Source: Hirudinaria manillensis (taxonomy: Eukaryota; Annelida; Clitellata; Hirudinida; Hirudinidae). Taken from it: a DNA stretch of 64,000 bases. Position numbers and translations under genes: made by a program. Below are positions 1-64,000 of the stretch, in pieces. Each line of letters opens with the position of its first letter. Position 1 is the stretch's first letter. The notes under the pieces were generated by a model. That model had not been told where the DNA came from and did not search any database. It saw only the letters and a program-made list of their open reading frames with translations. Location of the stretch: positions 4,434,001 through 4,498,000 of the forward strand of contig CM067531.1 of NCBI GenBank assembly GCA_034509925.1, given 5' to 3'.

Positions 1-706
1 GAACAGGATGCGATGAGTTTTCTGCCAATTAGATAATTATGAAAATGTGGCTAAATATTTTTGTTGCATTTCTTTTACAGGACATTCATATGTTCGTCCA
101 TTCATTCGTTCATTCATTCGTTCACTCAATCATATGTCATCACTCGATTTAATTATTGCATTGCATTGCATTACTGCCGCTATATTATTGAAATGTGGTA
201 TATTATTATAATGACCATCAGTTAACAGCATCAACAGTGGTTTTAAAACAGAGACTTAAAAACAACGGAACTTGTAGAAACTCGTTACTTGTTACTTGTA
301 AACTCACGTTTTTAAAATGAACAGAAATTGTGAGGCGAACTGAAGTTGACATTTTGAAAGCCAGATTTGATTAACTGCACCGAAAGAAATCTCATGGAAA
401 AAAATATAAAAATAAAAAAAAAACTCTTCGCATCTTCTAATTAAGTCTCTTGAGATCTTATTGCTCCCAATGATATCTTATATCAGTCGAAAAATGTTTT
501 TTAAACTAAGATCATTAATGCTCGAGGCGCAATTGCAAGTAAATTGGGTGCAAGTAATATTAGTGGTCTTAAGAGCCCTTCAGTTTTCAGATTAAACAAA
601 CAGAAAAATATAAAAAAAACATTTTCAAGTTGATGTTGCTTAAAAACAAACATCGCGTAAGAGGAACGCATTGAAAAGTGAACTTCAACTGCAACTTCAA
701 CTGCAG
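1..706. other. MCTP intron or upstream region, no exon recognised
   Basis: No coding segment could be supported here. The stretch is AT-rich with CATT-type short repeats around 100-130. It precedes the first recognisable MCTP exon and is probably an intron of that gene, because MCTP proteins normally carry a long N-terminal region that is not visible in this window. Confidence 0.4.
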
Positions 707-3308
707 ATGCTTCTCGTGGACGGAGCTGGAAAATCATCTCAGAACGAGAAAATCGTCCACTGCTTGGACATCCATCTCAAGGAAGGGAAAGATCTCCTTG
801 TCAAGGATCGTTGTGGTTGGTTTAAAGCCCCTCGAAATTGCCCAACTTCTTCAGTTTGATTGAAGGATTGAAATCGTTTTCAGACAGCCATCTTTTTGTT
901 CGTATCTGATATGTTTCTATGAATAGCAAAAAAAATATCAAATGTGTAATTCATCGTAAGATTTAAATTATGCAAGGGTATTATTTCGCGATGAGATCCT
1001 TTCAAAGCAGCAGATGTTGGTCATTAGAAATGTCGAGAATTTATGAGTTACCATTTAACTGAACTCAGCACTCAGAAGTCGAAATCGATAAGTTTTCTCA
1101 GCAGTCGATTTGCTTTTAACTTGCACGGCAATAAATTACATAGCAAATAAAAAAAAAAGAAGATACCTTCCACTCTTCTGGATCAGCTGGAAAATTTATT
1201 TTTGACTTTCCCAGGAACGAGCGATCCGTACGTGAAGTTCAAAATAGGGACGAAGCTGATGTACAAAAGTAGAATCATCGACAAGAACTTGAATCCGGTT
1301 TGGAACGAGAGGTTCACGCTGAAAGTCGAAGACTTGTTCGTCCCCATTCAAGTCCAGGTGTACGACCACGACCTTGGTCTCCTCATGGACGACTTCATGG
1401 GGGAGGCGTACATCGAACCTGCCACCCTCTGTCTCGACCAGTAAGCACTTGGGGTATATTTGGTTCGAAGGAATTGCATTTCAATACCTGGGAATCCCAA
1501 TTGGTTCCAATGGGTTTGCTGCAAACCTTTTTATTTTTTTTTATTTTCGAGAAATACAAATGATGTTTGTCTCTCGATGCTTATGTTTCTTGAATGTTTT
1601 CAATTTGTTTGAAATCAACAACCAATGATTTACTGCTTTTGTCAAAGGAATGTCGGTGGTAATTGTTGAAAGAGGATTATTTTTGCTCCAGAAAGGTACC
1701 CACGAATAAGCGTACGTTGCGTGTATTTGACGAACGAAGAACACATAGAATGGAAATGTGTTTAAACCAACAGGGTCATAAGTGCAATGCTTAATGATAA
1801 GGATGCAATAATCAACTCGTTACTTTATCAAATACATGATTACTATTGTTATAACAAATATTGCCATAAAAATAATTACATTATTATTTATTTGAATGCT
1901 CTAAAGGCAACTTGTTATTATAAATAATATTAATAATAATAAAATAATAATAATTATTATTATTTGATATTCAATATCAAAATAACAATTATAATAATAT
2001 ATAATTACTTATAATAATAATTATATCTTTATAATTTATATTATTATTTATATAATAATTATTAAAATAATAATGTTACTATAATATTATTATGTGTTAT
2101 ACATATATATATATAATGCTATTATAACATAATAATAATTATTAATTATTATTATTATGTTAAAAGCAATTCATGCTTAAGTTGAAAGCTTATTGTTCGT
2201 GCCTGAAACGAGCAAACATCAGTTGTTGTTGTTGCAAAAGTCCTGTCAACGATCGATTTTTGTTCTGCTTGGAGCGAAGCTGGAGCTTCATTTGCATGGA
2301 GTTGTTGTTGTTGTTGTTAGTGGTTGTATTGTTGCATCCCATCGTCTGACGTTGTCAGTATCACCGTACGATGTTGTGGAGTACGGAGATGTATTTTGTT
2401 ATTTTATATATGTATATATATATCGATAAAATGGCAATAATATGTAAAATAATAAATTTATGCTTGTAATTCAACAGCTTAATCGCAAACACAATAATAA
2501 GCTTAAAATCATTCTAAGAGGCGTGAAAATTTAAAATCTCAATTTAAAAACATTTCAAAACATTTTTTGCTGTTGCTCTGTTATTATGCTATTGTTGTAC
2601 TGTTGTTGTACTGTTGTTGTACTGTTGTTGAGGGGTTGTTGTTACTATTGTTGTTCGCTCCACAAGACAGGTGGAGATGAAGTTGATGCTGCAGGAAAAC
2701 AAGAAGAACAACCGATGCAACTACATGGGACACTTGATAATCCAGTGCTGCCTCACTGTTTGGAACCAGGAAGACGAAGTTATAATTTATTATTTATAAT
2801 TTATTATGATTGTTTTCAACGTTAAGCTACGTTATAATTTCAAGGCAATAACAAAGGCCATTATTGGTTGTAAAATATAATCCAATAAAGTAATTAATAT
2901 ATGTTTATTAATTATTATTCTTAATATAAATAATCATATTATCACAATAATAATTGTCATTTGTATCAACATTTGTACGTTTACAAGGCGAAGATAAAGC
3001 GCTATAAAAATCTGTAAAACAACGCCGTCTCAATGCCGTTTCTCTCCGACAGCAAGCTGCTCAGAGAGACAAAGCAGCTGGAAAATGCAAACCGACTGGC
3101 GACCTCTTCCGAAAGAAGAGGAGACCCCCACGGACGGTGGTGAACATCGTCCTGGTGGAAGGTTTGAACCTCAGGTCCATGGATGACAACGGATTCTCGG
3201 ATCCTTACGTCAAGTTCCAGTTGGGAGCCGAGAAGTGCAAAAGCAAGGTTCATTGATTCATCCATGAATCCACGATCGTTTGCGGGGTCTCTATTAACTA
3301 ACTAACTA

Positions 3309-3344
<36 letters not shown>

Positions 3345-5490
3345 ATTATTATTATTATAACATAATATAATTGTTATGTCATACGCGTCATCATCGTTGT
3401 CATCGTCATCACCATCACAACATCTCATAAACTGGATGGATAATCAGCGGAGTCAGCCAAGCACGGCGATGTTTAATGCCGACGTAGTTGTTGTTGTTGT
3501 TGTTGATGAATGTTGTTAATTAACGTCGCCAGTAATGAATGTTGTTGTTGTTGAAACAAACAATCAACTGATAAGAAACACGTGCAACTGATTCGAAATA
3601 CAACAAGACAAGAGTTATTAATGTGCACGTATATTGATCGTATTAATTATGATTGTACACTAAGGTCGGCATATGAACATCATCACCATCACCCTCGTCA
3701 TCGTCATCATCACCATCACCGTCGTTATAGTTATATAAGCATCATCATCATCACCGCCATTACCACCACCACCACCACCAACACCACCAGCACCACCACT
3801 AGCATCACCACCATCAACCACCATCATCATCATCACCGCCATTACCACCACCACCACCAGCACCACCACCACCACCATCAACCACCACCAACCACCATCA
3901 TCATCATCACCGTGGTCATTAGTTCGATTAAAAACTTTCCTTGCAGATAAAATTGAAGACTTTAAATCCTCGTTGGTTGGAATCCTTCGACGTGGAATGG
4001 ATTGAAAATGAATCCACGTCGTTGGACGTCAACGTTTTCGATCACGACGTGGGTGGCAGGGATGATGTTCTTGGGAGGTAGTGTAAGTAGTTCCTGCATC
4101 TTTTCAAAAATTCTCTGTGTGTGGTCTCGAATTATATATTATATTTAGTATTAAGTGGTATTAAAAAGAGGCTTAATTAGACTTCTTGACATCGAGATTA
4201 AATTGTTTTAAATTGTTTTAAATTGTTTTAAATTGTTTTAAATTGTTTTATAATAATAATACCACATTTAAATTCGAATATAATTTTAATTCCTAAATTT
4301 TAAATGTTTTGTTGAAACACTTCGTTGAAACATTAAAACAAAAACGTGTCGTTTCCACTGAAGCTACCAGTAATAACCTTGCAATCTGACCTTTCAACTC
4401 GTAAGCAGTCATGACCTTGAAATCTGACCTTTTGCAGAGCCAAACTTGACCTTTCAACTTTCGCCATGAACGTGACTCACCACGTGAAGTTGCCCCTGGA
4501 AGACGGGGGAGGCCATCTTTTCCTCCTCCTCACCATTTGTTCTCCAACAGCAACAACTGATCTCGTTCAGAGGACAACAGACTCACCAGAGAGATTTGTG
4601 AGATTTCTCCAAATAAATTGAATTATTTTATTATTATAATTTATTCTTCTATAATCCGTTGTAATGTAATTATAGTTTCTTATAATTTCATAATTTCTTA
4701 ATATTTTCTTATTCCAATCAGAGCCTGATCAACTCCTTAACAAACCTTCAAGAGATAGGAGAACTGACAGTAACAGGTGACAAGACACCAATTTTGCCAA
4801 CGACAACATTAAAATAAAAGACTAATTAACATAATTTATTAATTAATTCAAGTCCACCAAGCACGTGACCTCCTGGCAGCAGACATTGGCGGCAAAAGTG
4901 ATCCTTACTGCGTCTTAGAGTTGATCAACACGAGGCTACAAACGCAAACGGATTTCAAAACCCTGAACCCACAGTGGGACAGAACTTTCGTCATGTTCGT
5001 CGAGATTTTGATCGTTAATTACTTTTATTTAAATAATTTATTCGGTAATTTATGATTAATTAATTAATTTATTTATTTATTTATTGATTAACATAATTTA
5101 TTCAATTAGATGCTTAACCTAACCCTAACCCAAAACACGACGCATTGCAACTGTTGCTAATACTCCCTCAACGCAAAGTATATATTAAATTAATTTTAAT
5201 TAATTAATTTTTAAATGTCACCTCTAATTCTGTTCTCATTAGCCGATAATAAAGAGTGGAAAACTCGTAAACTTAAAGTAAAGTAAAAGTGATCTAATTT
5301 TTTAAAAACCGTTTTCAGTCCAGTAACCGACATACATTCCATATTGGAGGTGACTGTTTACGATTACGACAGGAGCAGGAAGTCAGAGTTTCTTGGAAAA
5401 GTGGCCATTCCTCTTCTTCGGGTTGGTATTTTTAAGATAAACAACAGTAAGAATAATAAAAATAATAATAACAACAATAATAATAACAAC

Positions 5491-5527
<37 letters not shown>

Positions 5528-8404
5528 TGCAATGAATTAAATCTCCAATTAACATTCCAAACAGATCGATAATAAGGAGAAAAAGTGGTACACTTTGAAA
5601 GACAAAAAACTTCAACAACCTTCAAAAGGAAGCATTCAACTTGAAATGTGTCTCCATTTTAATCACGTAATGTTCTTCAATTAATTAAATTAATTAAAGA
5701 TTAATTAATAACAATTAATTAAATAATAATAAAAATTATTAGTCATCAAATCTTTAGAAATAAATTAATAAATTTAATTTGCAAATCAATTAAACAATTA
5801 TTTTAATAAAAAGTAATTAATTTGGCAATTATTAACAAATTTGATTCGAAAACATCTTGTTTTTATATTTACTTTTGTAACTCTTCTTCTCATCCATGTA
5901 AATCTGATAGAATTGTATTGAAACAATCAAGACATACATTTTTTAAGACATACATTATGAATTTCTGATCCTATTAGGAAGTTTTGGCCAACAAATATTA
6001 ATTATTATCCACCAAGTTATTGAATAATTGTTAATAATAATAAACATAATTGCTTCAATAATTTATAAAATTGTTATTAATTTATCAAATCATTTGCATT
6101 TACCAGTTGAGGGCAGTCATTAGAACATTGAATCCAAGGGACGAAAAGTTTTTGGTTCCAGAATCAACTTTTAAGTTGGCCGTGAGTTATTATTGATGTC
6201 TTCTACATCCGTGCTTACTTTGTGTGACATTTAATAAATAATTTTTAATTTATTTACCATCTTATTGTTGGCATTAATAAATATATTTCAGTTTATTAGA
6301 ATAATAATCTGTCAATGAGCTGAGTAACTGCTGTTACTGCTGTGTTTCGTCACAAAATCCCCTACGAGTTATAAAATCTTGTCATGAAATCCTGATATGA
6401 CGATATCCAACCCAAGGAACTAAAAATCCTTCCTCAGTTTTCTATTCACGGATGTTTTGCCTTTCTTTTCTTGTCAATCAATCCATCAATCAATTCGCAA
6501 CAGTTGCCTCCATCTGTTGTTAAAAAATATAATATCGTAAATCTTTGGCTTAAATGATTTGTAGTTGCTACTTAATTACAATGCTGTTCAGGTTCTTGAA
6601 ATTCCATTAATTTTGTATCTATGTATTATTTTGTATTTTGTATCTATGTGTTATTTTGTATTTTGTATCTATGTATTGTTTTGTATTTTGTATTTATGTA
6701 TTGTTTTGTATTTTGTATTTATGTATTGTTTTGTATTTTGTATTTATGTATTATTTTGTATTTATGTATTGTTTTGTATTTTGTATTTATGTATTATTTT
6801 GTATTTTGTATTTATGTATTATTTTGTATTTTGTATTTATGTATTGTTTTGTATTTTGTATCTATGTATTGTTTTGTATTTTGTATTTATGTATTGTTTT
6901 GTATTTTGTATTTATGTATTATTTTGTATTTTGTATCTATGTATTATTTTGTATTTTGTATCTATGTATTGTTTTGTATTTTGTATTTATGTATTGTTTT
7001 GTATTTTGCATCTATGTATTGTTTTGTATTTTGTATCTATGTATTGTTTTGTATTTTGTATTTATGTATTATTTTGTATTTTGTATTTATGTATTGTTTT
7101 GTATTTTGTATTTATGTATTATTTTGTATTTTGTATTTATGTATTGTTTTGTATTTTGTATTTATGTATTGTTTTGTATTTTGTATTTATGTATTGTTTT
7201 GTATTTTGCATTTATGTATTATTTTGTATTTTGCATCTATGTATTATTTTGTATTTATGTATTGTATTGTTTTGTATTTTGTATCAATGGACGATATGAA
7301 GTAAAACTTTACATTAGACGTTTTAATTGACCCCAAAACTGAGTGCTACATAAATATTCAATTTAATTTAATTTAATTTAATTAATTTTAATTTGATCTT
7401 ATTTTATTTTATGTGCAGACCATGAAAACGAACATCGATCGAGTGTTTAGACTCATCGAAGGCGTTGTAAAGTTCACTGATTTCATTGATTTCTGCTTCA
7501 AGTGGGAAAATCCATTCCATAGTTCCATAGCTTTTGTCGTGAGTCGTGGACGCCATTTTTTTCTCTTTGACATAAACAGCCCTAATAAAATGTAAATAAT
7601 GTAATTGTTATGTTAATGCCACTTAATAATCCTTAAAGATATGATGTTTATTCATGTTATTAATTCAATGGGAGTGACTAAACTCATGAATTATTCATTT
7701 AATCGCCCAACCATATCGAGTTTAGATGCTGCTAAAACTCTTTCTCGAGTTGTGGAAAGTATAATAAATTTGAAATGAATATAAATTTGAAATAATAAAG
7801 TAAATAATTAATAAATAAATAAAAAAGGTGATTGAGAGATTCAAGTAATATATTTGGCGGCTTATGTTGTAATCTGTCAAGAGATCGCAACTGTTTTCAA
7901 AATTTATTAAAAGCCTTCATTTTTTTTATCCAAAATCCAAAGCGAAGTAAACAACTTTGGCTTTGACGACTCATCATCTGTTAATAAATTCATGGGCACA
8001 AAAACAAATATGAGACAATGAGAAACACTTTCGATTTCCTTTTTGATGCACGTCTGGATGAAAAAAAAAAGATCCAATATAAACAGAGGTCCGAATTAGA
8101 TCAGAAATCGACATTTTTACGAGGTCGATGAACAGCATAATTCTGAAAATCAGAACAAATAAGAAAAAAAATTGCAATAACATGGCCAACGAAAAACGTA
8201 GATAAGGTTAACATAATAAGTTAATCACTTGCGTGGGGCACACATTGAATCTGTCATCATCTTCTGCAAGAACCCTTGGGTCTTGGAAGATTTACTTCAA
8301 TCTCGTTACAATCTGTGCCAATGCCTGGATGATGGTAGACCGGCATATCTTTCTATAACGAAGAGAGTGTTTATCAAACAACGAGCATAACGATTATTTT
8401 GACG

Positions 8405-8443
<39 letters not shown>

Positions 8444-10481
8444 GTAATATTATTGAACTAATAATTATAACCATGCTAATAATATTATTATTATTTTATG
8501 TAATTATTATTAGCAGTAGCGTCACTATTTATAATTAATAATAATAATAATAATAATTACTCCGGATTAATTTATAACAAAATTGATGCGCCATCTTTGG
8601 AATGCAAAATAAATTTCAGACGTTCATGGTTATTGTCTGGAACGTCGAGGCTTACATGATTCCAATCGCTCTGATGATCCTGCTGATAAAGAATTACTTG
8701 GCGCTTCATTCCTCTGGTCAACTCTACAAAGACCAACTGCCACAGGTTTTAAATAAATTTAAATTTATTTTTAATATTATACTTGCAATTATTCCAAAAA
8801 TGTTCCACCTTTGTTTAACATATATGACAAGTGTGTTTTAAAACCTCAATAATTATTTATACAATTAATACTTTCGGCCAATTTGAATCTTAATTACCTT
8901 GTAAGAGATTTTTAAACCGCTGGTTACTATTTGTAGATTCTTTGTTAATATAAACTTTATAATCATTTTAAACAAATTCATTGAGATTTCATAAATGTTA
9001 ATCTTAAAGAATTGATGAAATTCGATTTTTTGTCTTTAACTTCAATAAATAAATAAATTAAAAACGTAAAAATGGAATCATTATCAGGAATATTGTGATC
9101 AAGAGAAGAAGGAGAACGAAGCCAATGCCAAAGTGATTATTAACCCACTATTTGTATTCTGTAATTAAAGTCATCTAATCTAATATTAATCATCATCAAC
9201 ACCTGGCGCCGCACGTATGCGCCTCTCCGCGCGTTTCATCGACTCGTCTGCTTCTTATCCTCTTCATTTTCCTCCTCCACTTTTATCATTCTCTTCAATA
9301 TCACGCTTTACGCTGATGGCTTCGAGAGTTTCATAACAAACAATTGAATTCGAATGAATTTTATTCAATGCTTCATTCTCTCGCATCTGTCTGTCTGTCA
9401 GTCTGTATGTCTGAGTGTTGGGTTGTTTTCAATCGATTGTCTTCGGAGATGCTGTGATAATCCCGAGCAGGGAAGTAATTCGAAACACGTTTCAAACGAA
9501 TCATATCCACACCGATTAATTATGTCGTCACTTCATCACATAACGATAGTACATCATTCGGACCATCACATCATTCCATACGCGAGTCACAGTGGCACAA
9601 CATCGCACGGTCACAAACACTTCCACACCAGGAGGATAAGAAACCCCAAAGTCTGAGGGAAAGGCTTCAAACGGTTCAAGATGTCTGCCTCCAAGTCCAG
9701 GAAACCATGGATGCCTTCGCTTCCTTGGCAGAGAGAGTGCAAAAGTGAGGGAGAGAGTCACGTGACTTATTCCACGTGACGTGATTGACTGATGATTAGA
9801 AGCAATGACGGCTTCCCTGGAGACGTGCCTAATTTGGTTTCACTTTATGACAATATTGCAAAGACGTGGTACTTGTCCATGCAAATGCATTCATGAATAT
9901 TCATTCACTCTTTTTAATATTAATCATTTATTAATTAAGCAACATATTCATATGCGTATGCATGCACCCACGTGCTCCAGAGAATAATTAAGTTTTAAAG
10001 TTGCGTTCGATAATTTAGCGTCTTCCTGTGGAAAGTACCGTGGCTATCCGTACTGGGGATAATCTGCCTGGGCGTGATATCGTGCGTGTTGTACCTGGTG
10101 CCGCTGAGGACTCTGATGATGTTGTGGGGTGTACTGAGGTTCACCAGGAGGTGGAGAGTCGGAAACAACGTCCCCAACAACGAGGTACTCGACTTCTTGT
10201 CCAGGGTTCCCTCCAATAAAGAACTGGTGAGCATCATCGATTAATTAGGCTCGCAACGTTTTCCAATACTTCTGTTATTTATTGTTACTGTTTGATTACA
10301 AATGCGCTGCAAAGTACGCGTCTCACGTGCACTTCGTCGTCAGATTTTTAATAATAAGTCCATGAAAATGATTTATTAAAGGGCCTCTTAAGTGCTTAAT
10401 TGCTTGTTAATTTATTTGTGATCAAGTGCTTCTTGTCGACAGGTGGAATACAGAGAATACTTGGACGCGTCTGCCAGATAA
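707..10481 (+). CDS. MCTP: MCTP: multiple C2 and transmembrane domain protein (17 exons seen, 5' end uncertain)
   Basis: Predicted exons: 707-815, 1215-1440, 2667-2778, 3053-3247, 3947-4077, 4438-4597, 4722-4776, 4853-4994, 5319-5421, 5565-5666, 6107-6181, 7419-7538, 8620-8745, 9088-9132, 9632-9744, 10019-10226, 10443-10481 (TAA). All phases join and give about 686 aa. Three C2 domains are seen in order, with [14 protein letters not shown] and SDPYC cores and Asp-rich calcium loops ([21 protein letters not shown]). The third has [11 protein letters not shown], where the last acidic ligand is Glu. The conserved [12 protein letters not shown] membrane segment, a second segment ([15 protein letters not shown]) and the family motif [14 protein letters not shown] ([10 protein letters not shown]) follow. 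MCTPs are ER-anchored calcium/phospholipid-binding proteins linked to synaptic homeostasis and endosomal recycling. The protein is shorter than vertebrate MCTPs (about 880-1000 aa), so N-terminal exons may lie outside. Exons 1 and 3 have the weakest splice sites. Confidence 0.9.
1897..2165. repeat. AT-only low-complexity block (AAT/ATT)
   Basis: About 270 bp of almost pure A/T, mostly degenerate AAT and ATT triplets, inside the second MCTP intron. The only other short tract is a run of TA dinucleotides near 2101-2116. Confidence 0.8.
3308..3358. repeat. (TTA)n microsatellite
   Basis: Near-perfect TTA repeat just downstream of an MCTP donor site at 3248. Confidence 0.85.
3676..3909. repeat. 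CAT/CAC compound microsatellite
   Basis: About 230 bp of CAT, CAC and ACC triplets with a duplicated sub-block, ending about 35 bp before the MCTP acceptor at 3946. Its reading frames look like His/Thr-rich protein but it is intronic. Confidence 0.85.
4200..4250. repeat. 10-bp tandem repeat, about 5 copies
   Basis: Five consecutive copies of a 10-bp AAATTGTTTT unit in an MCTP intron. Confidence 0.85.
5448..5525. repeat. (AAT/AAC)n microsatellite
   Basis: Interrupted AAT/AAC repeat in an MCTP intron, ending about 38 bp before the acceptor at 5564. The poly-Asn frame here is not a gene. Confidence 0.85.
6613..7284. repeat. 25-bp minisatellite, about 26 copies
   Basis: A 25-bp unit containing TTTATGTATTGTTTTG repeats across about 670 bp in the MCTP intron between exons 6107-6181 and 7419-7538. 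Variation is mostly C/T at one site (TATCTATG or TATTTATG), A/G at another (TATTATTT or TATTGTTT), plus a few TGTA to TGCA changes and two shortened units. No + frame has a stop, so all three frames appear as long hydrophobic ORFs; because 25 is not a multiple of 3, each frame encodes the same 25-residue repeat, offset. Confidence 0.95.
8407..8443. repeat. (AAT)n microsatellite
   Basis: About 12 AAT triplets in the MCTP intron that precedes the transmembrane exon at 8620. Confidence 0.85.
9385..9416. repeat. (TCTG)n microsatellite
   Basis: Short imperfect TCTG/TCAG repeat in a late MCTP intron. Confidence 0.75.
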
Positions 10482-11940
10482 ACTTTGCGGAACTTAAACA
10501 AACAGCCGATCGTTCGCCGAGCAATTAAGATTTCAATGTGACTCCGACTTTCAGTTTCCCGATACTTGATGGACGCTCAATGAAATGTTTCCAACTATTT
10601 TTGTAACTTTTAATAGACATAGACTTATTTTCATTCTCATGTGTTTAGACGTGAATTAGCTCATTATATCCGTCACTCCCTAATTTTCTCTCCCTGCTAA
10701 CATTCGATTCCTCGTTGAAAGTTGAGGCGGACATGTTTGAAGTCGAGGTATCACAACACGAAATACGGAGGAAAAGCAGTTCTTCAGAACTATGCTATCA
10801 GATTGCATGATGTATCGGATGAAAATCTCGTTATAAAATGAAAATTTCGCAGCTCATTGTTTCCAAACAAGGAAAATGCATTATTATGCAACATCGGCTT
10901 GTTGTTTTTAATCTCCTCTCTTAATGAAGAGATGTTTATCTGGTGTGTAATTAATTTAAATGATGCAATCATAATTCGAATCGATTTGAAATTAATTTTT
11001 TTCAAAAGTAATTTAGTTCAGATAATTAAAGATAAAACAGTTTTCGAATATTTTTGAATTAAAAATGATTTTTGAAAAAAAAAACCTGCCCTCTCGCAAA
11101 AAAATTGTTTCGCTGGCGACCTTCTCTCGTTCGATTTCAAAATGGCCCCAGGGATTCTAAAGTTCGAATTCATTTCGACCATCTTTCATGTCCTAGGATG
11201 TTCTGTTTGTGGGGCTGCATTGTTATTCTTGCATCTGGTTCGAAATTTTTCAAGTGCCGGCGATGGGTGCAGTCGTCTGCGGGATGTTATCGGGTTTGTT
11301 TATTTTCTATTCCCATCCAAGAAGCGGATCTTCGAGTAGAGCACGCGTACTTGGAGTTTTTCTGGATTATATTCACTCTCAACTATCTACAGGTTTCTAA
11401 AAATGCCAGATAAAGGTGGCAATCTCATCTACCATGCTGCTCAGGCACTGATTTCTAAGGCAAAAAAAGAAGATCATGCTGATGATTGTGGTGGTTCTAC
11501 CTTTTGCAACACATCTCCTTTTTAAATCATCGACAACAAAGACACACAACATCGGCATACTAATGCAATGAGAAATCGCTCCCATTTGATAGTGATAGAT
11601 TAATGCCGGCACGAATGTTGTAAGGCACAAGATGATGACGGCACAAAATACTAATGTAATAAGATATGCCGACATAAATCAAACCTGTGCAAGAAGAAAT
11701 GATTCGTGTCATAAACTTCTGAGAGGTAATGAAAAGATCCCTTTTGCGGGACAACACGACAATGCGAACCTGTTTTTTTTTTGCCCTAAAGCTTTCGTAT
11801 CGTTTCGTAGTTCTTCTTTTACTCGATCTCCATCGTCTGCTGCGATCAGAACTAGCCGTTGTTATCATAAAATAATGAGCTTCCATAATATTTATGTGAA
11901 TTTGATGTAAACAATGTATATAACTTTCCGCGACTCCGTC
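10482..11940. other. Intergenic, MCTP to RBM24
   Basis: MCTP 3' untranslated region and spacer. No canonical AATAAA is seen close to the MCTP stop. Open frames between 11.0 and 11.9 kb lack recognisable motifs, start context or splice structure. Confidence 0.6.
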
Positions 11941-11951
11941 ATGGGATCCCG

Positions 11952-11966
11952 TATAAAAGGCACGTG
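11952..11966 (+). promoter_or_regulatory. TATA box with adjacent CACGTG E-box, RBM24-type gene
   Basis: TATAAAA at 11952-11958 is followed at once by the palindromic E-box CACGTG at 11961-11966. A start site about 30 bp downstream would give a 5' UTR of roughly 280 nt before the ATG at 12262. The strong TATA fits a tissue-restricted gene; RBM24 is muscle-enriched in vertebrates. Confidence 0.6.
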
Positions 11967-12261
11967 GATGAGATAAAGGAGCATCTCCTACGTTTCTCCG
12001 CCTCCTCTTTGGTTGCTCGTCTTGGCTCGAAGAATAAGAAAGAAACCAGACAGACGATTTTGGCTTAATTCAATCCTACTCTCGACAAATTCGGACTTTT
12101 TGTGCGAATGCATTTTTAACGATAATTTGAGAAATCTAATCATCGCTACAAGCAGACGACATCGTCTCGTGGAACTAACAACTCATCCTCCCTCTTCGCC
12201 ATCGTCTTTCTGTTTGCTCGAAAAAGGAATTTGCTGAGGTCTCGAGTTATTTTGTCGGAAA

Positions 12262-15200
12262 ATGTCCATCATGTACAGAGACACGACTTTAACAAAAATC
12301 TTTGTCGGGGGTCTTCCTTACCACACCACCGATGAATCTCTGCAGAAGTTTTTTGATCAGTTCGGTCCCATCGAGGAAGCCGTCGTTATAACGGACAGAC
12401 ATTCTGGGAAGAGCAAAGGATATGGATTTGTGAGTGCAATTTTATCGTTTTCCGGGTAGAATTAATCTAATTTTTATAACTTGTCATCTTCTCGAGTGAT
12501 AGCAGTTGAAGTATTAATTAACAATGTCGTAATTGTTATGACTTCGAGAGATTCATTTATTGTCGTCCATGAATTCTTGACGTATTTTCACAAGGGCACC
12601 GGTTTTTAATAGTGATTTGAAAAAAAAAAAATCAGCACGGGCCAACGGCCCCACGCCGAAACCGAAAACAAAAACAAAAACCAGTGCACCAACCCCTCAA
12701 TCTAAATTGTAAATTCTATTAACAAAAAAACCGTCCAAGTTTCTCTTAAATTCCTCCACATCCCTTGACATCACAACCTCCTGTGGCAAACTATTCCATT
12801 CCTGGACCACTCTGTTGCAAAAATAAAACTTTCTGCAATCTTTGTGGGCCAGTCTTGTCATCAGTTTTCTTTCATGTCCTCTGGTCTTGGAATATGTGCA
12901 GACAGAAAGGGAAGGACAAACTAAATCTTTCATAAAGTGATAAGTGATATTGTTAGATAAATAGACGTTAAACGTGCCTACCGCTCAATTCTTTACGCAA
13001 TATCGCAAGTACTCGAAAAGAAATATCCACAAAATGGGGTCTTAATGAAGCCGCTCTCTTATTGCACTGAAAGCAGGTGTTTGAAGCAGTGTCTTTGTTC
13101 GGATTTGGAAAGTGCTCGTCGTGTTACAAATTATAAGCGACCTGCGATTTCATATTTTGGCTTTACCGACAGAGATTAATTGATTTGATCAGACGTAGTT
13201 GATTGATTCGAGCATCAATCATTTGTTGATAGCGGGTGATAGGGTGACTCTCATCGACTCTGGTTGCAGCCAGACAACGCGTTACAATCCAAATATTTAG
13301 GATAAGCTTGAAATCCTAGAATCTTTTAAAAAGTGGTTTTAAATAATCCCGAGAGATGTTGTTCTGTTTTTGTTATTTTATTTTCGAATGAATGAAAACC
13401 GATACAGAAATAATAATCGAGGTTTGTGTAGTTGCACAGGGAAACAGGAAACCAAATGTTATTTAAACTCCTTTCCAGGTGACGATGGCTGATCGGATAG
13501 GAGCGGAAAAAGCGTGCAAAGACCCGAATCCAATTATTGACGGAAGAAAAGCCAACGTCAATTTGGCTTATTTGGGGGCCAAGCCAAGACTTCAGGCCGG
13601 GGAAATATTTTGTGAGTCCGTTTATTTATTAAGAAATGTTCGTATTTAAATAATCCCTAGAATTGATGCAGTTCACATTTAATACATGCTCAATGTGTTT
13701 AGAATTTCTTTTTCGCTGGTAATTCGAAATAATATCCTTGCTCGGGCAAAGATACATTCTTGCATAAGTATATATTAGGAAATGGACGCCATTATGTAAG
13801 CATAACGTCACCCGACGACTATTTACTAAAGTTGAACGATTCCAGCCCTTCCACTCAACTTGAAGACGGGCCTGACAGCAGCTTACCCTGCCCATCTTTC
13901 CAGGCAAGTCATATTTTGATTAATTACCAGCGTCTGCGCTTCTTTGTCGATCCAACATACCAACAGTGGCTCGTTAGAAACGTAATCGTACACGTTTGCA
14001 GCTACTACTGGCATCGTCTTTTCGTGTTTTTTAATAATTTTTCCCCCCAAATTCGTTCAACCATCTTTGTTGCAATCAGTGAAAAGGGGAATTCAGTCGA
14101 GGCCCATCGATCATAAGGTGTTTGTACAAAGTAATCATAAATCCCTCCGTCGGCGTCTTACACTTTCGCCTCATCGCCTCGGCTTTGCCCACAAATCAAC
14201 TACGTTTTCGTAGCTCCGAGAAAGTCAACGGTCGTCTCTCGTTAAAAAAATATCGAACGTGGCGAACGAACCGAGTTTCTGAAGAATTGAATTTCTTAAA
14301 TAATCCGAAGCTCGGGCTCGATTCGTAAACAAAAATCGTTTTAACAAAAACGTTTTAACGTCGTTTACAGGGAGGAACGCTGACAGAAGTGTGGGTTTTT
14401 CTTTTTTTTTTAACCCCCAAAATACTTTTTTTTTTTGGGACGGAAAGTAAGAAAGTGAAAAATTATTTAACAAAGACTTAATTTGTGGCGAGATGTTTTT
14501 ATGACATAGGAGAATTGCTAGCGATTTTGGATCGATTTCTTGGCCACGGATACACGATACCGACCTGGCTGGATTTGGGGTAGCACTTAATTAGTTCGAA
14601 TAATAATTGCAGTAATTGCTTGCACCTGCGCAATCGTCATCAGCATCATTTATTCATATCTCTGGCGAGATCACGCGAAGAAACGTTTATCGGAATGTTG
14701 GATCAGACGCCGTCGGACATGACTTTGGCCGAGATGGTGATGGAGGAGAGTGCTTGGAAAACAAGACAGGTTTGTTTGAAGGGGAGTCGAGAAGATGGAT
14801 TCTGACGTCTCGTCCTTAAAGCGAGCTGCAGCTGCTTGAATTTTTTCCGTTTTTTGGGGGGGAGCAATTAATAAATTTCATTTTGACTTTCGCCTTGAAG
14901 ACAAAAATGCGAGCACCATAAACAATTTCCTTTGTGTGGAATTTTCCACAGTGGCTCTTTCCAACAGGGGCACGTATACATTAAGGGTTCTCTAGACAAT
15001 AAAACGGCTTCTATTATCTACTTTTGTGTTTATTCAAAGTTTCTCTTCGCGGGATCAGGTAGGTAGGGATAGCGAGCCTAGGAAAAGATTTGATAGCTTT
15101 CCTTGCGAAAGTTTACCCTTCAAATTTTTGTAAACAAACTTTATCTCTCGTGGCAACAACAGCTGGCTGGTTTGTCGTAAAAACCCGGAGTTTGGAAATC

Positions 15201-18153
15201 GAAAGTTTTCACGCTCTCGAATCTGGGGTCTCGGGTCTGGAAATTGGATGGATTGGGTTGTCCAGTTATTGGATGACGCTGGGTGGATATCGTTTCTTCC
15301 CGATTGGAAGTTGCCGTGGATTTAGAGTGTCGATGGATGTTTGCAGGTCCTAATGATGTGCAATAAGCTGTAATCCTCCCCGTCATTAATCAAAGTGCTT
15401 TCTCTTTATACATAAGAAAAAAATAACTAATTTGGATTAATTAAATTTAGAAAATGTCTTTCAAGTAGTTGCACAAGATAGACGGCCAACAGCGGCTAAG
15501 TAATATTCTCTTACTTAAGATAATATTTAGACATTGATAACAATCTTTCATCATGGTTATCACCATCGTCGTCGTCGTCGTCGTCGTCACAATGAATGCT
15601 AAGGTTTCTGCACGAACTTTATCATGGAATCGTGAATAATCAGAAGAGAAATTAGAAAATAATAAAGCATAATATTAAATGCTAATATTGCGCTGCAGTG
15701 CGATTTCCTAAAATGTAATTTAATCGTGCCTACCACTAAAAGATCAGTTAACGAAAGGCGTTGAGGAAAGTCTTCTCCATAAGAGAAGATGGGATTTAAG
15801 AGAATTTCTGATCGGAGGAGATCCTAAAGTCGTACAAAAATTTCGCACATTTTTTTTTGCCGAGTTTATGGTGTGTCGTTATTCGTGTTTATTTTTACGA
15901 TCGACTCTTTGAAAAAAACGGGCAGAAAAACATTTAAAATGAGAAATAAATTATGTGTTTATAACTCATCATCTCCTGGAGATGGATATCTTTGACAATC
16001 TTTGTGCTGTTTATTCCCGAGGCATACCGGTCCTCATCCACTCGAGTTATCAGTTCGTCTGTCTATTCAAACAGAGAACGTGTTTTTCGGTGCTAGAGAA
16101 ACGAAAATTCTAGCCATTCGCTTACTGAAGCACCAAAATTCTTTCGTCGGTATTTCATGTTCAAACGACATGGAGTCTTGTTCTCCCCAACCAGGCCACT
16201 AGTGCGAGTTCCAGGTGTTATTGATTTGCTTCGGTGGCATTTTTTAATCACTGGAAGATATCCAATCCATTGTTCTCTCGAGGAAAACTCAACTTTTGGA
16301 AATACTTCGAAAGCCTCCGACCTCCTTTGCAATTCTCTCGTTAGTGCTTCGACGTTATCGACAGATAAAGAAGTCGATTGTTTTGTTTTATTTGCAACTT
16401 TCATCCTTTGAAGGCAAGATCCTCGACCGACACTTGCTCACCTCCGACTAAATGCCTCTGGCGCCAGCAATAATAGACCTACAACTATCTGTTTGACAAG
16501 CAATAAAGGCCGAAAATTCCAGGAAAATGCTCTTGTCGATCTCCTCGATGCAGGAGAACCTTTGTCCATCTGGAATGTGACATTAAAAAGATTTTCTTCT
16601 AAATTTAAAATCGTTTTGAGTGCTCTGACCATGATTACGTTCCCAATGAATGTTTAAAACCGCCTTTCTTTTAGACTGCAAATTGTATGAAACAATCTTC
16701 GTTTAAACTTTCGATTTTAACCGTTTACTGGGGACATAGAATCACGTGGGCAGCGATCCCAAAGCATTCAAATCTAGTGCGCGTCTCCGGCGTTGGAAAC
16801 TAAACAAACAATCGAAAGGTGAGCCTCCTTGAACTAGGAAAAGCAAGACGAACACGCGGCCCCGGCAGCAACATCTTTACCTGGTTCTGCTCTTCTTTGT
16901 GGTCAACTGCACCGTACAGTTCCAATTCTAATACGAGTTATCGTGGCTAACAAAAAATAAACATAAAAAGAAATGTTAACTTTTTTTCTGTCTTGTATCG
17001 ATACGACATGATAACTTTGATTTAAATTTTAATCAGTTAGTCTTTTTGTGAGTATTCTGAGAATATCCCTCATCAAGACAAAGATTAGGATTGATGATAA
17101 AGTTTAATTACCCGAGATATCAAGTCTGGGGTCTGTGTTATCGAGATAAAACGCTCGCTGAAGCAGATGGGGATCATCGCCGTCGCTGGAAAGACATGAT
17201 CTTGTCGTTCAATAACCTCATTTTCCGTATAAAAATGCCCAGAAAAAGTTCAGAATTGCCTGGAAAATGTGATATTTTTCCATCCACGTGCACTATCTCA
17301 TCCAGACAATCAGAAACAAGGTATCAACTTTCGACGTCATATTCATATCTTTACGTCACTGGGAATCAAACTAGCAACGTGAGATGTCTCAACTCGATAT
17401 GAATGGATGTTCTCAACGATCATAAGGAAAGAAGTTCGGTTCGACGGCTTCCTTTCCTGGCGAAAGATTTGATGATGACCGATTATCAGTTCATCGCTAA
17501 TGGAAGGAATTGCGTTCGTATGGCGTTTGTGGAATGGGCCATAATATGGGAATGGGTCTCTCCAGTTGGTGCTGTTTCTCGTGTTTTCAATTGTGTTGGG
17601 GCTTCTTTGTTTCGGCATCTGCTACAAGTTAAGCATCTTTTTTTTCGCAATGATGAATATCACTGCCATCTCCATATAAATCATCGAGATGAATAACTCA
17701 TTTTTCTATTTTTCCAGGATAGCTCCATTCATTCAGCCAGGTGCGCCAGCCTTCATAGCCGCCCACCCGGCCACTCTCGCTCCTCTGACGACCATCCATC
17801 CATCGAGCATCCCCTCGAGCGCCAACGGTCCTATCTATCCGGTTTCTCCAGGCACGCCCAACGGTACTCCTTCTCCGGCCGGCGGTCTCATCAATTACGC
17901 CCCTACGGCGTTCGCCTTTCCCCAGATCATCCATCCCGGCTTTGAGACCGCCCCGGCAGCCTATGCGCCGTTTTCGGTCATCGGGTACATTTCATCTCAG
18001 CCGCAAACCACGGCTTACAACGCCCAGCCTCAAGCTCAACAACAACCGCAACAGCAACAACAGCAGCAGGTGGTCCAACAACAACCTGGAGCCCATTCGC
18101 CGACCTTCGTACCTGCCCTACATTGCGTTCCAACTCAGCAGATTTTGCATTGA
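12262..18153 (+). CDS. RBM24: RBM24/RBM38-type RNA-binding protein
   Basis: Predicted exons: 12262-12429, 13479-13611, 13846-13903, 17718-18153 (TGA), giving 264 aa. One RRM spans about residues 10-90, with RNP2 IFVGGL at 13-18 and RNP1 KGYGFVTM at 52-59, and the family signature [20 protein letters not shown] follows. The C-terminal half is low-complexity and rich in Pro, Ala and Gln (a Q tract near the end). RBM24/38 and nematode SUP-12 bind GU-rich RNA and control muscle splicing and mRNA stability. Exon 3 was found by phase: it is 58 nt, encodes [12 protein letters not shown] and is followed by GCAAGT, a GC donor. The start Met is in the usual family position, just before the RRM. Confidence 0.88.
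12640..12975 (-). mobile_element. 3' remnant of a non-LTR retrotransposon (LINE reverse transcriptase tail)
   Basis: On the minus strand an open frame (12697-12933, continuing in frame to about 12975) encodes the typical C-terminal end of LINE ORF2: RGHERKL, FFxNR-type [19 protein letters not shown] and FKRNLDGFF. Only the last 90 or so residues remain, so the copy is truncated at its 5' end. After the stop there is about 60 bp of 3' UTR ending in a T-run on that strand. It lies antisense in intron 1 of the RBM24-type gene. Confidence 0.75.
13904..17717 (+). other. RBM24-type intron 3
   Basis: A 3.8-kb intron starting GCAAGT and ending TTTTTCCAG. It contains a (GTC)n tract near 15565-15588 and several short open frames with no recognisable domain. 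A splice-bounded open segment at 14613-14770 does not fit the gene's phases. Confidence 0.5.
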
Positions 18154-19100
18154 GTTTTTTTCCTCCTCATTTTCATCTTAAATCGTAGTATTTTCATCTG
18201 AAAAGTGCAAAAAAAAAACTTGAATTCGTTACACCTTATCATGATGGTCTTATAAGACGAGGACAACAGCAACGACAACCTAAGAGCCACAGCACCACCA
18301 ACAACAACCTAAGAGCAACACTAGCAACCACAACAGCAACAGTCACAACAATCACAATAATTTGGCCACAACAAGGTTTAAGACATCCGCCTTAGGGGAT
18401 TTAAAAAAACTCCATGGAAAGTCAAAATAGAGCCGAAGATATTTTATTTTCTTTTCTTTGTTATCATGTCTTTGTTCTTGGAGCTTGTTTTTAAGGCCGA
18501 ACCATGATGAAGTTGCTCAGTCGCTGCACATGTCACAGTTAGACGTGGATGGACTTCTTTTTTTTCTTCTTTTTTTCTTCTTTTAAAACAGCCCTTTAAA
18601 ACGTGTCTCTCACAATCCCTTTCGACAGTCTGCATGGCATTTTATTGTCTTGTTTATCTCCCTCATCATCATCATCATCACGTGTCATCATCACCATTAT
18701 TATCGTCATTACCTTTATGATTATCATCATCGTCGTCGTCGTCGTCGTCGTCATCATCATCGAAATCGTTCATTGGTTCGGTAGATCTCGTCGGCTTTAT
18801 TGCAAGCAATTAATTGTCTTGGAGAAATTATTATTTTTAATTCTTTCTTGTTCACATTTTGTTGTTGTCATTTATTATCGCTCACGTGCTAATATCTCAA
18901 GTGATGATGATGATGATAATAATAATTATTATTATATGTTGTTATTATTATTATTATTATTGTGGTTATGATTGTGATAGTCATGATAACGACATGATGA
19001 TGACATTGCATACCGTTTACTGTCGCTAATCTAGGTAGGGTCATCAACAAGTGCCTACCAATGGGAATAAGACACGTCATGACCTTTACTTACGTAGGGT
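18154..19100. other. RBM24-type 3' region with CAA and ATC/GTC microsatellites
   Basis: CAA-rich sequence at 18260-18360, ATC/GTC triplets at 18662-18763 and GAT/AAT/ATT triplets at 18902-18962. No coding support and no clear poly(A) signal near the stop. Confidence 0.6.
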
Positions 19101-19115
19101 TTCGTTCGTCTGACG

Positions 19116-19186
19116 CGTGACGTCACGTTGTGATTGTTTCCTCCGATCGTTTTTCCCTCCATCCTCGAACCCGTTGTCATGGAAAC
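19116..19186. promoter_or_regulatory. CRE palindrome plus X-box-like site
   Basis: The 12-bp palindrome CGTGACGTCACG (19116-19127) holds a full CRE (TGACGTCA). GTTGTCATGGAAAC at 19173-19186 fits the RFX X-box consensus RYYNYYATRRNRAC at all positions. No gene start is evident right beside it; the next gene on + is the GPCR at 22.6 kb. Confidence 0.4.
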
Positions 19187-22100
19187 TCCCCGACGACGCC
19201 AAGAGGTCACAAGTGCAATTATTTTTAAAAAATTAAAAAAGTTGAAATCTCGCTCTTCCGTCTGTCATTTTTATTTGAATTTCTCGATTTTCCTTTCAAA
19301 TTCGATTTTATTTTTTTTTCTTTTTATTTTTTTTTAAAATTTTTTGTTCCTCTTGAATTTTACATTTCTCTTTTATTTGTGTAGAATTATTTAATATGTT
19401 CGATGTGTAATGATTACGTAATGAATTTGTAAAAGCAAGTCGTGTTTCGATCATCGATTGTTTTGCCAGACAAGAGGCCAGGTTTGCCAGGCTATATTAT
19501 TATTATTATTTCAAAGTGAGGTGTCCGATTGGAAACCAGGGGTAAGAAATGAGTACAAAATGGATGTCTAAGAAGCAGATTTGGGGTCCTTGCCACGTGC
19601 GATGGTATTTCTAAATTAAAAGAATTCGTGGTAATAGGAGGAGCAGGAAGGTGTTATAAAAAGAATTTTAAAAAATATTATTAAAAATTGTTATCAAAAG
19701 ATATTATCAAAAATGTTATTGTGGGATCGGATTTGATGGCTTTCGAACGGGGTGGGTGTACTTGGTGTGTTCGAGTCGGGTTTATAAAAGTTTCACAGTT
19801 TCAGTGTAAACTGAGCAGCTAAAATTCCTGGCTAAAAGGATTTCAACGGAAATGCGTTTAAAAATGGAGAGAGAAACGAGATTATCTGTTTAATTTGCTG
19901 ATTAATCTAGGAAAAGTCGTTAGCGGTTCAGTTGAATTAATCATTTAGTAGAGAGACAGTGGTGAAAAAGACGAAATTGGCCATTTTGTTCGAACGTAAT
20001 GCCGTGGTTGTGATGAATGGGAGAATATAATTATTGGTGATAAGAATAACAACCTCAGCAACAACAATAATAGTAATAATAATAATGATGATGATGATGA
20101 TGACGACGAAGATGACTATGATTGCGGTTATAGTGCGTCTTTTGGGAGAGAGAAAGATACCTGACGATTAAAAAGCCCTGGGGCCTCGGGGTCAACGGGG
20201 TCAGACAGAGAAGTGAAGCAACTCATTCCTCACTCATTGAACAAGGTGCGTTTCTGCACGGAACAAAGTCTATGCCTGAGTACAATTCGATTAAAAGTTT
20301 TTTTTATTAGAAAATGCCAAAAATGTCTTTGAATACCATCACGGCTTCAATTTGGTTCGTGATATTATCACAGCAAATTATCATTATCACAGCCCGATGG
20401 CACTTATCAACAGTACGTGCGATTATGTGTACAACATTGCAACATTAATTGGCCTACAATTAACCCCTTTTTGTAGAAGTTGACATTTCATTGGCCCCGC
20501 GAAAAGAGAAAGTTTTGAGTAGCAAGTTGTTGGAAAGCTGGAGATGTTTTGATCGGAGCGTGGATCTTATTACGCTGCCTTCTTTCCTCCGCTCGTTCCA
20601 TCGAGCAGCTCGAATCTTTGTCTGCACGAAAAACATGGAAAATCCGAACGGAGTGACGGGTTCCAGCTGGAACAATGATTGCACTGCAACCAGTCGGTTG
20701 AATCATCAACTCCTCGGATCGACGAACGTTTTCTTCGGACTTCTATCGGCAGGAATCATCTGGCGATTACAATTTAAATGTCTGCGCATTTGATAATTCA
20801 TTCCAAATGATCAACTTATTTGCAAGTTCAATTTTATTTAACAAAACAGATCCGATTTGTAAATTATGGAAATGTGACTTGTAATTATATGGTTATAATT
20901 AGTTAATGGTTCGAGAAAACGCATCCCTTAGAAAATGATTCTGAAAATGATTCAGGACATCACACAAAGTAGGATTTGCACCGACAAATTAAGAATTTCA
21001 AGTTCAAATTCTGAACCAACCGCGGATGCTGAAGCGATGGACAAGGATTCTTGAGAACACAAAAATCTGTGTTTCAGCAGAAAATATTTTGATTAAAAGA
21101 ATTGTTTTGATCACAGAAAATATTTTGTTCTGACTACGAAATAATAAAAAAAAATAAATAAAAATGTTTTGATTGTGGAAAAAAAAGAAAGATTTTCAAT
21201 CAACATGGGAATCAAAGGCTTTCAGAACAAGTTATTGTTACAAACTCGAACACCTTGCAGAGTTTATTAGATTATAGATGTATATATATTTATATTATAA
21301 TATATCTGCATTTATATTATATCATATTATATTTACATTATATTATAACATATTTATTAGATTAATACTACGAGTGTTGCAGCAGGAATGTAATCCAGCT
21401 AGTCTTGGGTTTTTTTTTGTCAAGGCTGTGAAGATGTGTTTTGTGTTTCACGTTTGAGATAAATTGATTATAATTTATTTTTAATTATTAGTGACAAATC
21501 TGAAAATCTTTTCAAAGATTCCGAAACTTGCACGCAAGAGATATAAAATAACTTCCTTGATAAGATGCGGCATAACGTTAAAAAGAAATCACAAAACTTG
21601 GAGGAAAAGTTGGTGGAAAAAAACTGCCGTTCCAATTTAAAAAATCGTACTTTTAACGCTAGGATTGAAAGCTTTGCCGCAAAGACCTATTACGGGTTAA
21701 TTGACTGAAAATATGGAAAATGGAAATGGAAAGAAAAAATCTGGAAATGACAAAGATTGACGGAATTGTTTGACGTCGTGACTTGTTTTTGGCTTCTTTG
21801 TCTGAAATCGTCTTGGAACGGATTGCTATGACGTCTGCCATGCTATGCCATTGTTTCAGTAATAATCTCTTTGTTGTGAATTAGATTTTACTCTAAAAGA
21901 TATTAAAGGTGATTTTCATGAATTTACTTGAGACTAAGAACAAAGTGTGTAATAATTCTGCCTCGATTTGTCCAATATCGTCCTAATTGTTATTAAACAA
22001 TGCAATAATATTTTATAATATCGAAGAATATCAAAGAAATGTGCAGAAATATATTCCAGATATTCTTTGTTTTCGCGCTTTGAGTAGCAGACATTCTCCG

Positions 22101-22552
22101 CTCATTCAGCACTCATCTTGAATTTCGGAGTTAAAAACATCAGACTGTCTTCGCTTTCGTACCGAGCTTTCTTTTAATCATCAGCACCGTTGTCGTTTTC
22201 GTTGTCATCGTCAGTAACCTCAACATCCCATCTTACGACGCTGATGATGATGATGACGATGATGACGATGATGACGACGACGTCGACGATGATGAAGTCA
22301 AATATGAATTGAGGCAATGATGCAAACGCGTGCGACGTGCAGAGCCAAAATAGGATCATCATCATCGATCGACTGAAAATGGCAGGACACTCAAAATTCT
22401 GTTTTAAAGAACTCTCGAACTGGAAGCGGAACCACTACGCTGAATTCAAAGTTTAATAACAATAGAACAAACACTGTCACGTTAATTTAAAATAAAAGTT
22501 AGCTTTAACTTGATTTTATTAATAATAATAATAATTAGATAAAACAATTTCA
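19187..22552. other. Intergenic, no gene recognised
   Basis: Contains AAT/GAT/GAC triplets near 20060-20110 and GAT/GAC triplets near 22223-22290. An open frame at 20491-20793 has no recognisable motif. Confidence 0.5.
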
Positions 22553-22612
22553 GTGCTAATTAATAAGAATTCCGATTCGTTGAAATGCCAAGAGAATGAT
22601 GAGCGCAACAAT

Positions 22613-23920
22613 ATGTCAACATCGGAGCTGAACGTCGTTACGGAAGCAAGAGAGGAATGCTACTCGCTATCCCCGGATGTCGTCAGCAAAGAGGACTACT
22701 CTTTCATCTGGATCTACGTCTCACCCTTCATCCTGCTCGTTGGAACGGTCGGAAACGGTTTGACCCTGTGCGTGATGAGCAGGCGATCTCTCAGAAACAG
22801 CACCACGAGGGTGTATCTGAGTGCCATGGCCGTCGGTGACACGTGCGCTCTCTTCTGGAGGATCGTCCCCGAGTTTCTGAGGGCCTCGAAATCCTTCGAT
22901 TTGAGCAGTTGGAGCGAGTGGACCTGCAGGTTGGAACACTTCAGTTTCTACTGCTCGAGCGATGCTGCCATTTGGTTCATGGTTTCCTTCACGTTGGACA
23001 GACTCGTTGCAATTTCTCTGCCGTTGCAGAAAAAGCGAATCTGTAAGAAAAAAACGGCGAGGTTGGTGGTGTTGACGGTTTTGACCACAGCCATTGTGAA
23101 GAACATCCACGTGTTTTGGACTCGAGGATTCGATTCTCAATTCGAGCATCACTCGAAGCATAATTCTTCGGCCGTAGTTTTACTCACAACAACAAAATAT
23201 TCCTCCGCGACTACTTCTGCCATGACTTCGAAGATTTCCATCTGCAGGAGGCTCATGTTTTATTCTTTCTACGAGGAAAATGTCAGACCGTGGCTCGCTT
23301 TTACGTTTGTTAGTCTCCTTCCAACTCTGATTCTGATCGTCTGCAACTTCCTGATCGTCAGAGCTCTGCTAAAGATCTACAGATTCCGACAAATTGCCGT
23401 CGACAGCTGCGGAAGAGAAAATCAATCGAGTCCCTTATGCCAGCCTCCTGTCCAGAGGCAGGTGGAGGTGCATTTCGCTGAGAATGCAGAGAAGGAAGTT
23501 CTTGATAGTCGTCGTAAACTATCCTCAAGCTCCACTAATCGCGTACTTTCTGTAGGCAAAATCACCAACACCAACTCAAACGTTTCCAGCAAGAAGTTCA
23601 CTTTTACACACGCCTCTTTAATGTGTATCAGCGTCTCCGTAATGTTCCTAATTTGCGTGGCTCCCAGCATCATTCTGACCATAGGTCGTAGGGCGTGGAA
23701 AGGATTCAAGCATTACGAACTTGTCAAGGCCGTGAACAACCAACTCGCCTGCCTCAATCACGCGGGAAACTTCTTCCTCTACTGCTTGACAGGAGAGAGA
23801 TTCAGAAGCGAGTTGTTGGCCATGCTGAGACTGAGAAGGACACCTGGACTCGAGAAGAGCAGACTTCACACTTCCCCGAGTCTCAAGACTATGGAGCTGT
23901 TGACCAACAAGAAGACTTGA
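22613..23920 (+). CDS. Rhodopsin-like GPCR, peptide-receptor type
   Basis: A single-exon frame gives 435 aa from the ATG at 22613; the same frame is open back to 22553 after a possible acceptor TTTCAG, so a spliced 5' end is possible. TM1 carries GNGLTLCVM and TM3 ends in TLDRLVAISLP in place of DRY. A long third loop of about 90 residues separates TM5 from TM6 (FLICVAPSII). TM7 has NHAGNFFLYCLTG in place of NPxxY, followed by ERFRSELLAML. NHxxNFFLYCLTG-type endings are common in invertebrate FMRFamide- and myosuppressin-like peptide receptors. A ligand cannot be named from sequence. Confidence 0.88.
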   Translation: MSTSELNVVTEAREECYSLSPDVVSKEDYSFIWIYVSPFILLVGTVGNGLTLCVMSRRSLRNSTTRVYLSAMAVGDTCALFWRIVPEFLRASKSFDLSSWSEWTCRLEHFSFYCSSDAAIWFMVSFTLDRLVAISLPLQKKRICKKKTARLVVLTVLTTAIVKNIHVFWTRGFDSQFEHHSKHNSSAVVLLTTTKYSSATTSAMTSKISICRRLMFYSFYEENVRPWLAFTFVSLLPTLILIVCNFLIVRALLKIYRFRQIAVDSCGRENQSSPLCQPPVQRQVEVHFAENAEKEVLDSRRKLSSSSTNRVLSVGKITNTNSNVSSKKFTFTHASLMCISVSVMFLICVAPSIILTIGRRAWKGFKHYELVKAVNNQLACLNHAGNFFLYCLTGERFRSELLAMLRLRRTPGLEKSRLHTSPSLKTMELLTNKKT

Positions 23921-25319
23921 AGCATTCAGAGACCATCCATCGATTTCCTGTCCACTTAATGCGCCCTTCAATGATCGATAACCATCACCGATGGGGCTCC
24001 ATTGAGCCACAAAATGTCGAATCGTGAATTATTGGCAATCAACTTGTGGAAATATTTTCATCTCAAAATCATTCCAGGTTGATCTTCAGCTGTACATTCC
24101 TCGTACATTCGACTCGAGGTTTAAGTTTCTTAATTAGAGACACAGTAAACACGGTAATGTTAATTTCTCAATTGCTTTCGTACAATTGCACCACAACCAC
24201 GCATGACGATCATCGTCGATATCACCAATAGCAACGGGCGTAAATAATTGTTATCTTCCAGCGAAATCAAGCAGAACGCCAGAGCGAGTTCCACCTCCCC
24301 CTCGTCAAAGAGGGAAAAAAATAAATGCTTTCGCCTTGGCTGTGATGGCTGCATTGAAGGAATGAAATGCTTGATTGAAATACATGATTGAAATGCTTGA
24401 TTGAAATGTGATATCCTCGCGTTCTAAGGCGGGAATATTCCATCAATCTCGAAATATCAATTCCATCATGAATCGTTTCTACTTCAATGAACAGCAAAAG
24501 AAAGAGGGATGGAATGAGAATGAAAAGGAAGCACTTGGTGTGAAATCAACGTGGCACCAAAGCAGTAAACTAAGTCAGAAAGTGGCCACAGAATCACATA
24601 TGAAAAGAACCTTTAAGTAAATTTTTAGACAACGAAGCTTCTAATTTCGCACAAACGGATTTATGTAGCGCCAAACAACTGCAGGGCACGCGACTGCTAT
24701 TGAGGTAAACAAGATTTTAATTTATGGATCGGGATGCAGCTGTAATTGAAGATACGGATGACGTATTTTATCGAACCCTTGTTTTACGTGGAAGACCCCC
24801 TCCTGGATTTTCATTCGTTTGGCGCCATTGGGGTCTAGGGAGAGTTATTGAGAGCTGGAAATGACAATACATTATACCTTTTTTACTAATTTATCCAAAA
24901 TAATTCACATTTTGTGTCTCATCTGAATAATTTCAGATTAAAAACGAAGATTTCTTAACTATTTATTATTTAATATGTAAACAAACCATTTACTTGTGAA
25001 TCACCAGATTCCACAGCAACGTCATAATAAAACGTTAAAATCATTTTTACTCAAAATAATTGTTAACGGTGCAAGAAAAAAAACTAGATCGAAGTTGTAC
25101 CTCATCTTCAATCTCTCTTTCTCAATCCCTGTTGATCAATCTTGATTGACTGATGGGAAACGGAGGAGTTGACCTCAGAACACTCGTCCCTCGACTTGGC
25201 ATTTCCTTCCCTGAAGGCACCTGAGGAGACAAATCATCGTTTTAAAACCCGACACACGTTTCACTGCTCACGCGAGGAACATCTTTGAAGAGGAACATTT
25301 TCTTGTTGACACTGCTTTC
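23921..25319. other. Intergenic, GPCR 3' flank
   Basis: No coding motif or splice-bounded exon could be supported. Confidence 0.5.
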
Positions 25320-26249
25320 TTAGGCTTTAAACGCATCATCATCAGTGTCACCAAGATCATCGTCGCAGTCTTCATCACCACTTGTTACAAGGGCTTCGAA
25401 GACTTTTCTTTGTTGTCTGAACTCGTTCAGAAGTCCATCAACGCAGGCCTACATAGACTTAAAAAAATATAACGTTACTAAATAAAAATATTTATTTTCA
25501 ATAATTTATTTAAATAAACATCTTTTTTATTTAAATCTACAAAGTATTATCTGTTGAGTCATCTTAACAAGACAAGTTGTGAACCATTGGATAATTATTC
25601 ATTTATATCTTATTTATATTTGGCGCTAAAATATTTATTAATTAATTATTATTATTTTTTATTATTTATTAATTAAATCTTAATAATCAACAGAAACATC
25701 TTAATTAGAAATAAATTCATTCATTCATTCGACTCTGATTCATTCATCTGTAAAATCTGCACGATTCGCTGACCACCCACGACGGCGTACAACTTGTTTG
25801 TACAAAAGAGTTGTACAAAAGAGCACTTAAAGTATTAAAGGATTGCAGAGGATTCTTGATGTTTACAATCTTTTGGTCTCCATGGAAACGACATTCGAAT
25901 CCGCTCGGTGACGTCAGTCTCTCAATTGATTACAAGAAATTGTAATTAATTAAAATAATTTCAATAAATCATCTCTTTTGAAGCAACGACAAATTAAATA
26001 TTATTCTATAAATTATTATTATTATTTATTAATGAATTATTATTAAATTATTATTATTTATTATTAAAACCTGGCGGTATAATTACTGTTAACAAAACTG
26101 ATTGAATGTAAACATAAGATGCTCCATAAATAGGAACAAATTATTTAAGAAATATTATGATTCGGAGAAATTCAATTTTATTTCAAGACATTCATTTGCC
26201 ATAAAAAGACATCAACTGTATTTGCAATAGTATGGATTTGTTAGTGATT

Positions 26250-26294
<45 letters not shown>

Positions 26295-26697
26295 TCTTGT
26301 TATTTAATATTTGTAGTATTTCATTAACAAAATAAATCAATAAATGTAAAAGTTAGGAAACAAATAAAAATGATGGTTCGTTCAAATTTACATCACATGA
26401 AGAGATCACGTGTTTGTTATGTTTGGTTGAAACATTTATGAGTTTTTGTTTGAAGCTTTAAAGTTGTTCATTTAACTCTTAAAATAACTTTAAAGTGGAT
26501 TTTTATTAATATTTTATTTATTATATTTATTAATATTTTATTAATATTAAGCAAATAAATGAAGTCGGTTGTGATGAGATCAGATGTTGATGTCCAAGTT
26601 CTAACGTCCATGGAATTCATAAACAGCCATTTTGATGCTGATGATGAGGTCACGTGCTTCCGGTAAAACTGCGACTACATTTTGTTTCATCAACTTA

Positions 26698-26776
<79 letters not shown>

Positions 26777-26781
26777 GTAAC

Positions 26782-26856
<75 letters not shown>

Positions 26857-28435
26857 TGATCGCTCCATCAATTATTGATAAATAATACGTTAGTTATTCA
26901 CGAAAAATAATCCATTATTCAAGGCAATCAATACGACACATGCCGACAACTTCTTCCTACGAACCAGTTATTCAAAATCGTCTGCTTAATTTAATAATTG
27001 TAATAATTAATAATTTAATAACTTACAAAATATTAAACTTAATTTTATTAATAAATGCCTATCGTTAACTAAATATATTATATACGACATAAGAACATTA
27101 TTGGCAATGTACATCAATGATCCTAGTCCTGGTCATAATATCTCACTGCAGCGGCCCTGACGCTCACGCCCACGGCGATTTATAAATAGCTTGTTGCGGT
27201 TGTTGTTGCTGTTGTTGTTGTTGTATTAAATTTATAAAAATAATTTTCTTATACAAAATTAATGAAACTCATTTTTCTAAAATATTGTGACAAGTTGTTG
27301 GAAAAACTTGGACATCGATAAATCACTGAAAATGTAATCACATTCACGAGTCACAGTTAATCGAGTTTCGTTTTCTGATGAAAGTTTTTACAAAAACAAT
27401 CTCGAATTTGTTGTTTGTTTGTTTGTTAAAAACAAAATGGTATTAATTAACGGATTTAAAATAACAAAAAGACGGTTTTAAGGTGAATAAAATGTTTTAT
27501 TATTTTGGAACCGGAAACATGTATGAATTGTCAGCTGTTCAGGCTGTTCAGGCTGTTCATACAAATTCAGGCGTCATGTTCCAGGCACATGAATTTATTT
27601 CGTGCACCCTGCTCATTCACCCAAACATTTTGAGGACCTCAACCCCCGTAGAACCCCCCATACCCAGTGGAGGAAACCCTATGCCTGAGGAGAGAAAGAA
27701 GGTAAAAGAAAAGGACACGAGAAGGTAAACGTGGCAACCGGTGTTGGGCAGATGCCTCAGCAGCGGTGGATTTCAGTTTAAATCGATGTTCATGGAACTG
27801 ATTGAAGGAAATTGAGAAAGAATTCTTTCAATCATCAACAACAACAACAACCGTTGGAATGTAAAATTTTTCAAGTAACATGGAATCATTTGAAGTTTTG
27901 TGGGGTTTTTTTGTTAGATACTTTAGAACTTATATTTATCTATTTAGTCATTTACAATTTATTAAATAATAAATAACGAAAACTAATAAATATTCTTTTT
28001 TCTCTTAATTATACAAACTCTTCAGTGACATATTAATTATAAATGCACCGCAATGTAAAATTATTCCAATTTATACGCTAGATGTCTGGTCTACATTGAA
28101 GACCATATTGAAGAAATAGTTTATAATTTAAATCAATTTATTGGTAATTTATTTAATGAACAAACAAATCTTTCTGATAAAACATTTTTATTTATTTTTT
28201 TTAAAATAAATTATTAATTTAATAAATTACAAATAAAGAATAAAATGTAAAAATATGAACAATTTAAACTTTTAGTTTTTGTAAACATTTTACGATAAAA
28301 AAAAACCAATGATTAATTAATGAATAAATAAATATTTAACTAATTTAAATAATAATAATAATAAATATTCGTACCTTTGATTTCTCCAATTAATGTTTTT
28401 AATTTTATGCTTTCCAACCAGCTTTCGGAAGCCAT
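25320..28435 (-). CDS. Unrecognised small spliced gene
   Basis: Exons on the minus strand: 28375-28435 (ATG, MASESWLESIKLKTLIGEIK), 27621-27684 (GFPPLGMGGSTGVEVLKMF), a tiny exon 27147-27162 or 27147-27156, 26606-26693 (MKQNVVAVLPEARD, then MAVYEFHG), and 25320-25448 (DGLLNEFRQQRKVFEALVTS, acidic end, TAA). Phases agree between the first four. One more exon of length 3n+2 is needed between 26606 and 25448; a 26-nt segment near 26160-26200 is possible but its splice sites are weak. The product would be about 130 aa, mostly helical-looking, with an acidic C-terminus. I do not recognise the family. Exon 27621-27684 has an excellent polypyrimidine tract. Confidence 0.45.
25876..25916. promoter_or_regulatory. 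X-box-like site plus CRE
   Basis: GTCTCCATGGAAAC (25876-25889) matches RYYNYYATRRNRAC at all positions, and TGACGTCA (25909-25916) lies 19 bp further on. Both are near-palindromic, so orientation is open. The site lies inside the last large intron of the unrecognised minus-strand gene. Confidence 0.4.
26249..26293. repeat. (AAT)n microsatellite
   Basis: About 14 AAT triplets in an intron of the minus-strand gene. Confidence 0.85.
26697..26857. repeat. (AAT)n microsatellite, about 160 bp
   Basis: More than 50 AAT triplets with two or three single-base interruptions. On the minus strand it reads (ATT)n and runs into the AAG acceptor of exon 26606-26693 within about 4 bp, so it occupies the place of the polypyrimidine tract. 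Confidence 0.9.
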
Positions 28436-29960
28436 TTGTAAAACGCCAGACGACAAAAAGATCGAAAGTGAATGAAGGACACTCCGTTGTATAATTGCAC
28501 TCTTTGCAAAACGTGTAATTCTGATTCGTTCACTCGTTCACCTTTTGTGAGTTCATCGAGGTCAAAATGAAACCACTAATTAGTAATATTAAATTAAACA
28601 ATAATTTATTTGCCTCTCTTGAAACACGTCAGTTAGTAATTACGGAATAAACATTACAAACCATTTTCAATTAAATGCGGTGAACTTTTTGCGTTTTTCC
28701 ATTTAAAATTATTTATTATTATTTATTTATTTATTTATTAAAATGGTTCGATTATTAAAGGTCAAAGCGTTGGTTTGTCGTTGAACAACTGGTTAAATCT
28801 AACAACATCTCCTCTCGTGGTATGATTCCTATTTTCAATATGAAGCTCCTAGGAAGTTCCTGTCCATGTATAGGTTCCTATTATTTCATATGTTAATATT
28901 ATTTAATATCCTTTAATCGATCCTTTTTTATTTCGCATGTTCACATTATTTTATACGTTCCTATTACTCCATATGTCCTTATTATATTATTATATGTTCT
29001 TGTTATTTAATATATTCTTCCTATTATTTCATACATGCCTTGTCCGCTATGGCGAAAGATCCATTCGTGCCTGTGGACAGCGAATCTGAAGTTATCTTTC
29101 ATGGCATGTCAAAGCATCGGAGACATTTTCAAAACGAATCACAAAACCCACTCGATGAAATCATCATGGTTTTTTATTTTTTATTTTATTTATTTTAGCC
29201 GTTATTTTATTTTATCTTTCATTTTTATTCTTTTTCCAGTTCTAATTTTGATTGATTGGATGTGACTCTTTACGCCTATATGACTCTTTACATTGCTATG
29301 ATATCCTTTCGGACAATTGAGCATTAAAAATATTTATCTTAAATATCCAGGAAGCCACATTCCCTGCCCTCTGGCGGTGAAGTCGATACCGCTGCGGAAA
29401 AGGGTATCGAAGCTCTCGATTGTTAAATATTTATGTAAAAAAATATGTTCTTATCTTTTTTTATATCCTCCTGTTAATTCAAACGTTCTTTTATTTCATA
29501 CGTCCTCCATGATCGTTGTTTTACTTTCTTTGGAAGCAAAGTAACTCCAATTCGTCTTCCTTGGCCCATGTATGGTTATCTTAAAAATCACGCTTGTTCG
29601 GCTCTTTCTAAAATCCAGGCGACCTTATAAATAATTTAATAAAACTATCCAACTTATTCAATGAAAACAGACTACAGAATCCAACAACGTGTTGTGGAGT
29701 AATTTTTAACTTCCCTGAAAATGAACCTGAAAAAATAGATTCGGGTCAGTCGTCATCGCAAGATGTTACTTCTTGATACATCAACATCACGTCACACGCA
29801 TCATCACCATAAACTCTTCATCAACACGCCATGTAACCACACCACTCGCTGTAATTTTCCGTTATCCAAACAAAACAAAATGATATATTTCATCTCCCTA
29901 CGTCCGAATTAATTTAAAATAATCACAAATTGGATATAGAAGTGAACAAATTCTCATGAT
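28436..29960. other. Intergenic, no gene recognised
   Basis: Upstream of the minus-strand gene and of the bHLH gene. AT-rich; open frames at 29.0-29.5 kb have no recognisable features. Confidence 0.5.
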
Positions 29961-29968
29961 TCGCTCCG

Positions 29969-29999
29969 ATTGGCTCCGACGGTCGTAACGGCCCCGCCC
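29969..29999 (+). promoter_or_regulatory. Proximal promoter elements of the bHLH gene: inverted CCAAT and GC box
   Basis: ATTGG (inverted CCAAT) at 29969-29973 and CCCCGCCC at 29992-29999 lie about 160-190 bp before the start codon, in an otherwise AT-rich region. A 5' UTR intron ending CTTCCCGCAG (acceptor at 30143) probably separates the first exon from the coding exon. Confidence 0.4.
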
Positions 30000-30158
30000 A
30001 TTTCAGCAACATCTGCACCACAGCGCAGGATGCTCCGATGATATCATGGTTGTGTGATATTAATTCTAGTCGGTGTATGAATCTTCCTGTTCAATGGTTT
30101 TGTTTTCTTTTGCCCTGTTCGTCACTCCAATTACTTCCCGCAGGAAACGAAGTTCAGA

Positions 30159-31411
30159 ATGGCAGACATCTCCAGCCAATCAGACGACAGGGACAAGAAA
30201 TTCCTCGTTCAAGAGTCATTAAACCATTCAGGAATTCTTCTTCCAACCGTCGATTCCGCTCAGTTTTCCATCTCCGACGAGACCTCCTATAATTTCAACG
30301 TATCAAAGGTCAAGGTAGAAGCTCCTGATCCCAGGAGGTTCCATGCAGAAATGGAGGAGAGGGGCTTTCCCGAGAAACATTCCGATGACGACATTAACAT
30401 GGTCAAAATTCCACCCGACCAACAACCTGACACGACTGTGGAGCAGAACTCGATATACTGCCTCCCTGACGTGAACATACTCGTTCCAATGTTTTGCCAC
30501 GATGTCGGTGATCATGGCCTCACCAAGCACCAAGAGAACCCGATGTCAGACTCCAAGAACTACGTCATGCACCCGTCTGACGTCACCCAACAGCAACTAA
30601 TGACCCATTTTCAACAACACCACCAGGAATTCCTGCCGCAATGGAACAACAACGGTTCCCCGACTCTCATTGGCTCCTCGTACGACTCGTTCAACTCGGA
30701 ATACGTCGAGTATCAATCGACGATGCAACCTCAGTCTTTCCAGCAGCATCAACAGCTCCAAGAGGTGGTAACGAGTCCGCCGAAAAAGAAGCGACGTCGC
30801 ATTATAACGACCGATCAGAGAAGAGCGGCCAACATCCGAGAAAGGAGAAGAATGTCTCATCTCAACGAAGCTTTCGACGGCCTTCGAAAGAGAGTTCCAA
30901 CTTTTGCTTACGAGAAGAAACTATCCAGGATTGAAACCTTGAAGTTGGCTGTCACCTACATCAAGTTCATGTCGAATCTTCTTGAAACTTTGGACGCAGG
31001 AGATAAAAGTCTTTCGGGTGAGTTCAATTACTTCCAGGTCGTTTCAGCTTTTCAGATTTTTAATACAAAGTCTTGCATGGCTAGTTTATTTCGATGGTGT
31101 ACGTGACTATTCTAGTGCCATCGATAACGTCATTCATCTTCCAATCAGGAGCAGGCTTCCACAACGACCAAAAACTTCTCCAGTCTTCTCTTTCCAACTC
31201 TTTCCATCCTTCCCTTGCACACGTCCAGTCTCATCAGCACCAGTTCCTCATGCAGAACCGATACTCAGACAAAAGCATGTTCACCTCGCCCAATTCCCTC
31301 ATCACCGACGATGAAAGCTTGGATGACGACGAAAGTTCCGACGTCATGAGCCTTCCAGGCAGCCATTGCGTGGAAATTTCGAGTTACAAGGAGTTGGACT
31401 TAAAGAAATGA
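30159..31411 (+). CDS. FERD3L: bHLH transcription factor, Fer3/FERD3L (NATO3)-like
   Basis: Two coding exons, 30159-31017 and 31149-31411 (TGA), phase 1, give 373 aa. A basic run KKKRRR leads into the bHLH at roughly residues 213-270: [13 protein letters not shown] is the basic region and [19 protein letters not shown] is helix 2, almost as in Drosophila Fer3 and vertebrate FERD3L. PTF1A and Fer1 have PTLPYEKRLSKVDTL instead, which argues against them. The N-terminal 200 residues are Gln/His-rich; the C-terminus is acidic ([16 protein letters not shown]). The factor would act in the nucleus as a heterodimer with an E protein on E-boxes; vertebrate FERD3L works in floor-plate neurogenesis. At 373 aa it is much longer than FERD3L (about 166 aa). 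Confidence 0.85.
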
Positions 31412-33141
31412 AAACGGATATCTTATCTTTAAGATCCTGGGAGTAAATTGATTCAATTAAATTCGAAAATAGTTTTAATTTTAAAGTAATGTTCATGCAG
31501 TCTCGAATATTTCGAACATTCTCGATCGGCTCTCGATATGGCTATAAGATTGAGTCAGGCAAAAACATTTGGCGCGTACCATATGGTGCAAATCAATAAG
31601 ACATTTATTTCATCTAGCTTCAATATTAACACTACAATTGTTAACCATGAATTACTTTTCTCGACTCAAAATTTTGCAAAAAATGATCTATTTGTGAATA
31701 AATTCTATTTTGAATTTCAGATTGTTTTTAACTGTTACAGGATCTTCGATTGATAAAACATGAAAATACCACGAATAATATCAATTTTAATGACATAAGT
31801 TTGTTCTCAGCATAAAATAATCTACGAATTATTGTTATTCTGTTATATATTTTATTATTCCCTCAAATCACGATACTTCTGCCATTAAAGTGGATATGGC
31901 AGGTTTTTTTGCATAGAAATCATATGAAGACGAGTATCATCTGGTTTATCATTAGGTAACAAGATTTATGTTTTTGTATAATCTGTTTATGAAAATATCC
32001 TAACAATTAATGCAGTCTAACTCAATCTTTCAAGAATTATTTAATTATTTTAGCTGATTTATTTTTTTTATTTCAAGAATTTGTTGCAAATTACCAGAAC
32101 GGTTTCTGAAAGGACGAAAAAGATGGAATAATTCTTCTATGAGAAAGGAATTCTTGCAATTTCTCCGAGTGTCAACGGTCACCCGAGTCATGAGAAGGTT
32201 CATTCTTTCCTTAGCTTATTGGATCTCCGATGCAAGGTTCTCTCGCTTTTTGTTTCTGTATCGTTTTCTACAATATTTTTATTTTTGAACCTTTGCATTC
32301 CTTATTTGAAATTTATATTCTACGTAAATATTTTAATCGATTTCTTAATAACCGGAAATTATTGTAGATAAAATAAAGTTGAGAAGTTAGTCACTAATTA
32401 TGTAAATAAAATAAAAATGTTCATCGTATTGGAGATTAACTAATGGAAATTAAAAGTTTGTCGTAAGTTATAATATTCATGTAAAAGGATTGCAAAATGA
32501 ACATCATTTGAATCCTGGAAAACTGCTGGATATGGTGCCTAACTTTTATTGGTAACATTAAAATTAATTTTTAAATTAATGGGGCTTGAATCGACGAAAG
32601 TTGAAGTCTCGTTGATTGGATCTGATCGCAATTTCTGATTAATTGTAAATACCAAAAAAAATTTCAATTGACAATGACTAGAATGTTTTATTACGTCTTT
32701 AAAACCTTATTTGGTATAAAAAAAATACCCTCGCCGATCTTCGTCTTCAATTTTGCTTAAAGCTTTTATTAATATTAAAATTAAACACAATCAATTTAAG
32801 AAAAAAATTATGGGGATGTGGGTCCCAAGCGGGACCATAAGCGGCATCTTAGTTGGAGTGTAGGTAGTGATTCGCAGTTGCTATACGCTATGAAATTAAA
32901 AACATTAAAGTAAACACATTTCTTTTCATTATGGTTTTGATAGCTTTCTATTATTTTGTTTTAAAAAAATGCGCCTACTAATTTAGTTTATAAATAGTTT
33001 ACATAAAAAAGTTCTGCGAAAAATCTCCAGATCAGGCTTAGGCTTATTGATACTCTCACCAAGGCTCTGTTTGTACAAGTAGGGGGAGGGGTGTTTGCTA
33101 GTCTTTATTGTGTTAATTAATTTCTTGTAACTTGTTTTAAT
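31412..33141. other. Intergenic, no gene recognised
   Basis: AT-rich spacer. The only structured element seen is a 16-bp perfect stem-loop GGTCCCAAGCGGGACC at 32821-32836. Confidence 0.5.
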
Positions 33142-34251
33142 ATGAATTCTGGATTTATTGTTGCAATAAGCACTTTAACTGCCATTTTCTTTGGATCGTT
33201 GCTCGTCTTAATACTTGTTGTTAAGAGAAAATTGCGCAAAACTTTTGACGTATTTACGGAATATTATCGACCTGACAATGCGTTAGTATCTTATAGTTTT
33301 TTTTTATAAGAATAAACGTGAAGTATTTACAGATCTGGAAAGATTGTAACGAATTCATGCATTGAATTACAGAATTGATCAAAATCTGGTTGAAAATATT
33401 GAGGTCCCCTGTGAAAGCTTTAGCGAGCTAGAACTCGATGAGGTTGCTTGCAAAAATGTAGAGATTAGTGGAAATGACATTTGGAAAAGCAATATTATGT
33501 AAAATTTATATGCACTCATGTTTACAAATTATATATTGTAAACTTTTTTTTACTTTAGAAATTTACTGCCTCATTGCCTTGGGATCCTAAAGCGTGCACA
33601 TTTTTTGACAGACAATATTGTTAAACATGCTCTAATAGAATCCAGAGAACTTCCTGAAACCTTAACTGACCTTGTACCATTAGCTGAAAAAATTGGGATA
33701 AGAGTTGATGAAGTAGTGAAGTCTATGTATCCCCCTCTTGACCCAAGACTACTTGAGGCCAGGTTAGTGAAATTTTAATAGTTGGTTCTCACTAGGATCA
33801 TGAAATTCTGATCCTACATCCTTTAGATGTGTTGCTCTTGTCCTGTCTGTGAACAACATGGTCCTTCTGGTGAAATCGGCATCAATTTGCACGGGTTCTC
33901 CGGGCTGGATGGATCAGGTCATGCTAGACATTGAGGAACATTTGAAGGTTCTCAATCTAGCTAATTAATTGTTTAATTTGCAGTGCTTAACTAGTATCTC
34001 CTGACCTACACTTCCTAAGGAGGTGCAAATTATTCCACATGTAACACTATTATTAATTGATTTATTTGTATTTGCTAACTAATTCTCCAATATTTAATTT
34101 AATGCAAATGCAGATTTTGAAGGATGCCAGCATGACATTTGAGAAGGGATTGCCAGCCCCCGAGTATCCGCTAGGCATGAAAACCATTGAAGAAGAAGAA
34201 GATGACAAATTGATTGACATTCATCCTCATCTCAGCTCATCGAGTGTTTGA
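33142..34251 (+). CDS. TMEM98: TMEM98 homologue
   Basis: Exons 33142-33281, 33373-33498, 33559-33762, 33827-33947 and 34114-34251 (TGA) join in phase to give 242 aa; human TMEM98 has 226. The N-terminal membrane anchor (about residues 4-28) is followed by a cytosolic or luminal helical domain. Strong landmarks are RVDEVVKSMYPPLDPRLLEA and LVLSVNNMVLLVK, nearly as in vertebrates, and a Glu-rich C-terminus. TMEM98 is a single-pass ER/secretory protein reported to bind MYRF and restrain its self-cleavage, and is linked to eye size in mammals. The gene faces MFSD5 tail-to-tail with about 240 bp between the stop codons. Confidence 0.92.
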
Positions 34252-34489
34252 TTAGGAACGTGGTTGTCCAACCTATTTTTGACTCATTTGTATGTGCTTG
34301 AAAATCTTTTCAAGCATGCATGCTTTTTGATACAGACTTCTCAGTCTTGGATTTTAGACATTTTTAAAAATCTTCAATTAACTTATTTATTGCTTTTATT
34401 AAAATATCATGGATTTAGATGTTAAACAACTCATGAATAACCATAATAATGCACGAGTATAAATGAACGCTTAATTGATCCCAGGCCAC

Positions 34490-37019
34490 TTAAGTTATTA
34501 TGAGTAGAGGAGTCCTCATGGATGGAAGAAGTTCTACTGCTTGCTGAGTGAAACTGGAATCGAGCAAGCTGAAAGAAATTATTCCATATTAATTCCATAA
34601 TTAATTAAGGATTAATATTATTATAATTATTGGAGTAGTCAACCATTTTAAAACATTACCTGATAAGTTTCGTTTGGATGGCAGCTGATAGCACGAGAAA
34701 GAGGAAACAACAACAGAAGACCGAGCTTATCGAAAAATCCTGTCAAAAGAAGGTCGGCGAGTGAATGTTTGATGCGATTCAATTCTAATCGGAAGTCGTT
34801 ACCTGCATCAAAATAATGATGACGATGATGTTCAACGGAACCCTGAAGAGGCACATTACTGCTGCCCTGGCTGTAAAAACATTGAAAATAACTGAAGCTT
34901 TGTAAATATTAAAATATTGATTTTAAGCTTTTAAATAAAATATACTGGCAATAATTGGCTCACAAATTTGGGTAGTGATTGTTCTAGAACTTTATGCTAT
35001 AATAAATTAAAGCATGAAATTTAATACATTGTTCTGGAATGTATTTGCTTCTCAAAGTGCCAATACAAGGCCAAAACATTCCAACACACAACTCAAACAT
35101 GACAAAAGAGGCATAGGCTGCAACTTGTACCTGTGAAATGTAAACATAAGGTCTTTATGCAAACAAATAAAGTCAACTGATTATTTTGAATTTCCATTTT
35201 CTTATGAATGAGATTCTGAGAATTCATGTGTTATTTTCTCATCAGATCATCAAATGTCATCAATAAAATAATTTAAAATGTTTAATGTCCACCTTTCCAA
35301 ACAAGATGACAATCAAGAAACACACAGAAGCAATTGTGAGGATATATCTGTTCAAAAAGCAATGTTTTCCCTCTTTCAAGCCATATTTATTGATTTCAAT
35401 TGACAAATCAGTTAAAAACAAGAAGAACCCTTGCTCACCTTAAAAATATTTCTGCATTCACATATTTGCATGAAATTTTAAATAACATAGATCCAACCAT
35501 GACAGAAACCTTAAAATATAATTAAGTAATTGAATAATAAATTGCAAGAGGTCAAGCAGTCTATTTGGTCAGCAACCATAAATGAAGCAAAAATGTAGCC
35601 ATGAGGAATTTGACCCCTGTGACCATCTGAATATTCAGTAGTGTCATTTGAATTCTGAGCAGCTTCATTTGGAGTTAGAGTGGGTGTCCACTCTAGGACA
35701 AAAATATACATAGAACCCTCAAACAATGACTGAACAATACCCAGGCACTGGATTTTCTTATCTAGAAATGCAAATCAGCTGTTGATTCCTCAAATTAATA
35801 GCTCAAATTAGGAACTATAATTTAATATTTAGAAAATATCAATTATTTGTGATACTAGGGACAAACCACACTACTTACATAGTGCAAACCTAGCAAACAA
35901 TTCAATAAATGACATAAAAGGATGTTGAAAAAGTAAGAATAAGTCTACCAACCCGAAATCACTGCATGTAAGGCATTTCTCAGAGATTTGGAGAAGTCTA
36001 ACTCTTGATTGCCATAATTTTCATTCCATAAGAAGATTATTGAGACCAACATGACAGTGAACGCAATGCTGGCCACATCATAAGGAGCCCTAAATGAATA
36101 ACTATAACTAACAATTTGAAGGAACTTTCCTAATGGAAAACTAACACAAAGCCAAATTTATCTACGAAAAATTGTGCTGAAACACCGGAAACAATAGCGA
36201 CTAGCGAGTTTCCAAATGTAATTTGTGAAAAAGTTATGGGAAGAGATTCTTTATCAAAACTTCTCTACAATTGATTAATTCCTCTTTTTAGTGAAAAGCT
36301 TCCACATTTGGGGAACCAATATTGCCTGACCTGATAATGTTCACATACCATCCAGGATTCAAAGGCACTACACAGTATTGATGTAGATATTCCACTCAAT
36401 ATTCGGCCAAGAAATAGTATGTTATAATTTGGAAAATGCTTGAAATTTTTAATAACACAAATGTATTATTCCTTTTGTGATATCTTAAGATATAGCCCAC
36501 CTTTGTTATGCAGGAAGCAATGTAAAAAAGGCCATATAAAATGCAATTTTTCTTTCTACCACTGCAAAGTTACATTACTTAAGAATTCCACATATTATTA
36601 TATAAATAAAATTTAATGTTGATTAATTTCACTTTGAGAAAACTTCAGATACAAATAAAAACTGTTACTATTTATCTGCCATTGAGCCAACAACAGTCCC
36701 AAACAAAAGGCTCGATCCATAACCAGCAACAAACAGTTTATTGATCTCAAAACTTGAAAATCCATACTGTTTATAAAGAGCATAAATATAAGGTCCTTGA
36801 AGCCAATCTCCAGCTGTCAAAAGTTAGTGTAAGTAGCAGCCAAGACATAGACCTGAAAATTATCCCCAAACCTGTCGCAAGAAGATAGACTGTAAGGTAA
36901 GCCCTTTGAAACTTTCTGAAATTATCATCCGTTGAAAATTTAACTAGCTGTTTCGACTTAAAGAAAACGGCAGCACATATAAAACATATCAACCAAAACC
37001 CTATGACAAAAATGGACAT
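34490..37019 (-). CDS. MFSD5: MFSD5: MFS-type molybdate-anion transporter homologue
   Basis: Thirteen predicted exons: 36872-37019, 36669-36813, 36501-36561, 36331-36438, 36146-36264, 35953-36089, 35577-35761, 35439-35509, 35293-35347, 35028-35130, 34803-34870, 34660-34739, 34490-34568. All phases join, giving 452 aa; human MFSD5 has 450. Family landmarks in order: GDWLQGPYIYALY, GRKKNC, FLGRILSGIST, SAFESWMVCEHY, LFEGSMYIFVLEWTP, IFASFM and LFRVPLN. MFSD5 is a 12-TM plasma-membrane major facilitator family protein described as a high-affinity molybdate importer, close to algal MOT2. One difference from the human protein is an insertion of about 18 Asn/Thr/Ser/His-rich residues after EWTPTL, with a possible N-glycosylation site (NDT). 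Confidence 0.93.
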
Positions 37020-37385
37020 GTCAATGAACGCGCAAATGCAACAACAGTCATTTAGTCAGGACACTGATTAGCAAACAGTAAGATCGATGTAAAGACGATC
37101 AATAATAAACATTCATCGACTGGGTGTTCCCTGCTTTGCTATCTTCATCTCTCAAATCTAATCTAGTTCTATAGAAATAGCTTCTTTTATTAATTCAAGT
37201 ACTCGTTCCACGACTGATATTGCCAAGAAAACATCGTCCTATCTCGATCGGCCAATAAGAGTCGGATCGTAGAATTTGGCACGCCTTACTAACAGGTAGA
37301 AGTTACTGTCCCCTTGGTTACATGTTTCGCTCTTTATTCTTAACACTTAGAAGTATTTGTAATATTTATCTTGAAATATCTTTAA
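37020..37385. promoter_or_regulatory. Shared head-to-head promoter region (MFSD5 and Ig gene)
   Basis: Only 366 bp separate the two divergent start codons, so both promoters must lie here or overlap. No TATA box is obvious. Confidence 0.4.
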
Positions 37386-39813
37386 ATGCATCAAACTTGG
37401 ATGTGTCTTAACAAGATATTGTTCTGCGCATATTTCACATCGTGGAAGTTTTTATCTGCTCCCGCGGAACCTCGCGGTAAGATTAATTCGAATCATTGTG
37501 ATTCATCAATTCATTTGAGCTGTTAAATAGTTACCTAAGTGTTTTCGTTAAATACGAATACTTAAATATGAATATGAATATTTATATCTATTACAGGAGT
37601 TCATAGAGTTGTTTCAATAAATAAAGCCAACGTTCATCTGCCTTGCTCAGTTGAGTTGGATATAACTGTGAGTTGGATAAGTCCGCGTGGTGATTACGTT
37701 GTAAGCGAAGGTGCAATCACTTCAAAGTATCAAAAAGTGGCAGATGTTGTTGGTACAAAACATTCAGAGGAGCACCACTTGTTGCTCAAGTTTTCAGTTT
37801 ATCCAGAGCATGTTGGTTTGTGGCTTTGCATGGCAGGTTCCCCGACTTTAAAAACTTTCGCCATCAATCTCACTTTGCTCGTGCCACCTCCAGAATTGGT
37901 TTTATTTAAATTTTTCCGGTCATCCAATTTTTCTGAAAGTAAAACATAGTTCAATCGAACATGCGCAGAAGCCATCAATTTCTTCTCAGGAGTTTGAAAA
38001 TGAGGACCGCGATGTATTTGTAATTACCTGTACGGGACATTTTGCTTTTCCGCCCGTATTTCTTACCTGGAGGAGAAGTAGTTATAGAAGGATTTCTAGG
38101 AAAAAATTTAAAAAAAAAAAAAAAATTATCTTTTCAGAGTCGGGTCCCGATATCGAAACAACTCTTCCAAAGTACATTGTTTCAACAGATGGCCTGGTGT
38201 CTGTAAGCTTAGATCTCATCCTGACCAAGAATCATTTTGGCAGCATTTATGAATGCTCTTGCAGTCATGAAACTCATACCGATGTTGCCATTGCTTCCTT
38301 CAGCTTCGGCACTCCACTCACTAATTTGCATAAGTCTTGTAATTATTTTTACAAGTACAAACTTCAAGTAGAGCTACTAACGTTAAATAATTAATTATTT
38401 TATATTTTATAAAAAATGATGAATTATTAATTAATTCTGGATCTGTTTTATCTAAAATTTCAGATGTTTATAAAAGACGCGATGTGGTTTCTCTTGGTTC
38501 GTCGGACAAAACATTCCTCACGATTACTATTATTTTCACTCTCTGCTGCTTTGTGCTGTCCTTCGTCCTTTGTAAAGTCAAACGCATTTGGAGATGGAAG
38601 AGAAGTTTGTGCAATTGTTATGAAATTCTAACAATATATTACAATATTGATAGTAGCATTATTAATAACTTTTATGCAAACACCCAGTTCATTTTAACTT
38701 ACTTTTGTATAAACTAAAACGTTTCGTTTTAAATTGCATAAATATTGAGATAAATAACTTTTAAGGTTCTGGAACGGATATCCCGCATGGTGTAAAGATT
38801 CTAAAAACCGAAAATCAAATTCAAAGCCTCACTGATCCCCCAAATACAAATGGAAAAAGTTATTTTGCATTATATTTTCTAAATTGTTTCAAAACAATAT
38901 TTGCTAAACGCGATTCATTTACTTCCAGGTTTTCGAGACTATAATCTATTGAGAAATAAGCTGGCGTTTTTCTGCCAATTGCTGCTCTTATTAATACTGT
39001 TACTTGCAATACCTGTTTATTACAAAGGTTTGGAAATACCATTTCAACCAAGTGAGTGAAGCTAGCGAAAAGCAATAAAAAATAGATTTTAAGTGAACAA
39101 CGTTTATTTTAAGGCGTTGATGTAGTTGTGCCAGTTTTTATTGGTTCCGCGTTATGGTTGGACTGCAGGACCTTGTTCTCCGTGGATAACTTGTTGAGAA
39201 TCAAATGGATATTCAATGGAGAAGCATTTTACATCCAACATCTTAGTAACTCGCATATCATCGGATCTCCTGAGAATACTTCTGTTGGTATCCATAAAGG
39301 AATGAGAGTGACTTCTGCAAGCGTCGGACAAATCACCATTTGGCCAGTTTTGCCTGGACGCGATGATGGATTGTATACTTGTGAAGTGTTGACGATGACA
39401 CAAGAAATTAAAAAGATGGTTTTACAAGTTTACGTTTGTAAGTTCTTAATACCTCATTACTGTAACAATTATTATGTTAACATAATAAAATCAGTTAGTT
39501 TGATAATTACATAGTATTGTATAATATGTCAGTGTAACATTATAACAAATAATATATTTTCAGTATCCAAGCCAACCGCAAATTCCGTCCTGATAGGAAT
39601 GATAATTTTCTCCATCCTGTGCTCGATCTGCATTCTAATACTTTTGTTTTTCAATTGCATTCAATTTTTACTCTGCAATAAGAAAGGTTTGCATCTGTGA
39701 AATACAGTGAATTGTTTTAAACTTCTGACGTGAATTTTCAACTTTAACAAAAAACAGGGGAAGTCGAAAACGATCACAACGGTCAGTTTGGGGACGCCAC
39801 TCTCAGACATTGA
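37386..39813 (+). CDS. Immunoglobulin-domain membrane protein with three predicted membrane segments
   Basis: Predicted exons: 37386-37476, 37597-37898, 37991-38077, 38138-38338, 38464-38604, 38766-38858, 38929-39027, 39114-39437, 39564-39686, 39758-39813 (TGA). A signal peptide is followed by Ig domain 1 (LPCSV, SWI, GLWLCMAG) and Ig domain 2 (ITCTG, YECSC). A TM segment (FLTITIIFTLCCFVLSFVL) with a basic stop-transfer comes next, then a short linker and a second TM ([18 protein letters not shown]). An IgV-like domain (LDCRT, IKWIFNG, DDGLYTCEV), a third TM and a 30-residue tail complete it. All exons from 38138 onward end in phase 1, as is usual for Ig genes. Exon 37991-38077 appears one base short: the frame breaks between ITCTG and FPPVFLTW. 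Two adjacent genes are an alternative, but no Met starts the second half. Family not recognised. Confidence 0.65.
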
Positions 39814-39917
39814 CATCGAAACATTTCATCGCATTTTAATGTTTTTGCTAACTTTACTTTACATTAACTAGACTGATATCACGATTATCTCATAATTTTC
39901 TTCTTATTTTATAAAAT

Positions 39918-39923
39918 AATAAA
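39918..39923 (+). terminator. Poly(A) signal AATAAA of the Ig gene
   Basis: AATAAA 105 bp after the stop codon of the Ig-domain gene. Confidence 0.5.
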
Positions 39924-40349
39924 ATTGCTTGTTAAAGCTTGTGTTTATGAGTCGGAATTGAAGGCAATAACAAAGAAGAGTGGTTGATTCATATTTTATT
40001 TTATGGATATTTTGTAATTAAGGTATTATATTGTATAAGTATTAAAATTACAATTTAAATAGAATTTTCTGTTGACGAAATAACAAGTTGTTGATGACTT
40101 CTGTTATTTCATGTATTGATCTAGATTTTATGAATTTATTTCTCCGGCAATATCACAAAATCGTTAATTGCATGTAGATTCCAGGTGACCAATCAATACA
40201 AATCACTTCCATTTTCACCTGCTCATCACCGGAAATTTTATTCCCGAATTCCACGTTAAATTAAAGATATAATGCAGGTAGAAAGACACCATTTTCAATA
40301 AGACGATCACATCAACGATCGAGCATTTTGAAATCATTGCAAGAAAAGC
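39924..40349. other. Intergenic between Ig gene and GPCR A
   Basis: Convergent 3' flanks; nothing else recognised. Confidence 0.5.
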
Positions 40350-41609
40350 CTAGCGACCTCGACGAAAGATGTTTGTCAGGACTTTGCAATAAGCCTCTTT
40401 GAAGTCCTTGTTGGTTAGGCCATAGATGAGCCATGTCATGTAAATACTTATGAAAGTTATGACGGTTCCAGCTTCGAGAAAGTAGGTGGTGAAGATGTTG
40501 GGCTGTTTTATGACTACTTTCAGTACTTTCCCGACGACTAAGGGAAGCCAACTGAAGTAAAAGAATCCGATAATTACCGTAACTGTTTTAGTCGTTTTTA
40601 ATTCTCGCCGGTTTTTATGGAAAACGGAGTTCTGATCTGAATTTCGAATGAGAAGGCTTTTTAAGGAATCATTTCGAAAACAAGCAATTCAGTTCAAAAT
40701 TCTTTTATAAAATTGGTTCATAAAAACTTCAACAATTCAATAAGTGAGATGGTTTAATCAAACAGTCACAAAAATGCCTACTTGTCATAGAGAATTTGGA
40801 TTCTACGGTAGCAACAACTTGAACGACGTTCATGGCAGAAATTCTGCGGTACTGTCCGAGTGCAATATAGAATATTCTGGAATACGTATAAGTTATCAAT
40901 ATCGAAACTATAATGAACCCAATTAGAACCGGTAGTAAAAGCTGCATGTCAGTGTACGGTGCAAGGCATGTTGCTTTTCCCGTTCCAAAGAAATAGTTGA
41001 GGAGAACAGGACTGATGATGATCCACGATGTTCCCATCAAGATCTTCACTCTTTTCTCCGACATCCAGCTTCTGTATTGGAACGGATGAACAATGGCAAT
41101 GTATCTGATTACAACAAAAATAGATTCAGTGCTTATTTTAATAATCGAAAAAATTTCATTAATGAAGTTAGTGGTATTTTAATGGTTTACCTTTCAACGC
41201 AGAGTAAACAGACCATGAAATACATGATGCAAGCGGGAATTTGCTGAATGGGAGCTCTTAGGATGAGTTCCAGCTTCATGAAACACGGTCGAACTTTAAA
41301 GTAATAAAGTTTCAAAGTCCAATTTGCATTGTACAGGCAACCGAGACCAGCAATGATGTTCGACACTGACAGACCTCCCATGATGAGGGACGTACTAGGA
41401 TTATAGCTTGACACGTACTTCAATAATGCAAACAAGTTGAATATGTTTCCAAAAATTGCCACAACAGCTCCTAGAATTGTTGCCAGACTTTTTATAAGAA
41501 CGGATATTTTCGAATTAAGTGGTGTCTCATCCACGTCAACGACAACCGTGGTGAAGTTGTAACTTCTTGTTAAATAACTACTTGTGGAGGATCCGTTGAA
41601 TAAGGACAT
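40350..41609 (-). CDS. Rhodopsin-like orphan GPCR A
   Basis: Exons 41191-41609, 40782-41104 and 40350-40636 (TAG) join in phase (2, then 1) to give 342 aa. The extracellular N-terminus has two N-glycosylation sites (NGS, NFT). TM1 carries IFGNIFNLFALL, TM3 ends LLCVERYIAIVHP (ERY for DRY; the intron interrupts the Arg codon), TM6 has FFYFSWLPLVVG, and TM7 ends TWLIYGLTNKDFKEAY, replacing NPxxY. The third intracellular loop is short. Exon order, junction positions and motifs match GPCR B 2 kb away, so the two are tandem duplicates. The ligand is unknown; it is not close to any family I can name. Confidence 0.85.
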
Positions 41610-41735
41610 AGCTGTAGATTTTTGGCATGGGAATACTATTCCCGGGATATTGTAAATTTCAATACGTCACTTCAACAGGTAAAGTTATTAAATGTATTTC
41701 CAAGTTGGAATATTTATTGGAATAAATTATTTATT

Positions 41736-41771
41736 CGAGAATATTTTTTGGTTGCTTTGAAGCACCGTATA
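41736..41771 (+). pseudogene. Inverted fragment of a GPCR exon 2
   Basis: About 38 bp here matches, with about 3 differences, the minus-strand segment of GPCR B exon 2 encoding FLVALKHR, but points the other way (+). It reads EYFLVALKHR and then degenerates. It sits in the spacer between the two GPCR genes. Confidence 0.5.
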
Positions 41772-42170
41772 ATCAATTACAATAGTTTTCATGTAAATTT
41801 AAAGATGCCTTTACAATAGAAAAGCCTTTCCTAATTGAAATTTGGACCAGTTGACCAATTGAAAGTGAAACGCAAAAGTCATGAAATAATTGAGTCGCAA
41901 ATTCTGACTTTTCCCATAATGATTTAACATCTACATTTATTTATGCAGAATTGTGAAAAGCATAAAGATGTCTGCTATACGTGCAGTGCCCTGTCAACTA
42001 ATTCCAAATCAATTCTGATTAGCTCTGTCTGTGGATGACAAGGAAGGGAAGTTAATTGATCGTTTCGAAGTTACTTAATTGCGAGTAATTGCGAGTAATT
42101 ATTAATGATGACTTTCCCTCCGTGGAATATCTAAAGAAATTCTAACAATTCGATTGTAATCGTTTATTTA
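41772..42170. other. Spacer between the two GPCR genes
   Basis: Non-coding, AT-rich; no other feature seen. Confidence 0.5.
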
Positions 42171-43426
42171 TTATCCCATATTCAAATTGGACTTGATTTT
42201 GACCCTGAAGCAAATAGCTGTCAGGGGTTTGAGTACCTTTATGTAAGCTGTTCTGAATTCTTTGTTGCTCGCTCCGTAAATCCACCAGACGAGATTTATG
42301 TATGTGAATAGTAAGATTCCTCCTAGTTCGTTGAAATAGGAAGCAGCAATTTTGCTATCGGTGAGGCTAATCATTCTTCCAATTATAATGGGCAACCAGG
42401 AAATGTAAAACAATCCGACTACTATTGCTACAGTCTTTGCGGCTTTAAATTCCTTCTTTATTTCCATTGCTGAATTTGCCTCAATTTTTAGGCTCTTGTC
42501 TACAATAAAGTTTAAAAGGAAAATCCAGTTCGTAATTATTTTTCTTTGAATAAGTACTTCTAATGTAAAATCCAAAAGCTAAATAATTGTAAATGAATGT
42601 GGAATATTGTGCTTACCTGGAACTACATTGGGAACTGAACATATACTGGACACAACTTGAATTTTAGAAATTCTGCTACGGTGCTTCAAAGCAACCAAAA
42701 ATATTCCGGAATAAGTAAACGTTATTATTATTGATATCAAGGCGAAAATTAAAAAGAGAGAACTCAGCCTTTGTGCATCGGTGTATCGATATCCGCAATC
42801 GGTTTTATTCAAACCCAGGATATAGAAGAGAATGATTGGACTGATGATGATCCATGAAAATCCGATCAAGATTTTGACTCGTTTAACGGACATCCACGTC
42901 TCATATTTGAATGGGTGAACAATGGCTACATACCTACATGGGAACATTAAGATGTACGATGAAATACTGACTCATATGATTTAAGGCGATGCAAAGGAAT
43001 TCACCTTTCCACACAAAGGAGGCTCACTTGGAAGTACATGACAGTTCCAGGTAGCTGTTGCATGGGAAGACTGAGTAAGAAGTCGACCTCCATGGAACAA
43101 GGAGAAATTTTAAAATAATAAATCTTCATATTCCAATAGGAATAATAACATCCTCCGAGACCAGCTATTGCGTTGGTCACAAATAAACTTCCCATTATTA
43201 GGGCCGTGCTTGGTTTAAGGTTAGGCAAGTACTTACGCAGCGCGATTATAGCAACTGCACTGCCAAATATACTGACAACTTCACCGACCACGTAATAAAT
43301 GCTTCTCATTAAAACTTGAAAAGGAGAATTTATTGGCAAATCGAAAACATTTAAATTGGCGTTAGAAATTGACTGAGTCGTGTTGATTTCCCGCGAAATA
43401 TCGAAGAATGAAATGGAATAATTCAT
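42171..43426 (-). CDS. Rhodopsin-like orphan GPCR B
   Basis: Exons 43005-43426, 42617-42933 and 42171-42499 (TAA) join in the same phases as in GPCR A, giving 355 aa. The N-terminus has a glycosylation site (NYS) and another near residue 15 (NTT). Motifs: IFGSAVAIIALRKY (TM1), LLCVERYVAIVHP (TM3 end), LFYISWLPIIIG (TM6), WWIYGASNKEFRTAY (TM7 end). Shared with GPCR A are the PSTxLIMG sequence after TM1, WMSxKRVKILxG and the Trp-X-Ile-Tyr-Gly ending of TM7. The C-terminal tail is basic. Confidence 0.86.
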
Positions 43427-43973
43427 TTTTAATACGGAAACTCGCTCTAAATTGCATTTATATCTGATAAATGAACGAACTTAAAGGCTTCTTTGCGTGA
43501 CTATTTTCAGAAATTGATTTTCGAAGCTTCTCTAAAACCAACCGCACTTAGAAACTTTCAATGTTTAAACCTTTTGCATTTAACTGCACTCATTCAAGTT
43601 TACTTGTTCTGCTGATTTTCACCAAAGTTTGACCAACGTGGCTCTCGAGAAGTTTTGTTTGTATCCACCTTTTATGAAATTTGTCTCCAGCGTCTCTCCG
43701 CTCTTCCACTGTGAGACACGATAATACGATAAATATGTAAATCTAATTTGTTGCACTACGAAAAATTGGTACGTGTACAATCCCATTGCTTCTAAAGCTA
43801 TTTATGGGCCAAATTTGTGAAGAGTTAATGTTTATGAAAACTGGGAATTTTTAAAGTTTTAAACTTTTCAAAGTTTGTTATTAAAGTACTGAAAAAATGT
43901 CATTCATCCATGATACATGACTAATTAAAATTTACTTTATGTAGAATTGACTATTTAATAAATAAAAATTTAG
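43427..43973. other. Intergenic, no gene recognised
   Basis: Upstream flank of GPCR B and 3' flank of the small minus-strand gene; a reversed AATAAA (TTTATT) is near 43951-43963. Confidence 0.4.
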
Positions 43974-44156
43974 CTATTGGTGCAGGCTCCAAGTACTTGG
44001 TACCGGCTTTTGAAAACGGGGTATTGGCCACAAGTCTGGTAAACAATCTTCATCTTCTGTGTCTTTGGTTTCACCTTTAGTAACATTGTCTTCATCACTG
44101 AACGTAGATTCTGCCAGAATCTGATCAAGAGCGTCAGCTGTGGACTACTCACCCAT
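43974..44156 (-). CDS. Small acidic protein, possibly with a 15-nt intron
   Basis: The minus strand at 43974-44137 holds an open segment with strong coding character, reading LDQILAESTFSDEDN, then EDEDCLPDLWPIPRF and ending WSLHQ before TAG. It has no in-frame Met and an in-frame stop just upstream. Removing 44138-44152 (GTGAGTAGTCCACAG) joins ATGG to CTGACG and gives MADALDQILA, a 55-aa product. Alternatively the segment is the last exon of a gene whose earlier exon I could not find; the acceptor CCACAG has little polypyrimidine. The start would be 172 bp from the HECT gene's first exon, in divergent orientation. I do not recognise the family. Confidence 0.4.
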
Positions 44157-44328
44157 AGCGATGTTTCTTTTCTAAATGTAAATAAATTAAACTAAACCTA
44201 TGCATGTAAGTAAAGCAAAATGGCTAAATTTTTGTAAAGATTAAACTAATATCCAGAAGTTCCTAAATTTGTTGATCAGTCAAATATAAACTAAGTTTTA
44301 TTTTGCATTATGCACCCCTGATGTAAAT

Positions 44329-47300
44329 ATGCCGCCGACCTCAACCGATAAAGGTAAATATTACAAGAAAAATTAAAAATTATATTAAATATTAAAATAA
44401 CTAGTAAATTTCAACAATTCTCAATCAAACAAAAAATGCGCGTTAAATTAAAGTTAGAAATTAATTATATCAAGTAAATATTAATATTCAGAATCTTTTT
44501 AATAGTACCACTATAATGCACCGATGTTGGAACAAATAACCTAACGTAAACAATTACATATAACTTGTATAATAATAATAATAACAGTTCCGTTGTAAAA
44601 CCGAACAGCACACCTAATTAATCCAGACACATTTCTTAAAAAGTATCTAAAATGCGTGATTTCGAAAAAATAGAAGAAGAAACAATAGAATTTCTACTCG
44701 ACCTGAAGAGAGCATCCCCCGACCACATACAAGGGTTAATTGATGATAGTCCATCTTTAGCACGTAGATTTAAAGACATCCATGTTGTCTTTAGTGTCTG
44801 GCAACATACCCCGTTAAAATTTAAGAACGGCATCTTAGGGAACAATTTTCTTAATTTACTCGTTGGACTTTCGACGTACGAAGTTATATCTGATATAGAA
44901 GAAATATTGATGGTCTTATTCGATTTGGTGTCTGTATACGGTCGCGTCGACTTTAAGAGACTCAAGATCTTAGAACAAAGTGGTATCGTGAAGGCTCTTA
45001 TCAAGATAATGGATCATGAAACGGATAACGGACTTGTCAAATGCGTAATGAATGAAGCAACCTGCGAAATCACTGTAGCACACATTATTTCTGAATTTTT
45101 GCCTGCAGTATCGTATTGTCTGTGTTACCAAACTTTGAATGACATTGGCATGGGAATTTTATTGGCTGGTAGTCATGCTGCAAATTCAGACCATCTCATT
45201 TCCACTCTCGAGAGAATATTTCCTCTAATTTACGAATTGTGCACGGGTTCCAAACCGCTGTTCGTGCATCAGGTTCTTTTGTTGAAATGTATATACTGGG
45301 CAAACAGTTTAGATGTGCTGTCTAACTTTGTACAAATTGAGAACCTTTTGCTATTCGTAAAAGATTTGGTCTTGTCGGTAAGTGAGGAAAATACCATGAT
45401 TGGTTTGGCGCTCATGAAAACCTTAATAGACAAACATGTGAGATCATTTCAAAGCACAAAACTCTTCCAAGTCTTACATAACAACTCGAATGTCGAGTTG
45501 CTCTTGGATGACGACAAATGGGGATGGGTGGAAGACATGTGGGCAAGGTCTATAACATTTTGGGTAGACGGATACCAAGAAATGATTTCTATCCAGACAA
45601 ACCTTCAATTCCGTATAAGTAAGATGAATACAATGATCCAATATTTTCTCCCGGAAAAGAACGATTCTATGGATCTTTGCTCAATGTATGATTTGAGATA
45701 CGCTCGCTTGTCATCATCTTTGGCATTACTCTTGAATTTGCCGAAAAACATGCCTTTCAATGAGCCTCATATACTCCAAAGAATGGTTGAGCTGTCAAAT
45801 GGAATCGAAAACTTTAAAACTCTTGTCAATTCACTTGTTCGAACACTCGATTTTATCCTAATAGATCAGGGTTTCGTTATTTATATCGACGATATGGATG
45901 GTAAAGACTGTTGGAATTGGTCACCGGAGTCAGAAAAGACAGTCAGCATGGGATTATGCATTTCGGCATCAATGAACAGAGTTCTCGGTTTGTCAAATTC
46001 GCCAAATGAACTGCAAACGAACCCGCTGGTCCAAGCTCTGAGACTGTTATCAATTTATCACGAGGTAAATGAAAATTGGGGGATGATTTTTGGCCTTGTG
46101 ACAACCGAAAAGCTGATCGATAGAAATCATTTCGTCAGTAAAAATTTTCAAATGGTTTACCTTAATATGATCAGTGAGAAAAAGTTCAAAAATTTCACCA
46201 ATATATTGGCATTAATTAACAAGATGGCAGATCATTATCCATTTTTATTGTCTTATGAGGTGCGTGAAAATTTGTTCTCTCTGGACGTAGAAACTCGACT
46301 TTATAATTACTTTAGCTCTGGTGAAGAAGACTCAGTAGATGTTCCCAGGAGGGATCTGGCTAATTTTGTTTCCGACAACCTTAATTTGTTTAATACTCCG
46401 AAATCGTTGACTCGGAAAATAAAATTCGAAGGAGAAATCGCAACCGGTCTTGGTCCTGTGAAAGAATTTTACACAGAGTTCTCTCGAGATTGTCAAAGAT
46501 ATGAATTGGACGTATGGATGGGCAATCCAGTTAACAGCACCAACGGAGCGACGTATGTTCACTCACCTGAAGGTTTATTTCCTAAGCCATGCTCTTCAAC
46601 AAGGTCCCAAGATATGATGGAAGCCGTCGGGGTTATTATAGCAAAATCACTAGCAATTGGTGTGAGACTCGACATTAATTTCAGCAGTGCATTCTACAAG
46701 ACCCTAATGGGTACGATTACAGGAATGCAATATCTTTCACTTGGTGATCTAAAACATGTTATTCCCTGCTTCAAATTTGTGATAAGTTTAGTTAGAACAA
46801 TGAAAGAGAAATGGAGCATTAACAATAACGAATCTCTAACTTATGAGGAGCGCGCAGTTGCAATATCAAAATTGCAATGCGATGGATGCTCTTTTGAAGA
46901 TTTGTGTATCAATTTCACTCTTCCTGGATTCCCATCCGTGGAAATGAAGGAAGGTGGCGAAAATATTCTTTTGACCGTTCATAATGTGGAAGAATATTTG
47001 CAGTTATTGATCTGGTGGCTACTTCACAAAGGTCCTGAGGCCAGTTTCAAACGACTCAAGGATGGATTTAACCGTTTTTTTCCAGTGCAGTTTTTAAATC
47101 GATTCTATTTCGACGAACTCGATCAACTAATTTGTGGCATTCGGAAAGAACAGTGGACCGTTGAATATCTCAGAGATAATTGCATTTTGGACGATGGACT
47201 TTCTGTGGATACTCCGGTCGTTCAACATCTGTTTGAAGTTCTCTCGTCGCTGACTGCCTCTGATCATGAACATTTTGTTCAATTCGTTACAAGTAGTCCA

Positions 47301-47507
47301 AGGTTACCCTGTGGAGGTCTGAAAAGTTTGACACCAAGACTTGCAATCAAAATCAGGGAGCGTGATGGAGATCCTGATCAATATTTCCCTTCATCCTGGA
47401 CATGTTTCAACGCTTTGGTTATAAATCGTTACAGCTGTAAGGTAGTTCTTGAAGAACGGCTTCTCTTTGCTATTAGAGAAGGGGCAAATTCTTTCGGATT
47501 TGCTTAA
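44329..47507 (+). CDS. TRIP12/UFD4-like HECT E3 ubiquitin ligase, shortened
   Basis: A tiny first exon 44329-44353 (MPPTSTDK, donor GTAAAT) joins in phase to 44644-47507, giving about 962 aa; ATG 44652 would give 951 aa. The C-terminal 400 residues are a HECT domain of the TRIP12 type: EGEIATGLGPVKEFY, FTLPGFPSVE, VEEYLQLLIWW, SPRLPCGG, and the catalytic Cys in SSWTCFN, 33 residues from the end. The N-terminal half looks helical, perhaps ARM-like, with no WWE domain seen. Human TRIP12 is about twice as long. These enzymes form a Cys-ubiquitin thioester and act in ubiquitin-fusion degradation. The 2.86-kb uninterrupted coding exon is unlike the other genes here, which suggests a retrocopy that later gained a 5' intron. 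Confidence 0.9.
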
Positions 47508-47558
47508 AGATAGTCATTTATCATTCGTATAAATTTTTATATTAATTGTTTTAAGAGA

Positions 47559-47564
47559 ATAAAC
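47559..47564 (+). terminator. Poly(A) signal AATAAA of the HECT gene
   Basis: AATAAA 52 bp after the HECT stop codon. Confidence 0.6.
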
Positions 47565-47764
47565 GGTACGATAGTATTTTTGTATGTAGCCAAATTCTGA
47601 GTTTGTTTCGGATAATATATTAAATTATGTTGAATATATTTATAAGGTCCCATTTCGAAGACTAATGGTATTTGCGGCTAATCTTTGTCATAATAAATGT
47701 TCTTATGTTATTATAAATATATTTGCAGAAATCGCGCCAGACACAAATTTAATCTTGAAGCCAA

Positions 47765-48277
47765 TGTCAGGAGTGAGATCTAAAGTTGAAGGGAAATCCA
47801 AGAGTAGCTAAGGCAGAGGCTTTATTACTTAAAAGTGAAAAGATGTGTAAATTCATGGAAGAATTGACCCTGCCCGGATCTGAGTTGAAACAACAAAACC
47901 TGAACCCAACAGGTCTAATAGCCCAGATGCAGGAGCGACTTGGGGCATGGCTGACGGAGAATGATCATGACCCCGGAAGAATACATATTCAAGAGCCCAC
48001 CATCAGCCAGCACGATTGCTTTGCGGGAACAAATCAGGAACACGCGTATGGCTGAACTGAAGAATTTTTTCTAAAAGCCTTCGAAATCGAAGTAGTTCCG
48101 TGGCAAGTTGCCTCGTTGGTCTCGGGTGAAAACTATACCGAGAAGAGTTCTGATGGAAGCACTTTTGAGGAGATCAAAGTGATACTCCCATGTTGCGAGG
48201 AACTACGAGAGGAACTCTGCGAAAAGGGTGCCAAAGAGAAATAAATTAGATCCATGGTTACGTATTCACTCCTGACA
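47765..48277. mobile_element. Mobile-element remnant with perfect 12-bp inverted ends
   Basis: TGTCAGGAGTGA at 47765-47776 is the exact reverse complement of TCACTCCTGACA at 48266-48277, and CCAA flanks both sides directly (47761-47764, 48278-48281), as for a 4-bp target duplication. The 513-bp body holds gag-like coding pieces on + (an 89-codon frame at 47786-48055 with EALLLKSEKMCKFMEEL, and a second open stretch ending AAAGAGAAATAA near 48244). TG...CA ends and 4-bp duplications fit a solo LTR. However, TTGGTGTCAGGAGTGA (minus strand, 48281-48266) also resembles a Gypsy-type primer-binding-site junction, so part of an internal region is an alternative. Confidence 0.5.
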
Positions 48278-48281
48278 CCAA

Positions 48282-49950
48282 TGTAATAACCCGGGGTCCT
48301 CAAACTAATTATGGAAGTCAGGTTTATTGAAGGTGTTCAAATGGCTTGGAAGATATTCCATGATCAATTGCCTAGGTCTTGGAACCTGTTGTTTCTCTCA
48401 CTCTCGCTCTCCCTCTTTTGTAGATTTTAGTAAAAAGTAACAAATGTTCTTGATTTGAGTAAAAAGTAACAAATTTTAACATATTCGTTAAAATATTGCA
48501 ATTCTTATCCCCTTTTTAGTTCATTTGACACTGACAAATAAAATAGTATTTTCTAAATTTTTATAAATTACTTTTTATTATTGTCAAATCACTCTAGAAT
48601 GTCTTTACTTTCGTGTAACTTCTGCTGTCAGTTTGGCTCATTTTTTCAATCTCTGGAAAATGGACCTTGATGAGAATCAGAAAGCTAAGCACCTGGATAG
48701 TGATTTTGAGTAATATTGCGATGTCCTTTCCTGTGGAAAGATGGATGAAACAGTATTTCTACGGAAATAAGACAAATTTCCAAAGTTGGCGGCAGAGCCT
48801 ATTTACGGGGTTTATTATATTTTAAAAAGCAATAATCTGCCGGCGTGCCTAATGTTTCCATGTAGAAAAATTGGCCCAGCCATACGAACATTTATAAATA
48901 TATTCGAGTATATTATACTTTCTCGTGTAGATTTTATTCCAAGGAAACACGTTTGATGTACGATGAGATAAAACAAAAATACATTATTATAGAAATGTTA
49001 TTATAGACTTAATGAGATTGATAATGTTAATAGTTGATGCCATTGATATTATTATCATTCAACGGTATTTTATTGATCTTAAAATCGGATGCCTCCAAGA
49101 CTCCAGAAAATTAAGTTAAAAAATGATTTTTTAAACGCGTTTAAATCTATTAAATAATTAACTAAATTGTATAAGTCACATCTAGTGAGAGATGCCTCAG
49201 TTGTTTGAGTTTACATGGTTGCATTATATATCTTATGATTTCCAGGGCCAGTCTGTCTAGCGGAATCCTGCGCTTCCTTAAGACTGACCCTATGAGTTTA
49301 TTTTGTATTTTAAGTTCATTTGTTTCATTGTGTTATGTACATAATTGTTTGATTAATATTGTACATGTTCAATTTGCTATTTGTTCTTTCAGTTGCTTTG
49401 ATACATTAATAAACTCATAAACTCAAAAAAACAAAAACTCAAAAACTATCTTGATAACATTTTCCAAATAAATTTAAATATGCGACATGTTGCAAAATTT
49501 CAACCAACCAAAGCTTTGTAACGGCATACGGCTTGCAGTAAAACATTAAGGAGCAATAAGTACTAGAAGAAATAATCTCGACGAGACAAATGAAATGTGA
49601 AGATATCTTTATTTCTCGCACTCCTACGACTCCAACAGATGTGCCATTTCAATTTAACTTTACAATTCCCAATTCTATTGGCATTTGCAAACATAAAAAA
49701 AACATGGACAGGCACAATCTTTAGAACTGCATGGTTTAGATTTAGGCACGGACTGCTTCTCGCAATTACATGTTGAGTTTTCTAAAATCGGCACGCCTGA
49801 TTATGTCTACATTTATACAGAGAACGAAAAAGCTTATAATAATGTAACCCTCAAGCATTGTGAAATTGTAAAAATAAACATATTAGAAAATATGTGCTAA
49901 ATTTCTTTTTTTTTTTTATAAATTAATCAGCTTGAGCCACAGCAACGCAA
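48282..49950. other. Intergenic between mobile-element remnant and RING array
   Basis: No gene recognised. TGTAATAACCCGGGG at about 48282 could be the start of an LTR adjoining the remnant. A 3' LINE-like fragment is noted separately at 49195-49440. Confidence 0.4.
49195..49440 (+). mobile_element. Possible 3' end of a non-LTR retrotransposon
   Basis: An open segment (RASLSSGILRFLKTDPM) is followed by a T-rich 3' tail ending in tandem ATAAACTC/AAAACTC units, a layout common at LINE 3' ends. Only this short piece is present. Confidence 0.3.
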
Positions 49951-50112
49951 ATCACGAAAGCAAGCACTGGTATATTTATTTCATGGGGCACGTAATTGTT
50001 ATTTAAAAAATGCTAATGGAAACGAGTATCTTTCTCTCGTGATAATTCTCCTTCAGCATTACAATCGGTAAGATATTCACTTTAATATCAGACGATCAGG
50101 ATGCCGTAAAGC

Positions 50113-50475
50113 TCAAGATCGTTCTCGATATCGGGATCCTCTTCGGCTTCCATGCATGCTGTCCAAAATGGAAAGAAATCGGATCAATCGGATGCTTTCC
50201 AACTCGTCAGCAATCGAGTTATGGTTCACGTCTTTCGACTGGACTTTCAGTACGCTATGAGATTGATCCTCTTTGAAGTCATAGAATATTTCAGAATATT
50301 GCCTCTTGCAAAGGGGACAACTGGGATTCACTTCGGACCACTTCTGTATGCATTCGAAACAGAAACTGTGCTTGCACACGTTCGTCGTGCTCATGTTATT
50401 GATTTCACCCAAGCATATGACGCACGGATTCTCGGGAATGTCATCGCTCGATATGTCTTGTTGTGTATTTGACAT
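50113..50475 (-). CDS. RING-finger gene copy 1, divergent edge copy with altered C-terminus
   Basis: A 120-aa ORF. Residues 1-84, including the whole RING, are identical to the other copies, but everything after KDVN is different: HNSIADELESIRLI, then a basic end SRRGSRYRERS. Nucleotide comparison shows that the original acidic tail is still partly readable in another frame (ENDLELYGILIV then stop), so the tail has been frameshifted. The acidic patch and hydrophobic VLIV end of the other copies are lost. It has its own AATAAA (minus strand, 49975-49980). Confidence 0.85.
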   Translation of the reverse strand: MSNTQQDISSDDIPENPCVICLGEINNMSTTNVCKHSFCFECIQKWSEVNPSCPLCKRQYSEIFYDFKEDQSHSVLKVQSKDVNHNSIADELESIRLIRFLSILDSMHGSRRGSRYRERS

Positions 50476-50941
50476 TTTCTTTGATTACGAAGTACTTTAC
50501 ACTTGCTCTAGAAACGATGGACGACGTATGTTTATGACGTTAACAGACATTTAACCTTTTGCCCGTGCCTTTCAGAGGGAAAAGATACTGATAAATACGA
50601 AAAAATAATTTTTTTAATTACGTTTAAAAAATAATTTGTTTAAAAAATAATATTTTAAAAAATATTTGTTTATAATTCATTTTTTAAGCATTCTGGATGT
50701 TATTTTACACTATTATCAAGTCCTGAAATTTCGAATGTCCTTTTAAGGCCGGCCGCAGGAATGGATGAGTTGGAAAAGTTTATGAAGCATTTAACATTAA
50801 TAAAAACAAATCTCGTAATAATGCACTGGTATATTTATTTTATGGGGCACGTAATTGTTATTAAGGAAAAATCTAATGGAAACGGATATCTTTCTTTCGT
50901 GATCATTCTTCTTCTGCATTCCGATCGGTGAGATATTTAGT

Positions 50942-51334
50942 TTAATATCGGACGATCAGGACGGCGTAAACCTCGTTCTCGTCATCCGAATCCTCTTCGT
51001 CGTCATCTCCGGCTTGCATGCTTTCCAAACTGGCAAGAATTCGGTTCACAATGCCTTCCAAATCGTCAGCACTCTCGCTCTCGTTCACGTCTTTCGACTG
51101 GACTTTCAGTACGCTATGAGATTGATCCTCTTTGAAGTCATAGAATATTTCAGAATATTGCCTCTTGCAAAGGGGACAACTGGGATTCACTTCGGACCAC
51201 TTCTGTATGCATTCGAAACAGAAACTGTGCTTGCACACGTTCGTCGTGCTCATGTTATTGATTTCACCCAAGCATATGACGCACGGATTCTCGGGAATGT
51301 CATCGCTCGATATGTCTTGTTGTGTATTTGACAT
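50942..51334 (-). CDS. RING-finger gene copy 2 (TOPORS-like C3HC4 RING, acidic/SIM-like tail)
   Basis: A 130-aa intronless ORF with ATG in the context AAAGAAAATG. The RING is C18-x2-C21-x12-C34-x-H36-x2-C39-x2-C42-x10-C53-x2-C56 (C3HC4). The CKHSFCFECIQKW and CPLCKRQYSEIFYDF segments are closest to TOPORS-type RINGs, whose CPLCKQPF-x2-I segment has the same layout. After the RING comes a 30-residue linker, a helix-like part, an acidic run DDDEEDSDDENE and the end VYAVLIVRY. Such a protein would act as an E3 ligase taking ubiquitin from an E2; the VLIV next to acidic residues suggests SUMO binding. The spacer upstream of this copy (51440-51515) has decayed into long A and T runs, which shortens the distance to copy 3. 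Confidence 0.93.
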   Translation of the reverse strand: MSNTQQDISSDDIPENPCVICLGEINNMSTTNVCKHSFCFECIQKWSEVNPSCPLCKRQYSEIFYDFKEDQSHSVLKVQSKDVNESESADDLEGIVNRILASLESMQAGDDDEEDSDDENEVYAVLIVRY

Positions 51335-51782
51335 TTTCTTTGATTACGAAGTACTTTACACTTGCTCTAGAAACGATGGACGACGTATGTTTATGACGTT
51401 AACAGACATTTAACCTTTTGCCCGTGCCTTTCAGAAGGGAAAAAGATACTGAAAAAAAAAAAAATAATTTTTTTAATTTTTTTAAAAAAAAATAAAAAAA
51501 AAAAAAAATTTTAAAATTCATTTTTTAAGCATTCTGGATGTTATTTTACACTATTATCAAGTCCTGAAATTTCGAATGTCCTTTTAAGGCCGGCCGCAGG
51601 AATGGATGAGTTGGAAAAGTTTATGAAGCATTTAACATTAATAAAAACAAATCTCGTAATAATGCACTGGTATATTTATTTTATGGGGCACGTAATTGTT
51701 ATTAAGAAAAAATCTAATGGAAACGGACATCTTTCTTTCGTGATCATTCTTCTTCTGCATTCCGATCGGTGAGATATTTAGT

Positions 51783-52175
51783 TTAATATCGGACGATCAG
51801 GACGGCGTAAACCTCGTTCTCGTCATCCGAATCCTCTTCGTCGTCATCTCCGGCTTGCATGCTTTCCAAACTGGCAAGAATTCGGTTCACAATGCCTTCC
51901 AAATCGTCAGCACTCTCGCTCTCGTTCACGTCTTTCGACTGGACTTTCAGTACGCTATGAGATTGATCCTCTTTGAAGTCATAGAATATTTCAGAATATT
52001 GCCTCTTGCAAAGGGGACAACTGGGATTCACTTCGGACCACTTCTGTATGCATTCGAAACAGAAACTGTGCTTGCACACGTTCGTCGTGCTCATGTTATT
52101 GATTTCACCCAAGCATATGACGCACGGATTCTCGGGAATGTCATCGCTCGATATGTCTTGTTGTGTATTTGACAT
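51783..52175 (-). CDS. RING-finger gene copy 3
   Basis: Protein identical to copy 2. The 3' flank has AAGAAAAAATC in place of AAGGAAAAATC, and a single GGACATC for GGATATC at 51725, seen in no other copy. Confidence 0.93.
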   Translation of the reverse strand: MSNTQQDISSDDIPENPCVICLGEINNMSTTNVCKHSFCFECIQKWSEVNPSCPLCKRQYSEIFYDFKEDQSHSVLKVQSKDVNESESADDLEGIVNRILASLESMQAGDDDEEDSDDENEVYAVLIVRY

Positions 52176-52648
52176 TTTCTTTGATTACGAAGTACTTTAC
52201 ACTTGCTCTAGAAACGATGGACGACGTATGTTTATGACGTTAACAGACATTTAACCCTTTGCCCGTGCCTTTCAGAAGGGAAAAAGATACTGAATAAAAA
52301 ATACGAAAAAATAATTTTTTTAATTACGTTTAAAAAAATAATTTGTTTAAAAAATAATATTTTAAAAAATATTTGTTTATAATTCATTTTTTAAGCATTC
52401 TGGATGTTATTTTACACTATTATCAAGTCCTGAAATTTCGAATGTCCTTTTAAGGCCGGCCGCAGGAATGGATGAGTTGGAAAAGTTTATGAAGCATTTA
52501 ACATTAATAAAAACAAATCTCGTAATAATGCACTGGTATATTTATTTTATGGGGCACGTAATTGTTATTAAGGAAAAATCTAATGGAAACGGATATCTTT
52601 CTTTCGTGATCATTCTTCTTCTGCATTCCGATCGGTGAGATATTTAGT

Positions 52649-53041
52649 TTAATATCGGACGATCAGGACGGCGTAAACCTCGTTCTCGTCATCCGAATCC
52701 TCTTCGTCGTCATCTCCGGCTTGCATGCTTTCCAAACTGGCAAGAATTCGGTTCACAATGCCTTCCAAATCGTCAGCACTCTCGCTCTCGTTCACGTCTT
52801 TCGACTGGACTTTCAGTACGCTATGAGATTGATCCTCTTTGAAGTCATAGAATATTTCAGAATATTGCCTCTTGCAAAGGGGACAACTGGGATTCACTTC
52901 GGACCACTTCTGTATGCATTCGAAACAGAAACTGTGCTTGCACACGTTCGTCGTGCTCATGTTATTGATTTCACCCAAGCATATGACGCACGGATTCTCG
53001 GGAATGTCATCGCTCGATATGTCTTGTTGTGTATTTGACAT
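52649..53041 (-). CDS. RING-finger gene copy 4
   Basis: Protein identical to copy 2; stop-to-stop distance from copy 3 is 866 bp. Flanks carry the majority variants. Confidence 0.93.
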   Translation of the reverse strand: MSNTQQDISSDDIPENPCVICLGEINNMSTTNVCKHSFCFECIQKWSEVNPSCPLCKRQYSEIFYDFKEDQSHSVLKVQSKDVNESESADDLEGIVNRILASLESMQAGDDDEEDSDDENEVYAVLIVRY

Positions 53042-53514
53042 TTTCTTTGATTACGAAGTACTTTACACTTGCTCTAGAAACGATGGACGACGTATGTTTA
53101 TGACGTTAACAGACATTTAACCTTTTGCCCGTGCCTTTCAGAAGGGAAAAAGATACTGAATAAAAAATACGAAAAAATAATTTTTTTAATTACGTTTAAA
53201 AAAATAATTTGTTTAAAAAATAATATTTTAAAAAATATTTGTTTATAATTCATTTTTTAAGCATTCTGGATGTTATTTTACACTATTATCAAGTCCTGAA
53301 ATTTCGAATGTCCTTTTAAGGCCGGCCGCAGGAATGGATGAGTTGGAAAAGTTTATGAAACATTTAACATTAATAAAAACAAATCTCGTAATAATGCACT
53401 GGTATATTTATTTTATGGGGCACGTAATTGTTATTAAGGAAAAATCTAATGGAAACGGATATCTTTCTTTCGTGATCATTCTTCTTCTGCATTCCGATCG
53501 GTGAGATATTTAGT

Positions 53515-53907
53515 TTAATATCGGACGATCAGGACGGCGTAAACCTCGTTCTCGTCATCCGAATCCTCTTCGTCGTCATCTCCGGCTTGCATGCTTTCCA
53601 AACTGGCAAGAATTCGGTTCACAATGCCTTCCAAATCGTCAGCACTCTCGCTCTCGTTCACGTCTTTCGACTGGACTTTCAGTACGCTATGAGATTGATC
53701 CTCTTTGAAGTCATAGAATATTTCAGAATATTGCCTCTTGCAAAGGGGACAACTGGGATTCACTTCGGACCACTTCTGTATGCATTCGAAACAGAAACTG
53801 TGCTTGCACACGTTCGTCGTGCTCATGTTATTGATTTCACCCAAGCATATGACGCACGGATTCTCGGGAATGTCATCGCTCGATATGTCTTGTTGTGTAT
53901 TTGACAT
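53515..53907 (-). CDS. RING-finger gene copy 5
   Basis: Protein identical to copy 2. The 3' flank carries ATGAAACAT for ATGAAGCAT near 53356, a variant shared only with copy 14. The upstream flank has one extra C (AACCCTTTTGCC). Confidence 0.93.
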   Translation of the reverse strand: MSNTQQDISSDDIPENPCVICLGEINNMSTTNVCKHSFCFECIQKWSEVNPSCPLCKRQYSEIFYDFKEDQSHSVLKVQSKDVNESESADDLEGIVNRILASLESMQAGDDDEEDSDDENEVYAVLIVRY

Positions 53908-54381
53908 TTTCTTTGATTACGAAGTACTTTACACTTGCTCTAGAAACGATGGACGACGTATGTTTATGACGTTAACAGACATTTAACCCTTTTGCCCGTG
54001 CCTTTCAGAAGGGAAAAAGATACTGAATAAAAAATACGAAAAAATAATTTTTTTAATTACGTTTAAAAAAATAATTTGTTTAAAAAATAATATTTTAAAA
54101 AATATTTGTTTATAATTCATTTTTTAAGCATTCTGGATGTTATTTTACACTATTATCAAGTCCTGAAATTTCGAATGTCCTTTTAAGGCCGGCCGCAGGA
54201 ATGGATGAGTTGGAAAAGTTTATGAAGCATTTAACATTAATAAAAACAAATCTCGTAATAATGCACTGGTATATTTATTTTATGGGGCACGTAATTGTTA
54301 TTAAGGAAAAATCTAATGGAAACGGATATCTTTCTTTCGTGATCATTCTTCTTCTGCATTCCGATCGGTGAGATATTTAGT

Positions 54382-54774
54382 TTAATATCGGACGATCAGG
54401 ACGGCGTAAACCTCGTTCTCGTCATCCGAATCCTCTTCGTCGTCATCTCCGGCTTGCATGCTTTCCAAACTGGCAAGAATTCGGTTCACAATGCCTTCCA
54501 AATCGTCAGCACTCTCGCTCTCGTTCACGTCTTTCGACTGGACTTTCAGTACGCTATGAGATTGATCCTCTTTGAAGTCATAGAATATTTCAGAATATTG
54601 CCTCTTGCAAAGGGGACAACTGGGATTCACTTCGGACCACTTCTGTATGCATTCGAAACAGAAACTGTGCTTGCACACGTTCGTCGTGCTCATGTTATTG
54701 ATTTCACCCAAGCATATGACGCACGGATTCTCGGGAATGTCATCGCTCGATATGTCTTGTTGTGTATTTGACAT
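54382..54774 (-). CDS. RING-finger gene copy 6
   Basis: Protein identical to copy 2. The upstream spacer has one extra A in the ACGTTTAAAAAAAATAA tract. Confidence 0.93.
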   Translation of the reverse strand: MSNTQQDISSDDIPENPCVICLGEINNMSTTNVCKHSFCFECIQKWSEVNPSCPLCKRQYSEIFYDFKEDQSHSVLKVQSKDVNESESADDLEGIVNRILASLESMQAGDDDEEDSDDENEVYAVLIVRY

Positions 54775-55248
54775 TTTCTTTGATTACGAAGTACTTTACA
54801 CTTGCTCTAGAAACGATGGACGACGTATGTTTATGACGTTAACAGACATTTAACCTTTTGCCCGTGCCTTTCAGAAGGGAAAAAGATACTGAATAAAAAA
54901 TACGAAAAAATAATTTTTTTAATTACGTTTAAAAAAAATAATTTGTTTAAAAAATAATATTTTAAAAAATATTTGTTTATAATTCATTTTTTAAGCATTC
55001 TGGATGTTATTTTACACTATTATCAAGTCCTGAAATTTCGAATGTCCTTTTAAGGCCGGCCGCAGGAATGGATGAGTTGGAAAAGTTTATGAAGCATTTA
55101 ACATTAATAAAAACAAATCTCGTAATAATGCACTGGTATATTTATTTTATGGGGCACGTAATTGTTATTAAGAAAAAATCTAATGGAAACGGATATCTTT
55201 CTTTCGTGATCATTCTTCTTCTGCATTCCGATCGGTGAGATATTTAGT

Positions 55249-55641
55249 TTAATATCGGACGATCAGGACGGCGTAAACCTCGTTCTCGTCATCCGAATCC
55301 TCTTCGTCGTCATCTCCGGCTTGCATGCTTTCCAAACTGGCAAGAATTCGGTTCACAATGCCTTCCAAATCGTCAGCACTCTCGCTCTCGTTCACGTCTT
55401 TCGACTGGACTTTCAGTACGCTATGAGATTGATCCTCTTTGAAGTCATAGAATATTTCAGAATATTGCCTCTTGCAAAGGGGACAACTGGGATTCACTTC
55501 GGACCACTTCTGTATGCATTCGAAACAGAAACTGTGCTTGCACACGTTCGTCGTGCTCATGTTATTGATTTCACCCAAGCATATGACGCACGGATTCTCG
55601 GGAATGTCATCGCTCGATATGTCTTGTTGTGTATTTGACAT
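55249..55641 (-). CDS. RING-finger gene copy 7
   Basis: Protein identical to copy 2. The 3' flank has the AAGAAAAAATC variant shared with copies 3, 13 and 14. Confidence 0.93.
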   Translation of the reverse strand: MSNTQQDISSDDIPENPCVICLGEINNMSTTNVCKHSFCFECIQKWSEVNPSCPLCKRQYSEIFYDFKEDQSHSVLKVQSKDVNESESADDLEGIVNRILASLESMQAGDDDEEDSDDENEVYAVLIVRY

Positions 55642-56114
55642 TTTCTTTGATTACGAAGTACTTTACACTTGCTCTAGAAACGATGGACGACGTATGTTTA
55701 TGACGTTAACAGACATTTAACCTTTTGCCCGTGCCTTTCAGAAGGGAAAAAGATACTGAATAAAAAATACGAAAAAATAATTTTTTTAATTACGTTTAAA
55801 AAAATAATTTGTTTAAAAAATAATATTTTAAAAAATATTTGTTTATAATTCATTTTTTAAGCATTCTGGATGTTATTTTACACTATTATCAAGTCCTGAA
55901 ATTTCGAATGTCCTTTTAAGGCCGGCCGCAGGAATGGATGAGTTGGAAAAGTTTATGAAGCATTTAACATTAATAAAAACAAATCTCGTAATAATGCACT
56001 GGTATATTTATTTTATGGGGCACGTAATTGTTATTAAGGAAAAATCTAATGGAAACGGATATCTTTCTTTCGTGATCATTCTTCTTCTGCATTCCGATCG
56101 GTGAGATATTTAGT

Positions 56115-56507
56115 TTAATATCGGACGATCAGGACGGCGTAAACCTCGTTCTCGTCATCCGAATCCTCTTCGTCGTCATCTCCGGCTTGCATGCTTTCCA
56201 AACTGGCAAGAATTCGGTTCACAATGCCTTCCAAATCGTCAGCACTCTCGCTCTCGTTCACGTCTTTCGACTGGACTTTCAGTACGCTATGAGATTGATC
56301 CTCTTTGAAGTCATAGAATATTTCAGAATATTGCCTCTTGCAAAGGGGACAACTGGGATTCACTTCGGACCACTTCTGTATGCATTCGAAACAGAAACTG
56401 TGCTTGCACACGTTCGTCGTGCTCATGTTATTGATTTCACCCAAGCATATGACGCACGGATTCTCGGGAATGTCATCGCTCGATATGTCTTGTTGTGTAT
56501 TTGACAT
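56115..56507 (-). CDS. RING-finger gene copy 8
   Basis: Protein identical to copy 2, majority variants in both flanks. Confidence 0.93.
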   Translation of the reverse strand: MSNTQQDISSDDIPENPCVICLGEINNMSTTNVCKHSFCFECIQKWSEVNPSCPLCKRQYSEIFYDFKEDQSHSVLKVQSKDVNESESADDLEGIVNRILASLESMQAGDDDEEDSDDENEVYAVLIVRY

Positions 56508-56980
56508 TTTCTTTGATTACGAAGTACTTTACACTTGCTCTAGAAACGATGGACGACGTATGTTTATGACGTTAACAGACATTTAACCTTTTGCCCGTGC
56601 CTTTCAGAAGGGAAAAAGATACTGAATAAAAAATACGAAAAAATAATTTTTTTAATTACGTTTAAAAAAATAATTTGTTTAAAAAATAATATTTTAAAAA
56701 ATATTTGTTTATAATTCATTTTTTAAGCATTCTGGATGTTATTTTACACTATTATCAAGTCCTGAAATTTCGAATGTCCTTTTAAGGCCGGCCGCAGGAA
56801 TGGATGAGTTGGAAAAGTTTATGAAGCATTTAACATTAATAAAAACAAATCTCGTAATAATGCACTGGTATATTTATTTTATGGGGCACGTAATTGTTAT
56901 TAAGGAAAAATCTAATGGAAACGGATATCTTTCTTTCGTGATCATTCTTCTTCTGCATTCCGATCGGTGAGATATTTAGT

Positions 56981-57373
56981 TTAATATCGGACGATCAGGA
57001 CGGCGTAAACCTCGTTCTCGTCATCCGAATCCTCTTCGTCGTCATCTCCGGCTTGCATGCTTTCCAAACTGGCAAGAATTCGGTTCACAATGCCTTCCAA
57101 ATCGTCAGCACTCTCGCTCTCGTTCACGTCTTTCGACTGGACTTTCAGTACGCTATGAGATTGATCCTCTTTGAAGTCATAGAATATTTCAGAATATTGC
57201 CTCTTGCAAAGGGGACAACTGGGATTCACTTCGGACCACTTCTGTATGCATTCGAAACAGAAACTGTGCTTGCACACGTTCGTCGTGCTCATGTTATTGA
57301 TTTCACCCAAGCATATGACGCACGGATTCTCGGGAATGTCATCGCTCGATATGTCTTGTTGTGTATTTGACAT
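56981..57373 (-). CDS. RING-finger gene copy 9
   Basis: Protein identical to copy 2, majority variants in both flanks; 866 bp from copy 8. Confidence 0.93.
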   Translation of the reverse strand: MSNTQQDISSDDIPENPCVICLGEINNMSTTNVCKHSFCFECIQKWSEVNPSCPLCKRQYSEIFYDFKEDQSHSVLKVQSKDVNESESADDLEGIVNRILASLESMQAGDDDEEDSDDENEVYAVLIVRY

Positions 57374-57846
57374 TTTCTTTGATTACGAAGTACTTTACAC
57401 TTGCTCTAGAAACGATGGACGACGTATGTTTATGACGTTAACAGACATTTAACCTTTTGCCCGTGCCTTTCAGAAGGGAAAAAGATACTGAATAAAAAAT
57501 ACGAAAAAATAATTTTTTTAATTACGTTTAAAAAAATAATTTGTTTAAAAAATAATATTTTAAAAAATATTTGTTTATAATTCATTTTTTAAGCATTCTG
57601 GATGTTATTTTACACTATTATCAAGTCCTGAAATTTCGAATGTCCTTTTAAGGCCGGCCGCAGGAATGGATGAGTTGGAAAAGTTTATGAAGCATTTAAC
57701 ATTAATAAAAACAAATCTCGTAATAATGCACTGGTATATTTATTTTATGGGGCACGTAATTGTTATTAAGGAAAAATCTAATGGAAACGGATATCTTTCT
57801 TTCGTGATCATTCTTCTTCTGCATTCCGATCGGTGAGATATTTAGT

Positions 57847-58239
57847 TTAATATCGGACGATCAGGACGGCGTAAACCTCGTTCTCGTCATCCGAATCCTC
57901 TTCGTCGTCATCTCCGGCTTGCATGCTTTCCAAACTGGCAAGAATTCGGTTCACAATGCCTTCCAAATCGTCAGCACTCGCGCTCTCGTTCACGTCTTTC
58001 GACTGGACTTTCAGTACGCTATGAGATTGATCCTCTTTGAAGTCATAGAATATTTCAGAATATTGCCTCTTGCAAAGGGGACAACTGGGATTCACTTCGG
58101 ACCACTTCTGTATGCATTCGAAACAGAAACTGTGCTTGCACACGTTCGTCGTGCTCATGTTATTGATTTCACCCAAGCATATGACGCACGGATTCTCGGG
58201 AATGTCATCGCTCGATATGTCTTGTTGTGTATTTGACAT
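57847..58239 (-). CDS. RING-finger gene copy 10, Glu87Ala
   Basis: The only full-length copy with a protein change: NESESADD becomes NESASADD (GAG to GCG in the coding strand) in the linker after the RING. The upstream flank has TTTAAACC, an extra A shared with copies 11 and 16. Confidence 0.93.
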   Translation of the reverse strand: MSNTQQDISSDDIPENPCVICLGEINNMSTTNVCKHSFCFECIQKWSEVNPSCPLCKRQYSEIFYDFKEDQSHSVLKVQSKDVNESASADDLEGIVNRILASLESMQAGDDDEEDSDDENEVYAVLIVRY

Positions 58240-58713
58240 TTTCTTTGATTACGAAGTACTTTACACTTGCTCTAGAAACGATGGACGACGTATGTTTATG
58301 ACGTTAACAGACATTTAAACCTTTTGCCCGTGCCTTTCAGAAGGGAAAAAGATACTGAATAAAAAATACGAAAAAATAATTTTTTTAATTACGTTTAAAA
58401 AAATAATTTGTTTAAAAAATAATATTTTAAAAAATATTTGTTTATAATTCATTTTTTAAGCATTCTGGATGTTATTTTACACTATTATCAAGTCCTGAAA
58501 TTTCGAATGTCCTTTTAAGGCCGGCCGCAGGAATGGATGAGTTGGAAAAGTTTATGAAGCATTTAACATTAATAAAAACAAATCTCGTAATAATGCACTG
58601 GTATATTTATTTTATGGGGCACGTAATTGTTATTAAGGAAAAATCTAATGGAAACGGATATCTTTCTTTCGTGATCATTCTTCTTCTGCATTCCGATCGG
58701 TGAGATATTTAGT

Positions 58714-59106
58714 TTAATATCGGACGATCAGGACGGCGTAAACCTCGTTCTCGTCATCCGAATCCTCTTCGTCGTCATCTCCGGCTTGCATGCTTTCCAA
58801 ACTGGCAAGAATTCGGTTCACAATGCCTTCCAAATCGTCAGCACTCTCGCTCTCGTTCACGTCTTTCGACTGGACTTTCAGTACGCTATGAGATTGATCC
58901 TCTTTGAAGTCATAGAATATTTCAGAATATTGCCTCTTGCAAAGGGGACAACTGGGATTCACTTCGGACCACTTCTGTATGCATTCGAAACAGAAACTGT
59001 GCTTGCACACGTTCGTCGTGCTCATGTTATTGATTTCACCCAAGCATATGACGCACGGATTCTCGGGAATGTCATCGCTCGATATGTCTTGTTGTGTATT
59101 TGACAT
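58714..59106 (-). CDS. RING-finger gene copy 11
   Basis: Protein identical to copy 2. Shares the TTTAAACC upstream variant with its neighbour copy 10. Confidence 0.93.
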   Translation of the reverse strand: MSNTQQDISSDDIPENPCVICLGEINNMSTTNVCKHSFCFECIQKWSEVNPSCPLCKRQYSEIFYDFKEDQSHSVLKVQSKDVNESESADDLEGIVNRILASLESMQAGDDDEEDSDDENEVYAVLIVRY

Positions 59107-59580
59107 TTTCTTTGATTACGAAGTACTTTACACTTGCTCTAGAAACGATGGACGACGTATGTTTATGACGTTAACAGACATTTAAACCTTTTGCCCGTGC
59201 CTTTCAGAAGGGAAAAAGATACTGAATAAAAAATACGAAAAAATAATTTTTTTAATTACGTTTAAAAAAATAATTTGTTTAAAAAATAATATTTTAAAAA
59301 ATATTTGTTTATAATTCATTTTTTAAGCATTCTGGATGTTATTTTACACTATTATCAAGTCCTGAAATTTCGAATGTCCTTTTAAGGCCGGCCGCAGGAA
59401 TGGATGAGTTGGAAAAGTTTATGAAGCATTTAACATTAATAAAAACAAATCTCGTAATAATGCACTGGTATATTTATTTTATGGGGCACGTAATTGTTAT
59501 TAAGGAAAAATCTAATGGAAACGGATATCTTTCTTTCGTGATCATTCTTCTTCTGCATTCCGATCGGTGAGATATTTAGT

Positions 59581-59973
59581 TTAATATCGGACGATCAGGA
59601 CGGCGTAAACCTCGTTCTCGTCATCCGAATCCTCTTCGTCGTCATCTCCGGCTTGCATGCTTTCCAAACTGGCAAGAATTCGGTTCACAATGCCTTCCAA
59701 ATCGTCAGCACTCTCGCTCTCGTTCACGTCTTTCGACTGGACTTTCAGTACGCTATGAGATTGATCCTCTTTGAAGTCATAGAATATTTCAGAATATTGC
59801 CTCTTGCAAAGGGGACAACTGGGATTCACTTCGGACCACTTCTGTATGCATTCGAAACAGAAACTGTGCTTGCACACGTTCGTCGTGCTCATGTTATTGA
59901 TTTCACCCAAGCATATGACGCACGGATTCTCGGGAATGTCATCGCTCGATATGTCTTGTTGTGTATTTGACAT
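59581..59973 (-). CDS. RING-finger gene copy 12
   Basis: Protein identical to copy 2, majority flanks. Confidence 0.93.
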   Translation of the reverse strand: MSNTQQDISSDDIPENPCVICLGEINNMSTTNVCKHSFCFECIQKWSEVNPSCPLCKRQYSEIFYDFKEDQSHSVLKVQSKDVNESESADDLEGIVNRILASLESMQAGDDDEEDSDDENEVYAVLIVRY

Positions 59974-60446
59974 TTTCTTTGATTACGAAGTACTTTACAC
60001 TTGCTCTAGAAACGATGGACGACGTATGTTTATGACGTTAACAGACATTTAACCTTTTGCCCGTGCCTTTCAGAAGGGAAAAAGATACTGAATAAAAAAT
60101 ACGAAAAAATAATTTTTTTAATTACGTTTAAAAAAATAATTTGTTTAAAAAATAATATTTTAAAAAATATTTGTTTATAATTCATTTTTTAAGCATTCTG
60201 GATGTTATTTTACACTATTATCAAGTCCTGAAATTTCGAATGTCCTTTTAAGGCCGGCCGCAGGAATGGATGAGTTGGAAAAGTTTATGAAGCATTTAAC
60301 ATTAATAAAAACAAATCTCGTAATAATGCACTGGTATATTTATTTTATGGGGCACGTAATTGTTATTAAGAAAAAATCTAATGGAAACGGATATCTTTCT
60401 TTCGTGATCATTCTTCTTCTGCATTCCGATCGGTGAGATATTTAGT

Positions 60447-60839
60447 TTAATATCGGACGATCAGGACGGCGTAAACCTCGTTCTCGTCATCCGAATCCTC
60501 TTCGTCGTCATCTCCGGCTTGCATGCTTTCCAAACTGGCAAGAATTCGGTTCACAATGCCTTCCAAATCGTCAGCACTCTCGCTCTCGTTCACGTCTTTC
60601 GACTGGACTTTCAGTACGCTATGAGATTGATCCTCTTTGAAGTCATAGAATATTTCAGAATATTGCCTCTTGCAAAGGGGACAACTGGGATTCACTTCGG
60701 ACCACTTCTGTATGCATTCGAAACAGAAACTGTGCTTGCACACGTTCGTCGTGCTCATGTTATTGATTTCACCCAAGCATATGACGCACGGATTCTCGGG
60801 AATGTCATCGCTCGATATGTCTTGTTGTGTATTTGACAT
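60447..60839 (-). CDS. RING-finger gene copy 13
   Basis: Protein identical to copy 2. The 3' flank has AAGAAAAAATC; upstream it has a private CAGAATGG for CAGAAGGG at 60940. Confidence 0.93.
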   Translation of the reverse strand: MSNTQQDISSDDIPENPCVICLGEINNMSTTNVCKHSFCFECIQKWSEVNPSCPLCKRQYSEIFYDFKEDQSHSVLKVQSKDVNESESADDLEGIVNRILASLESMQAGDDDEEDSDDENEVYAVLIVRY

Positions 60840-61312
60840 TTTCTTTGATTACGAAGTACTTTACACTTGCTCTAGAAACGATGGACGACGTATGTTTATG
60901 ACGTTAACAGACATTTAACCTTTTGCCCGTGCCTTTCAGAATGGAAAAAGATACTGAATAAAAAATACGAAAAAATAATTTTTTTAATTACGTTTAAAAA
61001 AATAATTTGTTTAAAAAATAATATTTTAAAAAATATTTGTTTATAATTCATTTTTTAAGCATTCTGGATGTTATTTTACACTATTATCAAGTCCTGAAAT
61101 TTCGAATGTCCTTTTAAGGCCGGCCGCAGGAATGGATGAGTTGGAAAAGTTTATGAAACATTTAACATTAATAAAAACAAATCTCGTAATAATGCACTGG
61201 TATATTTATTTTATGGGGCACGTAATTGTTATTAAGAAAAAATCTAATGGAAACGGATATCTTTCTTTCGTGATCATTCTTCTTCTGCATTCCGATCGGT
61301 GAGATATTTAGT

Positions 61313-61705
61313 TTAATATCGGACGATCAGGACGGCGTAAACCTCGTTCTCGTCATCCGAATCCTCTTCGTCGTCATCTCCGGCTTGCATGCTTTCCAAA
61401 CTGGCAAGAATTCGGTTCACAATGCCTTCCAAATCGTCAGCACTCTCGCTCTCGTTCACGTCTTTCGACTGGACTTTCAGTACGCTATGAGATTGATCCT
61501 CTTTGAAGTCATAGAATATTTCAGAATATTGCCTCTTGCAAAGGGGACAACTGGGATTCACTTCGGACCACTTCTGTATGCATTCGAAACAGAAACTGTG
61601 CTTGCACACGTTCGTCGTGCTCATGTTATTGATTTCACCCAAGCATATGACGCACGGATTCTCGGGAATGTCATCGCTCGATATGTCTTGTTGTGTATTT
61701 GACAT
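61313..61705 (-). CDS. RING-finger gene copy 14
   Basis: Protein identical to copy 2. Carries both the ATGAAACAT variant (shared with copy 5) and AAGAAAAAATC (shared with copies 3, 7 and 13); upstream it lacks one T (AACCTTTGCC). Confidence 0.93.
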   Translation of the reverse strand: MSNTQQDISSDDIPENPCVICLGEINNMSTTNVCKHSFCFECIQKWSEVNPSCPLCKRQYSEIFYDFKEDQSHSVLKVQSKDVNESESADDLEGIVNRILASLESMQAGDDDEEDSDDENEVYAVLIVRY

Positions 61706-62177
61706 TTTCTTTGATTACGAAGTACTTTACACTTGCTCTAGAAACGATGGACGACGTATGTTTATGACGTTAACAGACATTTAACCTTTGCCCGTGCCTT
61801 TCAGAAGGGAAAAAGATACTGAATAAAAAATACGAAAAAATAATTTTTTTAATTACGTTTAAAAAAATAATTTGTTTAAAAAATAATATTTTAAAAAATA
61901 TTTGTTTATAATTCATTTTTTAAGCATTCTGGATGTTATTTTACACTATTATCAAGTCCTGAAATTTCGAATGTCCTTTTAAGGCCGGCCGCAGGAATGG
62001 ATGAGTTGGAAAAGTTTATGAAGCATTTAACATTAATAAAAACAAATCTCGTAATAATGCACTGGTATATTTATTTTATGGGGCACGTAATTGTTATTAA
62101 GGAAAAATCTAATGGAAACGGATATCTTTCTTTCGTGATCATTCTTCTTCTGCATTCCGATCGGTGAGATATTTAGT

Positions 62178-62570
62178 TTAATATCGGACGATCAGGACGG
62201 CGTAAACCTCGTTCTCGTCATCCGAATCCTCTTCGTCGTCATCTCCGGCTTGCATGCTTTCCAAACTGGCAAGAATTCGGTTCACAATGCCTTCCAAATC
62301 GTCAGCACTCTCGCTCTCGTTCACGTCTTTCGACTGGACTTTCAGTACGCTATGAGATTGATCCTCTTTGAAGTCATAGAATATTTCAGAATATTGCCTC
62401 TTGCAAAGGGGACAACTGGGATTCACTTCGGACCACTTCTGTATGCATTCGAAACAGAAACTGTGCTTGCACACGTTCGTCGTGCTCATGTTATTGATTT
62501 CACCCAAGCATATGACGCACGGATTCTCGGGAATGTCATCGCTCGATATGTCTTGTTGTGTATTTGACAT
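62178..62570 (-). CDS. RING-finger gene copy 15
   Basis: Protein identical to copy 2; 865 bp from copy 14 because of the missing T. Confidence 0.93.
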   Translation of the reverse strand: MSNTQQDISSDDIPENPCVICLGEINNMSTTNVCKHSFCFECIQKWSEVNPSCPLCKRQYSEIFYDFKEDQSHSVLKVQSKDVNESESADDLEGIVNRILASLESMQAGDDDEEDSDDENEVYAVLIVRY

Positions 62571-63043
62571 TTTCTTTGATTACGAAGTACTTTACACTTG
62601 CTCTAGAAACGATGGACGACGTATGTTTATGACGTTAACAGACATTTAACCTTTTGCCCGTGCCTTTCAGAAGGGAAAAAGATACTGAATAAAAAATACG
62701 AAAAAATAATTTTTTTAATTACGTTTAAAAAAATAATTTGTTTAAAAAATAATATTTTAAAAAATATTTGTTTATAATTCATTTTTTAAGCATTCTGGAT
62801 GTTATTTTACACTATTATCAAGTCCTGAAATTTCGAATGTCCTTTTAAGGCCGGCCGCAGGAATGGATGAGTTGGAAAAGTTTATGAAGCATTTAACATT
62901 AATAAAAACAAATCTCGTAATAATGCACTGGTATATTTATTTTATGGGGCACGTAATTGTTATTAAGGAAAAATCTAATGGAAACGGATATCTTTCTTTC
63001 GTGATCATTCTTCTTCTGCATTCCGATCGGTGAGATATTTAGT

Positions 63044-63436
63044 TTAATATCGGACGATCAGGACGGCGTAAACCTCGTTCTCGTCATCCGAATCCTCTTC
63101 GTCGTCATCTCCGGCTTGCATGCTTTCCAAACTGGCAAGAATTCGGTTCACAATGCCTTCCAAATCGTCAGCACTCTCGCTCTCGTTCACGTCTTTCGAC
63201 TGGACTTTCAGTACGCTATGAGATTGATCCTCTTTGAAGTCATAGAATATTTCAGAATATTGCCTCTTGCAAAGGGGACAACTGGGATTCACTTCGGACC
63301 ACTTCTGTATGCATTCGAAACAGAAACTGTGCTTGCACACGTTCGTCGTGCTCATGTTATTGATTTCACCCAAGCATATGACGCACGGATTCTCGGGAAT
63401 GTCATCGCTCGATATGTCTTGTTGTGTATTTGACAT
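63044..63436 (-). CDS. RING-finger gene copy 16
   Basis: Protein identical to copy 2. Carries the TTTAAACC upstream variant also seen in copies 10 and 11. Confidence 0.93.
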   Translation of the reverse strand: MSNTQQDISSDDIPENPCVICLGEINNMSTTNVCKHSFCFECIQKWSEVNPSCPLCKRQYSEIFYDFKEDQSHSVLKVQSKDVNESESADDLEGIVNRILASLESMQAGDDDEEDSDDENEVYAVLIVRY

Positions 63437-63910
63437 TTTCTTTGATTACGAAGTACTTTACACTTGCTCTAGAAACGATGGACGACGTATGTTTATGACG
63501 TTAACAGACATTTAAACCTTTTGCCCGTGCCTTTCAGAAGGGAAAAAGATACTGAATAAAAAATACGAAAAAATAATTTTTTTAATTACGTTTAAAAAAA
63601 TAATTTGTTTAAAAAATAATATTTTAAAAAATATTTGTTTATAATTCATTTTTTAAGCATTCTGGATGTTATTTTACACTATTATCAAGTCCTGAAATTT
63701 CGAATGTCCTTTTAAGGCCGGCCGCAGGAATGGATGAGTTGGAAAAGTTTATGAAGCATTTAACATTAATAAAAACAAATCTCGTAATAATGCACTGGTA
63801 TATTTATTTTATGGGGCACGTAATTGTTATTAAGGAAAAATCTAATGGAAACGGATATCTTTCTTTCGTGATCATTCTTCTTCTGCATTCCGATCGGTGA
63901 GATATTTAGT

Positions 63911-64000
63911 TTAATATCGGACGATCAGGACGGCGTAAACCTCGTTCTCGTCATCCGAATCCTCTTCGTCGTCATCTCCGGCTTGCATGCTTTCCAAACT
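63911..64000 (-). CDS. RING-finger gene copy 17, cut by window end
   Basis: Only the last 29 codons and the stop are visible, from LESMQ through the acidic tail; the RING lies beyond the window. Confidence 0.85.
   Translation of the reverse strand, partial: SLESMQAGDDDEEDSDDENEVYAVLIVRY

Follow-up and report, generated by a model that had tools for sequence, protein, structure and literature searches.

A homogenized tandem array of about 75 small RING-finger genes, possibly TOPORS-like, in the leech Hirudinaria manillensis

Where protein genes form large arrays of identical sequence, they usually provide bulk products or are a sign of genetic conflict. Why, then, does the leech Hirudinaria manillensis carry a long array of near-identical genes for a small predicted E3 ubiquitin ligase, and what does the uniformity of the copies mean? 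We addressed these questions on a 64,000-nt stretch of contig C6 (the window) and its flanks, in an assembly of 148.4 Mb and 23 contigs. An arthropod or mite origin of the DNA was considered and rejected: the mitochondrial genes observed, those other than COX1 identified by inspection, are all on one strand and follow an annelid-like order. Among large identical arrays, one made of about 75 copies of a gene for a predicted regulatory E3 would be an outlier.

One unit was used as BLASTN query against the window with flanks (164 kb). The search matched 76 segments, which represent 75 units since one unit is split by an insert. The array occupies 66.5 kb (C6:4483948-4550444) and consists of 72 full units, one edge copy, one split unit and one partial end, all head-to-tail on the minus strand. 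Its part inside the window lies at 49948..64000 (minus strand, from the same segmentation), and it runs on for 52.4 kb past the window to C6:4550444. A sequence-only reading of the window had proposed at least 17 near-identical copies and an array continuing beyond the window. Both proposals hold, with 16 start codons inside the window, a 17th copy running off its end and about 75 units in all; the assembly thus contains many more than one or two units. The unit of about 866 bp with an uninterrupted ORF and AATAAA, also described in that reading, was recovered as well: 64 of the 72 full units measure 866 or 867 bp, seven measure 864-865 bp and one measures 841 bp.

The array genes in the window are all on the minus strand. 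Identical intact proteins of 130 aa are encoded by 14 of the 16 copies with a start codon, namely unit u75 at 50942..51334 (the 841-bp unit, whose AT-rich upstream stretch is shortened), the reference copy at 51783..52175, and the copies at 52649..53041, 53515..53907, 54382..54774, 55249..55641, 56115..56507, 56981..57373, 58714..59106, 59581..59973, 60447..60839, 61313..61705, 62178..62570 and 63044..63436. The copy at 57847..58239 carries E87A and is the single deviant that had been noticed among 15 complete copies. At the window end only the 3′ part of the next copy is present (63911..64000; C6:4497914-4498303 plus stop). The remaining start codon belongs to the edge copy, a 120-aa ORF with an altered tail at 50113..50475. 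Its coding part is identical to that of the other copies through about codon 84 and then diverges abruptly in a changed frame, a sharp junction such as a recombination breakpoint would leave. Across the whole array there are 74 start codons, giving 65 identical 130-aa proteins, four with E87A, two with F64L and three broken ones. A synonymous variant, Y65Y, also occurs. The intact ORF is kept in 71 of the 75 units, the four broken units being the hybrid edge copy, a frameshifted unit, one interrupted by a truncated LINE, and the partial end.

The array protein matched six Pfam RING models over cut-off, which bears out the assignment as RING ubiquitin-ligase genes at the level of the domain, E3 activity being predicted; matches to NCBIfam were below cut-off only. 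In the reference copy the RING finger (residues 18-56) lies at 52008..52124 on the minus strand, with Pfam zf-C3HC4 at residues 18-56 and zf-RING_2 at 17-57. It is of the C3HC4 type, and all eight zinc-ligand columns are invariant over 10 aligned sequences. The best sequence match in the PDB was a RING2/BMI-1 chimera (E 5.3e-12), followed by the herpesvirus RING 1chc (E 8.9e-11). We prefer a TOPORS-type RING to the herpesvirus RING on the ground that, in this genome, the nearest longer protein is TOPORS-like. An AlphaFold model built on a 6-row alignment had a pLDDT of 42.6 and was uninformative. A viral or phage origin was considered and rejected, as the array peptides had no match in phage records or in viral_contigs, the latter searched with exact peptide patterns that reach close relatives only.

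Apart from the ORFs of contig C4 with one or two RINGs, the best match in the genome was an ORF at C8:6596197-6596400 (40%, E 5.7e-14). Compared with nine proteins that share a precomputed PF26084 annotation, which we take to be the PWI-like domain of Topors, the C8 ORF aligned across its RING and the following region with an hhalign probability of 100 (E 5.7e-45). The source records do not name any of these nine proteins Topors. Our Pfam search did not list PF26084 for P0009, for P0025 (a bird protein named Topors-like) or for the C8 ORF, so the label rests on the precomputed annotation. Against P0025, the hhalign probability was 97.3 for the C8 ORF and 99.5 for the nine PF26084 proteins. By these profile comparisons, the long gene on C8 is TOPORS-like.

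The kinship of the array protein itself is more distant. The profile of the array family matched P0025 at E 4.4e-6, and the profile also matched five fungal RING proteins, some at lower E-values. Identity between the array protein and a Topors-like protein was 27% over 77 residues. A tree of the RINGs had poor support, with one of 24 inner branches starred; P0011 and all eight intended outgroup rows were dropped from it, as the RING pattern could not be located in them. Apart from members of its own small family, TOPORS-type RINGs appear to be closest to the array RING. The array protein resembles TOPORS in the RING and the segment behind it, EIFYDFKED in the array corresponding to QIFHNIRS in the C8 ORF, as well as in acidic stretches. 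In contrast, its length is 130 aa compared with 707, it exists in about 75 copies, and its sequence stops soon after the RING. The PWI-like region that follows the RING in the C8 ORF and in other TOPORS-like proteins is absent from it, and so is the long body. Consequently, we regard the array protein as a relative of TOPORS and not as TOPORS itself.

Human TOPORS is described as a SUMO-targeted ubiquitin ligase (STUbL) (PMC11402782). The array protein ends in an acidic tail (residues 109-130, closing with VLIVRY; 51786..51851 in the reference copy, minus strand) that may resemble a SUMO-interacting motif (SIM). This acidic tail with VLIV is resembled in two of five close relatives, P0016 and P0017, where the acidic stretch is followed by VLTI or VLTV. 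As to the others, P0001 has VYELPI, P0014 stops before the tail and P0015 differs. The SIM pattern is also unspecific, matching VICL inside the RING as well as VLKV. The array protein is comparable to RNF4-type STUbLs in its small size, its RING and a possible SIM, but the SIM-like tail is single and lies behind the RING, unlike in RNF4, and SUMO binding is putative.

The uniformity of the array extends well beyond the coding part. With u75 left out, the mean pairwise difference was 0.22% substitutions over the whole unit, and 22 variable substitutions in all were found over 71 full units. Spacers were nearly as homogeneous as the ORF, and variable-site density was similar at spacer sites (17/473) and synonymous sites (3/86). 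There were 30 distinct sequences among the 72 full units. On the right, most of the outer units (u2-u17) differed from the majority by 2-6 substitutions, and on the left u74 differed by 3 and u75 by 12, while the middle units, with 0-2, were less diverged than most outer ones. Adjacent units were closer to each other (1.39 substitutions) than units 41-75 positions apart (3.06). The tandem units share one orientation and have homogenized spacers, as in a concertedly evolving array. The likeness to rRNA or histone arrays that had been drawn from the window is apt with regard to orientation, homogenized spacers and more diverged outer units; it ends at the product, here a predicted regulatory E3. 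What is unexpected in this homogenized array is the class of gene.

The sequence-only reading had also offered two alternatives, selection for dose or a very recent expansion. The spacers are almost as uniform as the ORF, so identical proteins are sufficiently explained by recent amplification or concerted evolution, and protein identity alone is no sign of dose selection. Constraint on the ORF was measured on the 71 full units, leaving out u75 and three incomplete or edge units. Variable sites numbered 2 on 304 nonsynonymous sites compared with 20 on 559 synonymous and spacer sites (p 0.006). The depletion gave p 0.012-0.016 when one clustered event was merged or dropped, and p 0.07 against synonymous sites alone. 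This suggests that the ORF is constrained, with a modest signal, and that the array still looks protein-coding.

Our leading reading, with a probability of roughly 40%, is that the array gene encodes a miniature ubiquitin ligase of TOPORS-like type, which may be SUMO-targeted, and that it was tandemly amplified and homogenized. A single-exon, RING-only relative of TOPORS would have been duplicated in tandem, presumably in the H. manillensis lineage, and unequal crossing-over or gene conversion may have expanded and homogenized it to about 75 units, 71 of them intact. Every unit has the appearance of a complete gene, so that a single small E3 could be provided by the array in a high dose. The RING would recruit an E2 as in a TOPORS-like ubiquitin ligase, and the acidic, hydrophobic C-terminal tail might dock on SUMO or another partner, making the protein a mini-STUbL. 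If the copies are expressed, the array offers a natural test of what extreme dosage of an E3, possibly a STUbL, does; if they are silent, it shows cleanly how a coding unit becomes a satellite.

A rival reading, a genic satellite, is almost as probable: the unit may have spread by unequal crossing-over or conversion without any dose benefit, its copies may be silent, and protein identity may be a by-product of young age and homogenization. The scarcity of variable sites and their similar density at spacer and synonymous sites agree with this, as does the occurrence of LINE-split, frameshifted, truncated and edge copies. In addition, the published HiFi assembly is described as polished with short reads, which may flatten repeats. 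On the other hand, the full ORF in 71 of 75 units and the depletion of nonsynonymous variable sites speak against such a satellite, although the latter reaches only p 0.07 against synonymous sites alone. A more ambitious extension of the mini TOPORS-like ligase is that selection for dose built a histone-like array of a minimal SUMO-targeted ligase derived from TOPORS, perhaps for SUMO clearance in the germline or early embryo or for control of selfish elements. An intracellular regulator would then have received a degree of amplification otherwise typical of bulk products; we consider this unlikely.

It is improbable that the copy number is inflated by assembly. When homopolymer lengths are disregarded, a run of 36 consecutive full units shows no difference over about 31 kb, which exceeds the mean HiFi read of 18.73 kb given in the published description. 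However, homopolymer compression itself hides one C/T site beside a T-run, every stretch of eight segments is unique at full sequence (69 of 69), the full units include 30 distinct sequences, and non-array DNA with ORFs joins the array on both sides. A HECT gene flanks it on one side, and beyond its other end lie ORFs identified by inspection as SMC4 and CUL4.

Drosophila Stellate and ampliconic sex-linked families likewise combine a small coding unit with a large uniform tandem array; Stellate differs in encoding another protein and in having a silencer locus. Leeches are hermaphrodites and are not known to have sex chromosomes. In the DNA-level search of the own genome, neither an antisense nor a silencer copy appeared among the matches listed, which covered 9 of the 75 known units and 4 of the 6 first-look candidates and included four short matches outside the array (39-126 bp, on C4 and C1). 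Genetic conflict of the Stellate or Slx/Sly kind, in which an E3 acting at the gamete stage was amplified to serve as driver or suppressor, is the least probable of the explanations even though conflict-driven families are described with a small ORF in a uniform tandem array (PMC10618873, PMC6690552).

Judged by title and start of abstract, no report of the array was found among the literature matches listed, and nothing related among papers on leeches and Topors. In the text available, 'ubiquitin' and 'ring finger' are absent from the main text of the genome paper (PMC10671345), and 'ubiquitin' is absent as a whole word from PMC10087013 and at word start from PMC10887747 and PMC11897028. The genome paper describes gene prediction on a repeat-masked assembly, so the array may have been masked and would be easy to overlook.

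Two short elements recur in the unit. No Rfam family matched the window when gathering thresholds were applied. The AATAAA of the reference copy lies 102 bp past the stop codon (51675..51680, minus strand), and 67 of the 72 full units carry an exact copy of a 17-base context containing it. At 280 bp upstream of the reference ATG (52446..52455, minus strand) lies CCTTAAAAGG, which we take to be CArG-box-like; it is a weak lead as a candidate element and is found in all 72 full units.

A BLASTN comparison of one unit with the window and its flanks (164 kb) gave 76 segments and placed the whole array at C6:4483948-4550444 (C6 being the contig that holds the window). An insert divides one unit into two segments, which leaves 75 units, made up of 72 full ones, a diverged left edge, the split unit and a 240-bp right end. 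The ORF is intact in 71 of the 75 units, and the 74 start codons in the array lead into 65 identical proteins, four E87A variants, two F64L variants and three broken frames. The sequence-only reading had claimed 14 identical copies and a one-residue variant; this was borne out in the window, where 14 identical copies and one E87A variant were found in addition to the edge copy (50113..50475). The large array of a RING-only, TOPORS-like gene, recent or concertedly evolving, is real. The 2.24-kb insert (C6:4540544-4542782) lies opposite to the gene, encodes a reverse-transcriptase domain (RVT_1, E 5e-25) and bears an A-run at its end; named by eye, it is probably a 5′-truncated LINE. A single-exon 951-aa ORF for a HECT-domain ubiquitin ligase adjoins the array (window 44652-47507, plus strand).

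We analysed a genome of 148,429,096 bases in 23 contigs, C6 measuring 11,463,318 bp. The H. manillensis genome paper describes a HiFi and Hi-C assembly of 13 chromosomes and 22 scaffolds, with an N50 of 11.46 Mb and a mitochondrial genome of 15,581 bp; it also mentions short-read polishing, and gene prediction on the repeat-masked genome (PMC10671345). Polishing may have raised the likeness of the units. When homopolymer length was ignored, 36 consecutive full units were identical, while every 8-segment stretch was unique when the full sequence was compared. Given such a run of like units and the polishing, 75 is the copy number of the assembly and may not be exact. Prediction on a masked genome may be why no report of the array was found in the titles and abstract starts of the papers listed or in main-text passages of a few of them.

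The 72 full units comprise 30 distinct sequences, with a mean pairwise difference, excluding the left-end full unit, of 1.89 substitutions per unit (0.22%). Neighbouring units differ by 1.39 substitutions and those 41-75 positions apart by 3.06. Compared with the majority sequence, the right-end units (u2-u17) carry 2-6 substitutions, the left-end unit 12 and the units between 0-3. In the edge copy the coding sequence is identical to that of the array as far as about codon 84, where it diverges abruptly. Unequal crossing-over or conversion would leave such a distance gradient, diverged ends and edge-copy junction. All 72 full units have an exact CC(A/T)6GG box, located 280 bp ahead of their ATG (window 52446-52455 and the equivalent place elsewhere), against a density of 0.06 per kb outside the array; it is a possible regulatory site.

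The ORF is hardly more uniform than the spacers, so identical proteins are by themselves no proof of selection. The constraint count covers 71 full units, excluding the left-end, edge, split and partial units: variable substitutions fell at 2 of about 304 nonsynonymous, 3 of 86 synonymous and 17 of 473 spacer sites. The nonsynonymous deficit has a p of 0.006, or 0.012-0.016 when one unit's cluster of three neighbouring changes is treated as a single change or left out. With synonymous sites as the only comparison, p is 0.07 and the ratio 0.19. Between the array RING and two paralogues on contig C4, dN is 0.31 and 0.36, and dS, near saturation, 3.33 and 1.14. These figures are modest evidence that the array protein has been under selection. 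Our tentative first choice is that the array is a gene battery supplying dose, with a probability of about 0.42; that it is a coding satellite is our second, and nearly as probable.

The array RING scored above the cut-off in six Pfam models. After the array itself, matches in the same genome were RING ORFs of a single exon on C4, of which several carry two RINGs. Such ORFs, with one or two array-like RINGs each, form clusters at C4:494-510 kb and C4:4.22-4.24 Mb, and some have long acidic or N-rich tails. The best match beyond these was an ORF on C8 (40% identity, E 5.7e-14). This ORF is TOPORS-like: over its RING and the region behind, it aligns with nine proteins sharing PF26084 (probability 100), as well as with one from a bird, named Topors-like (probability 97.3). 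Its closest relatives are the database proteins P0002 (75%) and P0003 (72%). For the array protein 21 relatives were found, the five closest being of 114-243 aa. Their clusters stand for 1-4 sequences each, so nothing suggests a similar array in their sources, a weak indication because the records are non-redundant. The RING tree had little support and no outgroup: all eight intended outgroup rows, and the database protein P0011 with them, lacked a match to the RING pattern and dropped out.

The array protein has an acidic tail with the final residues VLIVRY. Comparable acidic stretches occur in the relatives P0017 and P0016, with VLTV and VLTI, respectively; an acidic stretch with a VLIV-like tail was not seen in P0001, P0014 and P0015, three of the five closest relatives compared. 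Human TOPORS is described as combining RING activity and SUMO-interacting motifs in one protein (PMC11402782). With this pairing and the tail, the array protein is a plausible candidate mini-STUbL (SUMO-targeted ubiquitin ligase).

Six more RING ORFs with 315-aa open frames and equal or nearly equal scores lie at C13:2860035-2870401 and C13:2994789, perhaps another recent RING amplification, judged by score. At window 6565-7330, a repetitive stretch has three open plus-strand frames with YVLFCI-type ORFs, which are probably not genes. On contig C23 (15,581 bp) the mitochondrial genes all run in one direction; after cox1, identified by Pfam, genes named by eye are cox2, cox3, nad6 and cob, and further on nad4, nad1, nad3 and nad2, which we take to be the annelid order. 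A COX1 stretch at C9:3026446-3027786 scores the same as the mitochondrial contig; it was either copied into the nucleus very recently or joined in by the assembly.
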